IMG/VR virus record: IMGVR_UViG_3300037208_000028
Coordinates: 1-34,024 of that record
From: a virus
Reading direction: 5' to 3' (one strand)
Length of the DNA: 34,024 nt
A program made the translations under genes and the position numbers. This document shows, one piece after another, positions 1-34,024 of the stretch (the stretch's first letter is position 1; the number at the start of each line of letters is the position of its first letter). The notes beneath the pieces were generated by a model. That model worked only from the letters and a program-made list of their open reading frames with translations, was not told where the DNA came from and did not search any database.

Positions 1-425
1 AGAAACATCGCCCGCTCCGCCTGCCGCCTCGCCAGCAGCCCGGCTGATTCAAAGCCCCCGGCATGGCACCATCTCAGAAACTCACTTGCCGCCTGCTCGA
101 GTGACCCGCCGTTGAGGAACTTCAGGAGCGTCGAGGACCGGAAGTTTCCCATCCCCACGTTCATTGTAAAGCTCGTCAGAGCGTCAAACTTCCCTTGGTC
201 GATAGTTACCTTTACCAGCATGCTTATCGTGCGCTGTGGGTCCATTAAATCGTGCTGCAAGATGGACAGGGCCGTTATCTCGTCCACATGATCAGGGTAG
301 ACTTCGCCCGGAATTGCCTTGTGCCCATACCCCCAGGTGGCAAGTCCCGCGCTGTCGAGGTAGGGGACGGGTCTGAAGGCTTCCCACGACTTGATGAACT
401 CTATGCCCTTCTCGGAGACAGTCAT
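1..425 (-). CDS. Phage lysozyme (endolysin), GH24 / T4-type, 3' end outside window
   Basis: Hydrolyses peptidoglycan between N-acetylmuramic acid and N-acetylglucosamine to release progeny. The ATG is at 425-423; about 141 residues are visible and the gene runs off the left edge. The N-terminus shows the GH24 catalytic arrangement: E15 in KSWEAF, D24 in YLDSAG and T30 in ATWGYGH, the same 9 and 6 residue spacing as E11/D20/T26 of T4 lysozyme. A later segment (LTSFTMNVGMGNFRSSTLL) is the usual second conserved block of phage endolysins. No signal peptide is visible, so it probably needs a holin. It starts 2 bp after the stop of the small membrane protein at 428-640, forming a lysis pair. The family assignment is secure. 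Confidence 0.93.
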   Translation of the reverse strand, partial: MTVSEKGIEFIKSWEAFRPVPYLDSAGLATWGYGHKAIPGEVYPDHVDEITALSILQHDLMDPQRTISMLVKVTIDQGKFDALTSFTMNVGMGNFRSSTLLKFLNGGSLEQAASEFLRWCHAGGFESAGLLARRQAERAMF

Positions 426-427
426 TT

Positions 428-640
428 CTAATGCCGGCTGTGCGCTCCAGACTCCATTGCTACTTTGTGTTCCCCCTCGATGTGCGAGAGCCTGATTTCA
501 TGATCGTTCATGCGCTCAAATAGCTCCTTTTGATTGGAATCGACCTGTTTCAGCAGCCGAGCAGTAAAGTAGGCAATGACGAGGATTGCCAGGTAAAGAG
601 TGCCCTGAATTGTTCCTACGGCCTCACCCACTGTACTCAT
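428..640 (-). CDS. Small single-TM protein, holin candidate
   Basis: A 70-residue protein just upstream of the lysozyme in the same direction. Residues about 10-30 (TIQGTLYLAILVIAYFTARL) form one hydrophobic helix, followed by a charged, probably coiled-coil tail rich in Glu, Lys and His. Short proteins with one N-terminal membrane helix and a charged C-terminus next to an endolysin are commonly holins or holin accessory proteins, so position is the main argument. No holin signature is recognised from sequence. An antiholin or a spanin-like part is also possible, though it has neither a lipobox nor a cleavable signal. Confidence 0.6.
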   Translation of the reverse strand: MSTVGEAVGTIQGTLYLAILVIAYFTARLLKQVDSNQKELFERMNDHEIRLSHIEGEHKVAMESGAHSRH

Positions 641-688
641 TTTCTCCGCCTCTACTGCCTTATGATTCGTCTCATGATCTCGGTCCTC

Positions 689-2269
689 CTAATTGAAAAC
701 AACCCACGAAAAACCTGTGGTTCCGGTACATGGCGCGGTAGTGTTTATTGTAAAGCTCCCGGTTGTCGGCACGACGTTCTTGACCGAGCAGGTTGAGTCA
801 TTAGTCGCAGCCACGGCCATAACCGTGCTGTAGGCGGTAACCAAATTATCAGTCACGGTCACGCTAGACCCTGATCCAGCTATGTTCACCCTGCCGCTGG
901 ATTTGTTTATAGTGACATTCCCGGTAGTAGTAATAGGAATGATAGTCGGTCCTAACTTGATGTCCGCCCCGACCGACACCGACCCTCCTTGAATTTCCTT
1001 GAGGGATGCAGAGGTAATCGTGAAGGCTCCGCTTGTCGCCCCACTTACCGATATTACAAAGCTTCCCGGAGAGGCGGCGCTTTCAAACAGCACCGTATTC
1101 GTCCCCGCCGTGATTGGAAGCGTCACGGCTGTACTGGCAAATGCGGAGGTCAGGGTCATCGTCGCCCCGGCAATGGTAGGGGCTGAGGCAATCGTGTATT
1201 GTACCTGGTAATGTCTATTCCCCGCTGACACTTGGGCCCGATTTGCCGCCGTCTGCGTAATCGTCCCGGCTCCTGTCGATTTCGTGAACGTAGCAGATGT
1301 GCCGTTTACAGCGAAGTCCCCCGCCAGCGTCCATGCCACCTGGCTGAAATCGCCGTTATTCGCGAGCGACTCCGAGCCGAGGACGGACGCACCAACGACG
1401 TCTATATTCGTTTGCGGCGTCGTCGTCCCGATGCCGACGTTGCCTTTTTGTGAGCCGCCACCAACTATCATCACAATGCTTGAAGTACTTGTGTTACTAC
1501 CTGTAACAAAATTTATATTTCCATAAGGGCTGCTGCTGACAGCATTATTTACAATATTAGTATCGGCATACACACTACTGTAACGATACGGTGATGCGTT
1601 ACCAGAGTTCGATTCAATTTGAGTAGCATATGTACCGTCCCCAGATATTGATATATAAGAACTGCCATGACCAAGTTTACTAAAATTAGCAAAGCTTACA
1701 TTACTATTGGTTGAAGGTACCTGAACATCCAGCGGATACCCCGGACTCGTCGTCCCGATGCCGACGTTGCCGGAGAAATAGCTAGCGCCCGCCGCATCCA
1801 CCCATCCGGTAATAACCCCGGATGAGTTCACGAACGTCGCAATCGGGAGTTGTACGCTCGTAGGAGTCGCGGCAGCTATCGTACCGCTCACGTCCACGGT
1901 TGCGGTGAGGGACGACAGCCATGCCGTTATATGCATGGTGTTTCCTGACACCACCAGAATCGCCCCAAGAACGGGGCTTGTGGCCTTGTATCCGGCCAGG
2001 ATAGCATCTGCCGCCTGAGAGAACGTAATAGTCGTCCCCGACCTTGCGACCGTGCCCGCAAAGGAGGTTATGGCCGCAGGACCAGTAAGGTTATTAACCC
2101 CAAGGAATGTGTATGCCTGTGCGGCCGACCAGCCCCCGAAAACCCCGTTGTTGTTGTACTGTATCTGGCCGGTTGTGCCGCCGGGAAAGGAAGGAAAAGG
2201 CGGGATGGCCCAAGATGCCGTTGCTATGATGAGGAAGAGGATGATTGAAAAGATGAGTGTTTTTTTCAT
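689..2269 (-). CDS. Tail fibre-like protein with N-terminal Sec signal
   Basis: A 526-residue Ser/Thr/Gly/Asn-rich protein. Residues 1-21 look like a cleavable signal peptide (MKK, hydrophobic core, cut after SWA). Next comes a motif found in phage fibre proteins (GGTTGQIQYNNNGVFGG), then two copies of a VGIGTTSP/TTP block at about residues 170 and 275. Such blocks are common in fibre and adhesin-like proteins that end in trimerisation or intramolecular chaperone segments, but no chaperone motif (SDxxxK) is visible here. A segment near residue 300 (LANNGDFSQVAWTLAG) resembles the start of a carbohydrate-binding jelly roll. The start has a good Shine-Dalgarno (GGAG, 7 bases before ATG). Likely a receptor-binding or secreted fibre; the signal peptide is odd for a virion protein. 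Confidence 0.6.
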   Translation of the reverse strand: MKKTLIFSIILFLIIATASWAIPPFPSFPGGTTGQIQYNNNGVFGGWSAAQAYTFLGVNNLTGPAAITSFAGTVARSGTTITFSQAADAILAGYKATSPVLGAILVVSGNTMHITAWLSSLTATVDVSGTIAAATPTSVQLPIATFVNSSGVITGWVDAAGASYFSGNVGIGTTSPGYPLDVQVPSTNSNVSFANFSKLGHGSSYISISGDGTYATQIESNSGNASPYRYSSVYADTNIVNNAVSSSPYGNINFVTGSNTSTSSIVMIVGGGSQKGNVGIGTTTPQTNIDVVGASVLGSESLANNGDFSQVAWTLAGDFAVNGTSATFTKSTGAGTITQTAANRAQVSAGNRHYQVQYTIASAPTIAGATMTLTSAFASTAVTLPITAGTNTVLFESAASPGSFVISVSGATSGAFTITSASLKEIQGGSVSVGADIKLGPTIIPITTTGNVTINKSSGRVNIAGSGSSVTVTDNLVTAYSTVMAVAATNDSTCSVKNVVPTTGSFTINTTAPCTGTTGFSWVVFN

Positions 2270-2279
2270 AGTCCACTCC

Positions 2280-2744
2280 TTATTGGGGAATGAACGACAC
2301 GGTAACGGAGCCGTTGCCCGACGCCGTGGTGTTCGTCACGTTAAGAGTGATGGTTTCCCCGATGTTGCGCCGAAAACCCTTGCCTCCAAAAGTCAATACC
2401 TGCCAGGTCCCGGCAGTCGCGCTTATGCCCGTCCCGTTTCCGCCCATGAGGTCGAGGTTGGTGCTTCCTATCGGAAAAGTCAGCGTCATGCTGTAGCCGG
2501 TCGGGGCGGTCGTGCCGGGAGAAATATCAATCTGGTAGGGGAACCAGCCGGGGAAAGCCCCGACTATGGCAGAAGGCACGACTCCCGTCGAAGCGTCTCC
2601 GACAAATGAGCATGTCACTGTCATGGTTGCGAGAGCGCCGTTCCCGATGGTCACGGGCGGCTGACAGGTGTTCGTGCCGGCCGCGCGAGCGCAAAGCGGC
2701 AACAGCACAAAAAGTATTACGAGGGCTGCGAGTAGTTTCTTCAT
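2280..2744 (-). CDS. Secreted beta-rich protein of the fibre region, unknown function
   Basis: A 154-residue protein starting at the ATG at 2744, which overlaps the TGA of the upstream gene (ATGA). A longer frame exists upstream but would start inside that gene. Residues 1-21 are a signal peptide (MKK, Leu/Val/Ile core, cut after ARA). The mature part is rich in Thr, Gly and Val, with short alternating hydrophobic strands and two early Cys. Its pattern (TGYSMTLTFP, DLMGGNGTGIS, ITLNVTNTTASGNGSVTV) is like small virion-associated beta-sandwich proteins seen beside fibre genes in environmental phages. I recognise no named family. It sits between the AdoMetDC-like gene and the fibre gene. Confidence 0.6.
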   Translation of the reverse strand: MKKLLAALVILFVLLPLCARAAGTNTCQPPVTIGNGALATMTVTCSFVGDASTGVVPSAIVGAFPGWFPYQIDISPGTTAPTGYSMTLTFPIGSTNLDLMGGNGTGISATAGTWQVLTFGGKGFRRNIGETITLNVTNTTASGNGSVTVSFIPQ

Positions 2745-3070
2745 GTCCGGTCTCCTTCGTGCCATGATTCTATTTTCATCGCTGCTTTACCGCCGAACGT
2801 CCTTTCTACATCCCGCCTGAATCTTTCGGCGTCTTCATCGCTCGGGGGTTTGCATGTTGACATCTCGATCCGGGCGTATGGCCCTCCATCGTCGAGAGGC
2901 CATGTGTGAATGTAGAAGTGCGATTCTACGAGGGTCACGCCAACCGTCACCCCGTCCCTGTCTCCCTTGTTCCTCTCGACGTAGGCCCGCAAGGTCTCGG
3001 GGGCCATGTGCTGCCCGCAGGTCTCTATGCCCCGCAGCAAAAGGTCACGCACCGTGCCCTCCTGAAACAT
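2741..3070 (-). CDS. AdoMetDC (SpeD/SpeH)-like pyruvoyl decarboxylase proenzyme
   Basis: A 109-residue protein with the core of prokaryotic S-adenosylmethionine decarboxylase, the self-cleaving pyruvoyl enzyme that supplies aminopropyl groups for spermidine. The segment TLVESHFYIHTWP matches the family processing site: E49-S50 would be the cleavage bond with S50 becoming the pyruvoyl group. H55 and C73 correspond to the conserved His and Cys (His68/Cys83 in the Thermotoga enzyme), with a 3-residue insertion (DDGG) between them. The beta chain is short (49 versus about 62 residues). The ATG at 3070 has no visible Shine-Dalgarno and the open frame continues 19 codons upstream to a TGA, so the true start may be a non-ATG codon. 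Substrate may differ from AdoMet, since viral homologues of this fold can be decarboxylases of other amino acids. Neighbours: HExxE protein and ATP-grasp protein. Confidence 0.75.
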   Translation of the reverse strand: MFQEGTVRDLLLRGIETCGQHMAPETLRAYVERNKGDRDGVTVGVTLVESHFYIHTWPLDDGGPYARIEMSTCKPPSDEDAERFRRDVERTFGGKAAMKIESWHEGDRT

Positions 3071-3127
3071 CGGGACATACAGGCCGTTGTAAACGTTGAT
3101 TTTGATGAGCTTCCCCGTCCACCATTG

Positions 3128-3508
3128 TCAATTCACCTCAAAGAGTCGATTTATTTCCGCCTCGTAATCAACCCAATCGTCGCCCGCCATGACGCAGCAG
3201 GCCCGCTCCAAAACATCCGATTCCATGTGTTGCTTATGATACAGCGCCTCCCTGCTCAATCCGGGGTCGTCCAGTTCCGGGTGGCTCATGTCGAAGGCGT
3301 CCACGGCCTCATCCGATACCCCGTCACGGTCCTTTCTGAACTTCTCCCATATCTCATGAATGAGGGCGTAAATGGAGCGGAGACCGGACAGCCGGGTAAT
3401 CTTGAACCAGATAACGTCGTCTTTCTCACCGTAGTCGCCGACGGTTGCATACCGCTGCTCGGTCTGCGGCACGAAGTCTATGACGATGCGCTTAAAAGTG
3501 AATGCCAT
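3128..3508 (-). CDS. Conserved phage protein with HExxE-type motif, unknown function
   Basis: A 126-residue protein. The ATG at 3508 is chosen because of GGGAGAGG just upstream and a 17-bp overlap with the end of the ATP-grasp gene; a longer frame reaches 3646 without a good RBS. Residues about 45-60 read LIHEIWEKFRKDRDG. Later come DAFDMSHPELDDPG and an acidic tail with YHKQHMESDVLERA and GDDWVDYE. This arrangement (helix with HE-x-x-E, then Asp-Pro-Gly and Tyr-His-x-x-His) recurs in a widespread phage family and suggests metal binding, but I know of no tested function. The stop is TGA at 3130-3128 and the AdoMetDC frame continues in the same phase beyond it. Confidence 0.65.
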   Translation of the reverse strand: MAFTFKRIVIDFVPQTEQRYATVGDYGEKDDVIWFKITRLSGLRSIYALIHEIWEKFRKDRDGVSDEAVDAFDMSHPELDDPGLSREALYHKQHMESDVLERACCVMAGDDWVDYEAEINRLFEVN

Positions 3509-5057
3509 ATGCCTCTCCCGCCTTGATCGCCTCCGAATCCTGCTCGAACACATCAGGACTCGAATCGATCTCCATACCCTCGATCTGCTCGAAGTTCTCC
3601 TTGCACTCGTCCACGGCTTCCTGTGAGGAATTCCCGAGCCCGACAACGGCGCCGAAAAATCCGCCGTTCTGGTTCGGGAAGCAATGGCTGTACTCCCCGT
3701 CTCTGTAACAGTTCTTGAGCTTCACAAAGCGCTGCGCTTTTTCGGGAACCTTGACGACGATCTCGTGCTTCTCGTTCCAGTGAGAAGTGAGGACGAGGAC
3801 GGCCAGGTGCGTCTTCTCATGCTCCAAGGCGGGCACTATGCCGTTGGCGATCTGATCGACCGCCTCGGGGTAGTTCGTGTACGCTTCGAGCATCGCCTCG
3901 AAGGGCGGGGACGGCGCCCGTTTTGTCGCATCGATGTAGTAGGGCGTCCCGTTCCCGGTGATCCGCACTTCCGTCGAGTAATGCCCGCGGCTGCCGGCGA
4001 AGAGATGTGACAGCTTCTCGTGGAACTGGCCAAGGATCTCCGGCCGCTCGGTGAAGACCTTCCCGATGTACCCCCTGTCCTTCACTTCATAGCCGAGGAT
4101 GCAGGTTTCGGGGAATTCCCCATCGATGTCGAAGTCGTCAAGGCCAGGCTCGCAGACGGTCTCTATCTTGGGCTGAATGATGATCTTGACCTTATCGGCC
4201 CGCTTTCCAAGGCGCTGTCTGAGATCGTTGACCCAGGGCAGGAAAAGGCGCATGTCGCCGGGGTAGCGCACCGTCTCGAAGTCGCCCCGGTACTGCCCCT
4301 TCAGAAACATCTCCCCCTTGCTTTTGAGGTACGCGAGAGCGTCGTCCACGCCGTCGGCGATGTAGTAGGGTTTGGCGACGGCGAAACCGTGCTCCTCGAG
4401 TTGTTCGAGGAACCAGACCTTGTCTAGTTCAAAGTTGTCCTTGCTCCCGAAGACGGTATGGCCCTGCTTGCGGAGCGCCTCTATCCACTTCCAATTTCCA
4501 CAATCGGGAAAATAGATTGTATCAGCCTTGTCGATGTATTCCCATGGCGTCTTCACCCGCTCTATCTCGTCAAAGCCCTTGCCGATGTCCGCAAGCTGCG
4601 ATTCGGGGTAGAGCTTGTCATCTTGGAGGCAATAATATACCTTCTTGTATCTCTCCCCGAGGCGAACGGCAAGGGGCAAATACGGGCCTTTATCGATCAC
4701 AAGGGCGGTCTTGTCGGCCACACTGTAGGCTTCCTCTGCGACAGGCTCGTCTTGCCTGAGTGCCTGCTGTGTAACCCCCATTGCCCCGGCATACATCTCA
4801 GAGTGCAGCCCGTTCGATAGCTGGCCCTTAATCCTGCCGTAAATCCTGGGCTGAAACTTCAAAACCCACCTTGCCGCCTGCCCACGGTCCAGGAAGAGCT
4901 TGCCGTCAGGGGTAAAGCCCTTGGCGGACTCCGCTGCCGGTATCCCTTCCCGCTCTGCAAGCGTGTCGTGCGAATCGTCGCCCTGCCCTTTGTAGATGCG
5001 CGTCCTAATCCTGATGGCGGGGAAAAGGCGAGGTTCTTTTTTATTTGACAAGTTCAT
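3492..5057 (-). CDS. ATP-grasp ligase-like protein with N-terminal phage domain
   Basis: A 521-residue protein. Residues about 45-95 (GFTPDGKLFLDRGQAARW, then GLHSEMYAG) resemble a short module common in phage proteins (GRFVxRxEA followed by LHSE). From about 185 the sequence follows the PurD-like ATP-grasp fold: WIEALRKQGHTVFGS (185-205), a conserved Lys near 213, FLKGQYRGDFETV (251-263) in the ATP-lysine and glycine-rich loop position, and E363 plus D376-x-x-R380 in the order expected for metal and phosphate ligands. ATP-grasp enzymes join a carboxylate to an amine or similar nucleophile through an acyl phosphate. The substrate is unknown; the neighbouring AdoMetDC-like gene hints at an amine. 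Start at 5057 follows AAGG. Its start region overlaps a plus-strand promoter. Confidence 0.72.
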   Translation of the reverse strand: MNLSNKKEPRLFPAIRIRTRIYKGQGDDSHDTLAEREGIPAAESAKGFTPDGKLFLDRGQAARWVLKFQPRIYGRIKGQLSNGLHSEMYAGAMGVTQQALRQDEPVAEEAYSVADKTALVIDKGPYLPLAVRLGERYKKVYYCLQDDKLYPESQLADIGKGFDEIERVKTPWEYIDKADTIYFPDCGNWKWIEALRKQGHTVFGSKDNFELDKVWFLEQLEEHGFAVAKPYYIADGVDDALAYLKSKGEMFLKGQYRGDFETVRYPGDMRLFLPWVNDLRQRLGKRADKVKIIIQPKIETVCEPGLDDFDIDGEFPETCILGYEVKDRGYIGKVFTERPEILGQFHEKLSHLFAGSRGHYSTEVRITGNGTPYYIDATKRAPSPPFEAMLEAYTNYPEAVDQIANGIVPALEHEKTHLAVLVLTSHWNEKHEIVVKVPEKAQRFVKLKNCYRDGEYSHCFPNQNGGFFGAVVGLGNSSQEAVDECKENFEQIEGMEIDSSPDVFEQDSEAIKAGEAYGIHF

Positions 5058-5073
5058 CGGGCCGCCTTAGAAT
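5045..5073 (+). promoter_or_regulatory. Near-consensus sigma-70 promoter for the 46-aa ORF
   Basis: TTGACA at 5045-5050 and TAGAAT at 5068-5073, separated by exactly 17 bp: a perfect -35 box and five of six -10 bases. It points right, against the flanking late genes, and lies over the first codons and RBS of the ATP-grasp gene. Expected transcription start is about 5080, at or next to the ATG at 5081, so the transcript may be leaderless. Confidence 0.75.
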
Positions 5074-5080
5074 GGAGAAT

Positions 5081-5221
5081 ATGGGAACAATTATTAAAGC
5101 CGCTTTGGTCCTCGGTTCCATTCTTGCAGGCTTCATTATCGGCGGAACGATAGAACTGGTGATCCTCGTTGCCAATGGCATTTACTTTATTTTTTCTGAT
5201 GGCTACATTCAATGGGAATAA
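5081..5221 (+). CDS. 46-aa membrane protein, moron candidate
   Basis: ATG at 5081, stop TAA at 5219-5221, so 46 residues. It fills the 166-bp gap between two minus-strand late genes and faces the other way. Residues about 4-40 are almost all hydrophobic (IIKAALVLGSILAGFIIGG, then LVILVANGIYFIF) with one Glu near the middle, giving one long or two short membrane helices, ending in YIQWE. GGAG lies 5 bases before the ATG, but the likely transcription start falls after it. Its base composition is clearly more AT-rich than its neighbours. An independently promoted small gene in a late operon fits the definition of a moron; superinfection exclusion or host membrane change are usual roles for such genes, but none is shown here. 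Confidence 0.65.
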   Translation: MGTIIKAALVLGSILAGFIIGGTIELVILVANGIYFIFSDGYIQWE

Positions 5222-5223
5222 TA

Positions 5224-6813
5224 TCATTGGCTATTCTCCGACCGCCGCAATCCGTAATAGCTGATGAGTTTCATAAATGCCGCTGGGTTCATGTTAGCGG
5301 TTTTTGATAGCTGAATCGCTATGTTCGACATAAGTGCAGGAGAACGAAGCGCCCGCGCGATCATCGCGCCACCCACGACACCTTTCTCTGTTCCTCCAAC
5401 ATCCCGGTCTTTTACTAGACCCACTGCCCCTCCCACGCCCGCACCTGCAAGATCGGAAAGGCCTAGAACGTCCCAATTCTTTGTTCTGTTGAGCGCCCGC
5501 TGTTGAATCTCACGAAAAATGATGTGCTCAGATTCTTCCTTATTGACCTTATTGAGAAGGCCCGTATTGTCACGATCAAGGAGGGCTTGTCTTACCCCCC
5601 TTGCCACACCTTTCAGGGTCTCTTTCGTTGTATCCGCAATCTCGCCATATGATGAATCTGTGATGTATTCGTAAAGGTCTTTTTTCATGTCCTGGGCTTC
5701 TATCGGCGTGAGATACCCTCCGTGCTTCCCCGCATACTCTTCGAGCAGATTTTGGACATTAGCCAAATCTTTTTCTGGAAGGTTGCCATACCTGCGCAGT
5801 AAGGGTTTCTCTATGCTTTTCACTACTTCCCGCATGTCGATGGCGGGCCGTTCAATGCTTGTATCGGGGCTTTTGACGGTAATAATGGTATCCGGCTTTA
5901 CTTCTATCCCCTTGAACATCCGCCGCCACTGGTCAAGCTGAGGTTTTGGATATTTCGACATATAGTGGGTTGGATCATTCCCGACGTTGCCTTTCTCGTG
6001 GTATATCTCCCTGTACGGCTCGCTCCATTTGCTTTCTGACGAAACTACTGTTTTGCCGGGAATTGTCTTTGTGGTTGTTTCTCCTGGCACGGTAAGCGTG
6101 TCTGTCTGTTTCATGCCTTTTACGATGTCATCAACTTGCGTCAAGAGGCCTTTAAACTTCTTTTGTGCTTTAGCCGCTCCTCCTTCGGTAACTGCATAGC
6201 CTTCTTTGAGGCCGAGCTTGACGGCGATATCTGACTCTGCTTTCGGAGTGCTCGGAACGGGCTTCAAAACACGGCGGTAAGTAGCCTCCGCGACGGCGGG
6301 AACAACTTTTTGCAGACCTTTTTGCAGGAGATAGTTCTGTACCTGCCCGCCCGCCTCCATCCCTGCACCGCTTACCACATCTTTGCCTGCGTTCAGGAAG
6401 TTTCGGGGCAGTGTTTCGGGCTTTCTCGCGCCTGCATATTCTTCAAGCCCGGTGGCTATATTCCGCCCTGCCGCGTATCCTAATCCTGCTCCAAGTACGC
6501 CACCCGCCACGCTTCCGGCCCCCGGTGCGGCGAGTGTTCCGCCGCCTGCGCCAACAGCACCGCCGAGAAGAAGACCGCCTGTTTCGAGAACGGGGCGGGC
6601 ATAAGGCGCAACCGCTGCGGCTACCCTCTGGCCCGTAGAGCGATCGGTCTTGGTGTCGTCGGTGAGTGGGGCTTCCACGGGAAAGAATTTATTCGATCCT
6701 GTAAGGAGAAGACCTTTCTTTCCCTCGTAGGTCACCTGCTCAAAGGCTTCCTTCGGGTAAAACTGGTTGCCCTCCAAGTACCCCTGTTTGCCTTCGTAGG
6801 TCACCTTTTCCAT
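5224..6813 (-). CDS. Large internal virion / ejection protein candidate
   Basis: A 529-residue protein. The N-terminus holds an imperfect duplication (KVTYEGKQGYLEGNQFYP and QVTYEGKKGLLLTGSNKFFP). Residues about 80-125 are a Gly/Ala-rich hydrophobic stretch (GGLLLGGAVGAGGG, GSVAGGVLGAGLGYAAG), and a second similar stretch lies near residue 455 (LAGAGVGGAVGLV). The middle is charged and helical. Gly/Ala-rich segments in large proteins encoded after the neck genes are typical of podovirus ejection proteins that enter the host envelope (P22 gp7, gp16 and gp20 are the functional analogues), but I see no direct family match. It starts one base after the stop of the 6815-8305 gene and ends tail-to-tail with the moron. 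Confidence 0.55.
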   Translation of the reverse strand: MEKVTYEGKQGYLEGNQFYPKEAFEQVTYEGKKGLLLTGSNKFFPVEAPLTDDTKTDRSTGQRVAAAVAPYARPVLETGGLLLGGAVGAGGGTLAAPGAGSVAGGVLGAGLGYAAGRNIATGLEEYAGARKPETLPRNFLNAGKDVVSGAGMEAGGQVQNYLLQKGLQKVVPAVAEATYRRVLKPVPSTPKAESDIAVKLGLKEGYAVTEGGAAKAQKKFKGLLTQVDDIVKGMKQTDTLTVPGETTTKTIPGKTVVSSESKWSEPYREIYHEKGNVGNDPTHYMSKYPKPQLDQWRRMFKGIEVKPDTIITVKSPDTSIERPAIDMREVVKSIEKPLLRRYGNLPEKDLANVQNLLEEYAGKHGGYLTPIEAQDMKKDLYEYITDSSYGEIADTTKETLKGVARGVRQALLDRDNTGLLNKVNKEESEHIIFREIQQRALNRTKNWDVLGLSDLAGAGVGGAVGLVKDRDVGGTEKGVVGGAMIARALRSPALMSNIAIQLSKTANMNPAAFMKLISYYGLRRSENSQ

Positions 6814-6814
6814 A

Positions 6815-8305
6815 CTACCAACCCTTCTTAGCTTTGGACGGGTCTATGGTGATAACGCCAGGAGGAGCGCCGCTCTGATCTTTGGGAGACGGTTTCCCCC
6901 TCATCTCGTCTTCGATGTCTTTTTGCGACTTATTGGCTGCATCCATGCTTGTCTTGCCGAGGGCCTTACCTGCTTGCACGACTTTCATCAATTCCCCAAC
7001 TTTCAGGTTTTCATCATGGATTCTTGCCATTATCTTTGCCTGGTCGATGGACACCGCGGCTATCCCAAGTGAGCCGGATTCGACCTTTGCTACTTCGTTT
7101 GAAAGGCTTGTGATAACAAGTTTGAGGGATGCGAGATCGCCAGACCCAACAAATTTAGCAAGCTCATTGACACCCATGTTGACAAAGCGGGGGTCGGTGA
7201 GGTTGTATTTTTTGGCAAGTTTTTCAACCAAGTTGGACTGCCCATCTATTCTGTTGACAAAGGTACTTATCAAGCCTTTCCTCTTCGTCACATCCTGTAA
7301 GGCCATTTGGCGGGCCTTAAACATGGCCTGCGCTGCTGCCGAGTCCGAGCCGGAATTACCTTTATTTTTTTCATACTTCGCGTAGCCCCTAGTAAAAGCG
7401 TTGCGGCTTTCTGCATCACGCCACGCAAAAGGCGGCATAGTTTTATTGCTTTCGTACTGCTCGAACCAGAAGTCTTTATCCTCTTGAGCCGCTTGAGCGA
7501 AACTTCCAGGAGCATTACTGCCTGCTTTTCGTCTCCCGGCTTCGGCTGCTTCGGCCTTTGGCCCGGCCACGTTGACCTGTATGTTTGCTCTGACCTGCTG
7601 ATTCGGCACTACTTTCGGCACATACTTGTTCTCCGGGCCTATCTCGAAGGTTGCGCTGAGTGCAGCGCCCTTTCCCGCCTTCGCAACCATCTCCTGAGAC
7701 ACCTTCATCGCCTCTTCGGGCGTGTCGTAGCCTTTCACCTTGTTCATGTTGAATAACTTTGATTCCGCCTCCTCGGCCCCCTTAACCATCCCGGTCTGTT
7801 TCTCTCCTCTAGCATCTATGGCGGCTTCCTGTAAAGCCTTCATGCGGTCTTGAGGGTTGGGAAGCTTCTGAATAGCCTTTAGCCTGTCTCCGAACTCGTT
7901 AAGGATCGGCGTGTTCGCCGAAGAGATGCCATCGAACAGCGCCCGCAGTCCAGGAGTGGGGGCTGTCTGTTTCAGGCCCTCAAGCCCTTTTGCTGCCGTG
8001 TCCGGGTCCTTCGAGTTCATCATGTCGAGGAAAGCATCGCCGATCTTTTCCGCCGTAATGGGATCGACACCCGGGTATCGTTGTGCAAGAGCGTTGTAAT
8101 GCTGTGTCTGGTGTTGCTGCTTTGTTTCTTCTTCCCGAGCCTTCAGAAAGTTGACCTTGTTGGCAAGGCGCTGAGTCTCTACCCGGTCCCCGAGGGTCGC
8201 TACGGCGATCATGTCCTGCGTCGTCGGCTGCTGGTAAACGTCCGAGAGCTTCACCTGTGGAGTCTGATTGTATTGAGGAAGGAAGTTCAACCAGTTGTCA
8301 GGCAT
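6815..8305 (-). CDS. Internal virion / ejection protein candidate
   Basis: A 496-residue protein if it starts at the ATG at 8305, which shares one base with the stop of the upstream gene (TGATG); a GTG six codons earlier (8323) is the alternative. The N-terminus is MPDNWLNFLPQYNQTP. The rest is hydrophilic and strongly helical, with long Gln/Lys/Glu stretches (EEETKQQHQTQHYNALAQRY) and an Ala/Lys-rich C-terminus. It has no membrane segment. Its size, composition and place between two Gly/Ala-rich proteins suit an internal head protein ejected with the DNA. No catalytic motif is visible, and the role is inferred from position. Confidence 0.5.
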   Translation of the reverse strand: MPDNWLNFLPQYNQTPQVKLSDVYQQPTTQDMIAVATLGDRVETQRLANKVNFLKAREEETKQQHQTQHYNALAQRYPGVDPITAEKIGDAFLDMMNSKDPDTAAKGLEGLKQTAPTPGLRALFDGISSANTPILNEFGDRLKAIQKLPNPQDRMKALQEAAIDARGEKQTGMVKGAEEAESKLFNMNKVKGYDTPEEAMKVSQEMVAKAGKGAALSATFEIGPENKYVPKVVPNQQVRANIQVNVAGPKAEAAEAGRRKAGSNAPGSFAQAAQEDKDFWFEQYESNKTMPPFAWRDAESRNAFTRGYAKYEKNKGNSGSDSAAAQAMFKARQMALQDVTKRKGLISTFVNRIDGQSNLVEKLAKKYNLTDPRFVNMGVNELAKFVGSGDLASLKLVITSLSNEVAKVESGSLGIAAVSIDQAKIMARIHDENLKVGELMKVVQAGKALGKTSMDAANKSQKDIEDEMRGKPSPKDQSGAPPGVITIDPSKAKKGW

Positions 8306-9405
8306 CAGTTCACCCCCGGCCACGTGCTTTGGAATCCCCCGACGCCCGAGAGCTGGTCAGAATATCCGCCGGAAGGGTTCTGATAGTTGTAGGCATTGAC
8401 GTTCAAGCCCTGCAGAGCCTGAGCGATGTTCTGCGAGTTCAGGTAGTTAAGGTACTGCCCGCCGGCCGTCGTGATACCATTGTTAGCGCCCGTGAGTCCC
8501 TGGCTCAATGCCGTACCTTGCGCCGCTATGCCTCCCGCCGCCGACTGTCCGCCCTGGGCCGCATACCCGCCCGCCGTGGTGGCCGCGCCGCTCTGAATAT
8601 TGGCAAGGGTCGTGTTGGCGCTCTGCCCCGAGCCCCCGACGTTGCCCGTCAGGTAGCCGTAAATCATGTTCCGGGGCTGAATCTGGTTCGTGTTGTAGTT
8701 CTGCGCCGCCTGGTTGTAGTAGGTCGGTTCCAGGGTGCCCGCAAGGTAATTAGAGATAGAAGACGCCATGTTGCCGCTTCCGTAGTTGCCCGCGGCGGCG
8801 TTCTGCGAGGCAAGTACGCCGTTGGCGAACGTCGAGGCATTCTGCAGCCCGGTGTCGGTATTCGGGTTGTAGCTGAATTGCGGGATGTTCGTCAGGTAGT
8901 TCGCGGGAAGCCCGCCGGTCGAGATCGCGTTGGACGTCGTGCCGGCTGCCGCCTGCTGCTGCTGGATGCTCTGAAGCTGTGTAAGCTGCTGTTCAGCCTG
9001 AGAATAGGCGCCCGCATACTTCGTCGCAAGGTCGCCGTGGAAGCCGCCCAAATAGGCTTGAAGGCTGGCTATCTGTTGCGTTATCTGATCGGGGGTGGCC
9101 CCGGCAGGCGTGCCCGCGATGGCTCCGACCCCCGACGTTGCGGGTGCCGAGTACGCGCCCCCGGTATCCGCGCCCTGACCGGTCAGCAGATAGTTCAGGT
9201 AGTTATAATTCCCGAGGCCGCTCTGCGTGTAGGGCTGTAGGGTTGCGGCTGCCGACTGTGAGCCTCCGAAAGCGGTCTGCATGGCCGCCGATTCCCCGGT
9301 CATGGCCGCTTGCGCTGCGTTCGCCGCGCTGTTGGAGCCCACGATGGCGTTGCCTGCGCCGGTAGCAACTCCCGAGCCGCCTATTGCTATCGCTGCCCAT
9401 GTCAT
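8305..9405 (-). CDS. Ala/Gly/Gln-rich virion protein, ejection protein candidate
   Basis: A 366-residue protein beginning MTWAAIAIGGSGVATGAG, an N-terminus typical of phage ejection (DNA transfer) proteins, which often open with a small-residue hydrophobic helix. The body is rich in Ala, Gly, Gln, Asn and Tyr (SGLGNYNYLNYLLTGQG; QYLNYLNSQNIAQALQGLN) and poor in charge. The start overlaps the cupin stop as ATGA and has AAGGAG upstream. The C-terminal coding end is coupled to the next gene by TGATG. It is first of three consecutive large genes that I interpret as internal virion proteins, equivalent in order to the P22 gp7-gp20-gp16 group. Confidence 0.6.
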   Translation of the reverse strand: MTWAAIAIGGSGVATGAGNAIVGSNSAANAAQAAMTGESAAMQTAFGGSQSAAATLQPYTQSGLGNYNYLNYLLTGQGADTGGAYSAPATSGVGAIAGTPAGATPDQITQQIASLQAYLGGFHGDLATKYAGAYSQAEQQLTQLQSIQQQQAAAGTTSNAISTGGLPANYLTNIPQFSYNPNTDTGLQNASTFANGVLASQNAAAGNYGSGNMASSISNYLAGTLEPTYYNQAAQNYNTNQIQPRNMIYGYLTGNVGGSGQSANTTLANIQSGAATTAGGYAAQGGQSAAGGIAAQGTALSQGLTGANNGITTAGGQYLNYLNSQNIAQALQGLNVNAYNYQNPSGGYSDQLSGVGGFQSTWPGVN

Positions 9406-9893
9406 GATATCTCTCCTTGTCCGCCTTCTATCTCAATCGTCCTGTCGGCAGGCGTCAGTTCGTCAAAGGTTTTTGCGACAATCTCGTCCTCTATCTTGTC
9501 GATGTCCGTTTCTCTTGTAGCGTGAACGGTTGTCCAGACAACCTCGGTGTGACAAAAGACTATCCTTTTGGTCCCTGCCTTGGTGATGAATGATGCAGGT
9601 CCCGTAACCGTCCGCCGTCCTTCCTCTTCGATGATCGTGACCGTGCCCCGCAGGATAAAAGCGGGGTGAGAATATTTGTGAATCTTGGTGATGGCCAGGT
9701 AGCCAGGAGGCATGGTAATCTCCCTGACGTACATCCCTTCGGCAAAGGTATGCTTGAGCGGGGCGCTGTCGCCTATCATGGCGCCCGGCAGGCTCCTCAT
9801 GCGTTCTTCCGCCGCCATGATCTTCTCTCTGTATTCCGCGAACGAGAGAGGGGTGTTCTCAATAATCTCTATGGCGTTGCTTGCCTCGTTCAT
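9402..9893 (-). CDS. Cupin-domain protein
   Basis: A 163-residue protein. ATG at 9893 is preferred over the GTG at 9896; AGAGGGG lies just upstream. Residues about 55-130 form a small beta-barrel pattern: REITMPPGYLAITK, then H72-K-Y-S-H76, AFILRGTVTII (the Gly turn of cupin motif 1), GPASFITKAGTKRIVFCH115 and TTVH124 as motif 2. The His residues could hold a metal. The C-terminal part is acidic. Cupin proteins are frequent in phage tail-fibre regions and may be structural or act on small molecules or sugars; the reaction cannot be told. It lies between a fibre-like gene and an ejection gene, coupled to both. Confidence 0.75.
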   Translation of the reverse strand: MNEASNAIEIIENTPLSFAEYREKIMAAEERMRSLPGAMIGDSAPLKHTFAEGMYVREITMPPGYLAITKIHKYSHPAFILRGTVTIIEEEGRRTVTGPASFITKAGTKRIVFCHTEVVWTTVHATRETDIDKIEDEIVAKTFDELTPADRTIEIEGGQGEIS

Positions 9894-9902
9894 CACGCCC
9901 CT

Positions 9903-10565
9903 CTATGGCAATGTCGCATAATTAATTCCCCCAGTCAGAGTTCTCGTCATCTTGTGCCATCCTCCGGCTACCCACACGTTAAGGGGATTGTTGGAGTCGG
10001 CGCTTGGGTCCAGATACATGCAGTCTTCCATGACTCCCGTTCCCGCATTGACCGCAGAAATAACCAACGAGCTTCCACTCCCGACTCCCGTGTTGCCCGC
10101 CCTGATCTCCCCGAGAAGGTTTGCTGTGGCTGCGTCCCTTATCGCTATCCTTGCAACGTCGGTTGACGTATCGATGTTAATTCCAAGTCCATCTATACCG
10201 AAGGAGATACCCGCCTCGCTGCTCAAACTCAGCACGGGGTTGCAGGTTGCATAGGTGGCGTCAGTGGCGTTTTGTATCTCTATCCCGCCAGTACCGTTAA
10301 ATAATATCCGCCAGTAAGGGTAAGCCCCAGTGTTACCGAGGGCGCAAAATCTCAGTTCCAAGGTGGAGCCTGCCGCACCTCCGAAAACATTCACCACTGA
10401 GTTTCCCGGCCCTAAGAGAAGCTGGCTCACATACTGATTGAGCGTTTGCCAGTAGCCGTACCCCGTGTTTATAAAGCCGTTCACCGCCGTGACGAGCTGG
10501 CTGAACCACGTCTGCCAGCGGGGATCGGCCGGGGGGATGTTGGGAGAAGGTGCGGGACCGAGCAT
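9903..10565 (-). CDS. Virion-associated / fibre-like protein, unknown family
   Basis: A 220-residue protein starting MLGPAPSPNIPPADPRWQTW. A short helical N-terminal part (FSQLVTAVNGFINTGYGYWQTL) is followed by a beta-rich region with many Gly, Asn and Ser (GAAGSTLELRFCALGN, GTGGIEIQNATDAT, SSLVISAVNAGTGVM). It ends with NVWVAGGWHKM, like the terminal repeats of fibre-type proteins. Unlike its upstream neighbours it has no signal peptide. The start shares one base with the stop of the previous gene (TGATG). Probably a tail-tip or fibre component, by composition and position only. Confidence 0.5.
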   Translation of the reverse strand: MLGPAPSPNIPPADPRWQTWFSQLVTAVNGFINTGYGYWQTLNQYVSQLLLGPGNSVVNVFGGAAGSTLELRFCALGNTGAYPYWRILFNGTGGIEIQNATDATYATCNPVLSLSSEAGISFGIDGLGINIDTSTDVARIAIRDAATANLLGEIRAGNTGVGSGSSLVISAVNAGTGVMEDCMYLDPSADSNNPLNVWVAGGWHKMTRTLTGGINYATLP

Positions 10566-10972
10566 CAGAATTTCATCCCTATTCCTATTCTGGCATTATT
10601 TCCTACGCACGCGCCCTCGGTGATCGTGATGGCGACGGAGAAGTACTGCCGGTTGACGATACGCTTATAGCCATGGTCTTCCTTCGGGGGCAGCATCCAC
10701 GTCGTGAGCCAATACAGGGGGATGACGGCGGCAAAGTATTTATTGACCGTCTGGACTGAAGGATGGGGGCCGAGAAGCACGTTTGTCTCATGCCAATTAT
10801 CCGGGTTGGCAGCAACATACCTGCTTTGCGCCCAATCCACGCCGAGGAGCGCCGTGTCGACCGCGAGCATGGCAAGGTCCGTCTTACCCAAGGGGGCGAA
10901 CCATTCACCTGCTCTCGCGGAGAGGGGGACGGCGAGAAAGATCAAAAGAAAGAGGGCTGCAGTCCTCATCAT
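10565..10972 (-). CDS. Signal-peptide protein with hydrophobic segments, unknown function
   Basis: A 135-residue protein. ATG at 10972 overlaps the previous stop as ATGA; a second ATG follows at once. Residues 1-21 are a signal peptide (MMRTAALFLLIFLAVPLSARA). The mature part has a hydrophobic, acidic helix (LAMLAVDTALLGVDWAQSRYV), then a Trp-His-Glu-Thr-Asn pattern, LLGPHPS and VNKYFAAVIPLYWLTTWML, a second membrane-like stretch. This D-W-x-Q-x-R ... E-x-N-x-x-L-G-x-x-P-S layout is familiar from small phage and bacterial membrane proteins, but I know of no established function. It may be an envelope protein made late in infection rather than a virion part. Confidence 0.55.
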   Translation of the reverse strand: MMRTAALFLLIFLAVPLSARAGEWFAPLGKTDLAMLAVDTALLGVDWAQSRYVAANPDNWHETNVLLGPHPSVQTVNKYFAAVIPLYWLTTWMLPPKEDHGYKRIVNRQYFSVAITITEGACVGNNARIGIGMKF

Positions 10973-12021
10973 TGCTTCTTCAGGAAAAAGGCGTAAATCG
11001 TATTCGGTTGGGTAGCTGTCGCTCCTGTGACAATACTGTTCAGCGTCAGGGTGCCACTACCGGTGACTTCTACAATAACTGCCATTGACAGATTCGCGCC
11101 ATAATTGGGCAATGCCACACCTGTTACTCCATTACCGCCGGATGGAGGCATAAAAGTTGCTGAAGACGTCCCTGTGGCGGTTGGGTAGAGTCCCACCGCG
11201 GTGTTGACGGTAGTAGACTGCGAGCCCACTGCGGCATATAAAAAAGCCAGAATCCTGTCTCCTACCGTGACCTGCCCCAAGGAAAGGCTCGTGGTCGTGG
11301 AGGTCCCGGTATTACTTGCCTCTCCCGTCATGGCCAGGTTCGTCGCCGTGCCCAGGTAAACGCGCGGTAACGAATCGTTGGTTGCCGTGATGATGCCCGT
11401 CGAGATCGCCGACAGGCCCGAGTCCAGGGTGCCCGAGTCCCAGGTGACCGTGACTGTGGTCACGACAGGAGAACCCCCCGTGCTTGACGTTGCGACCGTG
11501 CCGTAAATGGTTCCTGCCGACACGACGGCCTTGACACGCTGACTTGTCGCAAAGACGGCCGTCTGATTGCCCGGCGTGGTGAACTGCGTGGCGTTTATAT
11601 ACGTGAAGACCTGCGTATACAGTATCCATTGGGCGCCTACATTGGCCGTGTTTGGCATGGAGGAGACGTTGTCTCTCGTCCAGATGGAGACGCCGTTCTG
11701 GTCATAGAGGGCAAATTTGTAATAACCGGACAGCCACACGTCGCCTTCGCCGTTGGTATCGAGGATAACCGGGTTTGCGTTGGCCGTCCCGCCCGTAGAG
11801 TCGGTGTAGGTGGCCTTCAAATAGGCCGAGCCCGCCCCGCAAGTTGTTCCGGCCTGGCAGGTATAGAGCTGACAGCCGGAGCAGGGCGTGCCCGTGCCTA
11901 TCTCGAAAGCTTTAAATCTAGGATACGGCGCGATGCTCACGGACTGAGCGAAGGCGCTGCCGGCGAGAAGCAAAAGGCCGAATATAGAAATAAGGATTTT
12001 CTTATATCTAGATGTGATCAT
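10969..12021 (-). CDS. Fibre-like protein with signal peptide
   Basis: A 350-residue protein. ATG at 12021 is chosen over an upstream start at 12171 because it overlaps the gp10-like stop (ATGA), has AGGAG upstream and opens a clean signal peptide (residues 1-25, cut after AFA). The mature N-terminus (IAPYPRFKAFEIGTGTP) holds a Cys cluster (C-S-G-C, then C and C within about 15 residues). A segment with NANPVILDTNGEGDVWLSG follows, a recurrent fibre motif; then come Thr/Ser/Val-rich repeats to the end. The early Cys could form disulphides if exported. Likely a receptor-interacting protein. Confidence 0.6.
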   Translation of the reverse strand: MITSRYKKILISIFGLLLLAGSAFAQSVSIAPYPRFKAFEIGTGTPCSGCQLYTCQAGTTCGAGSAYLKATYTDSTGGTANANPVILDTNGEGDVWLSGYYKFALYDQNGVSIWTRDNVSSMPNTANVGAQWILYTQVFTYINATQFTTPGNQTAVFATSQRVKAVVSAGTIYGTVATSSTGGSPVVTTVTVTWDSGTLDSGLSAISTGIITATNDSLPRVYLGTATNLAMTGEASNTGTSTTTSLSLGQVTVGDRILAFLYAAVGSQSTTVNTAVGLYPTATGTSSATFMPPSGGNGVTGVALPNYGANLSMAVIVEVTGSGTLTLNSIVTGATATQPNTIYAFFLKKQ

Positions 12022-13478
12022 TCTGCATAGGCTCCTATCAAAACTTTTTTTACGGGATCGCTTATCGACACACGAAAAGTCCTGCTCCTCGAACAGCCGA
12101 GCCGCCGCCATATGGCACGGGCCCTGTACTCTCCCTGCTTGCCGATGCTCGCAAGATAGTCGCTGCTCCACGTATGCCCGCCGTCGTCGCTCCAGGAGAG
12201 CGCTGCAGAAGGACTCGGCGCAAGGCTGTTCCCGACGCCCGTTTCCAGGTCGAGAATGAACCGCTTGAAAAAGAGATTGCTGAGGTTCTTGGCGTCATAG
12301 ACGGGCTGAAAGACTCTCGTGCTGACTATCGGGTCTCCGATGTCCTGATAAGTGTTCCCGCTCATCTGGTAGATGTTCCCGCTCTCGTAATCGCCCACGA
12401 GATGCAAGCCGTTGAAATTGGCGTAGCAGTTGCTCACGTGCCTGGCCGTGGCGTAAGGGTTTCCCGTCCAGCCCGAGCGCTCGTGCCAGAACTTCGTTGT
12501 CGCGTCGTAGCACCACGTGGCATTCGCAGTCGGAAAGGTCAGGACCCAAAACTCATGTCCCCCGTCCGCATAGCAGTAGCCGAAAGCATCGCTGACCGTG
12601 CTGTACTGGCTCCAGAGGTAGGCTATGGGAGGCGGCACGATCTGCTCGGGCGTGAAGGTCTGGCCGCTGATGTACGCGGCGCCGAGCATCCCGCCGCTGT
12701 CGTTCTCCCGCGGCGACAACAGGAAGAAGATGCCGTTTGATCCTCTCGATATGCTGGCAGGCGCCGGGGTCCCGAAGTCGAAGACGGCGTTTGTCTGCCG
12801 CTGAAAAGGGAAGCCGACGCTCGGGGAAGTACCCGCGTCGAACCAGCACTCGGAGGAGTACTGCTTGATGAACCAGAGCTGCTGCTGAAGGTTCGCAATG
12901 CCTTGAATGAAGTCGGCAACCGCCGAGACGGGGGATTCCGACAGGCTGTTCCATGTCGTGCCATCGTAAAGGTCCGAGGCGTACCCCGTCATGCTGCCCG
13001 ATGGCGCGACGACAAAATAACCGTCGATGTAGGCAAGGGCTATGGGATTGCCCGGCCAGCCGCCCCCGGATATCGTGCTGAAGGCGGCCGTGTTGACGTT
13101 GTAAACGTAGCCGTTGACGCCGTCGGTAATCATGAGCTGGTTGCCCCCGGCCCCGGCCACGGTGAGCGCGTTGTCGCTCATGAGGACCCGGCCCGTCGAA
13201 GTGGTCAACTGTCCGAGCGAAGCGGATACCACTCCGAGGGCCGTAATGGAGTAGAGCTGACCCGCCACGACAACAAAGAGGAGGCCCTTGAATACGTGCA
13301 TTCCCCTGACAACGGACGCGCCGGCCGATGTCCAGAGGGACAGCCCCGGCGTGCCGATGAGAGCGACGGGACCCTTTGAAGTCTTCGGGGAGAGTTCGGG
13401 GTAAAAATTGATGAGCCTAGATGCGTCGAGGGTGGGTGACCTTCCTACGTATCCGGGTTCACACAAAGGCAGGCGCAT
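12018..13478 (-). CDS. Packaged-DNA stabilisation protein, P22 gp10-like
   Basis: A 486-residue protein that matches the P22 gp10 type, the tail factor that closes the portal channel below gp4 after packaging. Visible signs are the N-terminal RSPTLDASRLINFYPELSP, repeated beta-propeller-like blades (VVRGMHVFKGLLFVVVAGQLY; NPIALAYIDGYFVVAP; QQQLWFIKQYSSECWF) and the C-terminal pattern LSWSDDGGHTWS ... RRLGCSRSRTFRVSISDP, which is characteristic of the family. Length is close to P22 gp10 (472). It directly follows the gp4-like gene: the upstream TAG abuts the ATG. Confidence 0.82.
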   Translation of the reverse strand: MRLPLCEPGYVGRSPTLDASRLINFYPELSPKTSKGPVALIGTPGLSLWTSAGASVVRGMHVFKGLLFVVVAGQLYSITALGVVSASLGQLTTSTGRVLMSDNALTVAGAGGNQLMITDGVNGYVYNVNTAAFSTISGGGWPGNPIALAYIDGYFVVAPSGSMTGYASDLYDGTTWNSLSESPVSAVADFIQGIANLQQQLWFIKQYSSECWFDAGTSPSVGFPFQRQTNAVFDFGTPAPASISRGSNGIFFLLSPRENDSGGMLGAAYISGQTFTPEQIVPPPIAYLWSQYSTVSDAFGYCYADGGHEFWVLTFPTANATWCYDATTKFWHERSGWTGNPYATARHVSNCYANFNGLHLVGDYESGNIYQMSGNTYQDIGDPIVSTRVFQPVYDAKNLSNLFFKRFILDLETGVGNSLAPSPSAALSWSDDGGHTWSSDYLASIGKQGEYRARAIWRRLGCSRSRTFRVSISDPVKKVLIGAYAE

Positions 13479-14225
13479 CTATCTGCTCCAATTCCAACCG
13501 AAGTCGAGTATATTGTCAAAGTTGCCCCGCCTGCCGGGGATCTCCATATCGCAGGTGACCTGCTTCGCGTTCATCGTCATGACCACCTGCTCGGCCTCTC
13601 TCCGCAAGGCTTCCAGGTCTGCCGGGAAGGGGCCGCCGTCGTCGTGATATTGGCGCCAGAGACGCTTTGCCAGGCTGTATTCGAGAAATTCATAGTAGGC
13701 CGATTGGAAAGTGATGGTGTCGGTCGGGTTGACAAGCTCGGTCAAGGGCTTCTGCTCGCCGATGAAAAGGGTATAGGTGTCGGCGCTGTCCGGGGTGGGG
13801 TAGAGCCAGACGGTCCCGGTCTGCGTCGCCTGCTGCGTGAGTCCTGGGTCGTAATAGAGCGCGACGGGCTGCGCGGTGTCGAGTGACTTTGTCTCGATGC
13901 CGTTCCATTCTTCCAGGGTCAGGATATCGAGCCCGATGTCCTCGCCCTCACTCAACCGGATAAAGGCGTCGGTGATCTTGGAGGGCTTCGACGTGTTGAA
14001 GTTCCCGCCTACCCCGATCGTGTAGGACTGCTGCCCCGAGACGAGGGTGAAATTTTCCATAATGGCGGCCAGGATCATGAGCGAGCGGGCTGAGCAGGCG
14101 TCAATGAACATATTGAGTTTGTTGACGGCGTCCTGGATTTCGTCCGGGGCCGGACTTTCGCTCTTGGCTATCGCGCCGATGTCCTGAAAAACGTACTTGA
14201 TGATATCCTGTATCTTGAGGATCAT
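13479..14225 (-). CDS. Tail adaptor / head completion protein, P22 gp4-like
   Basis: A 248-residue protein. The helical N-terminus (LKIQDIIKYVFQDIGAIAKSESP, then DAVNKLNMFIDACSAR) and the central block YTIGVGGNFNTSKPSKITDAFIR are typical of the gp4-like portal-binding adaptors of podoviruses. The C-terminal helix (ADLEALRREAEQVVMTMNAKQV) agrees with this. Adaptors bind the portal ring and recruit the gp10-like protein, whose gene follows. It overlaps the acetyltransferase stop as ATGA. Length is greater than P22 gp4 (166) but usual for environmental relatives. Confidence 0.8.
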   Translation of the reverse strand: MILKIQDIIKYVFQDIGAIAKSESPAPDEIQDAVNKLNMFIDACSARSLMILAAIMENFTLVSGQQSYTIGVGGNFNTSKPSKITDAFIRLSEGEDIGLDILTLEEWNGIETKSLDTAQPVALYYDPGLTQQATQTGTVWLYPTPDSADTYTLFIGEQKPLTELVNPTDTITFQSAYYEFLEYSLAKRLWRQYHDDGGPFPADLEALRREAEQVVMTMNAKQVTCDMEIPGRRGNFDNILDFGWNWSR

Positions 14226-14839
14226 TTAACCCTCTTCGCCGGGCATCCGATATAGGTGCCGGGCTTGGTAATGTCTTTGACGACGACGGCCCCCATGCCG
14301 ATAGTCACGTCATCGCAGATCTTCACTTTCTGCTTGCACGTCGATCTCGCCCCGAAATAGACGCGGTCCCCGATACGGCAGTCGCCCATGATCATGGCGC
14401 CCGGCGCCGTGGTGAAATAATCACCCGCAACCGAGTCGTGGCCGATGACCGTGCCGATGTTCAGATAAGAGTGCTTGCCGATATGAGAGTGGCAGACGAT
14501 GACGCAGTTGGCGGAGATCACCGAGCCCTCGCCCATGGCGAAGGTCGACGGATGCAGGAGCTGCGCTGAATCATGGACGTAAGACCAAAAGCTCGTGCCT
14601 TTCGGAAGCCGGCGGACTATGTTCTCTCTCGCATGGGGTTCATTCACGGCCACGACGATCTCGAAACTCCCGGGGTTGAAGAGTCCGAACCTGAAGATGT
14701 TGTCCTGGGTCAGCCTGAATACCTCGTGCTGATCTTCGGGCCAGTACTTGTCGTCCACGAAGCACGGCATGCCATAATCCCCGGTGAGCGCCCGTATGTC
14801 ATGGCTGGACCCGCCCGCTCCGATAAGCGCCCGCCTCAT
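14222..14839 (-). CDS. NeuD/PglD-type sugar O/N-acyltransferase
   Basis: A 205-residue left-handed beta-helix acyltransferase. The N-terminus (MRRALIGAGGSSHDIRAL) is the small Rossmann-like domain typical of NeuD/PglD proteins, and the domain ends near FEIVVAVNEPHARENIV. From about residue 100 the hexapeptide repeats begin: EGSVISANCVIVCHSHIGKHSYLNIGT, then the conserved GHDS with a catalytic-type His. It ends VVVKDITKPGTYIGCPAKRVK, the standard end of this family. Such enzymes transfer an acetyl group from acetyl-CoA to an amino sugar. The gene is coupled by ATGA to the aminotransferase and to the tail adaptor. Confidence 0.85.
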   Translation of the reverse strand: MRRALIGAGGSSHDIRALTGDYGMPCFVDDKYWPEDQHEVFRLTQDNIFRFGLFNPGSFEIVVAVNEPHARENIVRRLPKGTSFWSYVHDSAQLLHPSTFAMGEGSVISANCVIVCHSHIGKHSYLNIGTVIGHDSVAGDYFTTAPGAMIMGDCRIGDRVYFGARSTCKQKVKICDDVTIGMGAVVVKDITKPGTYIGCPAKRVK

Positions 14840-15468
14840 GGCGTCACCCGATAGACCGGGAATTGCGAGAGGTCCGGGTACGGCAGCTCGATGTCCTCGT
14901 TCTCCTTCGGGTTCCCTTTCAGGTCGTAGAACTGGCCCATCAGGAGCAGCCCGCGGGCCGCTATCTCCGGCATCATGTAGAAGTTCCAGCCGAGCATGTC
15001 AAAATTGTCATCGTGATACGAACACTCACGACGTCCCGAGTATCGCGCCCTCTTGAACCAGAGCCACGCCTGATAATCGTCGGTCAGGATCGCGCCGCCC
15101 TTGCCGAGTTTCAGGTGCTTGTAGGGGCCGGTGAAGGAAAGGCACATGAACGAGCCGGGAATGAACATGCCTGTCGTGAATCGCAGCGCGGAATCCCAAA
15201 CACGGGAGCCTTCTATGAGGTAGGCCCCCTTCAAGGCTGTACCGTCGACAGGTTGAAAAGCGATTTTGCCACCAGCATGAAGAATCTCACAGGGTACCGA
15301 CGGATAGGTACGGGCGGGGATGCTGACTTTTTTGCCCCTTATATCATCCCGCATGAGCGCGAGAAAGATCGCATTGCTCCCGTTGTCGATGGCCACTGCG
15401 TACTTCGCGCCGGTATAGGCAGCAAGCGCGTTCTCGAATTCTGCCGTGATATCGTGGGGATTCTTCAT
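14836..15468 (-). CDS. Short DegT/DnrJ/EryC1-type sugar aminotransferase
   Basis: A 210-residue protein of the PLP-dependent sugar aminotransferase family. It shows EFENALAAYTGAKYAVAIDNG (start of the large domain with the phosphate-binding SNA), VSIPARTYPSVPCEILHAGG, D92 in the position of the pyridine-nitrogen Asp, and K117 in SFTGPYKHLKLGKGGAIL, the usual place of the PLP Schiff-base lysine. Family members are about 360-400 residues long; this one ends soon after GGAILTDD and lacks the usual C-terminal domain. No frameshift is apparent, because its stop overlaps the next start. It may be a compact active form or may need a host partner. Confidence 0.78.
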   Translation of the reverse strand: MKNPHDITAEFENALAAYTGAKYAVAIDNGSNAIFLALMRDDIRGKKVSIPARTYPSVPCEILHAGGKIAFQPVDGTALKGAYLIEGSRVWDSALRFTTGMFIPGSFMCLSFTGPYKHLKLGKGGAILTDDYQAWLWFKRARYSGRRECSYHDDNFDMLGWNFYMMPEIAARGLLLMGQFYDLKGNPKENEDIELPYPDLSQFPVYRVTP

Positions 15469-16133
15469 AGTCCGCCTTCAGCCTGTTGCTTCATGGTGGA
15501 CTTGGTCGCGTGCCAGAAGTCCGGGCCCACCGACGCCGTTTTCATATGCCTGAGTGGAATAGTCGGGTCCGCCCACACTTCGACTCCAAGCTGCTTGAGC
15601 CGCCAGAAGAAAGCGGCATCGGCTTTCAGGAGCGCCCTGTTGTTCCTGTAGGTGTTTTCAAAGGGCTCCCCGAGCCGCGTAATATTCTCGTCGCTGAAGA
15701 GGTCGACTACCCACTTTTTCATGAGCAGCCAGCCTGCGCCGGCCGCATCCACCCGGACCGGTTCTTTGGGGATGTCCACGTAATTCTCGATCAGGCCGTC
15801 GTTGTTGAAGTTGTAGAGCACGGGGCGATAGGGCCAATGCCCTTGATAATAGACACCCGCGAGTACGTCGCGATTCTGCGCAATCATCGCGCCCAATACG
15901 TCGTCCTTGCCTTGGTATTGCACATCGGCGTCATGGAAAAACAGCCAATCGCAGGGGTTGTCACGGGCCGCATAGATGATCTGCGTTGCGTTGTCGGCGG
16001 TTAGACACCCGCCCGCGCCGATGAGGCTGAATTCATCTCCCGCCTTCCCCCGGTGATAGGCAATCATTGACTGCGTGTTGCTCGCCTCGTAAGTGATTAT
16101 CCCTCCATGAGCCGTCCCGACAACGATGTGCAT
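15465..16133 (-). CDS. GT-A type glycosyltransferase
   Basis: A 222-residue protein with the features of a small GT-A glycosyltransferase. Residues 61-80 read CDWLFFHDADVQYQGKDDVL, with a D68-A-D70 metal and nucleotide-sugar binding motif. It is followed by MIAQNRDVLAGVYYQ and VDAAGAGWLLMKKWVVDLF, the acceptor-side block with conserved Gly-x-G. A late HM near residue 195 fits the usual His. No membrane segment is present, so it is probably cytosolic and acts on a soluble protein or nucleotide. It is first of the three sugar genes and its RBS lies in a hairpin (16136-16155). Confidence 0.78.
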   Translation of the reverse strand: MHIVVGTAHGGIITYEASNTQSMIAYHRGKAGDEFSLIGAGGCLTADNATQIIYAARDNPCDWLFFHDADVQYQGKDDVLGAMIAQNRDVLAGVYYQGHWPYRPVLYNFNNDGLIENYVDIPKEPVRVDAAGAGWLLMKKWVVDLFSDENITRLGEPFENTYRNNRALLKADAAFFWRLKQLGVEVWADPTIPLRHMKTASVGPDFWHATKSTMKQQAEGGL

Positions 16134-16135
16134 AT

Positions 16136-16155
16136 GCCCCCTTGGAAAAGGGGGC
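16136..16155 (-). promoter_or_regulatory. Hairpin masking the glycosyltransferase RBS
   Basis: On the minus-strand RNA an 8-bp perfect stem (16155-16148 with 16143-16136) closes a 4-base loop. The 3' arm AAGGGGGC is the Shine-Dalgarno of the gene starting at 16133. The 5' arm shares bases 16150-16155 with the terminator stem, so the two structures exclude each other. Confidence 0.6.
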
Positions 16156-16173
16156 GGGTTTTACGCCGCCCCC
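16146..16173 (-). terminator. Rho-independent terminator after the 236-aa gene
   Basis: Minus-strand RNA: 8-bp GC stem (16173-16166 with 16157-16150), 8-base loop and a run of four U at 16149-16146. It stands just after the stop of the 16179-16889 gene and before the sugar genes, so it should lower downstream expression. Confidence 0.72.
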
Positions 16174-16178
16174 TGTCT

Positions 16179-16889
16179 TTACCCCGCTACTTCGAGGGTC
16201 TGCATGGTGCCTATGATCGTCACCCTTGACGAGCCGTTGGTCACGCTCGATGCAATGGTGAAGGTGCTGCCCGCCGCGACAGCCGCATAGTTTATGGTTC
16301 CCGCGCCGGTGATGGCGTTGGCCGTGGTGCCCTTGTTGATGGTTACCATCGTGCTCGCGCTGTTCGTCACGGTGACGCTTGCCGCCGTGGCATCCAGGGC
16401 GTTGACGAGGATTTCCGTCACATCCAGGTTGACCGGGGCGCCGTTCGCGTCAAAGACATTCACCACACCCGTGGAATTGGTTGCCACGCACACCACGAAA
16501 GGCACTCTTTCAAGCGCCGGCAGGCTGAAGGGGTCGGTGATCGCCCAGTTGGTGTCCCCGTTCTGCGTGGCGATGACGATGTACTCGTTGGGCTTGACCG
16601 TCCAGACCGCCTTGCTTTGGATGGTGTCGGCCACGTTGGTAATCGTGCTCGTGCCCGGCTGGACCGTCAGGTCATAGCTGATACTCAGGTTCTTGAGGCA
16701 ATAGGTCTTTTTGTTGTGGGTCGTCCCGAGAAGGCTGCTGATCGCGGGCAGCGTGACGGTGACGGCGCCGGATGCGTAGTTGACGTCGACCTCGTCAACA
16801 TCCAGTGTCGCCGTGTAAGTGCTGGACCCCACGGTGTAGATCGAATTGGGTGCGTATTTTATCCTGGTAAATTCAAGTAATCCTGGCAT
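16179..16889 (-). CDS. Putative head decoration or surface protein, unknown family
   Basis: A 236-residue, Thr/Val/Ala/Ser-rich, Cys-poor, beta-rich protein directly after the coat gene. It starts MPGLLEFTRIKYAPNSIY with AGGAG upstream. The sequence consists of short alternating strands (VDVNYASGAVTVTLPAIS; YDLTVQPGTSTITN; ASVTVTNSASTMVTINKG), as in immunoglobulin-like or beta-barrel virion proteins. Location after coat and its own terminator suggest it is made in quantity, as a decoration or cement protein would be. It precedes the glycosyltransferase set and its many Ser/Thr would offer O-glycan sites, but that link is inference. Confidence 0.5.
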   Translation of the reverse strand: MPGLLEFTRIKYAPNSIYTVGSSTYTATLDVDEVDVNYASGAVTVTLPAISSLLGTTHNKKTYCLKNLSISYDLTVQPGTSTITNVADTIQSKAVWTVKPNEYIVIATQNGDTNWAITDPFSLPALERVPFVVCVATNSTGVVNVFDANGAPVNLDVTEILVNALDATAASVTVTNSASTMVTINKGTTANAITGAGTINYAAVAAGSTFTIASSVTNGSSRVTIIGTMQTLEVAG

Positions 16890-16913
16890 TTTGTCTCTCC
16901 TTTGCTCAGGGTT

Positions 16914-16933
16914 CCCCCGGCCTTAACCGGGGG
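16914..16933 (-). other. Strong GC hairpin after the coat gene, no U-tract
   Basis: A 7-bp perfect stem (CCCCCGG with CCGGGGG, 16914-16920 and 16927-16933) with a 6-base loop in the 66-bp gap after the coat stop. There is no U run on either side, so termination is unlikely; it may mark an RNA 3' end made by processing. Confidence 0.55.
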
Positions 16934-16955
16934 CTTGCCCATTACTTTTTACTGC

Positions 16956-18212
16956 TCAGTTCCCAATTACGCGGCAGGCGTTCTCGGGATAGTACACGCA
17001 GGTCCCGAAGACCATGTCGGCACGCCATATGCCTCTAAAATTCATGATGTCCGGGCCGTAGCTGATCGTGATGCCTATGCCCTTGTAATTCCTCTGGACC
17101 GAATCGAGGCCCTTGGGCGCCTTGATCGGAACTGTCACGAGGCCCAGGGCTTTCTTCCATAAGGCGAGGTTCATCGGGTAGACGCCCGTCGTCGCGACCG
17201 GCACGCCGGAGATCGTGATTGCCTTGCTCGTCGCCGGAAGGTTGCTGACGTTCTGGTACGCTCCGGAGGCGATAAGCCCCTTGCCGTCGGAAGTCTGGAC
17301 CTGGATGGTGCCCGTGGTGTTGCCGGTGAACGCCTGGGTCACCACGAGATCGGCGAGAAGGCTTGTGGACAGCTTTGTGACAGGGTTGACGGAATATACG
17401 CCCGCGATGTTTATGACCGCGCCCACGGGGAGGGTGTGCGTGGTGACGGATGCGACGTTGATCCCGTTAGTGCCGCTCATCACGGCGCCTGATGTTGCCG
17501 TGGTAGGCGAGTCGCCCGTCACCAGCGTTCCGCCCGTGTAGGTTTGAATGTTGGTGGCCTTGTACATCTCGAAACCCGCCACGTCCGAGAGCTTATTGCG
17601 CCGGAACACTTCGCTTATCTCTCCCTGCGGGTTGTAACCGGTGGCGATGGCTGACCCGAATTTCCTGGCCGCCGTTGGGTTGACGTAGGTAATGCGGTCC
17701 GTCTGCGGGGTGAGAAAGTAGTCGAGCTTTTCAGCCGCAGACGCCATGAGGTCGTAGGCCGTCGCGGAAGTGCTGCCAAAGCCCGTGCCGCACGTGCCTA
17801 CCTGGTTGGCGATCTGTGACCATAGGTTGAATATCGCCACGTCGACATCGTTTGCGAGTGGGCTGACGAGAGGCTTCAGCCACTTTTCCGCCCATATGTC
17901 GAAGTTCCGTGCGTTGAAGGTGAGGTCCATCCCAGACAGGTCGACGGGCACGGTCCGCCACGTGTTGATCATTACGGGAATCTTCGGGGGGTTGATCGGT
18001 TCGGTTTGGGTTATCGCCGGCCCGGCGATAGACTGAAAGCGCGGCGGCTTCTCGACGTAGATGGTCTGGCCGACGCCGTGGCCTTCGGGGGTGAGAAGAA
18101 AATCGCTCCTGTAATCCGTGTTGATCTTCGACGCGATCATGGAGACGCCGTCAAAATACTCAAGCATCTTGTCGGCGATGATTACTGCTGTGTTAAACTG
18201 GTTGCTTCCCAT
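16956..18212 (-). CDS. Major coat protein, P22 gp5-like
   Basis: A 418-residue protein with the order of the P22 coat family. It has an N-terminal helix (FNTAVIIADKMLEYFDGVSMIASKIN), the block GHGVGQTIYVEKPPRF, the conserved VPVDLSGMDLTFNARNFDIWAEKW, an inserted beta-rich region (about residues 225-330), and the C-terminal GIGITISYGPDIMNFRGIWRADMVFG followed by YPENACRVIGN. P22 coat is 430 residues. The coat assembles with the scaffold encoded just upstream. AAGGAG precedes the ATG. Expected to be the most abundant virion protein. Confidence 0.88.
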   Translation of the reverse strand: MGSNQFNTAVIIADKMLEYFDGVSMIASKINTDYRSDFLLTPEGHGVGQTIYVEKPPRFQSIAGPAITQTEPINPPKIPVMINTWRTVPVDLSGMDLTFNARNFDIWAEKWLKPLVSPLANDVDVAIFNLWSQIANQVGTCGTGFGSTSATAYDLMASAAEKLDYFLTPQTDRITYVNPTAARKFGSAIATGYNPQGEISEVFRRNKLSDVAGFEMYKATNIQTYTGGTLVTGDSPTTATSGAVMSGTNGINVASVTTHTLPVGAVINIAGVYSVNPVTKLSTSLLADLVVTQAFTGNTTGTIQVQTSDGKGLIASGAYQNVSNLPATSKAITISGVPVATTGVYPMNLALWKKALGLVTVPIKAPKGLDSVQRNYKGIGITISYGPDIMNFRGIWRADMVFGTCVYYPENACRVIGN

Positions 18213-18229
18213 GGTTTACTCCTTTTGGT

Positions 18230-19132
18230 TTATTGCCCCTTGCCCTTCCAGAGCGCGATTCGCTCGTCTGTCGACAGGTTTGGGTCGAAGGCATCGGCGG
18301 CGTTGATGACTCCCTTTCCGCCGCCTACCGGCTCGTGGGGCTCCGGGGCGCCTGTCACTTCTTTCGGTTTTACTGCTGGTTCTGCTGCGAGTTTTGCTTC
18401 GAGCCTTCCCATCTCGCGTGCGACGAGGATAGGGTTGCCCCTGACTCCGACGACGTTGCCACGGGCATCAAGCAGCGGCTCAGCCGTCTTGAAGAGCCTC
18501 ATGGCCTCGTCCGGGTGGTCCGCGAAGTAGAGCGTCAGCTTGTCGGGCATCTCCGACTGGTGAATAAGCTGCGCCATGGTGGGGCTGATAGGAAGGTCGG
18601 GCCGGGTCTCGATGGCCTTCAGTTCCGGGTTATCCGCTGCCGCGGCGTCCATGCGCTGACGGTAGGTTCCATAGATCTCGTCGTACCGCTGCCTGGTCAC
18701 CTGCTCATCGTTGGCTGCCGCGAGTTCGCGCTTGATGGTCTCCCGGTTCCAAGAGAGAAGCGCGTCCTCGTAAGCCTGCTGAGTGTCGAAGTCCTCGGTA
18801 TTCGGCCTGATGAGAGGCTGAAGCTCATGGCGAACCTCGGGCTGCTGCTCGGGCTTTATCCGCCCCTCCGCGAGACCTTCCAGATAGGCTGCCCTGCGCT
18901 CTGCTTCCTGCGCCCGCTTCCTGAGTGTAATTATTTCCTCTTTCCCTTTGTCGCCAAGTTCTCCCGCGGGTTCCGATCCCGGTTTCTCGGGGGTTTCAGG
19001 AGTGTCGCCGGGGGCCGGTTCCGGCTTTTCGGCCTGTGCTTCGGGTGTGAGATCGGGGTATATCGAGGACGCCGACTCCTCGACAGGGGCTTCTCCGGCT
19101 GCCTGACCATCGATCACTTGTTCGTCTGCCAT
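18230..19132 (-). CDS. Scaffolding protein
   Basis: A 300-residue, highly charged, helical protein between portal and coat, the normal place of scaffold genes in P22-like phages. The N-terminal third is acidic and Pro-rich (DLTPEAQAEKPEPAPGDTPETPEKPG), the middle is coiled-coil (EEIITLRKRAQEAERRAAYLEGLAEGR), and the C-terminus has ILVAREMGRLEAKLA and a short basic end (LSTDERIALWKGKGQ). A small charged C-terminal domain that binds coat is known for P22 gp8. CGGAGGA precedes the ATG. P22 gp8 is 303 residues, so the length agrees. Confidence 0.8.
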   Translation of the reverse strand: MADEQVIDGQAAGEAPVEESASSIYPDLTPEAQAEKPEPAPGDTPETPEKPGSEPAGELGDKGKEEIITLRKRAQEAERRAAYLEGLAEGRIKPEQQPEVRHELQPLIRPNTEDFDTQQAYEDALLSWNRETIKRELAAANDEQVTRQRYDEIYGTYRQRMDAAAADNPELKAIETRPDLPISPTMAQLIHQSEMPDKLTLYFADHPDEAMRLFKTAEPLLDARGNVVGVRGNPILVAREMGRLEAKLAAEPAVKPKEVTGAPEPHEPVGGGKGVINAADAFDPNLSTDERIALWKGKGQ

Positions 19133-19135
19133 GCG

Positions 19136-19207
19136 TCATTCCTCCGTGTTTTCTTTGGTATTTATTGGTTTCTGCTTCACAATCTTCACGACGGGCCACT
19201 CCATCAT
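19136..19207 (-). CDS. 23-aa coupled mini-ORF between portal and scaffold
   Basis: MMEWPVVKIVKQKPINTKENTEE (23 residues). ATG at 19207 overlaps the portal stop (ATGA) with GGGGAGG upstream; the TGA at 19138-19136 is four bases from the scaffold ATG, and the last codons carry the scaffold RBS. It may be a real micropeptide or only a relay that carries ribosomes from portal to scaffold. The product is not recognised. Confidence 0.45.
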   Translation of the reverse strand: MMEWPVVKIVKQKPINTKENTEE

Positions 19208-21507
19208 TGCCTCCCCGTAATACCGATGACCTTCCCTTGCTGTCCCTGGGGTTGTTCCCCGAAGATCATCTCAAGAAGTTCAAGAAATTCCTTCTTCATC
19301 TGGTGCTTGTCGCCCTGCATCTCGTTAAGCGCCTTGATCTTCTCAACGATCACCTTCTCCCGCTGAACCGCAACCTTCTGCTTTTCGACTTCGACGCGCG
19401 CCGCCTTGACCTGGACATCGCCCAATAAGGCCTGTTGCTCGGGCGTCGGCGGTCTCACCGGCCTCTGTTCGCCTTCCTTAGGCTCCACCAGCCACGGCGG
19501 CATTGTCTTTGCCATGCGCTCGGCGATCTCCTCGGCGCCCAAGAAATCCTGGAACTTGTAGACGAGGTCGCCGGCGATGTCCATGATTTTCGGGTATGCC
19601 TGGACGAGAGACTGAAGCGCGATAGCGGATTCCTGCCGCTGCGTCGCATAGGAGGGGCCTGTCGTGATGACGATATCGTACTTCCCCGCAGTGAGGTCGT
19701 TATATTTGGCCTCGCGCCCTTTCTTGGCCGCGTATCGCTGTAGCTTGGGAATGATGGTCTGTCCGTACCGCTGCGGGTCCCTCATGGCGGCCTTCAGCGC
19801 ATCGCCCACGCTCATGTTGACCGGGGCAAAGGTCTCAGTGTCGTCGACGTTCCTTATCCTCACGTCCCGTCCGGTGTCGTAAATCTCCGGTATTTTCTCG
19901 TTGATGACGCGGGCCGAGTGGGCAATCGACCTGCTCAAGTTGTCGATGAAGGCGAATGTCCCCACGTCGCCGGGCTTCTGCCGCTGCATGATGGCCTTGC
20001 CGGACAGTTCCGGCCCCTTATCCCCCACGTCAGAGGCGAACATGCCGATTGCCTGCTTCACGAGCTCCTGCGCAACCGCAAGCTGCTCGAACATGGCCTG
20101 CGAGATAGTGGGGGGCTGCTGACGCTGCGGCAACTTGCCTTCTATCTCCGGGTCGGGGTTGGCCTTGAGATAGGGGAAGTTCTCTTCGTTGGCCTGCGCC
20201 CAATCCTGCTCGTAGCCTTCGAACATCTTGGCTGTGCCGATGTAAGGGGCTTTCGGTTGGACCGCCATAGTCTCGGCACAGGCCGTGAGCCAGAAATCGA
20301 GGAGCCTTATCGCGTCCTTGGCATCGCGGATGAGGCTGCGCCTGACCGTCTTGCCCTCGACGTTGTTATCCGGCCCGAAGCACAGGATGACGGGGATGAA
20401 CCGGCCCGGTATGTCCTTGGGGCCGTCGAGAATCTCGTCATAGGTGATCGCGTACCACCTGACCTTCGGCGTCTTGACCTTGCGCTGCTTCACCATCTTG
20501 AGTGATTCGGGCGGCTCGGGAGGAAGGGGCGCCGGGGCAGGGCCAGCGTCCGGGCGGAGGTCGTGTCCCTGCTGTGGAGCCTGCCCCGGCTGAAGTGGCT
20601 GTCCTTGCGGGGGTTGTGACGTGGCCACGAGAGCGGCTTGTGCCTGTTTCTCTGCGAGCCTTGCTTGTTCGGCCTCCTTCCATTCGGTCAACTTCCTTCC
20701 ATAAACGCTTTTCTCGAAGACCCTGCCGTCGGCCATGAGGCAAAGCGTCTGCTCCTCTTCCTCGACGACGTAATAGTCCGCGATGAAAAACGTGTCGTCC
20801 TTGAACCACACCTCCTCGCTTATGCCCACTTCTGAGCCGATGGTAATGGGATTGGTGGGCATTTCGATGTCGCCGAATTTCGCTTTCCATTCGTCCTTGT
20901 CGTCCCGTGACCACTTCTCCAGCACGTACCCGTACTTCGCGTCGGTGCCTACTTCGGACTTGGCGGACGAGTCGAGATAGACGAGAAAGGGGTTCTTGAT
21001 GCGCTCAAGGTATATCTCCTGCACCCACGGGTCATCCTCGCACCAGCGCTCAAGGACGCGCCATGCTCCGAGGCCGCAGGATGCCTGCATTTCCCCCGCG
21101 TAGTCATAAATTGCCTCGGCGTTGGACAGGTATTCCACGTTGGAGATGATGCCGGAGCGGACCTTCGCTATCTCTACGTCGCCCGCAGAGTCGACCGGCC
21201 TCACCTTCGCGCGGGCCCGGTTCTGCCGCATGTCGCCGACAACCTGGTTGACGTACTTTCTGAGGCTGTGAGACTTGATGACGGGGCGTTTCCTGATGCC
21301 GCGGCGCCTTTCCTCGTTGGCGTCCCACTCGTCGCCGTTTAAGAACTTCAGGTCATCGACGCCGTTCTTGCGGTTGTCCTGGTCGGCCTTTATTTCGCGT
21401 TTGAGGCGCTTCGTGGCGAGGTCGAGAAATTCCCGCTCCTGCTTCTTCGTCATCTTGCGGGACTTGGTGGGTTCCTTCTCCTCTTTCTCTTCGGGGTCGT
21501 CGGTCAT
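19204..21507 (-). CDS. Portal protein, P22 gp1-like
   Basis: A 767-residue protein, near the 725 of P22 portal. The N-terminus is charged (EFLDLATKRLKREIKADQDNR), followed by the family blocks DDLKFLNGDEWDANEERRR, RPVIKSHSLRKYVNQVVGD and RARAKVRPVDSAGD. Next is the wing region with NPFLVYLDSSAKSEVGTDAKY. A Pro/Gln-rich insertion (about residues 290-325) follows. The C-terminal part has a long helix (EVEKQKVAVQREKVIVEKIKA) as expected for the barrel. Twelve copies would form the channel through which DNA enters; the terminase binds here. GGAG lies 7 bases before the ATG. Confidence 0.88.
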   Translation of the reverse strand: MTDDPEEKEEKEPTKSRKMTKKQEREFLDLATKRLKREIKADQDNRKNGVDDLKFLNGDEWDANEERRRGIRKRPVIKSHSLRKYVNQVVGDMRQNRARAKVRPVDSAGDVEIAKVRSGIISNVEYLSNAEAIYDYAGEMQASCGLGAWRVLERWCEDDPWVQEIYLERIKNPFLVYLDSSAKSEVGTDAKYGYVLEKWSRDDKDEWKAKFGDIEMPTNPITIGSEVGISEEVWFKDDTFFIADYYVVEEEEQTLCLMADGRVFEKSVYGRKLTEWKEAEQARLAEKQAQAALVATSQPPQGQPLQPGQAPQQGHDLRPDAGPAPAPLPPEPPESLKMVKQRKVKTPKVRWYAITYDEILDGPKDIPGRFIPVILCFGPDNNVEGKTVRRSLIRDAKDAIRLLDFWLTACAETMAVQPKAPYIGTAKMFEGYEQDWAQANEENFPYLKANPDPEIEGKLPQRQQPPTISQAMFEQLAVAQELVKQAIGMFASDVGDKGPELSGKAIMQRQKPGDVGTFAFIDNLSRSIAHSARVINEKIPEIYDTGRDVRIRNVDDTETFAPVNMSVGDALKAAMRDPQRYGQTIIPKLQRYAAKKGREAKYNDLTAGKYDIVITTGPSYATQRQESAIALQSLVQAYPKIMDIAGDLVYKFQDFLGAEEIAERMAKTMPPWLVEPKEGEQRPVRPPTPEQQALLGDVQVKAARVEVEKQKVAVQREKVIVEKIKALNEMQGDKHQMKKEFLELLEMIFGEQPQGQQGKVIGITGRQ

Positions 21508-21525
21508 CTAAGGCTCCATAGACGC

Positions 21526-21556
21526 AAAAAAGCCGCTCATCCTTTCGGATGGCGGC
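21526..21556 (-). terminator. Rho-independent terminator between terminase operon and portal
   Basis: Minus-strand RNA: GCCGC+CATCC (21556-21547) pairs with GGATG+GCGGC (21542-21532) around a GAAA tetraloop with one bulged A, then six U (21531-21526). It lies after the 48-aa gene and 19 bp before the portal start, so the structural genes need read-through, anti-termination or their own promoter. I see no clear promoter in the gap. Confidence 0.82.
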
Positions 21557-21605
21557 CTTTGATCTCGTGTGAGTGCTTGAGCGTTAGGCGGTTATGTGGG
21601 TTGCT

Positions 21606-21752
21606 TTATGCCTTCACTACCTCCAACAATAACCGCTTGACACCTTCCAGGGCTTTGAGCGCGTCGATGATCTTCTGTTTCTCCACGCCATCGTCATACA
21701 GTTTATTGCGCTGTTTGTCAAGATATTCTTTTTTGTCGATTTTGCCGATCAT
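21606..21752 (-). CDS. 48-aa coiled-coil protein after terminase
   Basis: ATG at 21752 overlaps the large terminase stop (ATGA) and the TAA is at 21608-21606. The protein (start MIGKIDKKEYLDKQRNKLYD, end LEGVKRLLLEVVKA) is charged and all-helical with heptad-like Leu/Ile spacing. No family is recognised. Translational coupling to terminase supports real expression. It could be a terminase or head-assembly accessory, but only position suggests that. Confidence 0.6.
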   Translation of the reverse strand: MIGKIDKKEYLDKQRNKLYDDGVEKQKIIDALKALEGVKRLLLEVVKA

Positions 21753-23119
21753 CCGAACCACCTTTGCGCGCTCAACTGGCTGTCGAGGACGGACGTAACG
21801 GTCTTGACCTTTGTATGATGCTGCGCCGTAGGCTCCATCTGGTCAGCATTGACGGCCACATACCTTAGCATGTCACATCCATGCGCGTACAAATCCTTTA
21901 GCGGCACTGTGCTCGTATCGGTGGCCCTGTTGATGCGTCGTCTGTACCTTTTGACGCACTCTATGAGTCTCGATGACAAGGGTGTGTGTTGCACATCGGC
22001 GCTGACGGGGGGCTGGTCGGCGCCGGTCCGGGAGCGGTCGAAATACAGGCGCGGGAAGACGATGCGGGTCTGCCTGATGCCGTCCTCGATACCGAGTATG
22101 CTGATCTCATTGCGGAGTGCTACATCCCATCCGAGTGTCCGGAGAATGTCGGCGGTCGACTTGCCGCCGCTGTTGAGGTTACCCGCAAAACCGTCGTGAG
22201 GCAACCACACGCGCCCCCAGGTGTACGGGCGGCGGCGGAGCTCGATCGACAGGGCGGGCAGGGGGGTGTGGGATACCTCGATGTACTCTATCAGCCTGAT
22301 CTCTGAGGTGTGACGCTGCACAAGGCCCACGGCCAGGCTGTCGTCCCAGCCGAGGTCAAAAACAAGGTGCGTGAGCAACATTGGATCATGGGGAATGTTG
22401 CAGACCCTGCCGTCGGCCTCTGCCTGGCCGATCTCGCGATGATAGATCGCGCCCTCAACAGCGGGCCTACACTGGCCCTCCCAGATGTTGTTATAGCCGT
22501 CAGGGTCCGTCTCCTGGCAGTGGCGGCGCTCAGCCTCCAGAACTGCGTTGAACCACGGGTTATCTCGCCAGTTGATGAGGACGTTGGCGCAGCCGTGAGG
22601 CGGATGGACGGTAAACCTCTGGTGAGTCTCATCGCTCTCGAGGTCGGGGTTGTAGCTGATCCATATCTCACTACCCGCCTTACGGATGGTGGGTATGAGG
22701 ATATCCCAGGAGCGCTTGCTGATGACCTGCCCCTCCTCGACCCAGCAAATGTCAACGCCCTCGAAGGACTTGATCGAGTCTACAGTGAGTTGTGATAGCC
22801 CGGTGAATTGAAACTCGCTGCCATTGATGCCGATGATCTCCGTCTCTTTGATCACAAAGCGGTTGCCGATGCCCAGGGCCTCTATCTGATCGCTAAGGAG
22901 CTTATGGACTGACTGCCGGATGGAGTTTTGGACCTCCCTGGCACACAGGATTCGCAGGGGGTTACGAGCTGCGAGGCCGATAAGAGTGCGGGCAAATGTC
23001 CAGGACTTTCCCGAGCCTCGCCCGCCCCTGGCGACCTTGTAGCGGCAGGGAGACAACAAAAAAATGAGTTTTTCCGGGATCGTGGGATTGAGCACCTGTC
23101 TGCCCTCTGCCTTTTTCAC
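21749..23119 (-). CDS. Terminase large subunit (PBSX/Terminase_3 type)
   Basis: A 456-residue DNA-packaging motor. The N-terminal ATPase has Walker A at 32-39 (GGRGSGKS), Walker B with the catalytic Glu pair at 122-129 (VDICWVEE) and the coupling motif SYNP (155-158). The C-terminal nuclease has D255 and D259 in HLVFDLGWDDS and a later Asp-rich block (GIEDGIRQTRIVFP). The start is GTG at 23119; the frame upstream is closed by a TGA seven codons earlier. It works with the small subunit (23315-23785) and the portal. Its ATPase class is that of PBSX/Terminase_3, although the head genes are P22-like. Confidence 0.92.
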   Translation of the reverse strand: MKKAEGRQVLNPTIPEKLIFLLSPCRYKVARGGRGSGKSWTFARTLIGLAARNPLRILCAREVQNSIRQSVHKLLSDQIEALGIGNRFVIKETEIIGINGSEFQFTGLSQLTVDSIKSFEGVDICWVEEGQVISKRSWDILIPTIRKAGSEIWISYNPDLESDETHQRFTVHPPHGCANVLINWRDNPWFNAVLEAERRHCQETDPDGYNNIWEGQCRPAVEGAIYHREIGQAEADGRVCNIPHDPMLLTHLVFDLGWDDSLAVGLVQRHTSEIRLIEYIEVSHTPLPALSIELRRRPYTWGRVWLPHDGFAGNLNSGGKSTADILRTLGWDVALRNEISILGIEDGIRQTRIVFPRLYFDRSRTGADQPPVSADVQHTPLSSRLIECVKRYRRRINRATDTSTVPLKDLYAHGCDMLRYVAVNADQMEPTAQHHTKVKTVTSVLDSQLSAQRWFG

Positions 23120-23314
23120 AACGCCGCTACCCCGTCAAAAACTCTCATTACAATCACACACATTGTCAGGCCCCTCTCTACCCTGCGTCCTGAGGGGGTC
23201 ACTGGCCGGGTAGCCGCCAGGACCGGAATAGACGTTAAAAAATGCCTGTTTTGTCCATTACCCCGATGAGTCGGGCGATTGGTGCGCCGGGGATGTCAGC
23301 GCATGTATGATTTC
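23120..23314 (-). other. 195-bp structured gap between small and large terminase
   Basis: No ORF of note on either strand. Minus-strand RNA can form several short stems (CCCGA with TCGGG near 23264-23277; CTGGC with GCCAG near 23200-23218; CCCCTC with GAGGGG near 23167-23192). There is no U-tract terminator. The gap is unusual because these two genes normally touch; it may hold a packaging (pac/cos) signal or a regulatory leader, neither of which I can show. Confidence 0.4.
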
Positions 23315-23785
23315 TCACTCTTTAGGCTCCCTGACTTCGCCGGCCCGAACGACCGTAAAAGTTATGTCAAGCGGACCTGCGTTGCGCCCGGTTACCTCAG
23401 TCTCATTTTTGTCGTGCATGCCGTGACAGTTGATCGCGACGAACTTCGAAAAATTGCTGTCATAGGCTCCCGAGAGACCACCCTTGATCAGTAGAGCCTT
23501 GGCTTTTGCGAGGGCATGCCCACAAGACGCCGAAAACTCGCTGTGCTTATCCTGCCACAGCCCGATTGTGCTCTCGGCAACTCCTATTTCACCCGCAAAA
23601 TCAACCAACGACGGGTAATCCGGGAAGTCCTTAATCTCTTCTTCGATTACCGTGCCTTTCCCGGTTATTATGGTTTTTCTGCGGGTTTTTATCTCTCGCG
23701 TAAAAAATTCAACGACTTTTTGGCAATATTCAGGACGATATTTTGTGGGTCTCCCTTCCGTCGGCCGTGATCCATCCCGTCTCAT
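23315..23785 (-). CDS. Terminase small subunit
   Basis: A 156-residue protein upstream of the large terminase. The N-terminal part is basic (GRPTKYRPEYCQKVVEFFTREIKTRRK). A helix-turn-helix region at about 55-85 (YPSLVDFAGEIGVAESTIGLWQDKHSEF) is typical of small terminases that recognise the packaging start. The helical ALAKAKALLIKGGLSGAYDSNF and the acidic tail would form the oligomer and the large-subunit contact. AGGT lies before the ATG. It is first gene of the leftward late region, with a promoter candidate just upstream. Confidence 0.85.
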   Translation of the reverse strand: MRRDGSRPTEGRPTKYRPEYCQKVVEFFTREIKTRRKTIITGKGTVIEEEIKDFPDYPSLVDFAGEIGVAESTIGLWQDKHSEFSASCGHALAKAKALLIKGGLSGAYDSNFSKFVAINCHGMHDKNETEVTGRNAGPLDITFTVVRAGEVREPKE

Positions 23786-23794
23786 GTCTTACCT

Positions 23795-23821
23795 ACTATC
23801 ACAATGCGTTATTGCTGTCAA
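23795..23821 (-). promoter_or_regulatory. Promoter candidate for the late operon
   Basis: On the minus strand, TTGACA at 23821-23816 is followed after 15 bp by GATAGT (23800-23795) preceded by TGT, an extended -10 arrangement; with 17 bp the box would be TAGTAG. The -35 is perfect, the -10 weak. It lies 10 to 36 bases before the small terminase ATG. Confidence 0.5.
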
Positions 23822-23869
23822 CATATTTTTTACAAAGTCTTTCCCCTGCTCCCGACGCCATAGTTTTCG

Positions 23870-23880
23870 ATGCTGAGCAT
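23870..23880. promoter_or_regulatory. Palindrome in the divergent control region
   Basis: ATGCT-G-AGCAT is an 11-base perfect palindrome in the AT-rich 241-bp gap between the small terminase and the first rightward gene. Position suits an operator for a dimeric repressor, but only one copy is seen. Confidence 0.25.
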
Positions 23881-23952
23881 AAAAATAATTCCCTTCTCTC
23901 ACTAGGCAATCTGACAATTTTATAATTATTTTCAAAATATTCTCTTTTTTGC

Positions 23953-23981
23953 TTGACACCATTATCTGTAGGGTATACTAT
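23953..23981 (+). promoter_or_regulatory. Promoter for the rightward 24027-25332 genes
   Basis: TTGACA at 23953-23958, then TATACT at 23974-23979 (15 bp) or TACTAT at 23976-23981 (17 bp), in an AT-rich region. The next gene starts at 24027 behind GGAGGGAG. The perfect -35 and overlapping -10 options make this a likely early host sigma-70 promoter. Confidence 0.7.
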
Positions 23982-24026
23982 ATAGGTATGGATAGCATGA
24001 TACAAAATAAAAAACTGGAGGGAGCC

Positions 24027-24239
24027 ATGAAGATCGCAACCTATAACCTGGTAGGTAACACAAGTGGGGCAGTGGCAGTCATTATTAACCTGGAGGGCGG
24101 GACAAGAGCAGGCTACGACGCTCAAACAATCATCGACGCCCCGCACAAAGAGTTCGGGATCGCGGCGGGGAAGGTGGAATTGCAAACTCTTAAGGCGGAG
24201 GGATATACGATAGCCAAGGGCCACGACATAATAAGATAG
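24027..24239 (+). CDS. 70-aa early protein, unknown function
   Basis: The ATG at 24027 is chosen because GGAGGGAG is 3-9 bases upstream; an in-frame ATG at 23949 lies inside the promoter and cannot be used. The protein (MKIATYNLVGNTSGAVAVII at the start, GYTIAKGHDIIR at the end) looks like a small alpha/beta fold with hydrophobic strands AVAVIINLEGG and EFGIAAGKVELQTL. No family is recognised. First gene after the strong promoter, so likely among the earliest made; such genes often act on host functions. Confidence 0.6.
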   Translation: MKIATYNLVGNTSGAVAVIINLEGGTRAGYDAQTIIDAPHKEFGIAAGKVELQTLKAEGYTIAKGHDIIR

Positions 24240-24251
24240 GAGGACAGGACG

Positions 24252-24410
24252 ATGAAATATTACAGCGTGGTAAAGGGGATAAAAAGGGAGCATAAAACAG
24301 ATGAGGCCGCAAAAAAGTACGCTCAGGAAAACGTAAGTAAGGACTGGAGCGGACAAAAGCAATCCATATCGATTTCCAGTACGCCGACCAGCCGCACATA
24401 TGAGGCGTAG
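24252..24410 (+). CDS. 52-aa early protein, unknown function
   Basis: AGGAGG lies just upstream of the ATG at 24252; TAG at 24408-24410. The protein is basic and helical at the start (MKYYSVVKGIKREHKTDEAA, KKYAQENVSKDW) and ends Ser/Thr-rich (SISISSTPTSRTYEA). The last codons lie in the first copy of a 31-bp direct repeat; the second copy, at 25072, keeps the same terminal codons (M-T-Y-E-A-stop) without the gene. Function unknown. Confidence 0.55.
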   Translation: MKYYSVVKGIKREHKTDEAAKKYAQENVSKDWSGQKQSISISSTPTSRTYEA

Positions 24411-24426
24411 CATCAAAAAACTTGAG
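24396..24426 (+). repeat. 31-bp direct repeat, copy 1
   Basis: Identical to 25072-25102. It covers the stop of the 52-aa gene and the leader up to the Shine-Dalgarno of the pentapeptide gene. The following bases also agree in part (AGGAGGG/AGGATTA before ACC-ATG). Confidence 0.85.
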
Positions 24427-24440
24427 AAGGAGGGTTGACC

Positions 24441-24815
24441 ATGAAATTCACCATCACAAACAGATTCACCGGCTCGGTAATGTTCGAGCTCGAAGCGGAT
24501 TCATTCATCAGGGCCAACCTCACCGGGGCGGACCTCACCGGGGCCAACCTGTCCGAAGCCAACCTGTTCAGGGCCAACCTCACCGGGGCGGACCTCACCG
24601 GGGCGAACCTCAACGGGGCGAACCTCTACAGGGCGAACCTCAACGGGGCGGACCTTACCGGGGCGAACCTCAACGGGGCGGACCTCACCGGGGCGAACCT
24701 CAACGGGGCGAACCTCAACGGGGCGGACCTCAACGGGGCGGACCTCTACGGGGCGAACCTCAACGGGGCGGACCTGTCCGAAGCCGATCTGCCCGAGGCC
24801 AATACCGACTTTTAG
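24441..24815 (+). CDS. Pentapeptide-repeat protein
   Basis: A 124-residue protein starting at the ATG at 24441 behind AAGGAGGG. After a short N-terminal cap ([20 protein letters not shown]) it has 20 consecutive pentapeptides from residue 24, of the A(N/D)LxG type, with Leu at every central position. These fold as a right-handed quadrilateral beta-helix of about five turns. Family members of this shape (Qnr, MfpA) mimic DNA and bind gyrase; others have unknown roles, so gyrase as target is a guess. The DNA is made of near-identical 15-bp units, so the gene can expand or contract. It sits in the early rightward set. Confidence 0.88.
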
Positions 24816-24847
24816 AGTATGGCAACTAAATTATGTGGGGGGAGAAA

Positions 24848-24943
24848 ATGAATGAATTGACTCTGCAACAGCTTAAAGAAATGGAACCAAACACAGTCAT
24901 CGCGACTGGGACAATGGAGATATCATGTTTGCCGTTCCGGTAA
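24848..24943 (+). CDS. 31-aa ORF, probably truncated remnant of a small phage protein
   Basis: GGGGGGAG precedes the ATG at 24848; TAA at 24941. The start MNELTLQQLKEMEPNTVIAT, with TGTMEIS after it, resembles the N-terminus of a family of longer small phage proteins (the ...PGTIIATG... type), but the frame stops after SCLPFR. It overlaps the next ORF by 19 bp. Likely a truncated gene whose 3' part was replaced by the membrane ORF. Confidence 0.4.
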   Translation: MNELTLQQLKEMEPNTVIATGTMEISCLPFR

Positions 24944-25050
24944 TTATGATAGCCGTTCTTCTTGCTGCCCATTATCCCTTTTTTGCTCTTCTCGCCGGTG
25001 GTGTATGCGCTCTGCTGTGGCTTTGGGTCTGTCTTAACTCCCGCGAGTAG
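24925..25050 (+). CDS. 41-aa membrane protein
   Basis: GGAG lies 6 bases before the ATG at 24925; TAG at 25048. Residues 2-37 are hydrophobic (MFAVPVIMIAVLLAAHYPFF, then ALLAGGVCALLWLWVCL) with a short turn, giving two membrane helices, and the end is NSRE. No family is recognised. It follows and overlaps the 31-aa ORF in another frame, so translation may be coupled. Confidence 0.5.
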   Translation: MFAVPVIMIAVLLAAHYPFFALLAGGVCALLWLWVCLNSRE

Positions 25051-25071
25051 CTGTCCGTGGTGGCATACATG

Positions 25072-25102
25072 ACATATGAGGCGTAGCATCAAAAAACTTG
25101 AG
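25072..25102 (+). repeat. 31-bp direct repeat, copy 2
   Basis: Exact copy of 24396-24426. Here it serves as the leader of the gene at 25114. The bases before it encode a short leftover of the 52-aa gene's C-terminus, so this looks like a recombination joint at a shared ribosome-binding leader. Confidence 0.85.
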
Positions 25103-25113
25103 GAGGATTAACC

Positions 25114-25332
25114 ATGACAACTAACCAGATGACCGCAGCCGCATCCGACAAAAAATATTACCGGGTCTACTCAAACTCACATAGAGCCTCCATGCTCGTC
25201 CTCGTAGAAATCCTCGATACCCGCGCGCACTTCGGGCGGGTCGATGTCCTGATACGGGCAGTCGGCGGGATCGGAGAGATGTGGGTGTACATGGACTCGC
25301 TGAGCAAAGGAGACGAAAACTCGGCTGAGTGA
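25114..25332 (+). CDS. 72-aa protein, unknown function
   Basis: GAGGAGG precedes the ATG at 25114. The protein (MTTNQMTAAASDKKYYRVYS, then SMLVLVEILDTRAHFGRVDVLI and EMWVYMDSLSKGDENSAE) has beta-strand-like segments and an acidic end. No motif or signal peptide is seen and no family is recognised. It is the last gene of the rightward set, followed by a hairpin and the oppositely oriented AlpA-like gene. Confidence 0.6.
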   Translation: MTTNQMTAAASDKKYYRVYSNSHRASMLVLVEILDTRAHFGRVDVLIRAVGGIGEMWVYMDSLSKGDENSAE

Positions 25333-25346
25333 TCGAGCGGCCTTCT

Positions 25347-25373
25347 GGGGCAGCGTTTCAATGGCGCTGCCCC
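25347..25373. terminator. Hairpin at the convergent junction
   Basis: A perfect 9-bp stem (GGGGCAGCG with CGCTGCCCC, 25347-25355 and 25365-25373) with a 9-base loop in the 110-bp gap where the rightward and leftward transcripts meet. There is no U-tract on either side, so it is a weak or factor-assisted terminator, or an RNA 3' stabiliser. Confidence 0.5.
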
Positions 25374-25442
25374 TACCCATATAAAGTATCGCCCCCGGTG
25401 CCTTGCGCGTCTCCACGGGCCTTCTACGCGCCTTCTATAGCT

Positions 25443-25637
25443 TTAAGCGGGGTCATGGCCCGCCCCTTCACCCTGGCCGCAAATGGCGTCAATGTCGCTC
25501 TCTCGCCATACGGTTGTGCGTGGGGTTAGCTTGATACCTTTCGGGAATATGCCTTCGCGGATACCCTTCCACCAGGTACTCTTACTGACTGGAATCCGTT
25601 GAAGAACTTCTGGCAACCGCAAGAAACGTTTGTTCAT
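25443..25637 (-). CDS. AlpA/excisionase-like DNA-binding protein
   Basis: A 64-residue protein starting at the ATG at 25637 with AGAGGTG upstream; a longer frame begins at 25673 without RBS. The sequence MNKRFLRLPEVLQRIPVSKS, TWWKGIREGIFPKGIKLTPR and a following W-R-E-S-D-I is the winged helix-turn-helix of the AlpA family (a MerR-like fold). The helix-turn-helix is LPEVLQRIPVSKSTWW and the wing lies around FPKGIKL. AlpA-type proteins control excision genes or act as excisionases. No integrase is visible in the window, so its partner is unknown. Last gene of the leftward replication set. Confidence 0.8.
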   Translation of the reverse strand: MNKRFLRLPEVLQRIPVSKSTWWKGIREGIFPKGIKLTPRTTVWRESDIDAICGQGEGAGHDPA

Positions 25638-25692
25638 CTTTGACACCTCTCGGTCGTAAATTAAAAATCCCATGAAGGCGGGATTGTAGCGC

Positions 25693-25875
25693 CTAGAAGC
25701 ACCTCGAGCGCGACCGCGACCACGAGCGCGACCACGACCACGACCACGAGCGCGACCACGAGCACGACGCCGACCACGAGCACGACACCGACCACGAGCC
25801 CGAGCCCGACACCGACCCCGAGCGCGAGCGCGACACTGCCATGTCGTACCCTGTTCGCAAAACCGCCGCGATCAT
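25693..25875 (-). CDS. Ser-X repeat ORF, copy A (60 aa)
   Basis: ATG at 25875 with AGGAGGGAGGGA upstream, stop TAG at 25695-25693. It opens with MIAAVLRTGYDMAVS, shared by all three copies, then runs as (Ser-X)n where X is Arg, Trp, Gly, Val, Cys or Ala, because the hexamer unit always has TCG (Ser) on this strand. The end is SRSRCF. Of the three copies only this one has an ATG and its own RBS; its distal end does not match B and C. Function unknown. Basic-aromatic Ser repeats might bind nucleic acid, but that is inference. Confidence 0.45.
   Translation of the reverse strand: MIAAVLRTGYDMAVSRSRSGSVSGSGSWSVSCSWSASCSWSRSWSWSWSRSWSRSRSRCF
25705..25874 (-). repeat. Hexanucleotide array element, copy A (22 units)
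   Basis: 25705-25836 is 22 perfect-phase hexamers of the form CGASNN (plus strand), with no T in the whole tract. 25837-25874 is the 38-bp flank, identical in all three copies. Upstream on the minus strand (25876-25915) is a leader resembling 26519-26556. Confidence 0.9.
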
Positions 25876-25934
25876 TATACTCCCTCCCTCCTGATTTAAG
25901 GCCCTACAGCCCCGCTTTGGTTATCGTTTAAAGA

Positions 25935-26179
25935 CCCCTCTGTTTATCTCACTGCCCTCCACGACCACGAGCCCGAGCGCGACGCCGACGCCGACCACGA
26001 CCGCGACCACGACGCCGAGCCCGAGCGCGACGCCCACCACGAGCCCGACGCCCACCACGACCACGAGCGCGACGCCGACCACGAGCGCGACGCCCACCAC
26101 GAGCGCGACGCCGAGCCCGAGCGCGACCACGACGCCGACACTGCCATGTCGTACCCTGTTCGCAAAACCGCCGCGATCA
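25935..26179 (-). repeat. Hexanucleotide array element, copy B (30 units)
   Basis: 25962-26141 is 30 hexamers in perfect phase (CGASNN; four units begin CCA), with no T on the plus strand. 26142-26179 is the shared 38-bp flank and ends on the stop codon of the 113-aa gene. 25935-25961 is a 27-bp distal flank identical to that of copy C. Confidence 0.9.
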
Positions 26180-26180
26180 C
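25944..26180 (-). CDS. Ser-X repeat ORF, copy B (78 aa)
   Basis: Starts with GTG at 26180 that overlaps the TGA of the 113-aa gene (GTGA), so translation is probably coupled. It opens with (V/M)IAAVLRTGYDMAVS and continues with Ser-X dipeptides containing many Trp, Arg and Ala (SASWSRSGSASRSWWAS), ending WRAVR in the shared distal flank. The second frame is open as well (25921-26130) and would read as Val/Ala/Leu/Gly. Function unknown; the coupled start is the main reason to prefer the Ser-X frame. Confidence 0.42.
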   Translation of the reverse strand: MIAAVLRTGYDMAVSASWSRSGSASRSWWASRSWSASRSWSWWASGSWWASRSGSASWSRSWSASASRSGSWSWRAVR

Positions 26181-26518
26181 TTCTGTACCAGTGGGGGGTT
26201 GCCGTTCAATACGACGGCATCTACGAGTGCCCCGCGCCCGACAATTACCCGGCCCTCTGGGAACGGCTCGACCTCGTTAAACTCGCATTTCTCGAGTGCA
26301 TCCGCGAACCTACCCGTGTCGGCTATCCACGCCGCATCCTCTAAAACAAGCTCCTGTGGCGTCACGGCGACCAGCCTACCCGTGTCGATCATCGTCACGG
26401 TACGGATGAGGTACGTCTTCCCGATCTCCCAATGGGAGTTGTAACTTGTTACCTCGCACTTCCCGAACATCGCCGCCAGCGCCTTTGCTTCCCCGATGGT
26501 TAACTCGTCAATCTTCAT
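26177..26518 (-). CDS. Conserved phage protein, unknown function (113 aa)
   Basis: A protein starting MKIDELTIGEAKALAAMFGK behind GGAGGGAGGGA. The middle is beta-rich (GKTYLIRTVTMIDTGRLVAV, LVLEDAAWIADTGRFADALE) and the end has EVEPFPEGRVIVGRGALVDAV. This IADTGRFADAL ... RGALVDA pattern belongs to a widespread small phage protein that I know only as hypothetical. Its TGA is shared with the GTG start of repeat ORF copy B. Confidence 0.72.
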   Translation of the reverse strand: MKIDELTIGEAKALAAMFGKCEVTSYNSHWEIGKTYLIRTVTMIDTGRLVAVTPQELVLEDAAWIADTGRFADALEKCEFNEVEPFPEGRVIVGRGALVDAVVLNGNPPLVQK

Positions 26519-26634
26519 ATTCCCTCCCTCCTGATTTGAGGCTCTAAGCCCCGATAATCTACCGGCTTCCGTCCTAACCCACGCCTTTTTCCCGACACGG
26601 TGCTACAGCTACAGTTTTTGTGTGCGACACGGAA
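26519..26634 (-). promoter_or_regulatory. 116-bp leader of the 113-aa gene
   Basis: Contains the RBS leader (26519-26556) that resembles 25876-25915, with a small GGCT/AGCC stem. Farther upstream is a pair of CGACACGG direct repeats (near 26594-26602 and 26625-26632) on either side of two CTACAG units. Possible operator or mRNA control element; no clear promoter box. Confidence 0.35.
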
Positions 26635-26928
26635 TTAAACGGGCTGTTTCGACTTCGCCATAACCCTCAATCTGTCCCCTGCCGCTTTCCTCTGTTCCTC
26701 GGTTCCTCGTTTCGGCCTGTCCGGCTTCTCATCCCGGTACGCCATAAACCCGTACAGAGGGCAATCGGGCACTTTGCAATCTTCGGCACCATCCACCCAC
26801 CCAACATTGCAGTCGTAGCACTTCCCCATCACCGCCTCTTTGTAGCTGAGTAGATCGCCCCGCATGTGCTTCATAAGTTCCCGTTTGCCCTTGTGCGCGG
26901 GCCATGAATCAACGTCTGACAGCTTCAT
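26635..26928 (-). CDS. Small Cys4 zinc-binding phage protein
   Basis: A 97-residue protein. The ATG at 26928 follows GGGGAGGGA; a much longer frame would run into the repeat array and is rejected. It contains GKCYDCNVGWVDGAEDCKVPD and a fourth Cys in DCPLYGFMAYR: a C-x2-C ... C-x4-C set that should bind zinc. The N-terminus (MKLSDVDSWPAHKGKRELMK) and the basic tail (RPKRGTEEQRKAAGDRL) are typical of a common small phage protein. The role is unknown; nucleic acid binding or early gene control is plausible. It follows repeat copy C. Confidence 0.7.
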   Translation of the reverse strand: MKLSDVDSWPAHKGKRELMKHMRGDLLSYKEAVMGKCYDCNVGWVDGAEDCKVPDCPLYGFMAYRDEKPDRPKRGTEEQRKAAGDRLRVMAKSKQPV

Positions 26929-26936
26929 ATTCCCTC

Positions 26937-27226
26937 CCCCTCTGTTTATCTCACTGCCCTCCAAACCAGTCTTTAGCTCGACCCCGGCCCCGACCACGAG
27001 CACGAGCCCGAGCGCGACCGCGACCACGAGCGCGACCACGACCACGACGCCGAGCACGACGCCGACCTCGACCACGACCACGAGCACGACGCCGAGCACG
27101 AGCGCGAGCCCGACACCGACCACGAGCCCGAGCGCGACGCCGACCACGAGCGCGACGCCGACCCCGAGCGCGACCGCGACACCGACACTGCCATGTCGTA
27201 CCCTGTTCGCAAAACCGCCGCGATCA
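26937..27226 (-). repeat. Hexanucleotide array element, copy C (35 units)
   Basis: 26979-27188 is 35 hexamers in perfect phase (one unit has CGG, one ends CT). 27189-27226 is the shared 38-bp flank, ending on the stop of the 33-aa gene. 26937-26963 is the 27-bp distal flank shared with copy B; 26964-26978 is unique. Confidence 0.9.
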
Positions 27227-27227
27227 C
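26973..27227 (-). CDS. Ser-X repeat ORF, copy C (84 aa)
   Basis: GTG at 27227 overlaps the TGA of the 33-aa gene (GTGA), the same joint as in copy B but after an unrelated gene. The N-terminus (V/M)IAAVLRTGYDMAVS is identical in amino acids to the other copies. The body is Ser-X with X mostly Arg, Trp, Cys, Gly, Ala, and the end is WSGPGSS. It is the longest copy. No function known; expression depends on coupling since no separate RBS is visible. Confidence 0.42.
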   Translation of the reverse strand: MIAAVLRTGYDMAVSVSRSRSGSASRSWSASRSGSWSVSGSRSCSASCSWSWSRSASCSASWSWSRSWSRSRSGSCSWSGPGSS

Positions 27228-27325
27228 TTTATCACCCGCCAAACCCATACCGCGTGCCACAGATTGATCGCAGCAACCATGATCGCCATGCTGAGGATGA
27301 GGTAAAAGTAGTCCTTGGGTTTCAT
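27224..27325 (-). CDS. 33-aa membrane protein
   Basis: MKPKDYFYLILSMAIMVAAI at the start and NLWHAVWVWRVIK at the end: a short charged start, one hydrophobic helix and a basic end. GGAGTG lies upstream of the ATG at 27325, just 2 bp after the RusA stop. Its stop overlaps the GTG of repeat ORF copy C. Too short for family assignment; placement in a tight gene chain supports it. Confidence 0.5.
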   Translation of the reverse strand: MKPKDYFYLILSMAIMVAAINLWHAVWVWRVIK

Positions 27326-27327
27326 AG

Positions 27328-27726
27328 TCACTCCACAAGCGCATTGACTGTGAGTAATACGTGCGGTTCCTCAAGCGCGTATGACTTTGCCGCAAATATT
27401 TCCACCACCTGCGAATCGTCGCCCCATAGAATACCCTTGCAAGAATCAAAAATGGCTTTCTGAAGGTTATCAATATCGGGCTTCTTAACATGCCGCAGTA
27501 CCTTTTTCGATAAGCTTTTAGGTTTTGGAAGGTGAAATAACATAATAACGCTGATTGCCCCCGATTTAATGAATTGGGGTTTTTGTGCCACAATTTGCGC
27601 GGAAACATTGTTTTTCCAGTGTCTACTTTCCTTCGGGTCGTATGTGCCGACGTGGTTGCCGCGCCTGAAAAACTTGGGGCGGCCCTGTGCTTTTGGTATT
27701 CCCACTATTCGGAGCGTCTGTATCAT
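27328..27726 (-). CDS. rusA: RusA-type Holliday junction resolvase
   Basis: A 132-residue endodeoxyribonuclease that cuts four-way DNA junctions symmetrically, used by phages to resolve recombination and replication intermediates. The family block KKPDIDNLQKAIFDSCKGIL is present with D84, D86 and K90, and D103/D104 in WGDDSQVVEI, matching the acidic metal site of RusA. The N-terminus (IVGIPKAQGRPKFFRRG) also fits. Length (120-140) is normal. GGGG just before the ATG serves as RBS. It lies in the replication region, downstream of primase-helicase and next to the repeat arrays. Confidence 0.9.
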   Translation of the reverse strand: MIQTLRIVGIPKAQGRPKFFRRGNHVGTYDPKESRHWKNNVSAQIVAQKPQFIKSGAISVIMLFHLPKPKSLSKKVLRHVKKPDIDNLQKAIFDSCKGILWGDDSQVVEIFAAKSYALEEPHVLLTVNALVE

Positions 27727-27730
27727 CCCC

Positions 27731-27913
27731 TTACCCCCTGCACGCCAAAGCGTGCTGTCGTATCCTCACCATCTCCTCATCGGTCCACTGACTCGCCGGA
27801 TACCTCAGCGCCTCGATGTAGCCCTTCAACGCCGGACCCGACAGGCCCGATACAAAACGTAACTCATCCTCCACTGTCCAGTCGGTGTTGCGGCGATCGA
27901 CGTAGAGGCTCAT
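27731..27913 (-). CDS. 60-aa conserved phage-type protein
   Basis: The ATG at 27913 overlaps the stop of the 28-aa ORF (ATGA) and has AGAGG upstream, so it is preferred to a GTG at 27970. The protein starts MSLYVDRRNTDWTVEDELRF and continues VSGLSGPALKGYIEALRYPA, then an acidic helix (TDEEMVRIRQHALACRG). The W(T/V)EDELRxV...LxxYIExLR pattern is common in small phage proteins without known function. All-helical by inspection. Confidence 0.6.
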   Translation of the reverse strand: MSLYVDRRNTDWTVEDELRFVSGLSGPALKGYIEALRYPASQWTDEEMVRIRQHALACRG

Positions 27914-27996
27914 GGTTTTAGCCTCTGCGGACACTCGCCGCCAAGATGGGCGTGAGTATTCGTCACCCACGGGTACAATAGTCTGTTGCCACCCAT
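27910..27996 (-). CDS. 28-aa ORF upstream of the 60-aa gene
   Basis: AAGGGGGAG lies 2 bases before the ATG at 27996 and the TGA at 27912-27910 overlaps the next ATG. The peptide (MGGNRLLYPWVTNTHAHLGG, then ECPQRLKP) has no recognisable family. It may be a leader peptide that carries ribosomes to the next gene rather than a functional product. Confidence 0.4.
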   Translation of the reverse strand: MGGNRLLYPWVTNTHAHLGGECPQRLKP

Positions 27997-28005
27997 AACT
28001 CCCCC

Positions 28006-29826
28006 TTATTCCGGCACAAAATCCCGGTCTTTTTTCTTTCTCGACGGCATACCGCGCTCTTTCTTACCTTCCAATACCGCAAGCGCATCCGGGTCATACC
28101 ACTCGCCGTTCATCTCCATCTTGCCGCCCCTGTAAATCTTGTAGAGACACTCATAGCCCCGTGGGTGCTGGATAACCCCTGTCCAGTTCTTGGCAACGGT
28201 TATCCGGCAGACGTTCCCGATACCAGCCCTTCGTTCCAGGTTGACCGCGAGACGCGCCTTCTCAAGCGTTCCCTCGCCGCCTACAGCCCATTCTTTGTAG
28301 CTCCGTTTCTGCATGACAATCAGGAGCACGCCGCCCATGAGCCGGTCAAACACCCGCTTGATGTCCTCAACTACGGCGTAAGCGTCGGTCCCGACTTCCA
28401 AAAAGTCGATGATGTTGAAGCCGTCAGGGTCTATAAAATCCTCGAAGCGGGAAGCGCGTTCAATCCAGGTGATTTTTCTCCATTCGGACAGGCGGGCATC
28501 GGGAAAGAGGACAAGCCGGGCCTCAAGTTCTTCCGGCCCCATCTCGGAATTGAAATAGGTGACGTGTATCCGGGCCCGGTTCGCATACGCGGCATTGAGG
28601 GCAAACGTGGTCTTTCCGGCGTCCTTTTCTCCGGCGCACATGACGATGTTGCGCGGGTAAAGATTAACAAGGGTGTGGAGGTTAAAGGGAAGATGGATAC
28701 TCACCCGGTCTCGCTTAGGCATCCCCAAAATCATTATCTGTGGATTCTTGTCCACGGGCCGGAAAATCCCGTGCTTCCGGCCTACCCATACGATTACTCT
28801 CTTTGCGGCCATTTCATTGAGGATAGAGACGCTTTCCTGCCGCTCGGTGATGGTCTTGACGTCATACCAGGAGTGGAGCGCACCTATCGACGTTTCTCCG
28901 GTGAGTTCCCCGACGTACTTTTCCACGAGGGGGCGCAGGTCCCGCATGATAAACGGGGTCATTGCGTCATTTCCGCTTATTTTTTCCCGTGCTTCCGCCC
29001 ATTTTCGCCCCTGGCAGGACCCATGAAAACATTGATACGAGAGTTTCCCCGACTCACCCTGTACTATCGCCGCCTCATTCTCCCGGCCCTTCTCTGTGTG
29101 ATTTTCATCGAAGAGGCAGAGCTTCAGGCAGAACATCGTGGCGGTCCCTTGCGGTTTTACCTTCACAACCGGGACTTTATATTGCTTCAGATACCGGCGC
29201 ACATCTATCCGTTCTTCCGACTCTATACCCATGTCCGCAAGGCGTTCCGGCTCTTCCGGCAGTTCCCATTCCTTGAAGTCGTCGAGGCTGTAGGTGTTGC
29301 CGTTAAATTCTTCTATGTCAACGCGCCGTGGCGGGTCATACTTCCAGTTCCTTGACTCGGGGGCGCGGAGTACCCGAGCTATTTCCGCCGCTTTTATGTC
29401 GGCCTTCAGGCGGGGAACAAGCCCTTTTAATATCCGTTCCACCCTTGCGAGGTCAACCGTAGGCTTATCCAAAAACCAGTACAGATGATACCCGCCCCCG
29501 GTGCTTATCAGCAAGGACGGTGAATGGTCGAATGTCGCCACAATGCCGTCGGCTTCGGCCTTCCCTTCCTGAAGGTCTTTGAAGTCAATGTCCGCCCATA
29601 GGCAGTGGGCCTCTTTCACGTTTTCCTTCGCCCCGGCCTTCCCTTCCCGGCCCAACACGCCAAAATAGACGTTCTGCTTATCAGCAATACCGCCGTCTAT
29701 AAACGCTTCTAGGGCCGCCTTTTCCCGGCTGAATAGCTGACGTTTGCTCGGCAGCAGGCGTATTTCCAAGTCGTCGGACAGGCGGGTGAGCCAGTCAGAA
29801 AGCCATATCGTCAGGTCGCTGCTCAT
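28006..29826 (-). CDS. Primase-helicase: RepB/PrimPol-like N-terminus, zinc region, RecA-like C-terminus
   Basis: A 606-residue replication protein; ATG at 29826 is four bases after the upstream stop. Residues 75-120 hold CLWADIDFKD and LLISTGGGYHLYWFL, the catalytic Asp pair and nucleotide-binding region of archaeo-eukaryotic-type (RepB/PrimPol) primases. A Cys/His set at about 233-271 (MFCLKLCLF ... YQCFHGSCQG) is a likely zinc ribbon. Residues 399-406 (GEKDAGKT) form a Walker A of a RecA/AAA_25-like helicase, followed by TYFNSEMGPEELE and GVLLIVMQKR as Walker B region. Both activities in one protein indicate that the phage primes and unwinds its own DNA. Confidence 0.82.
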   Translation of the reverse strand: MSSDLTIWLSDWLTRLSDDLEIRLLPSKRQLFSREKAALEAFIDGGIADKQNVYFGVLGREGKAGAKENVKEAHCLWADIDFKDLQEGKAEADGIVATFDHSPSLLISTGGGYHLYWFLDKPTVDLARVERILKGLVPRLKADIKAAEIARVLRAPESRNWKYDPPRRVDIEEFNGNTYSLDDFKEWELPEEPERLADMGIESEERIDVRRYLKQYKVPVVKVKPQGTATMFCLKLCLFDENHTEKGRENEAAIVQGESGKLSYQCFHGSCQGRKWAEAREKISGNDAMTPFIMRDLRPLVEKYVGELTGETSIGALHSWYDVKTITERQESVSILNEMAAKRVIVWVGRKHGIFRPVDKNPQIMILGMPKRDRVSIHLPFNLHTLVNLYPRNIVMCAGEKDAGKTTFALNAAYANRARIHVTYFNSEMGPEELEARLVLFPDARLSEWRKITWIERASRFEDFIDPDGFNIIDFLEVGTDAYAVVEDIKRVFDRLMGGVLLIVMQKRSYKEWAVGGEGTLEKARLAVNLERRAGIGNVCRITVAKNWTGVIQHPRGYECLYKIYRGGKMEMNGEWYDPDALAVLEGKKERGMPSRKKKDRDFVPE

Positions 29827-29830
29827 CGCC

Positions 29831-30454
29831 CTACTCTCTCCCTCTTTGCTTTTTAAGTCGATATCTATTACCACCTTCTAAAACCTTAACAAAATTTCCA
29901 GGACAGATAAGCCATCCTATATCCGCCTTCCACCCATCCCTTCCTTGTCCCAGCAGGAATGGACAGTCACTTTTTACCCACGTAAAAAACCTTGTCCAAA
30001 AGTCTAAATCCTGATGTTCCTCTGACTCCTTCCAGCGAGTCGCCAAGTGCTTTTTTCTTACTCCATTCCAGTAGACGCTGTAAGGTTCTCTCACTCTGGC
30101 CATCATGGGGAGTATCTCGTGATACAGTTCTATAATTTTTTCATGAGGACAAGGTGGTCTTTTTACGTCGGCTGACTCCTCAGCAGACATAGAATCTTTT
30201 ACTAAAGATTCTTCTAGAAAAGAAATAGGAATAGGAAGAGGGGCCGTTACTGTGCCGTTACTTTTGTGTTTCTCTCTGTAACGCTGTTGACGAATTGCGT
30301 TGTCATTCCTGTCTTTTGCTTCTCTATACATCCGCCTGTTACGGAGCGTTACTTTATTGGGACATTCCGTTACGGCGTAACAAAAACGTAACGCTGCGGC
30401 CTCTTCCAAAAAGTCGCAAATTAGGAGGCAGGGTGCTCTAAGCGCTTCCATCAT
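29831..30454 (-). CDS. Replication protein O / DnaT-like, possibly lacking the DNA-binding domain
   Basis: A 207-residue protein. The basic middle (NRRMYREAKDRNDNAIRQQR) and the C-terminal block (PHEKIIELYHEILP, RVREPYSVYWNGVRKKHL, RWKESEEHQDLDFWTRFFTWV and GWKADIGWLICPGNFVKVLEG) are the standard linker and C-terminus of lambda-O-like or DnaT-like phage replication initiators. Relatives usually have about 100 more residues at the N-terminus with a winged helix; here that part is only MMEALRAPCLLICDFLEEAA. It directly precedes the primase-helicase. First gene of the leftward replication set. Confidence 0.65.
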   Translation of the reverse strand: MMEALRAPCLLICDFLEEAAALRFCYAVTECPNKVTLRNRRMYREAKDRNDNAIRQQRYREKHKSNGTVTAPLPIPISFLEESLVKDSMSAEESADVKRPPCPHEKIIELYHEILPMMARVREPYSVYWNGVRKKHLATRWKESEEHQDLDFWTRFFTWVKSDCPFLLGQGRDGWKADIGWLICPGNFVKVLEGGNRYRLKKQRGRE

Positions 30455-30521
30455 CCTTCATTTTTGCATAGTCGGGGGAAAAAGTGAAGGAAATTTTTTA
30501 TTTTGGCACGTCGCTTTTTTC

Positions 30522-30551
30522 TTGACAAATGCGCAAAGTGGCGTGTATACT
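30522..30551 (+). promoter_or_regulatory. Promoter for the 30605-34024 rightward genes
   Basis: TTGACA at 30522-30527, then 18 bp, then TATACT at 30546-30551, preceded by TG (extended -10). The first gene starts at 30605 behind GGAGG. This is a strong host-type promoter; the leader is about 45 bases. I find no clear promoter for the opposite gene in the remaining gap (30455-30521). Confidence 0.78.
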
Positions 30552-30604
30552 TGTTTCGTGACTACAGATAGATAGCACACATTCTCAAAACGGAGGTAGT
30601 AATC

Positions 30605-30769
30605 ATGCAGACATTGACACTCGACATGGCTGACGACATGCACCGCACCTTAAAGGCGATGAGTCGGGAAACGGAAACCCCAATGGCCGAGATTGTGCGG
30701 TCGGCAGTCCGGGCGATGTTCCGGTCGGAAGAGAGGAAGAAGGCCCGGAAGGAAGACAGGCCCAAATAG
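30605..30769 (+). CDS. Ribbon-helix-helix DNA-binding protein (54 aa)
   Basis: CGGAGG precedes the ATG at 30605. The sequence MQTLTLDMADDMHRTLKAMS, RETETPMAEIVRSAVRAMFR has the Arc/CopG form: a short beta strand (MQTLTLD), helix A (ADDMHRTLKAMSRE), turn, helix B (PMAEIVRSAVRAMFR), then a basic tail (SEERKKARKEDRPK). Such dimers bind operators through the strands. As the first gene after the strong promoter it may repress its own operon. It could also be the antitoxin-like half of a pair, but no toxin follows. Confidence 0.82.
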   Translation: MQTLTLDMADDMHRTLKAMSRETETPMAEIVRSAVRAMFRSEERKKARKEDRPK

Positions 30770-30778
30770 GGGGGGGAG

Positions 30779-31189
30779 ATGAGTGATATTCGGAGGCTGC
30801 TTCTTTGGTCAGGGAAAAACGGATCGGCCGCATTGGTTTTGGGGTTAGGAGCGGCAGCGCTTATCTTGCTGCTCTCCGCTTGCGGTACAACGGAAACGGG
30901 CGTCTGCCGACACAACGCCCTCTATTGCGCCCATGTGCTGGACGAGACCACCCAGTGCGAGTTGGTTTGTGGGGTCACCACCGTGAACAGCAATCACTGT
31001 CAGGCGAGATGTCTTATCAATCAGAGGGCCGAGTGGATCGTCTGGCGCGGGGGTTACTGTCTGCCCGGATCGCAGGAATATCAGTTTCAGAAGGGCCTGA
31101 GTCGCCCGTTCTCTGTCGCTGAGGCGGTGGTTTATCTGGAGCGGTGGAATCCCAACATCGCAAGGAAGGTGTCGCATAATGAGGAATGA
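30779..31189 (+). CDS. Lipoprotein with transglutaminase-like C-H pattern
   Basis: A 136-residue protein. Residues 17-34 are hydrophobic and end in the lipobox L32-S-A-C35, so it should be exported and lipidated after a 17-residue charged lead. The mature part reads GTTETGVCRHNALYCAHVLD, with C43 in a GxCRHxAL context like transglutaminase-type cysteine enzymes, and a later H73 (SNHCQARCLINQRAEWIVWR) in the position of the catalytic His followed by a Trp block. The third residue of a triad is not clear. Seven mature Cys could form disulphides. GGGGGGGAG precedes the ATG. Phage lipoproteins often block superinfection; no target is known here. Confidence 0.55.
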   Translation: MSDIRRLLLWSGKNGSAALVLGLGAAALILLLSACGTTETGVCRHNALYCAHVLDETTQCELVCGVTTVNSNHCQARCLINQRAEWIVWRGGYCLPGSQEYQFQKGLSRPFSVAEAVVYLERWNPNIARKVSHNEE

Positions 31190-31370
31190 AACTCTTACTC
31201 TTCGCCGTTTCCCCGTCTCGGTGGCCGATGCGTACCGGCGGCTGGCGCGAGACAAGGGAATAGACCTTAACACGGTCCTCAAAGCAGCGCTGATTATTTA
31301 CGCGGATGAGCACCACCTGGCGCCTGCTGCCCCGCCACGGTTCCGGCTCGTCGCTCCCCGGGAGCTATGA
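31179..31370 (+). CDS. Second ribbon-helix-helix-like protein (63 aa)
   Basis: Starts inside the end of the lipoprotein gene (11-bp overlap) behind GGAAGG. The layout is a short strand (ETLTLRRFPV), helix A (SVADAYRRLARDKG), turn, helix B (LNTVLKAALIIYADEHH), then a Pro-rich tail ending LVAPREL. This is the RHH form, with basic residues in the strand. With the protein at 30605 it flanks the lipoprotein. DNA binding is likely; the operator is unknown. Confidence 0.62.
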   Translation: MRNETLTLRRFPVSVADAYRRLARDKGIDLNTVLKAALIIYADEHHLAPAAPPRFRLVAPREL

Positions 31371-31471
31371 TGGACGATTGGGGGCTTGATTTCTTCATGG
31401 CCCTTGTCGTCGGGGTACTGGCTGCCGGGTGCTGGCTGATCGCAACACTGATCGATTTTGCGACGCGCTAA
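31367..31471 (+). CDS. 34-aa membrane protein
   Basis: ATG at 31367 overlaps the previous stop (ATGA); TAA at 31469-31471. An acidic start (MMDDWGLDFF) is followed by one membrane helix (MALVVGVLAAGCWLIATLI) and DFATR. The coupling and the following RBS of the next gene (AGGGGGT) support expression. No family is recognised. Confidence 0.5.
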   Translation: MMDDWGLDFFMALVVGVLAAGCWLIATLIDFATR

Positions 31472-31481
31472 AGGGGGTAGA

Positions 31482-32360
31482 ATGAAAAAACAGCTGTTGT
31501 ATAAAGTCCTCAAAGACGGTCGGTCCGCACACGGGGGTGCCCTAGAATGGTCGCTCCCTTCCGCCGGTACGCCCGGCAACTGGCATACCTTTGAAGGCGA
31601 ACTGTCTATCTGCTGGCGAGGGATACACCTGACCAAAAAGCCGCTTCGCTGGTATGTGTGGGGTTGCACGTGTTATCTGGCCGAGGCTAAAGGCATCCAC
31701 GAATGGGAAGATGATAAGTGTGTCTGCCGGTCGGCGCGGCTCTTGGAAGAAGTGCCTCATCCTCAGTGGTGGCTCGACGCTATCGGCTTTGTCGAATCAC
31801 TCAAGAACATGGAGTGGTTCGACAACCACGGCGAGATAGACCCGAAGTGGAAAATGTTTGATACCTGGGGTGCCGCCTGGGGTGCCGCCTGGGATGCCAT
31901 CAGGGATGCCGCCTGGGATGCCGCCAGGGATGCCGCCAGGGGTGTCGTCAGGGATGCCGCCAGGGATGCCGCCAGGGATGCCACCAGGGGTGCCGCCAGG
32001 GGTGCCGCCAGGGGTGCCGCCTGGGGTGCCGCCTGGGGTGCCGCCTGGGGTGTCGTCAGGGGTGCCGTCAGGGGTGCCGCCAGGGGTGTCGTCAGGGGTG
32101 CCGCCAGGGATGTCGCCAGGGATGCCACCTGGGATGCCGCCTGGGGTGTCGTCAGGGGTGCCGCCAGGGATGCCGCCAGGGATGCCGCCAGGGATGCCAC
32201 CTGGGATGCCGCCCTAAAAGCAACATTCATCGTCACGGCTGACCTCAAGATAGAAGACAAGCACCGCACGTTTGTCGATGAAATGTGGCATATCCTGGCC
32301 GCCGGTTACGGGTATTTCGGAATGGTCGAGGGCGTCCATTATGTTTACAGGAAGCCATAG
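31482..32360 (+). CDS. DUF7666-like protein with 29 tetrapeptide repeats
   Basis: A 292-residue protein starting at the ATG at 31482 behind AAGGGGG; an earlier in-frame ATG lacks an RBS. The N-terminal part (about 1-90; [47 protein letters not shown]) matches my memory of a phage domain listed as DUF7666, of unknown function. Residues 129-244 are 29 uninterrupted tetrapeptides [WR]-[GD]-[AV]-[AVT], coded by 12-bp units; they should form one long helix with a Trp/Arg stripe. The C-terminus ([20 protein letters not shown]) is ordinary. The same kind of repeat tail recurs in other phages, which suggests it has a use, perhaps a rod or nucleic acid contact. Confidence 0.7.
31866..32213 (+). repeat. 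12-bp tandem repeat, 29 units, in frame
   Basis: Units of the form (T/A)GG-G(A/G)T-G(C/T)C-(G/A)(C/T)C in exact 12-bp phase with no interruption, inside the 292-aa gene. Variation is at a few positions only, mostly changing Trp/Arg, Gly/Asp and Ala/Val. Confidence 0.92.
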
Positions 32361-32368
32361 AGGGGACT

Positions 32369-32815
32369 ATGAAAACAGAAGACCTGCTATTTTTTGCTGC
32401 TATGAGCAATGATATATATCGCCGCCCTTGGAATTATGAGGGAAAAACATATGTCACCGACAGGGCCATAATCCTAGTTTTGCCGGAAGTAGGGGGCATA
32501 GTTCCCCATAAGTATCCTCAAATTGCCGCAGAGGTAGCCAAGTGCGTCAAAGGGTATGAAAGGCTGAGTCCTCTATACCCCCTGCCCACCCTGCCAGTGC
32601 CCGCGAATTTCTGCGAGGACTGCGTGCAGTGGTACTATGCCTCCCAGCCTATTGAGTGGGGCGGAATGGATATCGACGCAAAATATATTTTCAAACTGTA
32701 CACGCTCCCCAACTGCCGCCTCAGCAAGACCGGGAAATATGAGCCTCATCATTTTACGTTCGATGGCGGCGAAGGATGGCTAATGCCGCTCAAGGAGGTA
32801 TTCCATGACCTGTAG
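32369..32815 (+). CDS. 148-aa protein, unknown function
   Basis: The ATG at 32369 has GAGGGG upstream; a longer frame from 32285 would start in the previous gene. The protein (MKTEDLLFFAAMSNDIYRRP, then TYVTDRAIILVLPEVGG, FCEDCVQWYYASQPIEWGG and PHHFTFDGGEGWLMPLKEV) is soluble, with a C-E-D-C pair and a C-terminal beta-like region. It looks like small phage proteins with a beta-clamp-like or DUF domain, but I cannot name it. It overlaps the next gene by 11 bp. Confidence 0.6.
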   Translation: MKTEDLLFFAAMSNDIYRRPWNYEGKTYVTDRAIILVLPEVGGIVPHKYPQIAAEVAKCVKGYERLSPLYPLPTLPVPANFCEDCVQWYYASQPIEWGGMDIDAKYIFKLYTLPNCRLSKTGKYEPHHFTFDGGEGWLMPLKEVFHDL

Positions 32816-33041
32816 AGCCTGCAAATATTTCAGCTACATCCGGCCCGATGGCAGGGTGGAGTGCGCCGCCATGGTAACGGCGGAGAGACCGGCACAATAT
32901 TGCTCCATCTTCGTGCCGAATCCCGAGCTGTTCCCCGGGCGATGGGAGCGGGTGGCCCTTCCTGCCGCGGTGAGGATGGCGGCAGTCGTGGCCGTGGCGA
33001 AAATGGAGAGGCGCAACAGAGACGAAGCGGGGGTGATGTGA
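32805..33041 (+). CDS. 78-aa Cys-rich protein, possible zinc binder
   Basis: ATG at 32805, with AAGGAGG upstream inside the previous gene. The N-terminal half has Cys at 3, 6, 20 and 33 (MTCRACKYFSYIRPDGRVEC, then QYCSIF), a C-x2-C ... C ... C order that could bind one zinc. The second half is Ala/Val-rich (RVALPAAVRMAAVVAVAK) and ends basic-acidic (MERRNRDEAGVM). The N-terminal half resembles small phage proteins with a CxxCxxF start. Function unknown. Confidence 0.6.
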   Translation: MTCRACKYFSYIRPDGRVECAAMVTAERPAQYCSIFVPNPELFPGRWERVALPAAVRMAAVVAVAKMERRNRDEAGVM

Positions 33042-33199
33042 TGAGCCGAGACTACGAAACAGAAACATACCCCGAGGATTTCGAGGAAGCGGTGACGAAG
33101 TACGCCAAAGCTGTGGCGCCCTTCTGGGACTCGACCCGCTTTCCCTGGCAGATCGCCCTGTTCTTCTTCAATCGGGGCAAGGAGGCGGATCATGAGTGA
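33041..33199 (+). CDS. 52-aa protein, unknown function
   Basis: The ATG at 33041 shares a base with the previous stop (TGATG). The protein (MSRDYETETYPEDFEEAVTK, then VAPFWDSTRFPWQIALFFFN and a short charged end) is acidic at first and aromatic in the second half. No motif is recognised. It overlaps the next gene by 8 bp, so it is part of a tight chain. Confidence 0.55.
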   Translation: MSRDYETETYPEDFEEAVTKYAKAVAPFWDSTRFPWQIALFFFNRGKEADHE

Positions 33200-33434
33200 A
33201 GAATGGGCTGTTGGGTATGTCTTGCACTTCTTGGACGGTGGACCGGCAGAAGAACAATTATTGCATCGGGGCAGCAGGAAGGAATGCGACACGATATTTG
33301 ATCATCCGGCACTCGGCGGAGTCGCATATTCCGGCTGCCGACCAGTAAGCGATTGTCAACTGGTTATATGCCCTGTCCCCGGAACAGAGCTTACCCGCGA
33401 GGACTTTCCGAAAGTGGAGGGAGGAAAGAGATGA
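33192..33434 (+). CDS. 80-aa protein, unknown function
   Basis: Starts at ATG 33192 with AAGGAGG upstream. The sequence (MSEEWAVGYVLHFLDGGPAE, GSRKECDTIFDHPALGGVAY, SDCQLVICPVPGTELTRED) suggests a small alpha/beta protein with three Cys. It ends in KVEGGKR with the RBS of the next gene (GGAGGAAAG). The stop overlaps the next ATG. No family is recognised. Confidence 0.6.
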   Translation: MSEEWAVGYVLHFLDGGPAEEQLLHRGSRKECDTIFDHPALGGVAYSGCRPVSDCQLVICPVPGTELTREDFPKVEGGKR

Positions 33435-34024
33435 TGGACATACGATTGCAGCGATTGATTCTTCAAGATTTTCAGGGAGGGACGTTCACGCTTGATGCCG
33501 ACAGCGAGGACGTGAGCGTGTGGGGCGCCAACGCCGCCGGCAAGACTCGGCTGGCAAGCGCCTGGAGCTGGTTACTTTGGTCTCGCGATGCGCTAGGCCG
33601 GGCAGATTTCGAGATCAAGAACCTTGACGCCGAGGGGAACATGGCCCACGGTCTCGATCACAGCGTGGAGGCGCTTCTCCAGATTGATGGCACGCCCACC
33701 ACGTTAAAGAAGGTCTACCACGAAGTATGGACAAAAAGGCGCGGGAGCGCGAAATCAGAGCTCACCGGGAACACAGTGGACCATTTCATCGACGGCGTAC
33801 CCACCAAGGAGAACGAATACAAAGCTCGCATTGCCGAGATTGCCGGGGACGAGGGCGTTTTCCGGCTTCTCACGTCTCCCACCAGCTTTCCCGCTCTCCC
33901 CTGGCAAAAGCAGCGGGGTCTTCTCCTGGAGGTCTGCGGCGACATCTCTGACGCCGACGTGATCGCCTCCGACAGCGCTCTCTCGCCTCTTACCGACCTG
34001 CTCAAGAAATACACGGTCAGCAAG
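33431..34024 (+). CDS. SbcC/Rad50-like AAA ATPase, N-terminal part, truncated by window
   Basis: 198 residues are visible and the frame is open at the right edge. The start MMDIRLQRLILQDFQGGTFT and the Walker A loop GANAAGKTRLASAWSWLLW (about residues 34-52) are those of SMC/Rad50/SbcC-type ATPases; the conserved first strand and the D/E-rich loop follow the AAA_23 family. LQIDGTPTTLKKVYHEVW and SPTSFPALPWQKQRGLLLEV fit the second half of the N-lobe, before the coiled coil. In phages such a protein pairs with an SbcD-like nuclease for recombination, so the next gene should be checked. Confidence 0.85.
   Translation, partial: MMDIRLQRLILQDFQGGTFTLDADSEDVSVWGANAAGKTRLASAWSWLLWSRDALGRADFEIKNLDAEGNMAHGLDHSVEALLQIDGTPTTLKKVYHEVWTKRRGSAKSELTGNTVDHFIDGVPTKENEYKARIAEIAGDEGVFRLLTSPTSFPALPWQKQRGLLLEVCGDISDADVIASDSALSPLTDLLKKYTVSK

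Follow-up and report, generated by a model that had tools for sequence, protein, structure and literature searches.

A PurD-fold ATP-grasp ligase, a small HExxE metal-site protein and an AdoMetDC-like protein are encoded side by side in the virus DNA analyzed here (the window, meaning the whole stretch of 34,024 nucleotides), and this trio recurs, with varying gene order, in unrelated uncultivated phages. With a probability of roughly 0.4, we read it as a mobile virion-module amide-ligase cassette, whose three products would covalently modify a phage-made protein or another component of assembly or genome delivery. The ligase would attach a group to the phage component in an ATP-dependent amide formation, the HExxE metalloprotein (zincin-like, with the usual second metal-binding His replaced by Glu) would trim or oxidize the attached group, and the AdoMetDC-fold protein would be an optional third partner, acting as a helper in some phages. 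An earlier note on this DNA had treated the three genes as a unit of a kind not yet described. The co-occurrence analysis bears out the unit, and no description of the ligase/HExxE/AdoMetDC trio was found in the literature; the novelty does not extend to phage AdoMetDC homologues alone, as homologues decarboxylating ornithine or arginine were already described (PMC9992855).

The cassette in the late operon of the window

The window, a virus record of 34 kb (IMGVR_UViG_3300037208_000028), has its late operon on the minus strand, in which terminase, a P22-like portal, scaffold, the major head protein and the head closure protein Hc3 were firmly assigned. All three cassette genes are coded on this strand. 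The HExxE reading frame starts with an ATG at 3508 and overlaps that of the ligase, and the AdoMetDC frame lies directly behind HExxE (Table 1). The adjacency and the late-operon setting described in the earlier note were thus both recovered, with virion genes around the window cassette and around its relatives. Furthermore, the order of a large late gene followed by the cassette was also seen in loci L089-L091.

Table 1. Positions of the cassette genes, their parts and their neighbors in the window.
Feature	Positions	Strand	Basis or remark
Downstream small late gene, overlaps the end of the AdoMetDC-like gene	2280..2765	-	ORF
AdoMetDC-like protein (SpeD class 1b fold), ATG-started form, 109 aa	2741..3070	-	PF02675
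First strand expected for the AdoMetDC fold, codons in frame, no start codon	3071..3127	-	Aligned with intact L167
HExxE protein, 126 aa, zincin-like fold, H51xxxE55, D73, H94, E101	3128..3508	-	Alignment of 29, model
PurD-fold ATP-grasp ligase, 521 aa	3492..5057	-	ORF, AlphaFold model, PurD structural match, relatives' profile
Ligase PurD-like core, residues 110-512	3522..4730	-	PurD superposition and invariant residues
Ligase N-terminal extra domain, residues ~1-105	4743..5057	-	Common to L089, L090, L091, L095 (and L157)
Large late protein (ejection or tail-related), cassette neighbor upstream	5224..6813	-	Weak PHROG tape-measure match, E 8e-4
Neighboring late protein	6815..8323	-	Cluster 18; relatives adjoin the ATP-grasp gene in L089, L091, L095

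Recovery of the ligase family and co-occurrence of the three genes

The family was opened by a degenerate motif search built from the window ligase, which yielded five relatives at about 30% identity. The alignment of the first relatives was then used as a query and led to 75 viral loci, while a second scan with the ligases of two AdoMetDC-bearing phages led to 80 loci, many of which had an AdoMetDC-like gene on the upstream side. When P0003, P0001 or a 68-residue core served as the only query, no real matches were obtained; P0002 returned chance-level matches only, and tblastn of the P0003, L088 and L124 ligases against 50,697 phage records retrieved none at E 1e-3. A genome scan yielded a single match, in a Patescibacteria assembly, where it lies on a short contig.

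Selection by the ATP-grasp gene alone resulted in 156 loci, of which 101 were distinct at 90% identity, and since the loci were picked by the ligase only, the adjacency of the partners is a fair test. An HExxE gene adjoined 43 of these 101 distinct ligases, both partners were found in 10, and neither was present within the locus in 44. An AdoMetDC-like gene adjoined 24, a number that does not represent a prevalence because the second scan targeted a clade in which AdoMetDC had already been seen. Every HExxE and AdoMetDC-like partner was coded on the ligase strand, with gaps to the ligase of at most 449 bp in all 43 HExxE cases and at most 458 bp in 23 of the 24 AdoMetDC cases (1508 bp in the remaining one). 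As the loci averaged 15.8 kb, random placement would seldom yield such gaps. Screening whole records with PF02675 uncovered two more AdoMetDC-like genes, both at a ligase, and no such gene in 22 other records or in the first five. None of the three genes occurred in the control, which comprised 80 P22-like loci (0.88 Mb) without the ligase, collected via their head-closure gene.

The arrangement of the trio varied. The order HExxE-AdoMetDC-ligase was found in L124, L171, L173, L174, L175 and L180, the order AdoMetDC-ligase-HExxE in L192 and L195, AdoMetDC-HExxE-ligase in L223, and ligase-HExxE-AdoMetDC in the window. On the ligase tree, the window grouped with L089, L090, L091, L095 and L092, all of which carry HExxE downstream and showed no AdoMetDC, while L109 and L124 formed a separate branch. 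This separation implies that the association with AdoMetDC arose at least twice or was often lost. The sole separated case seen was an HExxE gene located approximately 15 kb from the ligase of L145 (record G045, 20101-20472).

The PurD-fold ligase

As a single sequence, the window ligase had no match in family libraries or PDB sequences. Its AlphaFold model (pLDDT 93.8) was superimposed on PurD 2qk4 with a Z of 30.4 over 371 aligned residues spanning 112-512, which corresponds to the full PurD fold, and the next structural families, PurT, PurK and biotin carboxylase, followed at a Z of 24 or below. A profile built from 54 ligase relatives matched PurD 5vev (E 7e-9). The front 105 or so residues fall outside the PurD match, so that the earlier proposal of a PurD-like ATP-grasp core preceded by an additional domain is confirmed. 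Alignments to L089, L090, L091 and L095 start at residues 1-11 and those to nearly all others near 82-120; searches of phage records revealed no significant relative of the N-terminal domain.

Compared with PurD (GAR synthetase), the ligase is alike in its full-length fold, in the profile match and in an invariant Lys with two acidic residues, but it shares only 15% identity, reached 10.4 bits against a cut-off of 288 for the purD equivalog TIGR00877, and differs in the signature. According to the alignments, E-x-N-x-R-x-G-D-P-E of PurD is replaced by D376-x-T-x-R380-x-x-S-P-P. With this substrate motif altered, the protein should be regarded as PurD-like and not as a member of PurD, and its substrate probably differs from that of PurD. 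Among the 54 sequences, K253, R257, E303, D307, E324, K326, E363, R365, D376, R380 and N395 were invariant. We take K253, E363 and D376 as the candidate ATP/Mg residues, an assumption drawn from general ATP-grasp knowledge and the motif alignment and not from a residue-level superposition. The ligase should use ATP to activate a carboxylate and join it to an amine, an activity that we infer.

The ligases of the window clade further depart from PurD by their N-terminal domain, and the family by its phage virion context. The R2K ligases are likewise ATP-grasp ligases of caudate phages, proposed to modify proteins, but they represent another ATP-grasp clade and are set apart from the window ligase by their description (PMC4431377).

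The HExxE metal-site protein

In the alignment of 29 family members, H51, E55, D73, H94 and E101 were invariant and E52 only nearly so, and the motif is better described as HxxxE. The HExxH motif is absent, with H51 and E55 invariant instead, and judged by its sequence the protein is no HExxH peptidase. The gene is maintained with dN well below dS, synonymous sites being saturated in several of the compared pairs. An initial sequence-based guess of an HD or MazG-like hydrolase was rejected, as the best matches of the model (pLDDT 94.5) were zincins, albeit at low Z (IrrE/PprI 5.0, abylysin 4.3). The predicted fold broadly resembles that of the IrrE/PprI, SprT and abylysin zincins, with His-Glu in the active helix, whereas HExxE in place of HExxH, the additional invariant His94 and Glu101, and a Z of only 5 separate the protein from them.

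A further comparison concerns YfcM/EpmC, the EF-P hydroxylase, which modifies a lysine after its extension by a ligase (PMC4231759). Its two His and one carboxylate on a small metal-binding fold resemble the candidate residues of the HExxE protein. However, the Z was 3.3, tied with others, the order of residues in YfcM is HxxxH...E and not HxxxE...H, and a sequence link was not found. The resemblance may serve as a lead, not as a classification.

The AdoMetDC-like gene of the window

Among the three window genes, only the AdoMetDC-like one matched a curated family: P0001 scored 31.1 bits against PF02675 (cut-off 25, E 3e-7), but 28 bits against a cut-off of 75.65 for the AdoMetDC equivalog TIGR03330. 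It carries Glu49-Ser50, His55 and Cys73, where Ser50, His55 and Cys73 are the equivalents of Ser63, His68 and Cys83, and the earlier statement that the core keeps its processing residues therefore holds for the window copy. With class 1b AdoMetDC and its phage ODC/ADC offshoots (PMC9992855, PMC10407285), it shares PF02675, the Ser, His and Cys, and the Pro after HTW.

As assembled, the start of the gene appears defective. Its frame is open up to 3127, immediately after the HExxE stop, and the codons ahead of the first ATG (TGKLIKINVYN...) can be aligned to the beginning of intact L167, but from 3127 to 3070 the frame contains no ATG, GTG or TTG. An ATG at 3125 with GAGGTG upstream is well placed, but in another frame. 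The AdoMetDC frame is also the frame of HExxE, from which it is split by the HExxE TGA, and either read-through or a frameshift may apply at this junction. From the sequence, the gene would either be frameshifted near its start (by decay or sequence error) or give a shortened protein from a late start. Contig L002, identical to the window where the two overlap and originating from another metagenome, stops short of this region.

For the window itself, and compatible with the other readings, the AdoMetDC gene may be decayed or a late separate arrival, with only the ligase-HExxE pair at work. We give this account somewhat less than an even chance. It agrees with the first strand devoid of an in-frame start codon, with the closest ligase relatives lacking AdoMetDC, with the at least twofold origin of the association on the ligase tree, and with the resemblance of the window copy to the stand-alone copy of L167. 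The remaining frame is nevertheless open and all three catalytic residues are kept, as expected if sequencing introduced an error or if translation starts late within the frame. The apparent start defect weakens claims on the window's own enzyme, but not on the cassette, which is intact elsewhere, for example in L124 and L174.

AdoMetDC-like copies in other phages

The other cassettes provided 24 AdoMetDC-like sequences, 23 of them different. Here, the position of H68 was occupied by Asp in 21 copies, by Glu in L183 and by Leu in the truncated L180, and His was found only in L223, whose Glu-Ser pair has Thr in place of Glu. The Ser was present in all 24, and the Cys wherever the sequence extends that far. 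In the T. maritima enzyme, S63, H68 and C83 are essential, with H68 needed for canonical processing, and a bacterial AdoMetDC domain without critical residues does not self-cleave (PMC10407285). By analogy with that domain, decarboxylase activity of the Asp-type cassette proteins is doubtful. At the same time, dN was well below dS in the AdoMetDC-like gene pairs (synonymous sites were saturated in several), and judging from these rates selection keeps the gene despite the change from His to Asp. Ten further AdoMetDC-like proteins were scored with the Pfam model, nine of them reaching E <0.1 and five exceeding the cut-off. Most cassette copies thus differ from class 1b AdoMetDC by the Asp in place of the processing His and by their position next to a ligase, and no spermidine synthase (PF01564) was found in 24 records, many of which are fragments.

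These data bear on two further interpretations. In one, an undescribed phage modification system, an amide-linked group would be assembled and completed on a virion component by the ligase and the HxxxE metalloprotein together, and the AdoMetDC fold would be reused as a partner, in most phages no longer active as a pyruvoyl decarboxylase; we regard this as possible, with the odds clearly against it. Alternatively, as the earlier note had suggested, the AdoMetDC-like protein would decarboxylate an amino acid and the ligase would couple the resulting amine with a carboxylate; the product, a polyamine-like amide, would serve DNA charge, the virion or DNA modification. PurD-type enzymes do couple amino acids with amines, the two genes are repeatedly adjacent, and Ser, His and Cys are all retained in the window; moreover, ODC or ADC activity is known from phage homologues (PMC9992855). 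The loss of the processing His in nearly all other copies, the spermidine synthase result and the presence of an AdoMetDC partner in only the 24 of 101 ligases counted above argue against it, and we consider this pathway unlikely. Amine formation by the AdoMetDC-like protein is not supported by the Asp-type copies, and a polyamine, DNA-charge or DNA-modification product is not supported here.

A profile scan with AdoMetDC found three further relatives, and no ligase was detected in their records. A canonical His-type gene of this kind lies among the late phage genes of L167 (5995-6384), with no ligase detected in the 29-kb record.

Genomic setting and proposed role

In the first set of 74 loci, 54 had a portal-like cluster upstream of the cassette, 41 had a scaffold-like cluster on its downstream side, and 38 had a terminase-like cluster nearby. 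The portal and scaffold names were assigned from sequence and gene order, neither being directly confirmed by PHROGs, and the terminase cluster was matched weakly (E 0.002). Firm PHROG matches placed terminase near the cassette in L124, L171 and L195, and in L181 tail and internal virion proteins before it and a tail protein after it. In some loci, the cassette stands apart from recognized head genes. At L203-L213 (e.g., L209:2126-9748), proteins of approximately 2,500-3,200 residues, mostly without known function, directly precede the ligase in many of some 20 loci.

We infer that the three proteins act in one pathway with a virion-related target. Modification of a phage component is favored by the site among particle genes and by a partner mix like that of ligase-plus-finishing-enzyme pairs. 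Against the cassette reading stand the ligases with neither partner in their locus, nearly half of the distinct set, which means that the partners are dispensable or replaced. The location among virion genes may also reflect late expression only. A trio re-forming beside head, ejection and tail genes, in phages whose ligase has no deposited relative, points to undescribed chemistry of phage particles or of takeover. In addition, selection maintains an AdoMetDC fold from which a residue required for the classic chemistry has been lost. Because the genes co-occur, their function can be tested: the three genes are small, the candidate catalytic residues are clear and the genomic location is defined.

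The ligase could instead serve host takeover or counter-defence by modifying a host protein early in infection, possibly after injection with ejection proteins. The cassette directly follows large ejection-type genes in the window clade and in L172/L181, and a role in modifying host proteins was proposed for the phage R2K ATP-grasps (PMC4431377), but an early-gene context was not seen and the cassettes mostly stand between head genes, which makes this role improbable. Finally, a chance juxtaposition of an ordinary polyamine enzyme with a purine-synthesis enzyme, each fold being known from metabolism, is very hard to reconcile with the close spacing of same-strand genes across many phages and arrangements, the empty controls and the scores far below both equivalog cut-offs.

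Further observations in the window

The downstream late genes at 689-2269 and 2280-2765 encode signal-peptide-like N-terminal stretches, which are unusual in tail-type proteins, and a VTYEGK...GLL-like unit occurs twice at the N-terminus (6680-6813) of the late protein of 529 aa. Between the head and connector genes (14836-16133), an aminotransferase fragment-like gene (PHROG 3139) is paired with a glycosyltransferase-like gene (PHROG 1574/34859), for which sugar decoration of the virion is a possible role. Contig L002 was 100% identical to window positions 8217-23478 over 15,262 bases, and the same phage population recurs in a second metagenome.

Follow-up and report, generated by a model that had tools for sequence, protein, structure and literature searches.

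A two-gene phage module pairing a predicted Sm-fold protein with a serine-alternating repeat protein

Organization of the locus

The DNA analyzed here, called the window, is the whole 34,024-nucleotide stretch of a 34-kb viral record, which encodes terminase, portal and major head proteins as well as replication functions. It contains three hexanucleotide arrays, whose positions and sizes proved to be those given by an earlier, sequence-only reading of the same DNA (Table 1). Strict CGASNN units account for 22 of 22 hexamers in array A, 27 of 30 in array B and 34 of 35 in array C; the remaining units are three CCACCA in array B, in which the Ser codon TCG has become TGG, and one CGGCCC in array C. 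The longest run of CGASNN in the window is 33 units, whereas no run exceeded 3 units when the mononucleotides of the window were shuffled 200 times. The 5' flank (minus strand) that had been described as identical is indeed so over 38 bp in all three copies and extends to 41 bp between copies B and C; its 35-bp core occurs exactly three times, against an expectation of 0. The 27-bp distal flank common to copies B and C was likewise recovered, and the overlaps of GTG with TGA are real, both that of copy B with the 113-aa gene and that of copy C with the 33-aa gene. We can add that copy A has its own ATG and a strong Shine-Dalgarno sequence (GGAGGGAGGGAGTATAATG), and that its leader resembles the leader of the 113-aa gene (gene 1).

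Read along the minus strand, the 33-aa gene comes first, followed by copy C, a 97-aa gene and gene 1 with its leader, then by copy B, copy A with its own leader, and an AlpA-type regulator; RusA, a primase/helicase and a replication initiator are also encoded in the neighbourhood. Each copy encodes a constant N-terminus and a (Ser-X)n tail, as had been proposed, and the N-terminus is conserved at the protein level. The window arrays are atypical among those of relatives, since their X codons include GCG, GTG, TGC, CGC and GGC, and the presence of Ala, Val and Cys at X makes them outliers. Copy B is the canonical gene 2, and copy C is a duplicate at the 33-aa gene. Because copy C shares both ends with copy B, the common flanks are explained by duplication within the genome and not by an inserting element; duplication also fits copy A, which has its N-terminus in common with copy B and a leader like that of gene 1. 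The claim that this genome has gained extra copies of the element, one of them after a gene of no relation, is borne out by copy C.

Two other repeat genes were observed in the window. A pentapeptide-repeat protein (24435-24815; PHROG 7713, of unknown function) is encoded by a gene with a 15-nt tandem array on the plus strand (24511-24775). A 300-aa protein (31458-32360; PHROG 8332, of unknown function) has a 4-residue repeat of the AA[RW][DG] type, with a 12-nt array (31867-32213) inside its gene, and is a second Arg/Trp-rich repeat protein of this phage.

Table 1. Features of the module and of its copies, in window coordinates
Feature	Position	Strand	Remarks
Gene 1, 113-aa protein with predicted Sm fold, type I	26177..26518	-	alignment, model, fold matches; sole copy in the record
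Gene 1 motifs			..YLIRTVTMIDTGRLVAV..LVLEDAAWIADTGRF..FNEVEPFP..VIVGRGALVDA.. (alignment)
Gene 1 leader and ribosome-binding site	26519..26560	-	AAATCAGGAGGGAGGGAATATG
Gene 2 copy B, 78 aa	25944..26180	-	GTG overlapping gene 1 TGA; canonical arrangement in relatives
Copy B protein			N-terminus VIAAVLRTGYDMAV, array, then WRAVR*
Array B, 30 hexamers	25962..26141	-	27 strictly TCG-type
Copy B 38-bp conserved 5' part	26142..26179	-	N-terminal codons
Copy B 27-bp distal flank	25935..25961	-	holds WRAVR* and stop
Gene 2 copy A, 60 aa	25693..25875	-	follows copy B directly; has its own ATG and Shine-Dalgarno
Array A, 22 hexamers	25705..25836	-	
Copy A 38-bp conserved 5' part	25837..25874	-	
Copy A leader	25876..25905	-	AAATCAGGAGGGAGGGAGTATA; resembles gene 1 leader
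Gene 2 copy C, 84 aa	26973..27227	-	GTG overlapping 33-aa gene TGA; array, then GPGSS*
Array C, 35 hexamers	26979..27188	-	34 strict
Copy C 38-bp conserved 5' part	27189..27226	-	
Copy C 27-bp distal flank	26937..26963	-	
33-aa gene	27224..27325	-	one hydrophobic stretch (MKPKDYFYLILSMAIMVAAINLWHAVWVWRVIK); copy C joined to its stop; not Sm-like

Gene 1 is predicted to adopt an Sm fold

By sequence, no family was found for gene 1 in Pfam, PHROGs or NCBIfam. Modelled with AlphaFold2, the 113-aa protein had a pLDDT of 90.5, and the model consists of an N-terminal helix and a five-strand bent barrel, the arrangement expected of an Sm protein. When this model was compared with the PDB using Foldseek and VIA-align 2, the top matches were all Sm/LSm proteins, and Sm/LSm proteins appeared nearly throughout the list; among the 50 matches listed by VIA-align 2, all were Sm/LSm proteins or complexes with an Sm-fold subunit. 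The best match was archaeal SmAP1 (Z 9.8, rmsd 1.5 over 64 residues), which covered residues 28-106 of the model. The best viral fold match was a DUF6948 phage protein (Foldseek E 1.8e-4). A second family of upstream genes, type II, is characterized by the motif YIYTGKLVGVN; its AlphaFold2 model had a pLDDT of 79.5, and the two types are homologous (hhalign probability 95, E 3e-8).

In the alignment, the conserved residues specific to the gene 1 family are RTVT, W-[IV]-A-D-[TS]-G-R-F and N-E-V-E-P. Inspection of the alignment by eye revealed no Sm1 'DxxMN' residues; loop 3 has no Asn and is shorter by about one residue, and an Sm2-like 'GRGSIVDA' stretch is present in only part of type I. No Sm model appeared even among the weak Pfam matches of 35 + 17 family members, and hhalign comparisons of gene 1 with Sm and Hfq sequences were weak (P 0.02-0.65). 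Since profile comparison does not connect gene 1 with Sm or Hfq, the assignment of the fold rests on predicted models, and RNA binding by gene 1 is uncertain because the canonical 'DxxMN' residues are not visible. On the strength of the models, gene 1 is probably a member of the Sm/LSm superfamily, whose fold is known.

Gene 2 is linked to gene 1 across phages

The pattern (TCGNNS)x12 matched at least 120 stretches of viral DNA. Poly-Ser, SP and SV tracts aside, the matches were mostly short ORFs encoding an N-terminus of 8-15 residues followed by (Ser-[RGW])n, and the gene directly before these ORFs was repeatedly of type I (the 113-aa family) or type II. To measure the linkage, loci were fetched by the upstream protein alone, and an array was defined as at least 4 Ser-X units behind the gene. 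In viral and genome contigs, 85 of the 89 type I genes had an array behind them; for type II the count was 73 of 80. The type I exceptions comprised one short array (L145), one locus with none (L128) and two loci with another ORF (L169 and L172), in which, after position 3342, the type I gene is followed by a different overlapping ORF (MSDKLFKYKASSWIKPAIERLEILSE..) and no array. Among the type II exceptions, arrays were very short in L237 and L271 and absent from L252, the contig end cuts inside gene 2 in L264, L266 and L287, and the contig of L290 ends 10 bases past the stop position of gene 1. Within the same loci, an array lay within 300 nt downstream of 132 of 139 Sm-fold ORFs but of only 86 of 2546 other ORFs, and arrays of at least 8 units followed 80% of the Sm-fold ORFs versus 0.55% of the others.

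These counts bear on two points of the sequence-only reading. It had named relatives free of the element as evidence against itself, and we found the array right behind nearly all relatives of the 113-aa protein. It had also pictured an autonomous module grafted at random onto the ends of genes; instead, the array gene regularly follows a conserved gene whose product has a predicted Sm fold, and sequence comparison establishes the two as a conserved, linked module. Of 23 records with an array not directly behind a recognised Sm gene, 15 carry an Sm gene elsewhere, and a few array records show no Sm-fold gene at all. The N-terminal peptide of gene 2 predicts the Sm type of its partner in 153 of 168 cases by nearest neighbour (baseline 62.5%), a link that could be simple co-inheritance.

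Some unusual arrangements were also observed. Two records (L076:5947-6720 and L120:1832-2524) each encode one protein in which a (Ser-X)n array lies internally and precedes a domain with weak alignment to the Sm-fold gene. This C-terminal domain aligns in register with gene 1 (hhalign P 0.0027, in a comparison of the only two family members found), which is suggestive of a possible natural fusion of the array gene with an Sm-like domain. A 47-kb record (L057) contains two array genes (6519-7319 and 9185-9514) with the same N-terminus, MIHSEPAY; one of them lies directly behind a 707-aa ORF, and no Sm-fold gene was recognised in the record.

Coding frame and codon usage of gene 2

The N-terminus of type I gene 2 reads M-N-A-A-[VI]-L-R-[TA]-G-[FY]-D-x-S, and that of type II is roughly M-R-x-x-K-Q-K-Y-R-S. 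For the type I N-terminus, pN/pS was 0.60 in frame versus 0.98 and 1.09 in the shifted frames, and in 82 of 84 type I gene 2 sequences the base after the start codon is an A, which creates the xTGA overlap. In 142 of 156 arrays, one Ser codon was used at a purity of at least 90%; the dominant codon was TCG in 105 arrays, TCA in 17, TCT in 17 and AGC in 15. Arg is encoded by CGG or AGG, and Gly by GGG in 136 of 141. The X position is occupied by Gly (35%), Arg (31%) and Trp (29%), whose order along the arrays is nearly random.

The +1 frame of the arrays reads RG, QG/HG, LG or AG, varying with the Ser codon. Because changes of the Ser codon alter the residues of all other frames, only the Ser-X frame is constant in meaning; the Ser codon is uniform within arrays and different between them, and only Ser-X is kept, which indicates that selection acts on the protein. 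We rejected (RG)n, (AV)n and other frames as the real product, since their residues change with the Ser codon. The idea that NGG serves as a Cas9 PAM decoy or another DNA signal found no support, Ser-X being the conserved feature. A first-base change within the NGG set swaps Trp, Arg and Gly, and this may be the reason for the form of the unit. Searches of Pfam and other family libraries with gene 2 gave no match above the cut-off, and protein searches with gene 2 alone returned no matches, because the gene is mostly of low complexity.

The arrays are hypervariable

Array length and order are highly dynamic, and arrays differ completely between phages with identical Sm-gene DNA. In three pairs of loci (L228/L229, L104/L261 and L291/L292), the Sm-gene DNA is identical over 210 nt and the N-termini before the arrays are identical, while the arrays are different; L184 and L185 have different arrays at 98% identity. 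Identical arrays were also found across different metagenome datasets (L136-L138; L220, L222, L223, L225 and L226), and because they recur in this way, assembly error is not a likely cause of the differences. The complete circular record MW202573.1 carries the module as well, so the assembly artefact against which the sequence-only reading had warned is unlikely. Many contigs end inside arrays, as assembly breaks would produce. Two records, G010 (L008/L061) and G020 (L032/L058), have arrays at both contig ends and probably represent circular genomes that the assembly split at the array.

Distribution and genomic neighbourhood

The module was found in hundreds of environmental phages. Nucleotide searches for the 38-bp flank in viral contigs and for the region in phages gave no match. 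The only annotated phage records found with the module were MW202573.1, in which both genes (UOF78857 and UOF78858) are labelled 'hypothetical protein', and MW202825.1, in which gene 1 is unannotated. Among 84,980 bacterial and archaeal species genomes, gene 1 occurred at only 8 loci, all on MAG contigs, and plasmids yielded no gene 1 match. In relatives, the neighbouring genes encode helicases, clamp loader, RecT, RecE, SSB and methyltransferases. Neither SX arrays nor DUF6948 was described in the literature searched, which was open-access only and thus weak evidence of absence. The gene pair looks like a previously undescribed phage system: by sequence it has no entry in Pfam, PHROGs or NCBIfam, and this literature does not mention it.

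Origin and possible function of the module

We consider it about an even chance that the two genes form a phage module whose products make up a multivalent RNA- or ssDNA-protein assembly. Gene 1 would supply a small Sm-fold protein, and gene 2, translationally coupled to it through the ATGA/GTGA overlap, would supply a short lineage-specific N-terminal peptide with a disordered tail in which Ser alternates with Arg, Gly or Trp. We infer that the constant N-terminus docks the gene 2 product onto the Sm-fold protein and that Arg and Trp of the tail act as stickers making many weak contacts, with Ser and Gly as spacers, so that the pair would form a multivalent condensate with RNA or ssDNA. Such an assembly is proposed for early infection because the genes lie among replication and recombination genes. 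The tails would change by duplication and loss of units, and in units of the form [Ser]NGG, Trp, Arg and Gly could interconvert by one first-base change without producing a stop. In this phage, gene 2 would have been duplicated twice, with copy A placed behind copy B and copy C behind another gene. The sticker-and-spacer idea is general knowledge on disordered proteins, and the relevant papers concern other proteins. More tentatively, the module might be a widespread phage condensate system with an Sm-fold platform and a coupled sticker-and-spacer partner whose tail is rapidly remodelled; its Ser-NGG code would be closed under first-base mutation, with the chemistry of the tail kept, and in prokaryotic viruses it would correspond to the Sm/LSm rings that bear low-complexity tails.

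Other explanations have to be weighed against this. A selfish or neutral hexanucleotide expansion, that is, a microsatellite-like slipping tract translated without function, would account for arrays that differ wholly between near-identical phages, for the near-random order of Trp, Arg and Gly, for copies spread within the genome and for codon uniformity within an array, as unit duplication predicts. We regard it as unlikely, because the N-terminal peptide is conserved at the protein level, Ser-[RGW] is kept despite the use of TCG, TCA, TCT or AGC for Ser and of CGG or AGG for Arg, and the position behind the Sm-fold gene is nearly universal. The same retention of Ser-[RGW] counts against an element acting at the DNA or RNA level, such as a recombination hot spot, a protein-binding array or a packaging or decoy site, in which coding would be incidental: AGC-NGG, TCT-NGG and TCG-NGG arrays share little beyond a GG every 6 nt, and the start overlap and conserved N-terminus indicate translation. 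This explanation therefore receives little credence from us, even though almost all X codons are NGG, GGG is almost the only Gly codon, and RecT, RecE and RusA genes lie near the module.

The pair could also be toxin-antitoxin-like or serve lysis or host takeover, the Sm-fold protein restraining or delivering a cationic peptide rich in Trp and Arg. Two small coupled genes, occasional displaced copies of gene 2 and a tail with ~14% Trp and ~15% Arg, suited to a membrane- or nucleic-acid-active peptide, would agree with such a role; it is nevertheless improbable, since in the loci examined the module lies among replication and not lysis genes, gene 2 has by inspection no hydrophobic stretch, and it matched no family of any kind. 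Finally, the autonomous replicating repeat module inserting behind genes, the idea of the sequence-only reading, draws on the two flanks common to copies B and C and on displaced copies here and in other records. We judge it highly improbable: no terminal structure, integrase or exact boundary was seen (terminal repeats were looked for unsystematically), the array is fixed behind one gene family in relatives, and only the coding sequence and the 27-bp flank are shared; gene duplication explains the copies.

Under the preferred reading, a two-gene module forming a nucleic acid-protein assembly, the pair links a protein of Sm-like fold to one of very simple composition, half Ser and otherwise Arg, Gly and Trp, which is probably disordered. 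If assemblies with RNA or ssDNA are indeed formed, the module would be a natural, minimal and rapidly evolving model of a sticker-and-spacer condensate in bacteria, and phages would be shown to possess Sm-type RNPs of their own. The frequent breaks of viral contigs at arrays would also be accounted for.

Comparison with known systems

Like CRISPR, REP, IS and DGR elements, the arrays are repeats with variable units at fixed positions. Unlike CRISPR and IS elements, they have no spacers, and no transposase was seen; in contrast to all four, their codons are uniform and their variable position is mostly limited to three bases. This limited set of bases, together with the uniformity of the Arg codon, speaks against a DGR target. 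Low-complexity Ser/Arg or Arg/Gly tails are carried on RNA-binding folds by eukaryotic SR proteins and by Sm D1/D3. The gene 2 tail differs from these in being a separate, Trp-rich protein with strict alternation of Ser and R/G/W; compared with SR proteins, it lacks an RRM and its alternation is S-[RGW] and not RS only, and compared with the RG tails of Sm D1/D3, the RG-reading frame of the arrays is not conserved.

With regard to gene 1, Hfq is likewise a small Sm-fold protein of the bacterial world, but gene 1 has no YKHAIST signature, and hhalign against Hfq sequences was not significant. DUF6948 and 'Sm-like domain' phage proteins (BFVD models) gave the best viral fold matches, although identity is only 16% and DUF6948 was not matched by sequence. 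The closest likeness in the predicted models is to Sm/LSm proteins (SmAP1 1i8f/1lnx and eukaryotic Sm/LSm rings), with which gene 1 would have in common the helix and five-strand barrel. It differs from them in lacking a sequence-family match and a visible DxxMN, in having, between strands 3 and 4, an insertion that contains the motif WIADTGRF, and in being phage-borne, with its tail encoded by a separate, coupled gene.
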